Part shown: positions 1 through 26,056 of the stretch, in pieces | Layout of the letters: every line of letters starts with the position of its first letter | How positions within the stretch are numbered: position 1 is the first letter of the stretch | Virus record (IMG/VR): IMGVR_UViG_3300037041_000888 | Location: 1-26,056 of that record | DNA length: 26,056 nucleotides | Source: a virus | Strand: one strand, 5' to 3' | Position numbers and translations under genes: made by a program | Notes under the pieces: model-generated | What the model was told of the DNA's origin: nothing | Database searches by the model: none | What the model saw: only the letters and a program-made list of their open reading frames with translations

Positions 1-24
1 GGTTGGGGTTAATTGGTTGCTCAT
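1..24 (-). CDS. Start of a gene running off the left edge of the window (partial)
   Basis: An ATG follows the recT-like stop codon by four bases and opens a frame that stays open to the window edge. The eight visible residues are MSNQLTPT, which nearly repeat the first residues of the upstream RecT-like protein (MSNQLTTT). Position right after recT would suit an exonuclease or another recombination or replication gene, but eight residues cannot show that. Confidence 0.45.
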
Positions 25-28
25 GCTT

Positions 29-727
29 CTATTTTTGTGAGTTTAAAAATGTGTTTCGTGCCTCGTTGAGTAGTGCAATCTGCTCGGCGGTAAGTTCGTA
101 TGATGCGAACAACTTATCGAGTAGTTCCTCACCCGCTACTATGCGAGTAAGTGCCGACTGAAAGGCTTTTGCGCTTATTGGCTTCAATGGCTTGGCCTCG
201 ATTGTTTCGGGCGTTGGTTGGGTTGTTTCCGTGCTTGTTGGCGTGGCCTCGATGGTTTCTTGTGTCGGCATCTCCTCGGGAACGTACACGGGTACATCGT
301 AAATGTCGGGCGTGTACCACTTTACGCCGTTGCTCATTGCACGGGCAAAAAGCATATTTTTTGGAAACTTATCGATGTTTTTTGTACCCGCTTTTTTAGC
401 ATCTTCGATGGTAAACGTAGACGTGCCGATTTTCTCGCCTTTAGAATAGTAGTCAATCTCGCATATCGTGTCGCTATGCTTGGTAACTCGGTAGTCATAA
501 CGCCCGCTTGCTTTTACACGGCAGGCCATTAAACCCGCACCGATAACCGGCTTACCTTGGATTATATGAATGCCAGTCATGGCGGCGAATGGTTGGATGC
601 CGAACTCCTTACCCGCTTGAATCTTAACGGCGGCTTGTGCTGCCGACTTAATATCGGGGAACATACCCGATTGGGCGAATGATTGTGCGATTGATAGCAC
701 CTCGGTTGTTGTTAGTTGATTGCTCAT
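29..727 (-). CDS. recT: RecT-family single-strand annealing protein
   Basis: This 232-residue protein resembles the RecT family of phage single-strand annealing proteins, which bind single-stranded DNA and pair complementary strands during phage recombination. The sequence shows the family pattern I know: an N-terminal helical stretch, a segment around residues 39-60 reading FGIQPFAAMTGIHIIQGKPV, an SGRYDYRV segment, a TIEDAKKAG segment, and PKNMLFARAMSNGVKWYTPDI followed by VYVPEEM. The C-terminal third (TQETIEATPTSTETT and onward) is a low-complexity linker followed by a small helical domain. I chose the ATG at 727. A longer GTG-started frame to 775 would overlap the upstream gene's end and adds residues with no family resemblance. 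It belongs to the unit that starts at the promoter near 1345. The family is clear; the exact subfamily is not. Confidence 0.72.
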   Translation of the reverse strand: MSNQLTTTEVLSIAQSFAQSGMFPDIKSAAQAAVKIQAGKEFGIQPFAAMTGIHIIQGKPVIGAGLMACRVKASGRYDYRVTKHSDTICEIDYYSKGEKIGTSTFTIEDAKKAGTKNIDKFPKNMLFARAMSNGVKWYTPDIYDVPVYVPEEMPTQETIEATPTSTETTQPTPETIEAKPLKPISAKAFQSALTRIVAGEELLDKLFASYELTAEQIALLNEARNTFLNSQK

Positions 728-750
728 GGTTTTTATTTGAGGGTTTAAAA

Positions 751-879
751 TTAGTTGTCTTGTTGTTGGTCGCACGCATCGTCATCAATACGGGCAAGTT
801 TGGCATCGAGTTCGTCTTGTTTGGCGTTTAAATCGCTTATAAACTCGTGCAATTCTTCGTCATTAAGATGTAACGGCAT
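751..879 (-). CDS. Small acidic protein of unknown function
   Basis: This is a 42-residue acidic, probably helical peptide starting MPLHLNDEELHEF and ending DDDACDQQQDN. I place the start at the ATG at 879, which overlaps the end of the upstream small gene by 17 bases. A longer frame from an ATG at 936 (61 residues) is also open but would overlap that gene by 74 bases. Nothing in it identifies a function. It sits between a probable DNA-binding protein and the RecT-like gene in the same unit, so an early, recombination-related or regulatory role is possible but not shown. Confidence 0.45.
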   Translation of the reverse strand: MPLHLNDEELHEFISDLNAKQDELDAKLARIDDDACDQQQDN

Positions 880-1030
880 TGGCTTTGATTTTATAGGGTT
901 CGCTAATTTTTTTGGCGTACTGCTTAACTTTGTCATGTACGCTAACTGGCAACAACAAGGTAAGTTGCTTGCGTGGTGTCCGCCATTCGGGCGGTCTGCC
1001 GACTCGTGGTGTGTGGGTTTTTTTACTCAT
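863..1030 (-). CDS. Small ribbon-helix-helix-like DNA-binding protein
   Basis: This frame encodes 55 residues: MSKKTHTPRVGRPPEW at the N-terminus, then a strand-like KQLTLLLPVSVHDKVKQYAKK. The pattern of a basic N-terminus with GRPP, then Q(L)TLxLPVxxHDKVKxYAKK, resembles the short ribbon-helix-helix (Arc/MetJ-type) fold, where the strand binds the major groove and the protein works as a dimer. Ribbon-helix-helix proteins commonly act as small repressors, so it might regulate the unit it belongs to. The ATG lies 13 bases downstream of the stop of the zinc-knuckle gene. The assignment is from the pattern of a short sequence and could be wrong. The second helix would end near the C-terminus (residues around 43-55), which is short for the fold. 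Confidence 0.5.
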   Translation of the reverse strand: MSKKTHTPRVGRPPEWRTPRKQLTLLLPVSVHDKVKQYAKKISEPYKIKANAVTS

Positions 1031-1042
1031 GTGAATTGATTT

Positions 1043-1315
1043 TTAGAATATGAATTTAATAATTAATTTTTTTGCGCAGTCATTGCCAACTGGGAATAAA
1101 CCTTGTGAATCTTCTATATCATCACCGCCATGTGATACAATATTACCACTTGTAAGCATGTGTACATACTTTGTTTTTTCCATGTTTTTGATTCGCTTAC
1201 CGCAGATGCAACAAGTGTTTGAGTCTTCGCCATATTTTTCTAGATTGGCATAGTAATTAGGCGATTGCAGTTCTTGTAATGGAATCTCGATAATGCGTTG
1301 AATTGTGTTGCTCAT
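1043..1315 (-). CDS. Small protein with a zinc-knuckle-like cysteine motif
   Basis: This 90-residue protein carries a CCICGK motif (Cys35, Cys36, Cys38), two histidines (about residues 52 and 62) and Cys80 in a GNDCAKK segment. That spacing could build one zinc site, so a small structural zinc domain is likely. No catalytic motif is visible. It is the first gene after the TATATTTG promoter, so it should be the first expressed gene of the left-hand transcription unit that also carries recT. The name of the family is not known to me. Confidence 0.6.
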   Translation of the reverse strand: MSNTIQRIIEIPLQELQSPNYYANLEKYGEDSNTCCICGKRIKNMEKTKYVHMLTSGNIVSHGGDDIEDSQGLFPVGNDCAKKLIIKFIF

Positions 1316-1341
1316 TTTGTTTTGATTTGATGTTTGTAGTG

Positions 1342-1349
1342 CAAATATA
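1342..1349 (-). promoter_or_regulatory. Candidate Bacteroidota promoter, -7 element TATATTTG
   Basis: The minus strand reads CGTTGTATATTTGCACTAC, an exact match to the Bacteroidota -7 consensus TAnnTTTG, in an AT-rich gap. No good TTTG is visible at the -33 position. It lies about 27 bases upstream of the ATG at 1315 and just downstream of the terminator that follows the endolysin gene. This is where a new transcription unit (zinc-knuckle protein, ribbon-helix-helix-like protein, recT) would be expected to start. Confidence 0.6.
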
Positions 1350-1399
1350 CAACGAATTTCTAATTTATGTAATTAGATATTATTTATCTTGTTAATAAA

Positions 1400-1424
1400 A
1401 TGCAAAAGGCGGTAGAAACCGCCT
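1400..1424 (-). terminator. Rho-independent terminator after the endolysin gene
   Basis: On the minus strand AGGCGGT, a TTCT loop and ACCGCCT form a perfect 7-bp stem (1424-1407), followed by TTTTGCATTTTATT. It lies about 30 bases after the endolysin stop codon. It ends the lysis/late transcription unit and is followed by the promoter near 1345. Confidence 0.8.
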
Positions 1425-1454
1425 CTTGTACATGAAAAAAACAACAACTAATAA

Positions 1455-1940
1455 TTATGGTTTGTAGCCGTGAGGGTACATTTTTTGCATCTGCGCAATC
1501 GTGGCCCCGTTGGTGCGCTGAAAATGGGGCATATCCGTGAACTTCCACGAACCGCCCCACTCCCACCCGTAGCGGGTAAAAATATCAACCACCTCACGCC
1601 AATCGGCTCGGCCATCGCCATCGAAATCGACATTGGTTTCCCATGAGGCGGACTCAAATGTGCCGTTCTTGTCCTTATCAACAAGTAGAACTATATCAAT
1701 CGCTCGGCCATAATTGTGCCACGATTGCCCCGCTCGGGCATTGGTTACCTTCTTGCCCGGCTTCGTTCGGCCGATGGCATATAACGACTCTTGCTCGGCA
1801 TTGGTGCGTAGGGTGTGGCTGAATCGGCATATCGCTCGGCCTTTCAAGGCTTCGCAAATTTCATCGTAAATCAATCGTGCCTCATCCCGCACAACGGGGG
1901 CGAGTAGTTCGATTCGGTCGAGTGTTATTTTGTCCTTCAT
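1455..1940 (-). CDS. Endolysin, peptidase M15 family (D-Ala-D-Ala carboxypeptidase / L-Ala-D-Glu endopeptidase type)
   Basis: This 161-residue protein has the zinc peptidase signature of family M15: SWHNYGRAID (Ser73, His75, Asp82) and DMPHFQ (His139), giving the His/Asp/His zinc ligands. M15 endolysins cut peptide cross-links of peptidoglycan from the periplasm. Between the two motifs (residues 86-115) there are two acidic stretches, DKDKNGTF and DFDGDGRADW, which look like calcium-binding loops; a calcium-dependent M15 endolysin is known in phage T5. No signal peptide is visible, so release should depend on a holin. The gene follows the spanin candidate by two bases and precedes a terminator, so it closes the lysis cassette. 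The family call is strong; which bond it cuts is not visible. Confidence 0.87.
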   Translation of the reverse strand: MKDKITLDRIELLAPVVRDEARLIYDEICEALKGRAICRFSHTLRTNAEQESLYAIGRTKPGKKVTNARAGQSWHNYGRAIDIVLLVDKDKNGTFESASWETNVDFDGDGRADWREVVDIFTRYGWEWGGSWKFTDMPHFQRTNGATIAQMQKMYPHGYKP

Positions 1941-1942
1941 AG

Positions 1943-2419
1943 TTAGTATATTTTTTTAAACCATACGCCTAATACAAAAACCAAACCCGCACCCGCAATA
2001 AAACCGCCGATAAGGAGGTTCTTGGCTCTCTCCTTCATCTTTTCGGCTTCGGCTCGGTAGTTATCCCGCTCGATTTTTATAAGGCTTATTTCGGCTTTAT
2101 TTTCGGTGAATATTGAATCCCTAAAAATCAAGGTATCACGGCTTGGAATGATAACTGGGTATGGTACTTTGACGATGCGATCCGTTCCGATAACCGTATC
2201 ACAGTCGATGTATTCGGCTTGCCACAATGTATCATGCTTGCCCTCTTTAAATTCGATTGTCTGCTTATATTCAACTCGGCTCGGGTAAGCGTTAGCGCAA
2301 AATGTAGCACCCGAATATGGGTACTGAATACCCAAGCGGGCGATTTTCTTAGTTGCTCTTTTTTCAGTCATGCACGATGCAAATAGCATGAGCATGAAAA
2401 TAAAAATTGATGTTCGCAT
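1943..2419 (-). CDS. Probable one-piece spanin (u-spanin): N-terminal lipoprotein with C-terminal membrane anchor
   Basis: The 158-residue protein begins with a lipoprotein signal (MRTSIFIFMLMLFASC, lipid-modified Cys16) and ends with a transmembrane helix (LLIGGFIAGAGLVFVLGVWF) and a short basic tail, KKIY. Between them lies a strand-rich region (residues about 45-110) and a charged helix or coiled coil (NYRAEAEKMKERAKN). An outer-membrane lipid anchor plus an inner-membrane C-terminal helix in one chain is the topology of a u-spanin (as in phage T1), which fuses the two membranes in the last step of Gram-negative lysis. It sits two bases before the endolysin gene, which supports a lysis role. 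A plain lipoprotein with a C-terminal helix of other function is the alternative. Confidence 0.62.
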   Translation of the reverse strand: MRTSIFIFMLMLFASCMTEKRATKKIARLGIQYPYSGATFCANAYPSRVEYKQTIEFKEGKHDTLWQAEYIDCDTVIGTDRIVKVPYPVIIPSRDTLIFRDSIFTENKAEISLIKIERDNYRAEAEKMKERAKNLLIGGFIAGAGLVFVLGVWFKKIY

Positions 2420-2420
2420 A

Positions 2421-2464
2421 TTACTTTACTTTTAGGCAAAGATAGTAAACTATTTACTTTACTT
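2421..2464. repeat. Direct repeat TTACTTTACTT flanking the spanin/endolysin promoter
   Basis: The 11-base sequence TTACTTTACTT occurs at 2421-2431 and again at 2454-2464. The copies start 33 bases apart, about three turns of the helix, with the candidate -7 element between them. The second copy overlaps the end of the upstream 70-residue gene. They could be operator half sites; chance in AT-rich DNA is the alternative. Confidence 0.4.
2437..2444 (-). promoter_or_regulatory. Candidate Bacteroidota promoter, -7 element TATCTTTG
   Basis: The minus strand reads TTTACTATCTTTGCC in the short gap upstream of the spanin candidate, matching TAnnTTTG. The ATG at 2419 lies 17 bases downstream. No TTTG at -33 is visible. 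It would give the spanin and endolysin their own promoter inside the late region. Confidence 0.42.
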
Positions 2465-2666
2465 GTATCTCTTGAATCTTGGCGAAGGTCTCACCACCGA
2501 TGTTAACTTGGTGGAAAACCACATCCACACCTTTAAGGTTAAAATTTACCCGCATAGCATCTTCAATGGTAAGCGGTACTGCCGTTATCATAAGCGAATC
2601 TTTCTGCTCGAAAAACATAACGTACCAGTAGGCCATCTCCTCGATATAGTGCAACCATCCGCTCAT
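2454..2666 (-). CDS. Small protein of unknown function
   Basis: This 70-residue protein starts MSGWLHYIEEMAYWYVMFFEQ and continues with alternating strand-like segments. I see no signal peptide, zinc motif or catalytic pattern. The start overlaps the stop of the preceding gene by four bases (ATGA type), which suggests translational coupling. It lies in the lysis region between a phosphoesterase and the spanin candidate, but nothing in the sequence ties it to lysis. Confidence 0.6.
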   Translation of the reverse strand: MSGWLHYIEEMAYWYVMFFEQKDSLMITAVPLTIEDAMRVNFNLKGVDVVFHQVNIGGETFAKIQEIQVK

Positions 2667-2911
2667 TCGTCATCTTCTTCTTCAACATCAAAAATCTCAT
2701 CGTGTAACTCGCAGATGCAGTAATCAATTATCTTGAGTGCCTTGCGCCGTATTCGTTTAATTCGGCGTTTATCCTCGTTACTCATCAAGGCCGTGTCCAT
2801 ATCGCTCACGGCTTGAATTGCGTTGTATGATGCTCCGATGTATTCGGGAGTGGATGTAGGAGGTAAGAACTCCATCTCAACGGCTTCGGTTATAGTATCT
2901 TGCCCTTCCAT
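2663..2911 (-). CDS. Small protein of unknown function, acidic C-terminus
   Basis: This 82-residue protein has a central basic helix (EDKRRIKRIRRKALKIIDY) and ends in an acidic tail (FDVEEEDDE). The gene overlaps the end of the phosphoesterase gene by 22 bases and the next gene by four. I do not recognise a family. Charge segregation of this kind suits a small binding or adaptor protein, but that is only a guess. Confidence 0.6.
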   Translation of the reverse strand: MEGQDTITEAVEMEFLPPTSTPEYIGASYNAIQAVSDMDTALMSNEDKRRIKRIRRKALKIIDYCICELHDEIFDVEEEDDE

Positions 2912-3858
2912 ATACGCTTGTTTTGTACCTCGTAATTATCGCCATCAATATCCACCACTGCAAACCCATGATTCCACTTATTTATGGGCAGATACGCCGG
3001 GTGCAACTCCGAAAGGCAACCGAGGCTCCAAGTAGTTACTATGTTGCCGTTTAAATTCGGCTCGGTGTGTTCGCTTGTTTGGTGGTTATGCCCTTGCATT
3101 GCGCTCACCTTGGCTCTTAAAAACAAGCCCCTTGCTACGTTAACAGGCGAAAAGAAACCCGAACTAAATTCATGCCCGTGTATGATGTTCAAATCACCCG
3201 CTTTCATTATCCTTTTTTCGCCTATAATTTCAACATCGGCTCTTTTTTTTATTATTGCGTTCAATTCAAATTCCTCAACGCCTACAAGTTCACCCGCCTT
3301 TTGCCAAAGAAAATGCTCGTATCGCTCCTCGTGGTTTCCTATTTTGAAATACACCTTGCACTTAAACAAATTGTTTAAGGTCTCCATAAATTGCTCGAAG
3401 GAATTTAATTCCTCGGCAAAGTGTCGCTTCTTTGGATCACGCACAAAACGGCTTAACCCGTGAAAATCCAAGGTATCACCATTGAGCAAAATAGCATCGG
3501 GTTTGTAGTGCTTTAAATAATCAAACGTGGCCGTTAATGCCTCGATGCTATGATAAGGTATGTGTATGTCGCTTAACACCGCCAACCGCTTCGCATCAAT
3601 CCGAAACGGCTCGTATATCGTCTCATCCGATGTCGGTAAGTTGTACGGGTTCTTTGGCCTTTCCTTTGCTTCGTGAGTAACAGTTACACCTCCCTTACCG
3701 CCGTGCTTGCCCTCGATTCGCCGTAATGATGTGCGGGCATCTTCAACGTCTTTGAAGGTTAGTTTTTCTTTCTCGTACATTATCCGAGAAAGTTTCAAAG
3801 TGGGCATCTCCATGCCGAATTTGTCTCTATACTGGCGAGCGATGTCCGCTTTAGTCAT
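2890..3858 (-). CDS. Calcineurin-like metallophosphoesterase
   Basis: The 322-residue protein has the full set of metallophosphoesterase motifs: LSDIHIPYH (Asp97, His99), NGDTLDFHG (Asp128), GNHEERYEH (Asn175, His176), IIHGHE (His227 and His229) and GHNH (His257, His259). These bind two metal ions and hydrolyse phosphomonoesters or phosphodiesters. The first 90 residues are separate: a helix-rich N-terminus (TKADIARQYRDKFG and on) that looks like a small helix-turn-helix, then a linker. That suggests action on nucleic acid, though the substrate is not visible. It sits between the holin candidate and the spanin region and probably shares their transcript. Catalytic residues all appear intact. 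Confidence 0.82.
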   Translation of the reverse strand: MTKADIARQYRDKFGMEMPTLKLSRIMYEKEKLTFKDVEDARTSLRRIEGKHGGKGGVTVTHEAKERPKNPYNLPTSDETIYEPFRIDAKRLAVLSDIHIPYHSIEALTATFDYLKHYKPDAILLNGDTLDFHGLSRFVRDPKKRHFAEELNSFEQFMETLNNLFKCKVYFKIGNHEERYEHFLWQKAGELVGVEEFELNAIIKKRADVEIIGEKRIMKAGDLNIIHGHEFSSGFFSPVNVARGLFLRAKVSAMQGHNHQTSEHTEPNLNGNIVTTWSLGCLSELHPAYLPINKWNHGFAVVDIDGDNYEVQNKRIWKGKIL

Positions 3859-3867
3859 ATGGCAAAA

Positions 3868-4140
3868 TTAGGGGGTTGATGTTGTTTTTACTTGCGTGTC
3901 CGTATTACTTAACGTAGGTTCATTACTGCCTTCGCCATATTGAGTATAAGCGGGATTAATCCAATTTATAATTACGGGAATAATTGCGAAGGTCGATGCA
4001 AGTAATATGTCCTTGATGCAGTTAGCATCGAAACATAATGTACCATCTTTGTGCCGAGCGGCTAACAAGGAAAGAAAGGCAACAATAAACGCCTTTAAAA
4101 AACTGCCGAATGGCGATGCCATGATTTTAGATATAGTCAT
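3868..4140 (-). CDS. Probable holin, two transmembrane helices
   Basis: The 90-residue protein has two hydrophobic segments, SFLKAFIVAFLSLLAA (about 13-28) and DILLASTFAIIPVIINWI (about 44-61), joined by a short polar loop with two cysteines. A hydrophilic tail follows (NPAYTQYG and onward). The arrangement, with an IIPVIINWINP-like second helix, resembles small phage holins that I know from several tailed phages. Holins form the inner-membrane lesion that starts lysis. Its overlap of 14 bases with the 88-residue gene and its place a few kilobases before the endolysin support this. Confidence 0.6.
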   Translation of the reverse strand: MTISKIMASPFGSFLKAFIVAFLSLLAARHKDGTLCFDANCIKDILLASTFAIIPVIINWINPAYTQYGEGSNEPTLSNTDTQVKTTSTP

Positions 4141-4393
4141 ATCCGTTGGGTAATTTAGTGAATATTTTATTTCGGTCGAAAATTAACTCCATGCCCTTAA
4201 AATAAACAAGCTTAGCCATCGGTACACGCTTAGTTTCCTTGATTACTTGCACCCGTTCTTCTAAACGTGCCGTGCGGTCGAGTAATACTTTTACATCGTT
4301 TTTTAGGTCGATTACGAACCACGATAAGATGGTGAGTAAACCGGGCGTAAGCCACGCCTTCACTTGGTCGATTGTGTTGGATTGCGTAGCCAT
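4127..4393 (-). CDS. Small membrane protein with one hydrophobic helix and a coiled coil; possible holin partner
   Basis: The 88-residue protein has a single hydrophobic segment (AWLTPGLLTILSWFVI, about 13-28), followed directly by a charged helix (DLKNDVKVLLDRTARLEERVQVI) that can form a coiled coil, and then a short C-terminal domain. This layout is like that of haemolysin XhlA-type or other accessory holin proteins. It overlaps the holin candidate downstream and shares one base with the end of the fibre gene upstream. An anchor for a tail or membrane complex is an alternative. Confidence 0.5.
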   Translation of the reverse strand: MATQSNTIDQVKAWLTPGLLTILSWFVIDLKNDVKVLLDRTARLEERVQVIKETKRVPMAKLVYFKGMELIFDRNKIFTKLPNGYDYI

Positions 4394-7300
4394 TAATATG
4401 TAATATTAAATTGTGAACGAATGGCCTCGTGTATATTATTTGCAAACGTTTCGGATTGCGCAATGATTGCGCCCATGTGCTGATATATCGCACTTCCGCC
4501 CCAATACAAATCAAACGTTGGGTTAAGTGCTGATGGTGCGGCCGTTACCGTACTACTTGCCGCATAGGCGTTGTTGGCAATTATGCGCCCACGCAATGTG
4601 GCCGCCGTATTATTTGGCTTGTTAATCATTGATATAACATGAGTTTTCGGCACCACAATTGTACTTGCGCCGGGCGCAATATTCATTACGTTAGCCGCTC
4701 CGTTAGTTATGGTTGTTCGTATTGTATTGGTTGTAGTCCATAGCAATACAAATCCACGAGTTGTTGTTGTTGTAGTTCCTGTGCCGATAATTAATGCAGT
4801 CAAATTTGCACTTTTTGACACCGCATAAAGGCCGTATGTTGCCGTTAACCCATTGTGCATGAAGTTATAAGTACCGGCGGCGGCTGAACCGGCGACAGTC
4901 ATTTGTTGACCGCTTACGGTTTGATTGTTAATTACTGCTATGCCGTTATCCTTTACAATTGTACCGCCCGTGTATATAATAGGCTGATTGGCGGGTGTTG
5001 CTTGTGTGAAATTGTTTGCTCCGATTTGGTCATAAATAGTAACCACACGACCAATCGTACCCGCACAATGGGAGTTGATTAAGGCCTCGTTTAAGTAGCC
5101 GTTATTATCGTGTCCGATATTAATTTCCGCGTTATCACTTTCTCGGCGAATACGAATTAATGGCTGACCAAAATACGCACCACGCAATAAGAACGGCCAC
5201 CATCCTGAGTGCCACGATGTTGGGTACTTATCAGCAATGGTTGTAAATATTGCCAATTCGTTTGAGTCAACATATGATGTGCCGTTGACATTCGATGCCG
5301 TTACTCGGCACCATACACGCTCGCCCGATTGTAGCGGTTGTAATACATAGGTGCTTGTTATGGCACCCGCAATCATCGTGAGGCCGTAGTACCATTGATA
5401 GGATACAGTTGGTGTAGGCGAACCCGTAATTGTAAGTGGTACGATTGAGCATGATAATGTTTGCGATACAACTTGAATACCGCTAATTATTGGAACGCCA
5501 GTTATAATGGCACCACACGCACCGAGCGAGGCAATCTCGATATAATTCGATGGCGTAATAATGTCGGGCGTTATGCCGTTGGTTGCTGTTTCGAGTATGC
5601 GAATCCAACGCCCATTGTCGGTCGGTTGCACAATGTATGTTGCGCCCGTTTGCAGTGGTGCGTAATCAGTCCAAGTAACACCGCTATCGGTAGAATATTG
5701 CCACTTGCGGGTAATGGTTGAACTTGGTGTTCCCGTGTACACGCCATCTTGTGAAAACAAGGTGCTTCCCGATGTATAACTACCGAAAATAACGGGCGGT
5801 TGAAGTATTGCGGGTGGGCTTGTTGGTACGATTACATTCGATGCCAATACACTTGGGCCGATTGCGTTTGTGGCCGTTACCTCGCTTTGAATATTAGCAC
5901 CGCTATCGGCTAAAATTGTGGTATAGGTTGACGATGTTGCACCGCCAATCGCAACGCCATTGCGTAACCAACGATAGGTATAGGTAATTGTTCCGCTACC
6001 AGTCCATGTTCCATCGGTGGTGGTGAGTACACTACCAACCAATGTTGCACCCGTTACAACGGGGGCGGTTACATTGATAGGTGCGCTATCGATGTACTCC
6101 GAATTAGTGAACGCTTGCCCTGTTCCAACTGGGTTGGTTGCAGTTACACGGCAGCGTATTACACGCCCAATATCGGCAGTTATTACCACCTTGGTTGCGC
6201 CCGTTTGTAATGGGGCATAGTTGCTCCACGTTGCGCCGCCATCGGTGCTATATTGCCATAAATAAGTATATACTGTAATCGGAGGGGAGGCATTCCACGA
6301 ACCCAAATTAATAGACAATGTATCGCCCGGCGTATTGTTTCCAATTATGCTCGGTGCGACTACGTTCACGGGGGCATTACCTACTGCAGTAATCGAGTTA
6401 CTTACTTGTGATGCTACGCCGTAGGCGTTGGTGGCCGTTACTACGCAAGTTATAACCGCTCCGTAGTCGCTCGCTTGAATTATGTACGATGGTGTTGTTG
6501 CTACCGATGTAATACCACTAAACCACTCGTATGTGTACACGATTGGAGATGTGCCGTTCCACGTTCCAACCGATACCGCCATTGTTGCGCCCGTAATTGG
6601 TGAGCCACCGCCCGCAACGGAAATAATCGGAGGCGTAGCGTTTGATGGAGGCGTAACGCCAGGCCCCGATGGAACAACAATATTGTTACTCGTTGCCGAT
6701 GCAGTGCCGCCTAAATTCGTGCCCGTAACCACGCAAGTAATACTATCACCGATGTCGCTCGGTTGTACTTGGTATGTGTTGCTATTCGTGCCAATCGGCG
6801 TGATTCCGTTTAGCCATTGGTAACTATACGTTATGTTGTTACCTTGCCAAGTGCCGATAAAACATTCGATAACTTGGCCGGGATTAGCGGGGCCACCGCC
6901 GACTACCACAATGCTCGGTGCTACGATATTAACGGGCGAGTAATCACCCGCAGTAATCGTGTTCGATGTTGCCGAGTTGCTACCTGCGGGGTTAACCGCA
7001 GTAACTACGCAAGTGATGTTTGCGAGGGTGTCGGTAATTACGAGTTGATATTGCGCCGAGTTATCACCTACGGGCGTTGCACCCGAAAACCATTGAAAGT
7101 TGTATGTAATGTTCGTACCGCTCCACGAACCAACCGAGCAAGTTAGTTGCGAACCTAAAGTAGTGCCACCGCTTATTGTCGGTGTAGTAATATTTTGCGG
7201 TGAGTAATCACCCGCCGTGATCATGTTACTTGCTTGTGTTCCATTCGGGTTTATTCCATTCGATGCGGTTACAAAACACTTGATGTCCTTTAAACTATCG

Positions 7301-7938
7301 GACAAATTAAGCGTGTATGTGTTGCCCGTTCCTACTTGCTCACCATCGGCAAACCAAGTAAAGGTAAATGATGGTAAAGGGTAACCGCTCCAAGTTCCCG
7401 TAGTGCAAGTTAGCGTACTGCCTTGCGTATTGCTTCCGCTTATTACGGGTGCGATAGTGTTGATAGGCGATGCGTTGGCGGGTACAATTGGCACGGCACC
7501 CGAGTAGCACACCGATGGACTGCCTATGCCGTTGGTAGCCGTTCCTTTTACTCGTATGTACTTGCCAACATCGGTCGGTGCAATAAGAAACGATGCGCCC
7601 GTGATGCCCGTAGACACCCAAGTAATACCATCAATTGAAGATTCCCACAAATATGTTTTAGTCGGCGTTGGAATACCGATAGCGGGAAAGTTTAATACAT
7701 TGATTGTTTCGCCCGGTTGGTCTGCATCGCTGATATGTACTGCCATGCAAGTTGGTGCTTGGTCGGCGCACGTTGGTGTGTTCGATTGAAAATAAATAAA
7801 CCAATCGTAACCGCTTTTGGCTACGCCGTTTCCAAGCCATACCTCATCGGTGGTACATGAACACCAATTGATTGAGGATATGTAAGCGAAAAAATCGCAA
7901 GTATTTAATTGTTGACCTGTGGCTAAATTTGTAAACAT
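4393..7938 (-). CDS. Large receptor-binding tail or virion fibre: Ig-like repeats plus C-terminal lectin-like (AbfB-type) module
   Basis: This 1181-residue protein begins with a Cys-containing N-terminal region (residues 1-80, probably virion attachment). It then carries about nine Ig-like domains of 80-95 residues (roughly 85-900), with the repeated pattern APxISG...GTWxG...YxW...DxGxxIxCxVTATNxxG. Three domains keep a Cys pair at the usual B/F-strand places (178/221, 267/310, 359/402), and the last has 830/877. Domains six and eight share the segment QYSTDxGxTWxxYAPLQTGAT. From about residue 905 a different module follows, with PLIRIRRESDNAEINIGHD, VVTIYDQIGANNFTQAT and NQPIIYTGG. It resembles the arabinofuranosidase-B/laminin-G-like module common at the ends of phage tail proteins, which binds glycans. 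I infer receptor or mucus binding. It lies after the neck genes and before the lysis genes. Confidence 0.8.
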   Translation of the reverse strand: MFTNLATGQQLNTCDFFAYISSINWCSCTTDEVWLGNGVAKSGYDWFIYFQSNTPTCADQAPTCMAVHISDADQPGETINVLNFPAIGIPTPTKTYLWESSIDGITWVSTGITGASFLIAPTDVGKYIRVKGTATNGIGSPSVCYSGAVPIVPANASPINTIAPVISGSNTQGSTLTCTTGTWSGYPLPSFTFTWFADGEQVGTGNTYTLNLSDSLKDIKCFVTASNGINPNGTQASNMITAGDYSPQNITTPTISGGTTLGSQLTCSVGSWSGTNITYNFQWFSGATPVGDNSAQYQLVITDTLANITCVVTAVNPAGSNSATSNTITAGDYSPVNIVAPSIVVVGGGPANPGQVIECFIGTWQGNNITYSYQWLNGITPIGTNSNTYQVQPSDIGDSITCVVTGTNLGGTASATSNNIVVPSGPGVTPPSNATPPIISVAGGGSPITGATMAVSVGTWNGTSPIVYTYEWFSGITSVATTPSYIIQASDYGAVITCVVTATNAYGVASQVSNSITAVGNAPVNVVAPSIIGNNTPGDTLSINLGSWNASPPITVYTYLWQYSTDGGATWSNYAPLQTGATKVVITADIGRVIRCRVTATNPVGTGQAFTNSEYIDSAPINVTAPVVTGATLVGSVLTTTDGTWTGSGTITYTYRWLRNGVAIGGATSSTYTTILADSGANIQSEVTATNAIGPSVLASNVIVPTSPPAILQPPVIFGSYTSGSTLFSQDGVYTGTPSSTITRKWQYSTDSGVTWTDYAPLQTGATYIVQPTDNGRWIRILETATNGITPDIITPSNYIEIASLGACGAIITGVPIISGIQVVSQTLSCSIVPLTITGSPTPTVSYQWYYGLTMIAGAITSTYVLQPLQSGERVWCRVTASNVNGTSYVDSNELAIFTTIADKYPTSWHSGWWPFLLRGAYFGQPLIRIRRESDNAEINIGHDNNGYLNEALINSHCAGTIGRVVTIYDQIGANNFTQATPANQPIIYTGGTIVKDNGIAVINNQTVSGQQMTVAGSAAAGTYNFMHNGLTATYGLYAVSKSANLTALIIGTGTTTTTTRGFVLLWTTTNTIRTTITNGAANVMNIAPGASTIVVPKTHVISMINKPNNTAATLRGRIIANNAYAASSTVTAAPSALNPTFDLYWGGSAIYQHMGAIIAQSETFANNIHEAIRSQFNITY

Positions 7939-7941
7939 GGC

Positions 7942-8226
7942 TTATACTCTTGGGGGTCTTGTGGTTTGTGTTGTGGTGTATTGCGTAACCTTGTAGTATG
8001 CGTTGAACGCATCGTCTACGATGTACTGCGTAGGGTCAACAACTGCTACCATATTGGTTGTAAATTGTCCGTGGTCGATGCTTGATACCGATGCCGTTAC
8101 ATCCGTGCCTAAAATATTAAACGATGCGCCTGCAGATGCACCGCACGGGTAACTGATGTACTCATCACCCGCATAATCGATGCAAATGGAATCGTTCCCT
8201 ACGGGTATGTTCATTGGTGATATCAT
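7942..8226 (-). CDS. Small protein of unknown function before the fibre gene
   Basis: This 94-residue protein starts MISPMNIPVGNDSICIDYAG and is strand-rich, with two cysteines and a threonine-rich C-terminus (TQYTTTQTTRPPRV). No membrane segment or enzyme motif is visible. Its start overlaps the stop of the membrane protein gene by four bases, and the fibre gene starts three bases after its stop. It may be a fibre attachment or virion-surface protein by context only. Confidence 0.55.
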   Translation of the reverse strand: MISPMNIPVGNDSICIDYAGDEYISYPCGASAGASFNILGTDVTASVSSIDHGQFTTNMVAVVDPTQYIVDDAFNAYYKVTQYTTTQTTRPPRV

Positions 8227-8591
8227 AGTTCGATGTGTTCGGTTTCGGTTTTAAATTGTGTTTGCGTTGGCTCGTCTTTTTTCATTTGGTAGGCAACAAG
8301 AAAATAAAACCATAACGTCATACCGCTAAACATTACCCACCAAAAAAGCAAGTAATACCAAGCGAGATTCGTAAGCATTACGGCTAATATCCAATAAATA
8401 ACATCACTAAATAATTGCGTGTTACACATGGGGCAACCGCCTAACCGCTTGTACCAAAACTCGCTACGGGGTTGTAACCATACCAACGGCTTCTGCATGA
8501 AATCGAATATTTGCCCTTGGCGGATGCAGTATTGATAAAGCAAGGCTACGCCCGCCGTTGATAATGCTGATATGAAAAAGATAAGTGCCAT
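8223..8591 (-). CDS. Membrane protein with a CPMC motif
   Basis: This 122-residue protein has an N-terminal hydrophobic segment (residues about 2-20), a soluble loop holding GGCPMCNTQ (CxxC), and a long hydrophobic stretch (about 62-102: VIYWILAVMLTNLAWYYLLF and the following VMFSGMTLWFYFLVAY) that probably forms two helices. The C-terminus is polar and acidic. It could be a lysis, superinfection-exclusion or virion-membrane protein. The CxxC may bind a metal or exchange disulphides. The gene overlaps both neighbours slightly, so it is part of the late operon. I do not recognise its family with confidence. Confidence 0.6.
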   Translation of the reverse strand: MALIFFISALSTAGVALLYQYCIRQGQIFDFMQKPLVWLQPRSEFWYKRLGGCPMCNTQLFSDVIYWILAVMLTNLAWYYLLFWWVMFSGMTLWFYFLVAYQMKKDEPTQTQFKTETEHIEL

Positions 8592-9289
8592 TAGTTTGTG
8601 TATATATAAGTTGCTCCGAAATTGTTTGTGTTCACATAACCAGGGGCCAAGAATCCTACTTGGTTAACTTGAATGTTAAACGTAAAGTGTTGGTTGCAGT
8701 TCGGTAATTCGGCGTACATATAAATGTCCAACGTTGGGAGGCGATTTCCCGCCAAATACTGCTCGTTGAGGTACAATGGTTGCGTTCTTGCTGAATCATA
8801 ATATAACGTGAACGGGTGCGGGTTACCGCCGGGGTGCGTTAATGTTGCACCAATTTCAAAATAAGTGTTTATAAGGAACGCTTGCAATTCATTATAGTTG
8901 ATACGGAAATGTACCAAGTGCCGACCCGCAGCGCAAGGTTGTGCGCTTATAAATTGCATCGTAGTTGTGAACGCATCGTAAGGCGGTGCGGGTGGTTGCG
9001 GTTGAAATGTCGAATTGCTTGGCAGTATTGTAACCTTAAAACAACTGATTAGCACGTTATCGCCATCGTAAATTTGAAACGTAACGTTTGAGGCTTCATT
9101 GAAGATGTATGAAGGAACTTGCAGGAACCCGTTTACGGGGTCTGCCAACCACTCACGGGTAATCATTGCGCCGTTAAATTGGTACGCAATAGTGTAGTAC
9201 CCTTGCACGGGTTGCACGATGTTGGTGAGTATCGGCGCACACGCCGAGTGGCAACCTAAATCAATCGGATTTTCGCAACATAAACTCAT
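8591..9289 (-). CDS. Cysteine-rich probable virion protein
   Basis: The 232-residue protein starts MSLCCENPIDLGCHSAC, a dense cluster of four cysteines in the first 17 residues, with three more later. The rest is strand-rich, with a proline-rich linker (PQPPAPPY) near the middle separating two probable beta domains. There is no signal peptide. It follows the neck candidates and shares a base with the next gene. A structural, perhaps tail-surface role is inferred from context and composition. I do not recognise a family. Confidence 0.6.
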   Translation of the reverse strand: MSLCCENPIDLGCHSACAPILTNIVQPVQGYYTIAYQFNGAMITREWLADPVNGFLQVPSYIFNEASNVTFQIYDGDNVLISCFKVTILPSNSTFQPQPPAPPYDAFTTTMQFISAQPCAAGRHLVHFRINYNELQAFLINTYFEIGATLTHPGGNPHPFTLYYDSARTQPLYLNEQYLAGNRLPTLDIYMYAELPNCNQHFTFNIQVNQVGFLAPGYVNTNNFGATYIYTN

Positions 9290-9293
9290 AGTT

Positions 9294-9791
9294 CTAACAA
9301 TTACAAAGGTTAATTTGGTCGGCGCATTTTTTAAGGTTGACTAATTCCTCAACTTCAAAATCCACCGAACACAAATGTAAATTCATTAAGTTATTCGATA
9401 TTTTTTCGTTACCTACTTCGTCTCTAAACACTTGTGTACGTTCCGTGGTGGAACGAGTAACAAGATGCCCTAAACGGCTAATCGCATCCACTAAAATAGC
9501 AAGGTGTTGTTCCTCGTCTACGTTGTGGAAAACACTCACAATTCGGCAGTTGGTGGTGGCTCTATACGATAGCGGTCGGCACGAATAACGTTGTGCCGAG
9601 TAGCGGGTTTCTTTGAGCGAACGGATATAAAAATAATTGCCATTCGCATCGCTTATGCCTCGGTATTCAAAATTGTCATCGAGTACCACATCTTTGTTGC
9701 TTGGCTTATGCACGTTAGCAAAACCCGTGTTGTATTGCGGGTACGTTGCGAGTAAGTACGTTTTAATATCGGTGAGTATATTTTTAACCAT
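9294..9791 (-). CDS. Probable head-tail connector or tail completion protein
   Basis: This 165-residue protein has a small alpha/beta look (MVKNILTDIKTYLLATYPQ at the N-terminus) and ends in a cysteine cluster, KKCADQINLCNC. Size and position, two genes after the first structural protein behind the capsid gene and directly after a 185-residue neck candidate, are what one expects of a connector or tail terminator in a long-tailed phage. The start overlaps the end of the previous gene by eight bases. No direct family motif is visible, so the name comes from position. Confidence 0.5.
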   Translation of the reverse strand: MVKNILTDIKTYLLATYPQYNTGFANVHKPSNKDVVLDDNFEYRGISDANGNYFYIRSLKETRYSAQRYSCRPLSYRATTNCRIVSVFHNVDEEQHLAILVDAISRLGHLVTRSTTERTQVFRDEVGNEKISNNLMNLHLCSVDFEVEELVNLKKCADQINLCNC

Positions 9792-10341
9792 TGGATATAA
9801 CTATTTTAACGCCTTCCTCAAGGCTGTTTTTTAATTGCTCGACTTCGCTCGGCGTGAGCGTTTGGAACTCGCTAAACTTGTCGGTAAGTCCTTCAATCTT
9901 TTTGTGTTCCATCGTATCGTTTTGCCCGAACACAACCGAACTGCCGAACTTGAAAACACGATAGGCGTTTTTAAGGCTTCCCGAATAATCGAGGTTCACT
10001 TTGTCCGTTGGCCTTGCTTGTACTTGTCGGAGTTCCTTGTAGCCTTGTGGCAAGTACATTGATTTGCGTGGGCGTGTAACCACCTTAAACGCCGTATCGC
10101 CGTTTTTTCCTTTCGGTTTAAAAGCCGATTTGCGCACGAACTGCTCTTTTGTAAAGTAATTCGGTTTTTCCGAATAATTGCCCAACTCCGAATTATTGCT
10201 ATTCAAACCTTCCACGAAAACCCGTTGTAAAAAATTGGCTTGTAGTTCGCTCATACTTTGCACCACGGCAACGTCAACCGCTTGGCTATCCAAGTTATCG
10301 GCAATCTCTTGCAAGCGTGCTGAAAGGTCTACAAATGCCAT
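9784..10341 (-). CDS. Probable neck protein (HK97 gp10-like position)
   Basis: This 185-residue protein has an amphipathic N-terminal helix (AFVDLSARLQEIADNL), a helix with FLQRVFVEGL, a basic middle (KSAFKPKGKNGDTAFKVVTRPR) and a C-terminal helix. It contains no cysteine, unlike its neighbours. Length, charge pattern and place after the capsid genes fit head-tail connector or tail-completion proteins of the HK97 gp10 type. I cannot confirm the fold from sequence. Confidence 0.5.
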   Translation of the reverse strand: MAFVDLSARLQEIADNLDSQAVDVAVVQSMSELQANFLQRVFVEGLNSNNSELGNYSEKPNYFTKEQFVRKSAFKPKGKNGDTAFKVVTRPRKSMYLPQGYKELRQVQARPTDKVNLDYSGSLKNAYRVFKFGSSVVFGQNDTMEHKKIEGLTDKFSEFQTLTPSEVEQLKNSLEEGVKIVISNG

Positions 10342-11313
10342 TTAAACGGATGTTTTAATATTTACGCCACCGCAATCTACACACTTGCAGTTACCATCGT
10401 TTTGCACAAGGTAGTTACGGATGCCGGCAAACATATTCGTGAGGTAGCCTTCGTAGCGGCCGTAGGCTTTATCGCTCTCGGCTTTGAGTTGGTCGGTTTG
10501 GTAGATGGTCATGTAACTGATGCGGTTGTTACTGATGGCTTCCTCGTAAAACATCGCACCGCAAAGTTCGTAGGCGGCTTGGCCGAGTAGCGATTGTGTG
10601 GCAAGGTCGCACGTTACTTTGCTTAAATCGCATTGACAAATAATATTGGCCGATATGCCGTACCCTTCGGAGGTGTTTAAATTAGTACCGCTCATTCCGT
10701 TGATACGCACACACTCGTTTTTCATTGAACCACCGCAACCGACACCGCAGTTGACGCCCGTAGAATACACGGGAATGTTGCCGGGTAATGTTATTTGTAC
10801 CTCGTTTCCGATAATAGGCTTGTTGATAACGAGTTCTTTGATAACGCCCGCCGTGAGCGTTACGTTGATTGTGTACACCATGCCACCCGTGTCGCTTATG
10901 GTTAGCGTAGTGGCACCCGTGTAATTGGTAAGGATGCGCACCGATTGAATAACCAAGGTATAGAAACGACATTGTGGCTTCTGCTTGTATGCAACAATAC
11001 CCCGTGCGTTCGGTGATGTGGCGAGGTATGTGGTTTTAAATTCGCCCGTACTCCATACGCTTGATGGTATCGAGTTCACTCGGTAATTAGCGGCGATGTA
11101 GGATTGAACATCGGAGTTCAATTTCATCATTGCACGGCGGCGTAAATCGAGCAAGTAATTATACCCCGTGATGGTTTTCTCATCATTGAATTGGGCCGCA
11201 GATTTGATTGTTATGCCGGGGTAATCCGAAATATAATAACCGCTTAAACTTTCGGTGTCTGCTTGTCCACAAACCCCACGAACGCCGATAATATTTTCAA
11301 TACAAGATGCCAT
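10342..11313 (-). CDS. Cysteine-rich virion structural protein next to the capsid gene
   Basis: The protein has 323 residues from the ATG at 11313 (MASCIENIIGVRGVCG). An in-frame longer start at 11385 would be translated through the terminator stem after the capsid gene, so I reject it. The middle (ATTLTISDTGG, then VQITLPGN) looks like a beta sandwich, and the ends are helical. Thirteen cysteines include GVNCGVGCGG, IICQC and a C-terminal GNCKCVDCGG. Position directly after the major capsid gene suggests a head decoration, head-closure or adaptor protein. No family is recognised. Confidence 0.62.
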   Translation of the reverse strand: MASCIENIIGVRGVCGQADTESLSGYYISDYPGITIKSAAQFNDEKTITGYNYLLDLRRRAMMKLNSDVQSYIAANYRVNSIPSSVWSTGEFKTTYLATSPNARGIVAYKQKPQCRFYTLVIQSVRILTNYTGATTLTISDTGGMVYTINVTLTAGVIKELVINKPIIGNEVQITLPGNIPVYSTGVNCGVGCGGSMKNECVRINGMSGTNLNTSEGYGISANIICQCDLSKVTCDLATQSLLGQAAYELCGAMFYEEAISNNRISYMTIYQTDQLKAESDKAYGRYEGYLTNMFAGIRNYLVQNDGNCKCVDCGGVNIKTSV

Positions 11314-11330
11314 CGTAAATAATTGTCTTA

Positions 11331-11366
11331 CAAAAATAAAAAAAGGCCACCGAGTTGGTGGCCTTT
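11331..11366 (-). terminator. Rho-independent terminator after the major capsid gene
   Basis: The minus strand forms a perfect 10-bp stem, AAAGGCCACC (11366-11357) with GGTGGCCTTT (11351-11342) around an AACTC loop. A T-rich tail, TTTTTATTTTTG, follows. It starts about 22 bases after the capsid stop codon. The tail also contains TATTTTTG (11338-11331), a match to the Bacteroidota -7 element, so transcription could restart here for the next gene. The terminator is clear; the promoter is weak. Confidence 0.85.
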
Positions 11367-11388
11367 CCTTTACTATGCTATGCACATA

Positions 11389-12486
11389 CTATGCCGATGG
11401 AGGCGGTGTAGCACAAGCGGGAATAGTACCTGGACATACATCGTATTTCACGATACCATTGAAACAAGAGTCTTTACAACCCGTTGTTGGCAAGTTTAAG
11501 AACTTGTAGAACGTTTTCAAGTGGTACTGCCATTTTTGGCATTTTGGTTCGTAAACAATATTCAAGTCGAACAACATACCCGATACTGGGTCTTGTACAA
11601 CTGAATGTAAGTAAGTAGAACCTTGTTGCAACAAAGATGTAGGATCTACGGCATCCCAATTCACCGAACTTTCACGAGATGCGAACAAGCCCGCATTTTC
11701 ACTGAACGTTAAGATGTTGGCAACACCGGGCAATAATGCGAACATAACCTCGTTACCCGTTACCACAGGGGCACAATTGGCCGTTACGATGTTCTTGTCG
11801 TAGAACGCAGGGAAACGGCGCATATTTTGTAACATGATACCGGCTTGATCCATACCTACATTGCGTTGTACCTCGGCGAATTTCTTCACTTGGCGGTTGC
11901 CTAACAAAACGGGAGTTACACCACCGAAACCTGCATCAGCAAAGTCTGCCATAATATCGGCGTCAACTTCGTAATTAGGTGCGCCGAGGGCGTTGATTAA
12001 ATTTAAGGTTTTGCTATCCGTACCCGTTGCAAAACAACCGGCTTCGGTACATAACCAAGTTACATACGCAGTATCGATTGCGCTTTTGATTTTCTGCATT
12101 TGGTCCCACAAGTGAGCGGAGAACGCAGAGGTCGGTGTTAACGAACCTAAATCACGGAGCGATTCGATTGGAATGTTTTTCCAAGCGGGCATCGCAAAAC
12201 AATCAAACGAGTTGAATGTCAAACACTCGGTTAAGGCACCGGCATCTGCACCAGCACCACCACAAGCGAAATCATCACACTCAACGGGCGTATCACACGC
12301 ACCTTTGGCATAAGTGATAGAATACTGCGAACGTACTCCGTTTTTTTGAATCATCTGCGCTTCTACTTGTGCGCCATTATCGGCCGAAAAGGCCATTTCT
12401 ACTGCACCGGCGGGGGCGGTGTAGCGGTTTAAACTATACAAGTCGTTAAGTACGGCTTGTATATTAATTGTGCAATTGTTTGCCAT
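11389..12486 (-). CDS. Major capsid protein (probable, HK97 fold)
   Basis: This 365-residue protein has the size and place of a major capsid protein: it follows a cysteine-free, charged, helical scaffold-like protein and is followed by a strong terminator, as expected for a very highly expressed gene. The segment KKFAEVQRNVGMDQAGIMLQ and the following RRFPAFYDKNI resemble the central part of capsid proteins I know from Bacteroidota phages. The 14 cysteines are unusual, with a cluster near residues 65-97 and another in the last 30 residues (CKDSC, then CPGTIPAC). No protease gene is visible beside it, so head maturation may not need one. The call rests mainly on context. Confidence 0.66.
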   Translation of the reverse strand: MANNCTINIQAVLNDLYSLNRYTAPAGAVEMAFSADNGAQVEAQMIQKNGVRSQYSITYAKGACDTPVECDDFACGGAGADAGALTECLTFNSFDCFAMPAWKNIPIESLRDLGSLTPTSAFSAHLWDQMQKIKSAIDTAYVTWLCTEAGCFATGTDSKTLNLINALGAPNYEVDADIMADFADAGFGGVTPVLLGNRQVKKFAEVQRNVGMDQAGIMLQNMRRFPAFYDKNIVTANCAPVVTGNEVMFALLPGVANILTFSENAGLFASRESSVNWDAVDPTSLLQQGSTYLHSVVQDPVSGMLFDLNIVYEPKCQKWQYHLKTFYKFLNLPTTGCKDSCFNGIVKYDVCPGTIPACATPPPSA

Positions 12487-12512
12487 CTTATAAAAGATTT
12501 AAAAAAGAGAAT

Positions 12513-12578
12513 AAATAGGTCTATTTCCAATAGGCAAGACAAGGCCAAAAAGAAAAAAAATTACTATTTTAAATAGGC
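12513..12578. repeat. Repeated inverted CTATTT/AAATAG elements in the capsid gene leader
   Basis: The 136-base gap before the capsid gene contains two palindromes: AAATAGGTCTATTT (12513-12526) and CTATTTTAAATAG (12564-12576). A further AATAGGC copy (12529-12535) lies between them. On the transcript they allow alternative small stems, for example CTATTGGAAATAG, with a long T-rich run between. The rest of the gap is AT-rich and holds no gene. They may be operator sites, a leader structure or a weak terminator. Confidence 0.45.
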
Positions 12579-12622
12579 ATAGTTGCCAAGGGTTGAGATT
12601 GCTCTCGGTGTGCAAGTATCGT

Positions 12623-13480
12623 TTACCCAATCGGGATTTGTTCCATCTTAGCGGCTAATCCCGCAGATGCAGGCTTTTTGCCTTCGGTTTGTTGTTGTTG
12701 TTGTCCACCGCCGGGCAAAGGTTTTGTTTCCGTGCCACCGCTTTTCTTACCCAAGTCGAACTCGGCCACGATGTCCTCAACGAGCGACTCTATCGTGTGC
12801 AATGTGGTATCGTTTTTCTTTAGGTGTTCGCCATCCGAACCTAACTTAAATAACCCGATGTTGCCATCTTCTTTCAACTGCAATAACGCACGGCTCGATA
12901 ATTGGCCACGAATTAACTCGGCGGCCTTGCTTGCGCTCATTGCGGTTTTGCCATCGAGAATAGATATAAGTTTTGAAGATAGAATACCATCCAACTTGAA
13001 TTTGTTGATTGCGTCTTGCGCTTCCTTTTGCGCCTTGCTTGTGATTTCGGGAATGGCCTTTTCGTACTCGTCAATCTTTGAGTTCGCCGCCTCCAACATC
13101 TTTTGTAAGTCGGTTTCGCTTGCTCCCGTTTTGGTGCTTACTTTTTCTTTCAATAACTCCAAGGCTTTATCGATTGTCTTACCCGAATTTTCGGGGTCAT
13201 TAAGTACATCTTCAATCTCCTTGTTCGTGAGCGCATTACCGAAAACCTTGTTAGCCATGTTCAAAGTTTCCTTCATGTACTTACCTTTCAATTGCCCTCG
13301 CTCGGTCTTAAAACGCTCGTTTAATTCGCCCTCAACGAATGGGCGTGCGTAGCCTTGTGCGGCCTTTAAGATGTCTGAAACGGCTTCGGGTTTATCCTCA
13401 TCGGATAATAAAATGGTTTTGATTTCCTCAACGTTTTCAACGCCGAGATTTTTGAGTAATGATTCGAGATTTTTAGACAT
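12623..13480 (-). CDS. Probable capsid scaffold protein
   Basis: The 285-residue protein is highly charged, rich in lysine and glutamate, predicted mostly helical with coiled-coil stretches (around residues 60-165), and lacks cysteine. It ends in a flexible GQQQQQTEGKKPASAGLAAK tail. These are usual features of phage scaffolds, which build the inner core of the procapsid and leave before DNA packaging. It lies directly upstream of the major capsid gene, the standard place. A minor capsid or tail protein is less likely. Confidence 0.62.
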   Translation of the reverse strand: MSKNLESLLKNLGVENVEEIKTILLSDEDKPEAVSDILKAAQGYARPFVEGELNERFKTERGQLKGKYMKETLNMANKVFGNALTNKEIEDVLNDPENSGKTIDKALELLKEKVSTKTGASETDLQKMLEAANSKIDEYEKAIPEITSKAQKEAQDAINKFKLDGILSSKLISILDGKTAMSASKAAELIRGQLSSRALLQLKEDGNIGLFKLGSDGEHLKKNDTTLHTIESLVEDIVAEFDLGKKSGGTETKPLPGGGQQQQQTEGKKPASAGLAAKMEQIPIG

Positions 13481-13507
13481 ATGATTGTTTAAATTGGTGT
13501 TGTTTTT

Positions 13508-13579
13508 CTACTTTCCACACGATGTACAACCGCCATTGTTATGCGCTTGTATTATCGAAAAGAAAGTTATCTTTTTTTT
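13508..13579 (-). other. Candidate -1 frameshift site (A AAA AAA) and 21-codon extension of the 81-residue gene
   Basis: The upstream gene ends GCC GAA AAA AAA AGA TAA, with nine A's in a row. A heptamer A AAA AAA in the zero frame lies at 13579-13573. A -1 slip would read on through 21 codons, giving KITFFSIIQAHNNGGCTSCGK and stopping at 13508. The -1 frame has no ATG near, so the peptide would need frameshifting to be made. The possible downstream stem (TACAA...TTGTA) is over 20 bases away, far for a stimulator. Confidence 0.35.
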
Positions 13580-13812
13580 TCGGCAACCAGTTGCCAGTCC
13601 GCTTCGGGATATGTTGTACCGAACTGCTTGGCGTTTACGATAATCGGCGTGCCTTGCTTATGCTTGTATTCAATCATCACATAACCGGGGCGTAATGCCG
13701 TGCTATTAACTACCGATGCCACCGCTTGCGGTGTTTCCTCAATTATCATCGGCTCGGTTTGGTTGCTTAAAATTTCGCCTTCCATCATTTCAGTGGTTTT
13801 TTTCTTGGCCAT
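13567..13812 (-). CDS. Small protein of unknown function in the head module
   Basis: This 81-residue protein starts MAKKKTTEMMEGEILSNQ, is acidic in its first half and ends in a compact strand-rich part (YVMIEYKHKQGTPIIVNA, then EADWQLVAEKKR). Its start overlaps the stop of the previous gene as TAATG, so it is probably translationally coupled. It contains no cysteine in the zero frame. The gene sits between MuF and the scaffold, where small head or connector proteins occur, but no function can be named. Confidence 0.6.
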   Translation of the reverse strand: MAKKKTTEMMEGEILSNQTEPMIIEETPQAVASVVNSTALRPGYVMIEYKHKQGTPIIVNAKQFGTTYPEADWQLVAEKKR

Positions 13813-14081
13813 TAGTATTCAATTTTTAAGTTCGGGTTATTCTTTACCAACTTTTCGGCTTGTGATTTTACCACCGCCATTGCGATAATACGCCCCGTGT
13901 GGGCGTTCAATACCTTAACCTTATTCGTTGGTGCGCTTGCCTCTTGGCGGGTTACTGCGGTAACGTGAGGCACAATAGCGGGTGTTTCGATTATTTCGAT
14001 TGCTTCGGCTTTCGCTTCTTCGATTGCTTCTTCGATAATAACACCGACTTTTTCCCGCTTGATTTTTGTGGCTTTGGCCAT
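13812..14081 (-). CDS. Small protein of unknown function, lysine/glutamate-rich N-terminus
   Basis: This 89-residue protein begins MAKATKIKREKVGVIIEEAI, has a long helical EA-rich segment, and ends in a small domain (KVKVLNAHTGRIIAMAVV, then NNPNLKIEY). I chose the ATG at 14081: the longer open frame to 14261 runs in the shadow of the MuF gene and encodes an unrelated tail. A TAnnTTTG element lies about 18 bases upstream. Its function is not recognised. It pairs in size and start (MAK) with the next gene. Confidence 0.58.
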   Translation of the reverse strand: MAKATKIKREKVGVIIEEAIEEAKAEAIEIIETPAIVPHVTAVTRQEASAPTNKVKVLNAHTGRIIAMAVVKSQAEKLVKNNPNLKIEY

Positions 14082-14098
14082 AATGATAATTATGAATA

Positions 14099-14106
14099 CA
14101 AAAATA
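14099..14106 (-). promoter_or_regulatory. Candidate Bacteroidota promoter, -7 element TATTTTTG
   Basis: The minus strand reads GTTTCTATTTTTGTATTC in the 74-base gap between the MuF stop and the next start, matching TAnnTTTG. It would give scaffold and capsid genes extra transcription. The -33 side shows no clear TTTG, so this is a moderate candidate. Confidence 0.38.
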
Positions 14107-14155
14107 GAAACGATGCGCTCGGCTATGTAATAACCAATATCCACTATGTGTATAT

Positions 14156-15037
14156 CTACTTGGGTTTTTGCTTCACGGGTATCGCCGTATGTCGGCAGTT
14201 GAACCCTCCCCGTTTTGCCATAAAGTTCTCCTTTGTAGTGTTCGGCATCATACCACCCCACGGATGCGATTTGCCCCCGTAGTTATCGACCTTCTTGGCC
14301 GCTTGGTTATCGTATGCTAACTTGATTTCCTTGCTTAAATCATCCCAAGCAATAAACCCGTTGAGGTCTTTAACCCATCGTGTACATTGGCCTCGGCTAT
14401 CTTCAAGGAGTGAACCGATGTAGCGCACGCCAGCCGTATCAACGGCCGATGCTACACTATGGAATTGTTGTCCTTGCAATTGCCCGATGCTATCACGGGC
14501 AATTTGCGTAGTGTAGGATTGCAGTTTACCCGACTTATCGGCATTGCCTTTAATAAAGTCGGTGAGGTTCTTTTTCGCCCGTTCAATTGAACCGCCGTAA
14601 CTGATGGACTCATCGAGTATGCGGAGTATTGGCGTTTCAAAGTCGGTACGGATACCGCTATTTAGTAGGCTCTCTGCGGTTACTTGCTTCCACTTTTGCT
14701 CCACTTGTGAGAGTTGCAAAGGTGGTACATCGAACCCGCCGATGTTCTTTAGTAGGTTGCTTGAGTTTATGGTTATCTTGCCGTAGTCGGCGATTAAAAC
14801 TTGCACTTGTTGTTGATACCCACCGCTTGTAAGTCCTCGGCGTATGGCGTTCACAAAATTAAGGAACTGCTCGTTTGATAACGTGGCAACATCGAAACGC
14901 CCACCGGCGGAGTTGATGCCATCTAACACACGAAAAACCTCATCGAGTACCTTTGTTTCTATATCGGGCATTTTGCCCTCTATTTGCTTTACAAGGTCTC
15001 GCTTAAATTTATCGTTATCGCTTAAAAAATTAGGCAT
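14156..15037 (-). CDS. MuF-like minor head protein (SPP1 gp7 / Mu F family)
   Basis: The 293-residue protein shows the C-terminal pattern of the Mu F/SPP1 gp7 family: SRGQCTRW, a following helix, then GGKSHPWGGMMP and the closing motif GGFNCRHTAIPV. In this family two conserved Cys and a His build a small, probably metal-bound domain. The first 200 residues are helical. MuF proteins are minor head components carried in the capsid next to the portal. Its overlap of eight bases with the portal-like gene supports both names. Confidence 0.75.
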   Translation of the reverse strand: MPNFLSDNDKFKRDLVKQIEGKMPDIETKVLDEVFRVLDGINSAGGRFDVATLSNEQFLNFVNAIRRGLTSGGYQQQVQVLIADYGKITINSSNLLKNIGGFDVPPLQLSQVEQKWKQVTAESLLNSGIRTDFETPILRILDESISYGGSIERAKKNLTDFIKGNADKSGKLQSYTTQIARDSIGQLQGQQFHSVASAVDTAGVRYIGSLLEDSRGQCTRWVKDLNGFIAWDDLSKEIKLAYDNQAAKKVDNYGGKSHPWGGMMPNTTKENFMAKRGGFNCRHTAIPVKQKPK

Positions 15038-16697
15038 AGATTGTTGGTGGGACCATCGCCTCGGCTTCGGTCATTAAGCGTTCAATTAGTGTATTTATTT
15101 CGGCATCAACGAACGCTTGTTGTGTCATCTGCTTGGCAATATTCACAAGGATTTTATAACCCTTTTCGTGAATGATTTTATCGGTGTCGGTATAAATACC
15201 CGAAAGATATTTAAGGCGTAGCGCATCGCCGGATATGCCGTAAAGCACATCTGCAAAATAAAGTACATCCGATATTTTCTTTTGTAACGGGTCATCACGA
15301 AATATTTTCGTGTTCACCATGTAGTTAATTTCACCGAGCGTTTGGGCATCGTCCGTTTTCGCTTGTAGTCCCGCCATCTCGTTAACCAAGTCGCTATCCG
15401 ACATGAGGTCGAACTGCTTTGGCATTACGATAGTAACCGGTACGGGAACTCCGTTCGGGTTTAAGTACATAGCAACGTAGCGCAAACCTTTTGCGTACTG
15501 CTCGAAAACGAAATTTGATATTGATTGTAAAAAATAATATTGGTCTTTTCTATCTTCTTTTTTCGCTTCGCCCGACTGAACCCCGCCGTTAACTTGGCGT
15601 AGGTATAACGATTGTTCAACACGCTCGTAGAATATCTGCCACCGCTTCATGTGGAACTCGGGAATACCAATATCGGGCGTTATAAACTTAGCGTAATCGG
15701 GCATATTACCGCCGTTTTTAATCATCGTTTCCTCGGAAATGGTGATGTAATCGCCTGGGTTATTAGTAATGTACCCTCGCCCGTTACAATCACCACAAGT
15801 TACCAAGCAACTCATCGGATCGTGTGGCGTTGTGCAATTCGGGTCGGTTATTTTCTTTTGCCCCATACAACGAGGACAACTCGATTCTACTTGCTGAACT
15901 TTCGGGTACGAATAGTGTTTGGTAACCGCTTCGTCATCATTCATGTTGCGAACAAGTAAGTCGCTCCAAAATTGATAAGGTTGGGTGTACGAGTTCTCAA
16001 CATCCCACACTGGCAACTTGCCGAAGTTGTGTATGTATTCAATCATCGTGCCCTTGCGCATATCAATCTCGTACTGCGCCTCGGCGTTAATAAAGAAAAT
16101 ACGCCCTTCGTATTTAAACGCAAAGGACTCGTAATCGTACATCAATACATCATCGGCCTCGATACATACAATCTCGGGTTTCGCCGTTTCATTGGCTTCA
16201 ACTTCGCCTTCGTGAATAACGGCCATAAACCCCTTAGGGTTCTCCATTACAAACTCCAAAATATCATCCAAGGTATCGACTGCGGACTCCTCGGCCAACC
16301 ACATCATCGTATTGTCATCTGCTTGGATGGAGTAGTTATTGGGTTGGAGAATAGCACCTTTGCAAAGATGCAAGAACTTATCAAACAACTCTTTTGATAC
16401 GGGCGAATATACCGACAATCGCCAGTTATAGTGCCCACTTGCCTCATTTGGGTGGCGGTTCAATAAACGAGTAGCGAATAAATCTCGATACTTCGGCTTA
16501 AACGTTTCGGGCGTAACCAACATATTATTTACATAATATTGAGGGCGTGCGCCTTCCGAATGTATTTTTATAGCGTTCGCCGCCTCAATTGCTTGGGCGT
16601 GATGCTCGGGCAAAGGGAGTTTGTTCTTGTTCTTGTATTTCGATACAAAGGTGCTTAATTCCACAACTGAAAATTTAGGGGTTACTGAAACAACCAA
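15030..16697 (-). CDS. Probable portal protein with an inserted zinc-knuckle pair
   Basis: This 555-residue protein is the portal candidate by size, by position just upstream of the MuF gene, and by general pattern, with a mixed N-terminal domain and long helices in the C-terminal 100 residues. An insertion at residues 274-308 has C274PRC277 and C301GDC304 with glycines (CxxCxG...CxxCxGxG), like half of a DnaJ-type zinc domain, plus Cys288 and Cys297 between. The portal forms the twelve-fold ring through which DNA enters. No ATG exists near the start: the reading frame opens at TTG 16697, overlapping the previous gene by 16 bases, and a GTG at 16664 is possible. Another head protein is the alternative. 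Confidence 0.6.
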   Translation of the reverse strand: MVVSVTPKFSVVELSTFVSKYKNKNKLPLPEHHAQAIEAANAIKIHSEGARPQYYVNNMLVTPETFKPKYRDLFATRLLNRHPNEASGHYNWRLSVYSPVSKELFDKFLHLCKGAILQPNNYSIQADDNTMMWLAEESAVDTLDDILEFVMENPKGFMAVIHEGEVEANETAKPEIVCIEADDVLMYDYESFAFKYEGRIFFINAEAQYEIDMRKGTMIEYIHNFGKLPVWDVENSYTQPYQFWSDLLVRNMNDDEAVTKHYSYPKVQQVESSCPRCMGQKKITDPNCTTPHDPMSCLVTCGDCNGRGYITNNPGDYITISEETMIKNGGNMPDYAKFITPDIGIPEFHMKRWQIFYERVEQSLYLRQVNGGVQSGEAKKEDRKDQYYFLQSISNFVFEQYAKGLRYVAMYLNPNGVPVPVTIVMPKQFDLMSDSDLVNEMAGLQAKTDDAQTLGEINYMVNTKIFRDDPLQKKISDVLYFADVLYGISGDALRLKYLSGIYTDTDKIIHEKGYKILVNIAKQMTQQAFVDAEINTLIERLMTEAEAMVPPTIYA

Positions 16698-17329
16698 CCG
16701 AGGGTACTAATACCATTGGCGGCCACGATGTCCAAGTACGGCAAAGTCCAATCTACGGGATCACCCATGAAGGTAATCGAGTAATTTTTGAACTCAACTC
16801 GTTGGCCATCAACCTCGGTATCGAACCCGGTAAAGAATTGAACCGAATACTGCATGAACGTGCCGTTGGTATTCAAGAACAAGTACACTTTACCATCACA
16901 AGTTACATAACCACGGATGGCAACGGCCTTGTTTTTAACGATGTTCTTAAAGAACTCACGGTCTTCGTAAGGGGCGGCGGCACCGGCTGAATCAACGTCA
17001 AATGCGTTGAAATCCTTGCCAGTTAATTGGCGGCTTACGTTGATAGTGGCGGGTGGTCTGCAAGTACCTTTGTACTGCTTGGTTGTGCTTGTTGGGTCTG
17101 CCCATTGCAAGTCTGCCAATTCAGGCGTAGCGGTAATATCGCCCGCCGTGATGGCGGCCGCTACGGCGGTGGCTAATGCGTTGGCATCATACGCACCGGT
17201 TGGAAAATCAAAATCGCACTTGGCGAGCAAAAGGCGCACGGGTACTTCCGAGCGTTGGTACACTTCACATTGGTCGGTCTTTGGTAATGTAATCGAACCG
17301 ACACAAGTGGCGTTACAAGTAGAAAACAT
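16682..17329 (-). CDS. Probable virion structural protein, Cys-rich N-terminus
   Basis: This 215-residue protein starts MFSTCNATCVGSITLPKTD and has six cysteines. An alanine-rich helix (ANALATAVAAAITAG) is followed by a strand-rich half ending YLDIVAANGISTLGWLFQ. Size and composition would suit a major tail protein or a head/tail connector, but it lies between a distal tail candidate and the portal, an unusual place. I do not recognise a family. Confidence 0.58.
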   Translation of the reverse strand: MFSTCNATCVGSITLPKTDQCEVYQRSEVPVRLLLAKCDFDFPTGAYDANALATAVAAAITAGDITATPELADLQWADPTSTTKQYKGTCRPPATINVSRQLTGKDFNAFDVDSAGAAAPYEDREFFKNIVKNKAVAIRGYVTCDGKVYLFLNTNGTFMQYSVQFFTGFDTEVDGQRVEFKNYSITFMGDPVDWTLPYLDIVAANGISTLGWLFQ

Positions 17330-17383
17330 AGTTTAAATGTTTAGGGGTTTAGAAAATGGGTTTATTCGACTTTGCACACCGAA

Positions 17384-18472
17384 TTAGCAACCATAAATCA
17401 ATAAGCACCTACACGAAGTCAAAGGTACATCAAGGTATTGATATTGATAGCCGGGTATATCCACACCCACAAATAATTGGTCGGTATCTGCCGTTTGTAG
17501 TTCTTGGTTATCTACCCGAAACGAGTTAGCCAATACCACACCCTCGGCTTCGGCAGCGAACCAACTCGGTACGGGGTCGCTATTAAGGCGGTATGCTTGT
17601 TGCCTTTCACCACGCACGGCGAAACACTTATCGTTAAATGTTTTCTTTACTCGGCTTGCCACTTGGTTAAGTACGGCGGGTATTCGTAGGAATAAGCGGT
17701 TTAAATCGGCTACTGCGGGACTCATTGAACCACTATGCACATATCCGTTACAATCGGTAACACCCGCCGAATAAACGCCCGATAATCGCACGCTATCATC
17801 GCAAGTTCGGTTAACCCGAAACGGCTTGGTGTAGTAATCTTTTGTTGCGCCCGAACCCGCAAAAACAACGGTTAATTTTACCCGCCAACAATTGAAATTC
17901 TCGTGCGGGCAAGTGCTACCCGTGTACGGATAACCGGGCGTTACCGATACCCCATCTAAAAAGGCTTGTAACGTTAACCCCGGCATACGATACGGAAAAA
18001 CCAATCGGCCGGGGCGTATTTCTTGAAATATAGCGGGGGTTTCATCTACGCCGTAGGTGAACCCACCATCGGCACCCGTAAATGCGTTGTTTATTACGAG
18101 GTACTGGCCAACGTTGACATCGACAAAGGCGTGGTTATAATTGAACCCGAACTCATCCTTGAAAGGCACGGGAAAGTACAATTGATATTGCGCCGTTTTG
18201 GTCGGCGCATCAAGGTATCTCCCAAACATAAATTTACCGCCGAGCGCATCGCCTAAATTACAAAGGGTGGTTGTGCCTATTTCGTCAACGATTGATAGGC
18301 GCACATTTGCGCCGATAGGCAACGCCCCGCCGTTTGCGCTTACAAGGTGATACGGCAGTTGAAAACGTAACGCCATCATATCCGTGCGGTCAACGGGCAT
18401 ATAAAACGGCGCATCTACTCCGCAAAGGTCGCAGTTGGCTTGTATGTTGGATTGCTCCCATAAGTTGTTCAT
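17384..18472 (-). CDS. Probable tail or baseplate protein, Cys-rich
   Basis: The 362-residue protein is strand-rich with several Cys-containing loops (NCDLCGVDAPFY at the N-terminus and SCRCLLIYGC at the very C-terminus). It begins one base after the stop of the 570-residue gene and shares its style, so both are likely parts of the distal tail. No enzymatic motif or repeat is visible. A receptor-binding or baseplate role is inferred from context. Confidence 0.58.
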   Translation of the reverse strand: MNNLWEQSNIQANCDLCGVDAPFYMPVDRTDMMALRFQLPYHLVSANGGALPIGANVRLSIVDEIGTTTLCNLGDALGGKFMFGRYLDAPTKTAQYQLYFPVPFKDEFGFNYNHAFVDVNVGQYLVINNAFTGADGGFTYGVDETPAIFQEIRPGRLVFPYRMPGLTLQAFLDGVSVTPGYPYTGSTCPHENFNCWRVKLTVVFAGSGATKDYYTKPFRVNRTCDDSVRLSGVYSAGVTDCNGYVHSGSMSPAVADLNRLFLRIPAVLNQVASRVKKTFNDKCFAVRGERQQAYRLNSDPVPSWFAAEAEGVVLANSFRVDNQELQTADTDQLFVGVDIPGYQYQYLDVPLTSCRCLLIYGC

Positions 18473-18473
18473 G

Positions 18474-20186
18474 TTAAATAAGGTTTCCTTTTACGTTAAT
18501 TGTTCGGTTGAAGTGGTCAAATTCTACGGAGTTAATCTCGCCTATATCGCCGTTCTTCATTACCACTTTTTGGTACAAGTTTAGTGCTGAAAATTCGCAA
18601 CAATATTGCAGTGTAAACTCAAACGCTATGTTCGTTTTCTTGCTCGGCGAGGGTACATCAATCTCGTGGTACTGCCATAGGTTTCCGTTGTTCGCCGCCG
18701 CCCCTAATGCCGGGTTGAAATTTTGATTAGGTGCGAAGGACATCGGCGAGTTGGAGTAGTAATATGTCGAAATAGGCGGGAATGTTTGCGCACCATCGTC
18801 TTGAAACTCGGGCAAACTTGAGTAATCGTTCCACGGCCAAGCGTTCGCCCTTGCATCTTGTATTGGCGAGGCGGGGTCATAAACGATAATCTTGGCTAAG
18901 TTATTCGTATCGGTAGTTGTTTTTAACGCCCGAACATATTGGCTTGTAGGAATTAATGTACTCGCATAAATATCGTCATAATATGGGTCTACTCCATCAA
19001 ACACAAAACTTGTACTACCAACCGATTCGATACGAACCTCAACGGGTTCGGTGTAGTTGGGGTTGGTTGATGGTTCGATAAACTCGCCATTGAAACGGCT
19101 TAATGATTCGTTACCCACCGCATCGATAGCATCCTTTTCGTATGCCATGTATATGCGCTTTATTTTACCCTCGCCATTCCAAGTGAAACACACGCCTTGA
19201 ATGAGTTTCTTTGCATCATCACCCGTGAAATCAAGAACGGGCGTAGTACCCCAAATTAAATCACCAATTAAATCTTTTCGGTGGAAAAATACTTTGTTGT
19301 TATGGATAAACCACCGAGCGTTCCAAACCTCTTTTATTTGGCTCAAAAAGGCGGTAAGTGTTTGCGATGGTTGGTTATTAGGGATATATGATTGAGTGCC
19401 GTTAACGGGTACTCCTTGCTTTGTGAATGAGGTTAAATAGGTGGCGTAATAATACGGGTTTGGTAAGGAGGGGTTTAGTGGGTTTTGTGTATCGTGGAAT
19501 ATTGGGTTTGTTGTTATGTCGGAGGCCAACCCGCACAAGGTACATACATTGGTTATGTAGGTAGAGATAAACGGCGAAGGCCACGCACGGAGGCACCCCG
19601 AAACCGAACCCGCAAATGTGCCGATATTCGGTATTGATGCGCCGAAAATCGCATTTATAATATTTATAACAAGGTTAAGAGGCGTTATAATTAAGTCAAC
19701 AATATTTGCCAAACTTAAAACAAACTCAAAAATCAATGTCGGCTTAAATACATCACAATACCGAAAACGAGGGTGAACGATTGCGCCAAATTGGTCGAAC
19801 ACATTGTTTGTATTATCGGCTATCGTGGTGTTTCGTATGCAGTCCAATTCGGGTTGGTAGGCTTGCATCTCGAACTCCATTATACAACCACTATCATCGC
19901 ACCACTTTAGGTTCTTATTGTCGATTTTAAATAGGTACACTTCGCCCGAACATACGTTATCGGTAATACGCACGCACATCGAATTTGAGTACATATTCGC
20001 ACCGCTAATGAGGTTGGCTTCCACGAATGTATAAGCATCTCCAAATAACTCGATGGTTCCCGTTTGTTCCTTCTGCGGGTCATTGTCGGTGTTGAGCGAG
20101 AGTTCACGAATAAGGCGGGTAATGTTTACCCATTTCGTATAGTCCACCCATCCGCCCGTGCAATTCAGTTGTAATTCTATCGTCAT
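18474..20186 (-). CDS. Probable distal tail / baseplate hub protein
   Basis: This 570-residue protein follows the tape measure gene with a four-base overlap, the usual place of distal tail and hub (tail-associated) proteins. The N-terminus (MTIELQLNCTGGWVDYTKWV) and the C-terminus (KNGDIGEINSVEFDHFNRTI) have the strand-turn-strand look of hub proteins. Between residues about 150 and 205 there is a hydrophobic stretch (FVLSLANIVDLIITPLNLVI) that could insert in the host membrane or pack inside the tail. Thirteen cysteines are present. The function is by context. Confidence 0.62.
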   Translation of the reverse strand: MTIELQLNCTGGWVDYTKWVNITRLIRELSLNTDNDPQKEQTGTIELFGDAYTFVEANLISGANMYSNSMCVRITDNVCSGEVYLFKIDNKNLKWCDDSGCIMEFEMQAYQPELDCIRNTTIADNTNNVFDQFGAIVHPRFRYCDVFKPTLIFEFVLSLANIVDLIITPLNLVINIINAIFGASIPNIGTFAGSVSGCLRAWPSPFISTYITNVCTLCGLASDITTNPIFHDTQNPLNPSLPNPYYYATYLTSFTKQGVPVNGTQSYIPNNQPSQTLTAFLSQIKEVWNARWFIHNNKVFFHRKDLIGDLIWGTTPVLDFTGDDAKKLIQGVCFTWNGEGKIKRIYMAYEKDAIDAVGNESLSRFNGEFIEPSTNPNYTEPVEVRIESVGSTSFVFDGVDPYYDDIYASTLIPTSQYVRALKTTTDTNNLAKIIVYDPASPIQDARANAWPWNDYSSLPEFQDDGAQTFPPISTYYYSNSPMSFAPNQNFNPALGAAANNGNLWQYHEIDVPSPSKKTNIAFEFTLQYCCEFSALNLYQKVVMKNGDIGEINSVEFDHFNRTINVKGNLI

Positions 20187-22864
20187 CTTAATTTTTTGTT
20201 TATTTCAATCCGCCCGAGTTGTGTGGCGATTACGTTACCGAACCCGTTGGAGTCGAATGTGTTGGTAATGCTTACCTCACGCTGGCTCAAACGCTCGTTG
20301 ATTGCGCTTAGTTGGTACACGATGCTATCGGTCTGCATCTGATTTTTGATGCTGATGTGGTCATCGACTAACTTCGTGGTGTCTAACCCGTTGCGGGTAA
20401 CGTAAAATTGCCCATCGTCAAGTTTCTTAACCACCATATCCCGTTTGTGTAACCCTTCAAATAGGTCTCGATGTTTGCTCGTCAATTCCTCATCCATTAC
20501 GAACTCCTTTTTGTGGTACACATACGGCCGTGCGCCGAGTGTGGTACTCACGTTATCGGGGTTACCATCGCCAGTGTAACCACCTTCACGGAAGGCGGGA
20601 ATATCTGCCGTAGCACCACGAACGGCGGCGATAGATGCGGCGAGTCCCGCAATGATAGCGATAACGTTTGCGGCGATACCGGCGGGGCCGAGTGCTGAAC
20701 TTGATGTGATGGCCTTAATCGCTTGGCTAATTGCCACCGCTTGGTTTGCTACGATAACAGCCGCATCGATTGTCCTTTGTGCACGCTCGTACTTTTGGCG
20801 TTTTTCGATTAACTCATTCAGTCTATCTTCTTCAATCTTCAAAGAACTGCCAGCACTATCCCGAGCGGCGGCGATTCGTTCCTCTTGTAATCCGATTAAC
20901 CTATCGTTCTTTTCTTGCTCGATGCTTATAAGGCTTTGGGCGGCTTGTGCTGCGGCCATCGTTGCATCGAATAAATCTTGGCGTTCTTGCGCCTTTCGTG
21001 CCTTGTCCTCCTCTTGTTTTTTGATTGCATCTTGAGCATCGGCCACACGTGTTGCCATCGCTTGGTATGCGGTATTTTTGGTTAGGTCTACTTTCTCTTT
21101 TTCGGCTTTTTTCGTACCCTCTAAACTCACCGAACCGAGGCTATCCATCTCGAACTCATGTTTGCGTTGGAGGTGCAATAACGCATCAAGGTAATTCTCA
21201 CGGGCAAGCATCTGCAATTTATAATTCCCCTCGGCCATTCCCATCTGCTCATCGTAACGGCGGGTTAGTGCCATCATTTCTTTCTCATCGGCAGTAAGTA
21301 GGAACTCGTCTAACTTTAGTCGGTCGGCCTCTAACTGCTTGATTAAATCGTTTTCGATTTGCTTTTTCTTATCGGCTTGTTCCTTGGCGTGGTTCGTAGA
21401 CTTCTTACCCGCTTCCTTTTCTGCGTTGGCTTTATCCTCGGCGTTACGCTTTGCCGTTATCGTTGCCTCCTCGCCTTGTCGCTTACCTCGGTTGTTGGAT
21501 TCGTCAATCAATGCACGCATCTCGGCCTCTTGACGTGCCATGAAATCCCGGTCGGCTTTTATTTTGCGGTTATTCTCGTTGATTTCTAACCGCCCGATGT
21601 ATTGCAAACCGCTTTTGGCGTTCTCGGCTTCGAGTTTCCAAATTCGGTCTTGTGCATCCTTGCGGTTTTGTATCTTGGTAGCAAGTAGCGATTTTTCAAA
21701 CTCCAACTCCTTGTCGCTCATTGCCTTGTAAACATTCGTTTGCTCGGCTTGTATTTTCTTACTCGTTTCGCTTCGCTCCTCATCCTCGCTTTGCGACATC
21801 TTTTTGAGTAACCCAAGGAAACCCGCATACGCCCCTAAAAAGTAGTTTTGTAATTTGATGGTACTTGCGCCGACCGATTCCTCAAGGTCGGCGATTTGTT
21901 GGTTTAGCACTTTGCGCATACCATCCGATGAGTTCTTGACCGATTCCGCACTCCCCGCAATTTTCGGCCCTAATTCCTCGAAGATAACACCGAGGCGTTC
22001 CGTTGTGGTGTTGGCATCCTTGATTGTTAACCCTAACTGGCGTAACGTGGCACCGCCCCGCCCTTCCATGATGTTTATCATGGTTTCCGTTGCGCTCGGC
22101 ACATCAGTCCCCATTCGGGCGGCGAGGTCGATAATAACGGGGAGTAATTGGCTTATTTCGCTTTTCGATAACTTGCCGTAGGTGAGCATCTTTTCTTGTG
22201 CCGATACAATATCGTCATTATCAAGGTAGCCTATCTGCTTTGCGAGCATATCGGCCTCGGCGGTTAGTTCGTCGAAATACTGCTCTTGGCCTAAACCCTT
22301 GAGCGTGTTTTTAAAGCGTAGCGTGGTGTTTTCGGCATCGATGAACTCTTGGTTGGCTGAACTAACAAAGGAGGATATACCGCTAACAAGCGACTCCAAA
22401 CCGAGCGAACCAACACCCAAGCCTAAACCGCCCATAATGGATTGGCCGATGTTACCGAATGAACCCACAAGGCCACCCGCCGACTTCTCGGTGGTCTTGA
22501 TTTGTTGCTCAAGTTTTTTGAACTCGGAAAGTAGTCGGCTCGCTTGTTTCGGATCGGTTGAATCGGCGATTGCTTTGGCGAGTTGCTTCTGCTTGTTGAT
22601 TAAATCGAGCGTTGCTTTCGCCGAGTTGTCGGTGGCTTTGGTGAGCGAGTCGATGGCCTTCTTGTTGGCCTCCATCGCCTTATTTAGTTCCTTCACCTTT
22701 GCCGGGTTATCGGTCTTTGCCCGTTGTTGCTCCAAGCGTTGCCCTTTGCGGATTAATTCCGTGAGCGCATCGTCTTGCTTGTCGATTGCCTTGTTTAGTT
22801 TGTCGAGTTCGGCTTGGTTCGTTTGCCACGATACCTTGGCGATTAAATCGAGTATCTCTGCCAT
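20183..22864 (-). CDS. Tail tape measure protein
   Basis: This 893-residue protein is almost entirely helical and coiled-coil, rich in lysine, glutamate, glutamine and alanine. It has two hydrophobic Gly/Ala patches (about residues 129-170, SIMGGLGLGVGSLGLESLVSG, and about 720-750, AGIAANVIAIIAGLAASIAA). These are typical of tape measure proteins, which fix tail length and help DNA entry. It contains no cysteine at all. Gene order also fits: two overlapping chaperone frames precede it and a hub-like gene follows. At about 1.5 angstroms per residue the tail would be roughly 130 nm long; this is an estimate from the family rule. Long tail, no sheath gene seen: siphovirus-like. Confidence 0.85.
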   Translation of the reverse strand: MAEILDLIAKVSWQTNQAELDKLNKAIDKQDDALTELIRKGQRLEQQRAKTDNPAKVKELNKAMEANKKAIDSLTKATDNSAKATLDLINKQKQLAKAIADSTDPKQASRLLSEFKKLEQQIKTTEKSAGGLVGSFGNIGQSIMGGLGLGVGSLGLESLVSGISSFVSSANQEFIDAENTTLRFKNTLKGLGQEQYFDELTAEADMLAKQIGYLDNDDIVSAQEKMLTYGKLSKSEISQLLPVIIDLAARMGTDVPSATETMINIMEGRGGATLRQLGLTIKDANTTTERLGVIFEELGPKIAGSAESVKNSSDGMRKVLNQQIADLEESVGASTIKLQNYFLGAYAGFLGLLKKMSQSEDEERSETSKKIQAEQTNVYKAMSDKELEFEKSLLATKIQNRKDAQDRIWKLEAENAKSGLQYIGRLEINENNRKIKADRDFMARQEAEMRALIDESNNRGKRQGEEATITAKRNAEDKANAEKEAGKKSTNHAKEQADKKKQIENDLIKQLEADRLKLDEFLLTADEKEMMALTRRYDEQMGMAEGNYKLQMLARENYLDALLHLQRKHEFEMDSLGSVSLEGTKKAEKEKVDLTKNTAYQAMATRVADAQDAIKKQEEDKARKAQERQDLFDATMAAAQAAQSLISIEQEKNDRLIGLQEERIAAARDSAGSSLKIEEDRLNELIEKRQKYERAQRTIDAAVIVANQAVAISQAIKAITSSSALGPAGIAANVIAIIAGLAASIAAVRGATADIPAFREGGYTGDGNPDNVSTTLGARPYVYHKKEFVMDEELTSKHRDLFEGLHKRDMVVKKLDDGQFYVTRNGLDTTKLVDDHISIKNQMQTDSIVYQLSAINERLSQREVSITNTFDSNGFGNVIATQLGRIEINKKLR

Positions 22865-22870
22865 AACACA

Positions 22871-22895
22871 AAAATAGGGCGCAATGCCCTATTTT
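22871..22895 (-). promoter_or_regulatory. Perfect 10-bp hairpin directly before the tape measure start
   Basis: On the minus strand AAAATAGGGC, loop ATTGC and GCCCTATTTT form a perfect 10-bp stem, followed by TG TGTT and then ATG at 22864. It overlaps the stop codon of the frameshifted chaperone and ends about seven bases before the tape measure start. It could be a weak terminator (GC core then TATTTTT) or a translation block that keeps the tape measure at low copy number. It may also stabilise the upstream mRNA end. Confidence 0.65.
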
Positions 22896-23206
22896 AAACG
22901 TTTACCACTCTTGCGTTGTTGCTCGGCGTTGTGCCTTGCATCGTCTAAACGCCGTTTGTGTATAGTATTGGCGTATAAAAATTGGTATAAGGCTTCAAGG
23001 CTCCATGTGTATAATTCATTGATACGCATCGGGTCTCTATCCGCTAACTGAAAGATTAGATAGTTCCGTTCCTCGATGTGGTTTTCGATTTGCCGGGCAA
23101 GGTCGGCAGTTGTTCGTGCCTTTCTTTTACTGCCATCCATACGGCTAAAATATCGCTCATTGAGATATTGGCCGAGGCGTTCATGTGCTTGAACGCTTCG
23201 CCAATA
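22889..23206 (-). CDS. Tail assembly chaperone, -1 frame extension (G-T type)
   Basis: This frame is -1 relative to the upstream chaperone and overlaps its last 151 bases beyond the slip site. It has no clear start of its own after the slip site. Entered by frameshifting at 23212-23206, it adds 105 residues, beginning YWRSVQAHERLGQYLNERYF and ending NAEQQRKSGKRLK. The added part is helical and basic, as in the T half of lambda gpGT. The fusion would have 241 residues, with residue 136 (second Phe of DFF) the last shared one. The stop TAG lies in the hairpin before the tape measure gene. An ATG at 23260 exists in this frame but lies upstream of the slip site and has no visible binding site. 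Confidence 0.72.
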   Translation of the reverse strand, partial: YWRSVQAHERLGQYLNERYFSRMDGSKRKARTTADLARQIENHIEERNYLIFQLADRDPMRINELYTWSLEALYQFLYANTIHKRRLDDARHNAEQQRKSGKRLK

Positions 23207-23613
23207 AAAAAATCCGCTTCGCCCGCCGACCTCCAAACGGCTTTTTTGCGTTCTTGCCATGCCTCATCGTACTCGGCGGGTTCGTCATCCATGAGGAAAT
23301 AAACACACGCCAATTCCTCGTATGCACGTTTCTCGGCAAGCATACCCATCCGCCCCTCCAAATTCTGCGCTACTGCAATCACGTTCTCCCGCAGTTTCTT
23401 GGGGTCTCGTTCCTCGATGGCTTGGTCTTTTAAGATACCGCACACCTCACGCAAGAACCCCTCGCTGATGCCGTGCCTCAAAAATAACTCTTGAATTTCG
23501 GCTACCATAAAGCGTGAGTGTAGTATCTCATCCGCTTGTTGGATATCGTAGAACTTATGCTCACCGATGGTCTTTATCGGCGTTCGGCGTTTACTTGGTG
23601 GCGTTGGTTTCAT
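23056..23613 (-). CDS. Tail assembly chaperone, zero-frame product (G type)
   Basis: This 185-residue protein lies just upstream of the tape measure gene, separated from it only by the overlapping -1 frame. That is the layout of lambda G, GT and H. The sequence is helical and charged, with no enzymatic motif. Its last 49 residues (after F136) are read only without frameshifting. In long-tailed phages the short product is made in excess and the fusion in minor amounts; both coat the tape measure protein during tail assembly and are absent from the virion. The start overlaps the previous gene's end by 23 bases. The order, overlap and slip signal together make this call firm, though the sequence itself is not recognisable. 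Confidence 0.75.
   Translation of the reverse strand: MKPTPPSKRRTPIKTIGEHKFYDIQQADEILHSRFMVAEIQELFLRHGISEGFLREVCGILKDQAIEERDPKKLRENVIAVAQNLEGRMGMLAEKRAYEELACVYFLMDDEPAEYDEAWQERKKAVWRSAGEADFFIGEAFKHMNASANISMSDILAVWMAVKERHEQLPTLPGKSKTTSRNGTI
23167..23212 (-). promoter_or_regulatory. Programmed -1 ribosomal frameshift signal: T TTT TTT with downstream stem-loop
   Basis: The minus strand reads GCG GAT TTT TTT ATT in the zero frame, with seven T's (23212-23206) giving an exact X XXY YYZ heptamer. Nine bases later a perfect 7-bp stem GCGTTCA/TGAACGC (23196-23190 with 23183-23177), loop AGCACA, begins. It is extended below by ATTGGC/GCCAAT (23205-23200 with 23172-23167). Slip site, spacer and structure all fit canonical -1 frameshift signals. 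Confidence 0.82.
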
Positions 23614-24010
23614 TACTCGCTTGTTTTTGTTGTTCTTGATTAGCCGATACCGCCCACTTTGCGTACTGACCGATGCCCGCTTGCCCGCCGTGTGTCCACG
23701 CCTCTTTGAGTTTGTGGTAATGGTTCACCATGCGGATCGTTTTCTTTTTTAACTTGTACTGGGCGTTCACGTCTTTAAGGTCTGGCGTTTTAGGGGCAAG
23801 GTGTTGCAAACCCAAGTCGGCAAGGTGTTGCCGTGCTACGTTGATAATTTTGGCGTGCCACGATAGGCTCGCTTGGTCTTTCTCGTGTTGCTCGATAATG
23901 ATTGCGTTGAGTTCCGCACCCGTTTTCGTTTCCGTGTTCGGTATCCACTCATACACCGGCGGTAGATGCTCGGCTAATTCTCGAAGGTTTTTTGCGATGT
24001 GTTTTTTCAT
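23591..24010 (-). CDS. Protein of unknown function upstream of the tail chaperones
   Basis: The 139-residue protein (start at the ATG at 24010, MKKHIAKNLRELAEHLPPVY) is helical, basic and hydrophilic, with a long central helix rich in Lys and His (QYKLKKKTIRMVNHYHKLKE) and a glutamine-rich end. A longer frame from 24043 adds 11 residues and overlaps the preceding gene. It has no recognised motif. In place it corresponds to a tail protein gene before the chaperones, but it does not look like a beta-rich major tail protein. Confidence 0.58.
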   Translation of the reverse strand: MKKHIAKNLRELAEHLPPVYEWIPNTETKTGAELNAIIIEQHEKDQASLSWHAKIINVARQHLADLGLQHLAPKTPDLKDVNAQYKLKKKTIRMVNHYHKLKEAWTHGGQAGIGQYAKWAVSANQEQQKQASNETNATK

Positions 24011-24027
24011 GTTGTGGGTGTTAATTG

Positions 24028-24222
24028 TTAATGTCGATTCCAACGGGTTAAATTAGAGCAAAAATCGGAATTAAAATGATATGCCCTTTTGCCTAATCGT
24101 TTATCAAGCCTAACATATCGGCTTGTTCTTTTCGACCTCATCCGCTTGATGCGCCCTTTGGCAAAAGTCGGGTACTTGCTTTGCCAATAATCGTCAATTG
24201 CTTTGCGTAGTTCGTTACTCAT
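24028..24222 (-). CDS. Small basic protein of unknown function
   Basis: This 64-residue protein starts MSNELRKAIDDYWQSKYPTF and is strongly basic in its second half (GRIKRMRSKRTSRYVRLDKR). An AGGAGG sequence five bases upstream fixes the ATG at 24222; the longer frame from 24255 is therefore unlikely. It overlaps the upstream stop by eight bases (ATGAGTAA). The charge suggests nucleic-acid binding, which is a guess. Confidence 0.58.
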   Translation of the reverse strand: MSNELRKAIDDYWQSKYPTFAKGRIKRMRSKRTSRYVRLDKRLGKRAYHFNSDFCSNLTRWNRH

Positions 24223-24514
24223 TGTTGCCTCCTTTTTTCGTTGCGTAGTAGGCATCGAGTTGTGAGAGTACGTCCTCAGTTCCCTTGATTGCGTTCATAT
24301 ATACATCACCCACAAGCAACGCACAAAACACACGCTCGAAGCGGTCTTGGTCGAATTTGGGTGCATCTTGGTCGGTTACTTGGTCGGTTACTACGGGTTG
24401 CCCCTTCGCCTTCTCAATCTCGTGGGCGATAACGGCATTGAGGTCGGTAGTAAATTGTTTTTGTATTATTTTTGAAACAAAATAATATTTTTCTATAAAT
24501 AGTTCTTTGTGCAT
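24215..24514 (-). CDS. Small protein of unknown function
   Basis: This 99-residue protein starts MHKELFIEKYYFVSKIIQKQ and has a helical N-terminus, a middle linker (VVTDQVTDQDAPKFDQDRFE) and a C-terminal helical half. It ends KKGGNNE, where GG is encoded by the Shine-Dalgarno sequence of the next gene. Its own ATG has AGGAGG five bases upstream. No family is recognised. Confidence 0.58.
   Translation of the reverse strand: MHKELFIEKYYFVSKIIQKQFTTDLNAVIAHEIEKAKGQPVVTDQVTDQDAPKFDQDRFERVFCALLVGDVYMNAIKGTEDVLSQLDAYYATKKGGNNE
24228..24233 (-). promoter_or_regulatory. Strong Shine-Dalgarno site AGGAGG before the 64-residue gene
   Basis: The minus strand reads AAAGGAGGCAACAATGAG. AGGAGG lies five bases before the ATG at 24222. 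Most other starts in this window have no such site. Confidence 0.75.
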
Positions 24515-24515
24515 T

Positions 24516-24731
24516 TTAGCCTCCTATTTGTTTTTGTTCAAAGAATTTGTTCCCAGGACGTTCGCCCGTTGCCTTTAAAAAATCAACCTCGACTTTTGCA
24601 GTGTTGATAATGGTTTGGCTTACTTGAGCGATTAACTTTGCTCGTTCCTTGTCGACTACCATCTCGGGATCGCGTAGGTTTTCAAGGGTTTCAAATAAAT
24701 GGTTGCGTAAATCCGCCATCGTGTTTTTCAT
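24516..24731 (-). CDS. Small phage protein of unknown function
   Basis: This 71-residue protein starts MKNTMADLRNHLFETLENLR and continues with a helical part (KERAKLIAQVSQTIINTAK, then VEVDFLKATGE). The pattern DLRNHLFETLE with IINTAKVEVDF is familiar to me from small unnamed proteins in several tailed phages, often near regulatory or packaging genes. I cannot name a function. The ATG at 24731 lies eight bases after the HNH stop; its final GG residues are encoded by the next gene's Shine-Dalgarno site. Confidence 0.62.
   Translation of the reverse strand: MKNTMADLRNHLFETLENLRDPEMVVDKERAKLIAQVSQTIINTAKVEVDFLKATGERPGNKFFEQKQIGG
24520..24525 (-). promoter_or_regulatory. Strong Shine-Dalgarno site AGGAGG before the 99-residue gene
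   Basis: The minus strand reads ATAGGAGGCTAAAATGCAC. AGGAGG lies five bases before the ATG at 24514, the same spacing as the site at 24228-24233. Confidence 0.75.
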
Positions 24732-24738
24732 GATTTTT

Positions 24739-25362
24739 CTATTTTTTGTTTATAATTTGATTTTTTAACTTGGACAAAAGTAATACGTTTTCCGCAATTT
24801 CACGCCCATATTTTTTGTTTTTGTTCAATATGGCCAAATCGCCACGGCTTACGCATAACAGGTTTTCAATTGCAAAGTTCTGCTTATCGCCATCGGCGAA
24901 GATTACCGCCATGCCGGGCGGTATAGTACCGTTGTGTTGCTCCCAAATTAAGCGGTGTTTACCTACGAACACACGATCCGCCATTCGCACCATAGTATAT
25001 CCGTACACGTTTACCCGCTCGTAGCCATCGTGCTTCGTGTTGTGGGGTTTTTGCCCTTTCTTGAAAAAAGTGCGTTCTACCTTTGCCCGTAGTTCGGGTG
25101 GCATCTTCTTGCCCTTGTTTTGCGGAACGTGTCCTTTCGGGAATCGGTGCGGTGCGCCGTTATTAAGCAACCGCATAGTGTACGTTTGAATATTGGCAAG
25201 GTGCTCGGCATCTTTTTTTAAGCCCAATACAATGGCTCGGGAGTTGATTGTACCGATGCTCATGCCCATGATGTCCGCAACGTGCTGCGAGGTGTAGGTC
25301 GGGTATAGTAGCCTCAATACATCATCAAGGTCGGGTGTCCAATTGTTGTAGTTACTTCGCAT
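24739..25362 (-). CDS. HNH endonuclease with N-terminal helix-turn-helix
   Basis: This 207-residue protein has three parts. Residues 1-50 form a DNA-binding helix-turn-helix (YPTYTSQHVADIMGMSIGTI and SRAIVLGLKK). A basic linker follows (RFPKGHVPQNKGKKMPPEL), of the kind common in HNH endonucleases. An HNH domain (residues about 115-180) has GKHRLIWEQHNG (His136), IPPGMAVIFADGDKQNFAIE (Asp157, Asn162) and NLLCVSRGDL. Such enzymes cut DNA as homing endonucleases or help packaging when next to terminase genes. Here the neighbour upstream is a methyltransferase and a small membrane protein. All visible catalytic residues fit the common phage HNH variant, where the second histidine is replaced. 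Confidence 0.82.
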   Translation of the reverse strand: MRSNYNNWTPDLDDVLRLLYPTYTSQHVADIMGMSIGTINSRAIVLGLKKDAEHLANIQTYTMRLLNNGAPHRFPKGHVPQNKGKKMPPELRAKVERTFFKKGQKPHNTKHDGYERVNVYGYTMVRMADRVFVGKHRLIWEQHNGTIPPGMAVIFADGDKQNFAIENLLCVSRGDLAILNKNKKYGREIAENVLLLSKLKNQIINKK

Positions 25363-25510
25363 CCCGCTTCAATTTTGGAACGTCAAGTAAATGCACGGAA
25401 CGCTTACGCAATGCTTTGCGCTTTTTGGCTCGGTTCGTGTAGTAATCATACACGATTGTGGTAATTGTTAAGATGCCAGTGCCAAGGGTTAGTAAGTTCA
25501 ATGTGTTCAT
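25352..25510 (-). CDS. Small single-span membrane protein
   Basis: This frame encodes 52 residues: MNTLNLLTLGTGILTITTIV as an N-terminal membrane helix, then a strongly basic stretch (RAKKRKALRKRS) and a short tail. The positive-inside rule would put the N-terminus outside and the basic tail in the cytoplasm. It starts at the ATG at 25510, one base before the methyltransferase stop codon, and overlaps the HNH start by 11 bases. The function is unknown. Confidence 0.6.
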   Translation of the reverse strand: MNTLNLLTLGTGILTITTIVYDYYTNRAKKRKALRKRSVHLLDVPKLKRDAK

Positions 25511-25511
25511 A

Positions 25512-26056
25512 TTAAAAGTTTATTCGTTGTTGTAGTTTGTGATTTTCGTAGCGTTTAACGGCTTGTTTGTAGTAGTCGGTATCAAGTTCGATGCAGTCAA
25601 GGTCGAAGCCTAAATTGTGGCAGGCAATCGCAATAGACATACTCCCTCCATGCGTGTCTAATATCTTATCGCCTTGCTTTGCGTATTTGGTGAGTAGCCA
25701 TTCGTAAAGTTTAACGGGCTTTTGGGTTGGGTGGATGCGGTGTTGTTGTGAAGGATTTTTGTTAAATTTTTTAGTCATTGAGCAAAACGATGTCCAAGCC
25801 AATTCAAATTGTGAAAAAGTAATATCTTCAGAAAAGCCTTTATCCCATAACAACCAACAAGGCGAAGGTGGTAAATGTTCGGTCATATAATTACCTCCCC
25901 AAATTATTTGATTTTTACTCACCCTTTGCAGTTCAATAAAATATTCTTTAGGCGGTATGCTTGTATCGTTACCCGCAAATTTATGGTAATCGCTTTTTTT
26001 ATCCCCTTTACGCCTCCCCATACTAACATTTATACCAATCCCATACGGCGGGTCAA
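25512..26056 (-). CDS. DNA methyltransferase, N6-adenine or N4-cytosine type (partial, 5' end outside window)
   Basis: The frame is open to the window edge, so the 5' end is missing. Going in from the edge it shows DPPYGIGINV (catalytic motif IV, at 26054-26026), a variable region, HPTQKPVKLYEWLL (residues that precede motif I in this class) and ILDTHGGSMSIAIACHNLGF with a following CIELD (SAM-binding motif I region). Motif IV before motif I marks the beta class, which includes N6-adenine and N4-cytosine enzymes. No restriction enzyme is seen in the window, so it is probably an orphan methyltransferase protecting phage DNA from host restriction, or acting in regulation. The motif I sequence DTHGGSMS differs from the usual DPFxGSGT, as I know from other phage members. 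Confidence 0.83.
   Translation of the reverse strand, partial: DPPYGIGINVSMGRRKGDKKSDYHKFAGNDTSIPPKEYFIELQRVSKNQIIWGGNYMTEHLPPSPCWLLWDKGFSEDITFSQFELAWTSFCSMTKKFNKNPSQQHRIHPTQKPVKLYEWLLTKYAKQGDKILDTHGGSMSIAIACHNLGFDLDCIELDTDYYKQAVKRYENHKLQQRINF

Follow-up and report, generated by a model that had tools for sequence, protein, structure and literature searches.

The phage represented by the 26,056-nucleotide stretch of DNA analysed here (the window), a record of an uncultured virus, probably builds a virion whose subunits are locked by disulfides within and between chains, with a few cysteines binding metal instead. Seven of its head and tail proteins reach a cysteine density of 3.14% (70 Cys in 2232 residues) against 1.09% for the other genes in the window, which served as the control; this corresponds to an approximately three-fold excess relative to the phage's other proteins (Fisher P = 2.6e-7). 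The cysteines of these proteins are strongly conserved among related phages, and those that vary come and go in pairs, a behaviour that is seen for no other amino acid.

Cysteine Content of the Head and Tail Proteins

All genes given with coordinates lie on the (-) strand. The 365-aa product of 11389..12486 (14 Cys) is the probable major capsid protein, as judged from its place after the scaffold and a weak profile match to MP1-type capsids; it found no match in PHROG. It is followed by a 323-aa post-capsid protein (10342..11313; 13 Cys), probably a head–tail adaptor or neck protein, by a 165-aa protein in the terminator position (9294..9791; 6 Cys; weak match to a PHROG annotated “virion structural protein”, E = 0.0023), and by a 232-aa protein (8591..9289; 7 Cys) with the N-terminal arrangement CC-x7-C-x3-C. 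On the tail side, the probable major tail (tube) protein (16682..17329; 215 aa, 6 Cys) lies directly upstream of the portal gene, like MP2 in B40-8, and is accompanied by two further tail-region proteins, one of 362 aa (17384..18472; 11 Cys) and a hub-like one of 570 aa (18474..20186; 13 Cys). The phage is probably a siphophage; no sheath was recognised among the structural proteins scanned against PHROG, several of which lack a family match.

These counts are exactly those of the original prediction, and the chain-end clusters MSLCCENP, MFSTCNATC, SCRCLLIYGC, KCADQINLCNC and GNCKCVDCGG were found as quoted there. Equally confirmed is the complete lack of cysteine in the scaffold candidate (12623..13480; 285 aa), in the tape measure protein (20183..22864; 893 aa; phrog_1538, E = 4e-4) and in the neck or tail-completion candidate (9784..10341; 185 aa; phrog_6195, tail, E = 0.004). 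The last of these is Cys-free in every relative, while the scaffold candidate has one cysteine in lineage G5. The portal (15030..16697; 555 aa, 8 Cys; portal PHROGs at E 1e-3 to 5e-5) and a 1181-aa Ig-like protein (18 Cys) are only mildly enriched, and a 293-aa head protein encoded between portal and scaffold (14156..15037) contains two cysteines, both invariant.

The Cys-free half of this contrast is ordinary, because tape measures are also devoid of cysteine in lambda, Milano, B40-8, P2559S, TCUEAP2 and P12002L, the scaffolds of the same six phages contain 0 or 1 Cys, and the tail proteins matching the 185-aa neck protein likewise have few or no cysteines in the other phages that were measured. 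A Cys-free scaffold and tape measure was, thus, rejected as a special trait; the unusual side is the Cys-rich proteins. The view that enrichment is restricted to exposed or shell-forming proteins needs qualifying as well, given that presumed neck and tail tube proteins also belong to the Cys-rich set and that Cys-free scaffolds and tape measures are generic in phages.

Conservation and Paired Turnover

The relatives comprise about 20 uncultured contigs in six lineages, over which cysteine is, with a mean conservation of 82%, by far the most conserved residue, followed by glycine with 59%. This excludes the refuting outcome named in the original prediction, namely that the cysteines are not conserved among related phages. 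In the capsid protein, C64, C75, C316, C337, C351 and C358 are invariant across the six lineages, and C70, C96, C146 and C238 are lost jointly in lineages G4 and G5. Cysteine occupies 8 of the 19 invariant columns of the 323-aa protein (16 relatives), whose N-terminal motif C-[LIF]-[DE]-N-I-I is kept by the relatives, identifying the ATG at 11313 as the correct start. Invariant are also the C-terminal C156, C163 and C165 of the 165-aa protein, C5, C9, C21 and C38 of the 215-aa tail protein and, despite an overall identity of 25%, all seven cysteines of the 232-aa protein.

Variable cysteines appear and vanish as pairs within the same protein, with 18 matches where 10.5 are expected (z = 4.6, P = 7e-4) and, when the deep split of G4 and G5 is left aside, 13 against 6.7 (P = 2e-4). 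None of the 19 other amino acids has such an excess; for histidine, it is not significant (z = 1.2). On a Cys-masked tree, several pairs changed more than once: C71/C188 of the 362-aa protein was lost in G2 and again in G4, C9/C71 of the 570-aa protein in G3 and also in G5, and C151/C341 of the capsid is confined to W and G1. Co-varying pairs are further C5/C88 in the capsid, C201/C226 in the 323-aa protein, C241/C356 in the 362-aa protein (with a gain of 57/285 in G4), C79/C530 in the 570-aa protein (with a gain of 458/487 in G3), and C90/C144 in the 215-aa tail protein, which in G5 has the pair 136/159 instead. The portal, too, contains four matched pairs, chiefly gains in single lineages. 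Assignments of single pairs rest on few events, there being only six lineages, and chance alone would yield about half of the matches. Since paired turnover is unique to cysteine, it points to disulfides rather than to free thiols or metal quartets.

Alternative Readings: Disulfides within Chains, Metal Sites or Cysteine-Rich Genomes

A narrower and overlapping form of this explanation, in which mainly intrachain disulfides would hold loops, with few links between subunits and no covalent network, predicts same-protein paired turnover equally well. An example of such a bond may be C201/C226 of the 323-aa protein, which resembles an intrachain hairpin bond in the AlphaFold2 model (pLDDT 76; helices plus a beta-sandwich), where both residues are placed at facing ends of the adjoining predicted strands 202–208 and 220–228. 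A fold search with this model gave no PDB match at E ≤ 0.001, with only generic beta-sandwiches among the matches listed, and two good viral matches in BFVD, both without a name; the capsid model, built from nine sequences, is useless for geometry (pLDDT 31). However, the cysteine clusters at flexible chain ends suggest interchain partners, as do odd cysteine numbers, and the terminal cysteines of phage Milano form interchain bonds. With 13 or 7 cysteines in some of the proteins, there must be cysteines that pair with another chain, bind metal or stay free. We regard a virion held by intrachain bonds without a network as rather unlikely.

Still less likely are structural sites for zinc or another metal across the whole virion, serving folding in the reducing cytoplasm, with few disulfides. 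Chain ends carrying CxxC and CxC motifs would suit such sites, as would the CGxC/CxxC core that cultured Bacteroidota phages also have in their post-capsid proteins, and an insert of the portal with the pattern CxxC...CxxC (C274, C277, C301, C304) is akin to the zinc domain of DnaJ. Judged by this pattern, the insert is likely a DnaJ-like metal site and not a disulfide, its best PDB match being DnaJ 1exk at a non-significant E = 0.17; in the 323-aa protein, the core made up of CxxxC and a C-terminal CxxC is possibly a metal site as well. Yet, metal sites throughout the virion predict turnover in fours with swaps to His or Asp, whereas the excess seen is in pairs and that of histidine is not significant; moreover, isolated, widely spaced pairs such as 71/188, 9/71 and 241/356 cannot form a four-ligand site in a single chain. 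Where cross-links or metal sites had been proposed side by side, the disulfides, thus, gain indirect support from conservation, Cys-only paired turnover and the precedent of Milano, while metal is likely only in the portal insert and perhaps in part of the 323-aa protein.

That the cysteines are a mere by-product of a generally Cys-rich host or phage genome, with no cross-linking role in the virion, is very improbable and already largely refuted: the 1.1% Cys of the other genes somewhat exceeds the 0.3–0.8% of most comparator structural sets, but gene classes differ three-fold within one genome, cysteine is absent from scaffold, tape measure and neck candidate, and it is conserved position by position and turned over in pairs.

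Comparison with Agrobacterium Phage Milano

Disulfide networks are proven for Milano (Schmittlotzvirus) and its relatives 7-7-1 and OLIVR4, with 2.1–2.6% Cys reported for their structural proteins, i.e., capsid, neck, tube and other tail proteins (PMC10491603, PMC10811340, PMC12796354); in Milano, whose structural proteins have 2.1–2.4% Cys, the disulfides have been mapped and stability is sensitive to DTT (PMC10491603, PMC10811340). For Milano, we counted 1.95% in a set of 20 structural proteins. Within the open literature that was searched, this Agrobacterium clade is the only one for which tailed phages stapled by disulfides have been described.

The uncultured phage shares with the Milano group Cys-rich capsid, neck, tube and tail proteins, cysteines that are conserved among relatives, and a Cys-free tape measure; in its seven Cys-rich structural proteins, more than 2% of the residues are cysteine, well above the other genes. 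The C5...C21 spacing of the 215-aa tail protein equals that of Cys3–Cys19 (16) in Milano gp21, a solved inter-ring disulfide. The Milano group differs from the uncultured clade in its contractile tails and alphaproteobacterial host, and the capsids contain 2.2% Cys in Milano and 3.8% in the uncultured clade, the disulfides being proven in the former and predicted from genes in the latter. Homology to Milano was not detected by sequence (hhalign, capsid E = 0.27; post-capsid protein against neck protein gp14 E = 0.26), although distantly related folds may be shared. The best reading is that the uncultured phage works like Milano, in an unrelated lineage.

Relation to Cultured Bacteroidota Phages

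The phage probably infects Bacteroidota. With the B40-8 type (B40-8, TCUEAP2, AS73P1 and P2559S), the window shares the gene order MP2–portal–scaffold–MP1–post-capsid protein, as a comparison with the records NC_018276, OK632025, OP172640 and FJ008913 showed. The post-capsid proteins are homologous (hhalign P = 4.7e-6, probability 86%, 202 columns; HMM E = 0.001) and have CGxC, GCD and a C-terminal CxxC in common. The capsids match only weakly (hhalign E = 0.12, with 243 columns in co-linear alignment), as do the 215-aa tail protein and MP2 (E = 0.36); N-terminal cysteines in MP2 are spaced by 14–16 residues, against 16 in the 215-aa protein. Unlike the window phage, the B40-8 type has 0–5 Cys per capsid and 0.5–1.1% Cys in its structural sets; therefore, virion stapling does not characterise the group as a whole. 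A tblastn search of 50,697 phage records with the capsid, the portal, the tail protein and the 323-aa and 570-aa proteins gave no match, profiles of capsid, tail and portal gave nothing significant against PDB sequences, and no provirus was found in two genome scans.

Proposed Assembly of a Disulfide-Stapled Virion

From the observed enrichment, conservation and paired turnover, we infer oxidation of the virion, its timing, links across subunits and a gain in stability. The seven Cys-rich proteins would be synthesised in the host cytoplasm, where their thiols stay reduced, and would assemble in the usual way on the scaffold and tape measure, both free of cysteine; upon lysis, the particle would meet air or an oxidised medium, the thiols would oxidise, and head, neck and tail would become covalently stapled. 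Hardening after release, as originally suggested, would fit with a reducing cytoplasm. No thioredoxin, glutaredoxin or VKOR gene was found in ten records, possibly fragments. Air oxidation of thiols requires no phage oxidoreductase.

More tentatively, capsid, neck, tube and tip of what would be a virion with a non-contractile tail may form one single covalent disulfide network that evolved independently of Milano, an extension that we consider possible, if somewhat doubtful. Such a network would have been elaborated in the uncultured lineage upon the cysteine core of the neck protein that is common to cultured Bacteroidota phages, with which it also has a similar N-terminal cysteine pattern in the tail protein.

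Implications

The authors of the Milano studies suggested a link between stapling and the Agrobacterium environment. If the disulfide-stapled virion is true, an unrelated, probably Bacteroidota-infecting clade with even denser cysteines would make stapling convergent and not the quirk of one host. Cys-specific paired turnover would, furthermore, offer a simple sequence test to find further stapled phages, and part of the idea can be tested directly on the cysteine core conserved among cultured Bacteroidota phages. It would also raise the question of how a stapled particle opens; one that is a single network would need reduction or local opening of bonds for the release of its DNA.

Cysteine Content of the Virion Proteins

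All convincing genes of this viral record of 26,056 bases, which is probably a fragment, lie on the minus strand. On recount, every cysteine figure of the original prediction was correct. Seven head and tail proteins, namely the capsid (11389–12486), the 323-residue post-capsid protein (10342–11313), the 215-residue tail protein (16682–17329) and the proteins of 362 (17384–18472), 570 (18474–20186), 165 (9294–9791) and 232 residues (8591–9289), hold 70 cysteines in 2232 residues (3.14%), while the scaffold (12623–13480), the tape measure (20183–22864) and a 185-residue neck candidate (9784–10341) have none in 1363. The window's other 21 genes, which are small and non-virion, contain 31 in 2834 residues (1.09%); the seven lie above them (P = 2.6e-7) and the three below (P = 7e-6).

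Only the cysteine-rich side of this contrast is unusual. The cysteine-free side is ordinary, because tape measures without cysteine also occur in lambda, the Agrobacterium phage Milano, B40-8, P2559S, TCUEAP2 and P12002L, comparator scaffolds have 0 or 1 cysteine (among those of six phages in which the scaffold was identifiable), and the comparator tail proteins that probably match the neck candidate likewise lack it. Comparator structural sets contain 0.31–1.13% cysteine, Milano excepted, for which our own count over 20 structural proteins gives 1.95% and published values are 2.1–2.4% (PMC10491603, PMC10811340). At 3.8% cysteine, the capsid here exceeds those of Milano (2.2%), the Bacteroidota phages (0–1.4%) and lambda (0.3%).

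Gene Identities, Tail Type and Host

The portal (15030–16697, minus strand) matches phrog_145 and phrog_7376 (E of 1e-3 to 5e-5 within the family), the tape measure phrog_1538, and the neck candidate the tail family phrog_6195 (E = 0.004). The gene order, i.e., small tail protein, portal, head protein, scaffold, capsid and post-capsid protein, is common to the window and to Bacteroides phage B40-8, Croceibacter phage P2559S, Elizabethkingia phage TCUEAP2 and Alistipes phage AS73P1, whose post-capsid protein is homologous (hhalign probability 86%, P = 4.7e-6). The match to B40-8 type capsids is suggestive only (E = 0.12, co-linear across 243 columns); therefore, the capsid and the major tail protein are putative assignments from position, size and conservation. 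Given the B40-8 type links and a metallophosphoesterase (2890–3858) with 44% identity to one of Chryseobacterium phage MA9V-1, the host is likely a member of the Bacteroidota; two genome scans found no provirus. The same links, together with the lack of a recognisable sheath among the structural proteins scanned, several of which match no family, suggest a probably non-contractile tail. A 1181-residue protein with repeated Ig-like domains (4393–7938), possibly a tail or capsid fibre, matches PHROG virion structural proteins; its relatives' versions are highly variable in length (~390–660 residues).

Conservation among Related Phages

With the capsid, tail, portal and post-capsid proteins as queries, IMG/VR yielded about 20 related contigs, which fall into five further lineages, G1 (L001, L002, L009), G2 (L003, L004, L006), G3 (L005, L008), G4 (L022–L026, L033–L036) and G5 (L032), and a distant branch (L040–L042) with 20–27% identity to the window proteins. 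The distant head module comprises portal, capsid, post-capsid and neck proteins, with a scaffold in L040 only, and the window's tail proteins have no detectable match there; in L040 and L041, ORFs of similar size and unassigned function precede the portal.

The cysteine positions, on whose conservation the original prediction hung, are kept between related phages: over the six near lineages, cysteine is the best conserved residue of the window (mean 82%), followed by glycine (59%) and tryptophan (57%). The 232-residue protein retains 7/7 cysteines at 25% overall identity, and in the 323-residue protein cysteines make up eight of the 19 columns invariant across 16 relatives, all eight persisting in the distant branch. 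The three cysteine-free proteins remain so in relatives, except for one scaffold cysteine in G5. In that lineage, the 165-residue protein carries an additional C-terminal domain of 200 residues (L032, 11518–12892), and the cysteine-rich protein after it is shrunk to 90 residues with 8 cysteines.

Paired Turnover of Cysteines

Free thiols are predicted to change singly, metal sites in fours with His/Asp swaps, and disulfides in pairs. Variable cysteine columns were scored as present or absent per lineage, and same-protein columns with identical patterns were counted against a null in which patterns were shuffled among the seven proteins, the portal being left out. Over six lineages, 18 matched pairs were observed versus 10.5 expected (z = 4.6, P = 7e-4), and 13 versus 6.7 (P = 2e-4) without columns following the deep G4+G5 split. 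No excess was seen for any of the remaining 19 residues, histidine coming highest (z = 1.2, P = 0.2).

Several pairs changed jointly more than once on a tree made without cysteine columns (support 99 for G1+G2, 100 for G4+G5). C71/C188 of the 362-residue protein is missing in G2 and in G4, C9/C71 of the 570-residue protein in G3 and in G5, and capsid C151/C341 is found in the window's own lineage and G1 only. Single paired events comprise losses of C241/C356 (362-residue protein, G3), C79/C530 (570-residue protein, G4) and C5/C88 (capsid, G5), and gains of 57/285 (362-residue protein, G4) and 458/487 (570-residue protein, G3); in the tail protein, C90/C144 is missing in G4+G5 and 136/159 is gained in G5. 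The portal also shows four matched pairs, mostly gains in single lineages. As read from sequence, the paired turnover is the footprint of disulfide partners; individual assignments are tentative, since the lineages number six and about half of the matches would arise by chance.

For the 323-residue protein a fold was predicted (AlphaFold2 with a wider alignment, pLDDT 76), the capsid model being unusable (pLDDT 31). Two N-terminal helices are followed by a beta-sandwich and C-terminal helices, and C201 and C226, jointly lost in G4, G5 and L040–L042, are predicted at facing ends of two adjacent strands, the placement that a cross-strand disulfide needs. This layout, and the gene's position directly after the capsid gene, suggest a head-tail adaptor by analogy with Milano gp14, a helical and beta-sandwich neck protein that is disulfide-linked to the capsid (Milano papers). 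The matches listed by a fold search were all generic beta-sandwiches, and no sequence similarity to gp14 was found.

Candidate Metal and Redox Sites

The original prediction had allowed for either disulfides or metal sites. The cysteine-specific paired turnover favours the former, and metal recedes to the portal, with the 323-residue presumed neck protein as a possible second site. All six near lineages retain the portal motif C274xxC277...C301xxC304, and one of its four cysteines is altered in the distant branch; the insert resembles a DnaJ-type zinc domain (E = 0.17, alone not significant), and in 9/9 members this stretch also matches PHROGs of the Q-like antitermination type. It is best read as a zinc site, likely a zinc ribbon. 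The CxxxC and C-terminal CxxC of the 323-residue protein, whose counterparts in cultured Bacteroidota phages are CGxC and CxxC, could represent either zinc or disulfide. Adjoining the cysteine-rich genes in all lineages is a gene for a small membrane-like protein (8223–8591) with an invariant GGCxxC (GGCKICTIQRF in relatives), for which no family match above cut-off was found and a thiol-redox role is possible.

Comparison with Milano-Type Phages

Milano, 7-7-1 and OLIVR4 have cysteine-rich structural proteins; intra- and inter-chain disulfides have been solved for Milano and 7-7-1, and Milano is reported to resist heat and sonication in a DTT-sensitive manner and to have an inter-ring Cys3–Cys19 bond in its tube protein gp21 (PMC10491603, PMC10811340, PMC12796354). 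C5 and C21 of the presumed tail protein are invariant and share this spacing of 16, as does the small tail protein of B40-8 (C4/C20), TCUEAP2 (C6/C22) and AS73P1 (C3/C19), with 14 in P2559S; the common spacing may reflect chance or convergence. By descent, the window falls outside the Milano clade, as far as sequence shows. We consider it quite probable that its virion works like that of Milano, as a disulfide-linked particle, and it is plausible that it hardens following release.

Follow-up and report, generated by a model that had tools for sequence, protein, structure and literature searches.

The window analysed here is a virus record of 26,056 nucleotides (positions 1–26,056 of IMG/VR record IMGVR_UViG_3300037041_000888), in which two overlapping frames of a putative tail assembly chaperone and a tape measure gene are located on the minus strand. 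The zero-frame ORF (23056–23613, minus strand) encodes a G-like chaperone of 185 residues with 54–66% identity to its relatives. The second frame, which is exactly -1 relative to the first, is open over 22889–23263 (minus strand), ending in a stop codon at 22889–22891 and preceded just upstream by a TGA at 23266–23264; from 23212 downwards it encodes a T-like domain, for which 32 rows could be aligned. The tape measure gene (22864–20183, minus strand, 893 residues) lies directly downstream of the two frames, an architecture that is present in relatives too. It was identified by a weak match to a PHROG tape measure family (E = 0.00037) and by its homologues in L007 (E = 4.4e-7) and L005 (E = 3.5e-41). 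Other minus-strand genes of the window encode an HNH endonuclease (24739–25362, phrog_1891, E = 2.3e-54), slightly upstream of the chaperone gene, a metallo-phosphoesterase-like protein (2890–3858, phrog_221, E = 1.3e-39) and a protein of 1181 residues (4393–7938), several stretches of which match phrog_26223 and a virion structural family.

Within the overlap the zero frame reads GCG GAT TTT TTT ATT, which places a T_TTT_TTT heptamer in zero-frame phase at 23212–23206 (minus strand). Fusion at this site is predicted to yield a protein of 241 residues, comprising 136 residues from the zero-frame codons up to 23206 and 105 residues from the -1 frame from 23206 onwards. Nine bases after the heptamer starts a predicted inner stem of 7 bp, with the 5' arm GCGUUCA (23190–23196) and the 3' arm UGAACGC (23177–23183), which is enclosed by an outer stem of 6 bp formed by AUUGGC (23200–23205) and GCCAAU (23167–23172), all on the minus strand. 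The original prediction had described the heptamer and its phase, the -1 relation of the frames, both stems and the lengths of 185 and 241 residues; all of these were confirmed, the sizes by recomputation. A run of six A residues at 23247–23242 was also considered as a slip site and was rejected, since the zero frame gives C_AAA_AAA there and L008 has CGC CGC AAG ATC at this position.

Neither the G-like nor the T-like domain matched a named PHROG or Pfam family. The G part had no match among PDB sequences, and fold searches with it returned weak, unconvincing matches. In tblastn searches against 50,697 phage records no match was found for the zero-frame proteins of the window, L038, L055 and L039, nor for the tape measure protein of the window. 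By analogy, the frame architecture and the tape measure gene that follows make it likely that the protein is a tail assembly chaperone. A PHROG tape measure was found downstream of the chaperone in eight of 13 genome regions (L180, L181, L182, L183, L185, L187, L188 and L189), and a virion structural protein family in L178 and L186; the longest ORF in L177 is an integrase, and L179 and L184 have no long ORF within the stretch read.

Close relatives were retrieved with three queries (the -1 domain, the zero-frame protein and the tape measure), and a tape measure profile reached distant relatives, including a Hymenobacter genome (L020) and many viral contigs. A first scan of genome contigs with the -1 domain as query found no relative. 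To avoid circularity, chaperone profiles were cut ahead of the slip site: a 19-row profile (A10), cut 8 codons before the codon that precedes the two Phe codons (FF), was searched against genomes, and a subset profile with the same cut (A11) was used to scan viral contigs. The genomes searched with the cut profiles were all drawn from groups of Bacteroidota matches. Zero-frame matches were made with A10, A11 and A6, the last of which includes the slip site, and most of the loci retained were found with profiles ending before it. Such a match was present in 135 of 176 sequences, from which L083 and L086, which stop short of the site, and L121, whose 819-residue protein is unrelated, were dropped. 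This left 132 loci, several of them duplicates of a contig already included, which were grouped into 40 clusters at 70% identity.

At the same FF, 38 of these 40 clusters have T_TTT_TTT or T_TTT_TTC in zero phase, in keeping with the predicted lambda-type programmed -1 frameshift ahead of a tape measure gene. In L109 (position 1944 of the locus, minus strand) the U-run is replaced by GGGAAAG, which is the slip heptamer of lambda, and L101 (about 1905–2052) has its T-like domain in the -1 frame with no U-run and no recognised XXXYYYZ in zero phase. Three loci found with the tape measure profile and missed by the chaperone profiles (L021, L024 and L070) carry T_TTT_TTC and stand outside this count; other tape measure relatives, in which a chaperone of this family was not recognised, are uninformative, some of them having different heptamers where frames overlap. 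Relatives reside in Bacteroidota genomes such as that of Hymenobacter. Before FF the encoded residue may be D, G, A, Y, N, P, S, R, V or F, yet all U-run loci have T as the third base of this codon, and the run is kept as TTT TTT in GC-rich loci, for example in L020 with 64% GC, which together suggest that the run is selected as nucleotides. Viewed within a single genome the heptamer is unremarkable and weak evidence, because T7 runs are not enriched in the window (18 observed against 24.3 expected) and T_TTT_TTT would occur in the overlap with a probability of 0.22 at fixed amino acid sequence and codon usage; for any XXXYYYZ this value is 0.50. The significance of the heptamer lies in its conservation.

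Comparison of the window with L012, L008 or L010 gives a -1-frame identity of 0.30–0.40 over the 60 nt before the run and of 0.53–0.67 after it; protein-level conservation of the second frame is confined to the part past the slip site. Past the run, its identity equals or slightly exceeds that of the zero frame, which runs on for about 50 codons and is itself conserved there at 0.53–0.67 in the same comparisons. GGAGG-like stretches upstream, spotted by eye, vary in spacing and coincide with conserved TGG AGG/AAG codons.

The 46 nt past the heptamer in the window have a predicted folding energy of -19.1 kcal/mol (z = -4.6; none of 200 shuffles as stable), and comparably strong downstream folds are found in L012 (z = -5.3) and L014 (z = -4.9), but not in L015 (0.8), L008 (0.1), L010 (0.6) or L030 (-1.8). 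In the three strong cases the stem is positioned where ribosomal stimulators sit. Relatives had been expected to conserve heptamer and stem alike; this holds for the heptamer, but among the relatives only L012 and L014 share the stem of the window. In the tree the window groups with the L008 group (97/96), with L012 and L014 outside, which implies either loss of the stem in the L008 group or more than one gain. In the rows for the window, L012 and L014, a homologous 9-bp stem pairs in 92.6% of the cells and shows one double change, from C-G to U-A; on three rows this has little weight, and 177 of 500 shuffles reach it. Synonymous recoding of the zero frame (1000 draws) gives an equally stable structure in 3.2% of the draws for the window, 0.0% for L012 and 3.0% for L014. 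Since this stem folds well only in these three, and since covariation over 11 close rows did not exceed that of shuffles, we rejected the stem as a general family feature; it is probably a clade-limited stimulatory element, accessory at most.

The U-run itself varies in length, with six T in 2 clusters, seven in 13 and nine in 24, one cluster having both seven and nine; runs of eight, or of ten or more, do not occur at the slip site of U-run clusters. The other ORFs of one locus per cluster (56,481 codons) contain 52 T6 and 12 T7 runs and none longer. Synonymous recoding predicts about 7.6 runs of at least eight T in these ORFs, against none observed (Poisson, about 5e-4), while T7 runs are about as frequent as expected (12 versus 15.2). 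Avoidance of long runs in genes has been taken as a sign of slippage (PMC1088944), and the avoidance of runs of at least eight T seen here suggests that slippage takes place on long T runs in the hosts.

We consider it highly probable that the locus encodes a G/GT-type tail assembly chaperone with a programmed -1 ribosomal frameshift on the U-run. Most ribosomes would remain in the zero frame and produce the protein of 185 residues, while a minority of them, whose P and A sites both hold tRNA-Phe on U_UUU_UUU, would slip back by one base, re-pair with UUU-UUU and continue in the -1 frame, giving the 241-residue fusion with the T-like domain. In the window phage and its two stem-bearing relatives the stem, 6–9 nt downstream, would probably raise the efficiency. 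In analogy to lambda, the short form and the fusion would be expected to load the tape measure protein and bring in the tail tube protein. From the observed frames, the phase, position and conservation of the run, the predicted RNA stem and the neighbouring tape measure gene we infer slippage itself, the ribosome as its agent, the effect on efficiency and the function as a chaperone. Counted against this reading are GGGAAAG in L109, the lack of a heptamer in L101, the missing stem in the L008/L010 sister group, the lack of stem covariation above shuffles over the 11 close rows, the absence of a sequence or fold match to known chaperones, and the fact that A_AAA_AAG is described as far more prone to shifting than U_UUU_UUU in E. 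coli (PMC5009743).

The -1 ORF might instead be a separate gene with an internal start, for instance at the ATG at 23260–23258, in which case no fusion would be made. A -1-frame ATG upstream of the run is indeed present in the window and in L012. In L014, L075 and L098, however, a -1-frame stop lies directly ahead of the run, so that in these loci the shift must take place at the run or later, and an upstream start or an earlier slip is excluded there; several other loci have such a stop within 3–9 nt ahead of the run. The first ATG in L014 falls 24 codons into the conserved domain, and an internal start leaves the conserved phase of the run unexplained, which makes this explanation very unlikely. 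Even less credence is given to a decayed or mis-sequenced single gene with a wrongly determined number of T. Assemblies are prone to errors in homopolymers, and L088 has an odd +1 offset (see below), but no single-frame version with fused frames was seen among the 132 loci and 40 clusters, as the original prediction had implied for relatives, and conservation of the zero frame for some 50 codons past the run also speaks against it.

Slippage of RNA polymerase on the T run has to be taken more seriously, as mRNAs with an extra U would be translated normally to the same D-F-F-Y junction and the same product is expected from either mechanism. Bacterial RNA polymerase is described as slipping efficiently in vivo on runs of nine T or A (PMC5009743), which is exactly the length found in 24 clusters, and the avoidance of runs of at least eight T in other ORFs points in the same direction. 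The run of the window, however, consists of only seven T, short of the nine or more at which such slippage is efficient, and the near-expected frequency of T7 runs in other ORFs gives no sign that this length is avoided. Moreover, the polymerase would not be expected to benefit from a stem downstream of the run, since the stimulator described for it is a stem just upstream (PMC5009743). For the window we therefore regard polymerase slippage as improbable, and prefer the ribosomal frameshift.

The T7 and T9 members differ in the folding of the 46 nt after the run, with a mean z of -2.1 for T7 (n = 13) and +0.2 for T9 (n = 24 representatives; Mann-Whitney p = 0.0003), although this and the following T7/T9 p values overstate certainty, because the samples are not independent: 3 changes account for the T7/T9 label across a subfamily of 42 rows (bootstrap 3–4). 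The difference recurs in three further downstream windows (p = 0.0002 to 0.02), with cluster means (p = 0.0004) and when the clade of the window is left out (p = 0.008). No such difference was seen in control windows 60 nt further down (p = 0.70) or 60 or 100 nt upstream (p = 0.68 and 0.18). Among T7 members at least three distinct lineages carry a strong stem, namely the clade of the window, L097 and L110/L111, but many T7 clusters are without one; among T9 lineages none has a comparably strong stem, the lowest z being -2.3 (L116).

The nine T are made up of different codon arrangements: 16 T9 clusters have TTG after FF, four have TTC, three read TTT-TTT-TTT and one GTT-TTT-TTT-TAC. Leu after FF is encoded by TTG in 16 of 16 cluster representatives (log10 of the codon-frequency product -11.2, for clusters that are not independent). 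We do not accept the length of nine as proof of polymerase slippage: the second base of a hydrophobic codon after FF is T, so that a first-base change to T takes the run from seven to nine directly, skipping eight, and a Phe in the -1 frame could also favour TTG. The uniform use of TTG for Leu and the four codon arrangements that give T9 speak against these simpler accounts. In L088/L100 (G242:C9; T9 at 1192–1200) the T-like domain is in +1, unlike in all other placed loci, an offset that could reflect polymerase slippage, -2 shifting or a homopolymer error. A domain in +1 is beyond the reach of -1 ribosomal slippage and could be reached by the polymerase, and a homopolymer error explains it equally well.

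On account of the nine-T length, the missing downstream structure, the avoidance of long runs and the offset in L088/L100, the T9 members may be candidates for transcriptional slippage, with the window being ribosomal. Weak points of this reading of the T9 members are that the hydrophobic codons after FF favour seven and nine as lengths in any case, and that lengthening the U-run may just improve it as a site for the ribosome and make a stem unnecessary. We tentatively propose, at somewhat below an even chance, that one chaperone family has switched several times between recoding machines: the ribosome would act on T6 and T7, in some cases aided by a stem, while on T9 the polymerase would add a U and a stem would not be needed.

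In architecture the family appears to be of the lambda G/GT kind, with overlapping frames before the tape measure gene, the second in -1, and a slip heptamer close to where the first ORF ends (for lambda, see PMC5009743). It differs from lambda in its U-run slip site, in the lack of any sequence or fold similarity found, and in the downstream stem of part of the lineage. Gene position and two-product logic are shared with other tailed-phage chaperone frameshifts, both HK97-like ones and the SEA-PHAGES set described in PRFect (PMC10885494), which use different slip sequences; an efficiency of about 7% is given for the chaperone frameshift in an HK97-like cluster (PMC3711429). The string TTTTTT is absent from the PRFect text as retrieved (PMC10885494), and the literature found in our search, part of it as excerpts, describes no U-run slip site or transcriptional slippage for tail assembly chaperones. 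Far from being peculiar to the window phage, the poly-T slip site is the rule across this chaperone family. New here are the run lengths of six, seven and nine, the T9 runs without the downstream structure that is found in part of the T7 groups, and the lack of runs of at least eight T in the other ORFs examined.

With the slippage genes that carry nine A or T (Thermus dnaX, Shigella mxiE and IS elements) the family shares the nine T in 24 of its 40 clusters; unlike in those genes, the window has seven T and slippage in the chaperone family is only predicted. The closest parallel to a change of mechanism is dnaX, in which recoding is described as ribosomal in E. coli and transcriptional in Thermus (PMC5009743). 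As for dnaX, homologues of the chaperone gene may use two recoding mechanisms, but the putative switch would have occurred within one phage gene family, and the product would be extended rather than truncated.

A family that has no recognisable sequence or fold match thus gains a likely function from its architecture, and a signature for annotation, namely a variable residue with a T-ending codon followed by TTT TTT or TTT TTC. The T9 half of the family poses the more interesting question. If the split between T7 and T9 is real, slippage by the ribosome and by the polymerase would be directly testable at one homologous site, and if the proposal for T9 is true, a tail chaperone would be made by transcriptional slippage and the family would be a natural experiment on the replacement of one recoding mechanism by another.
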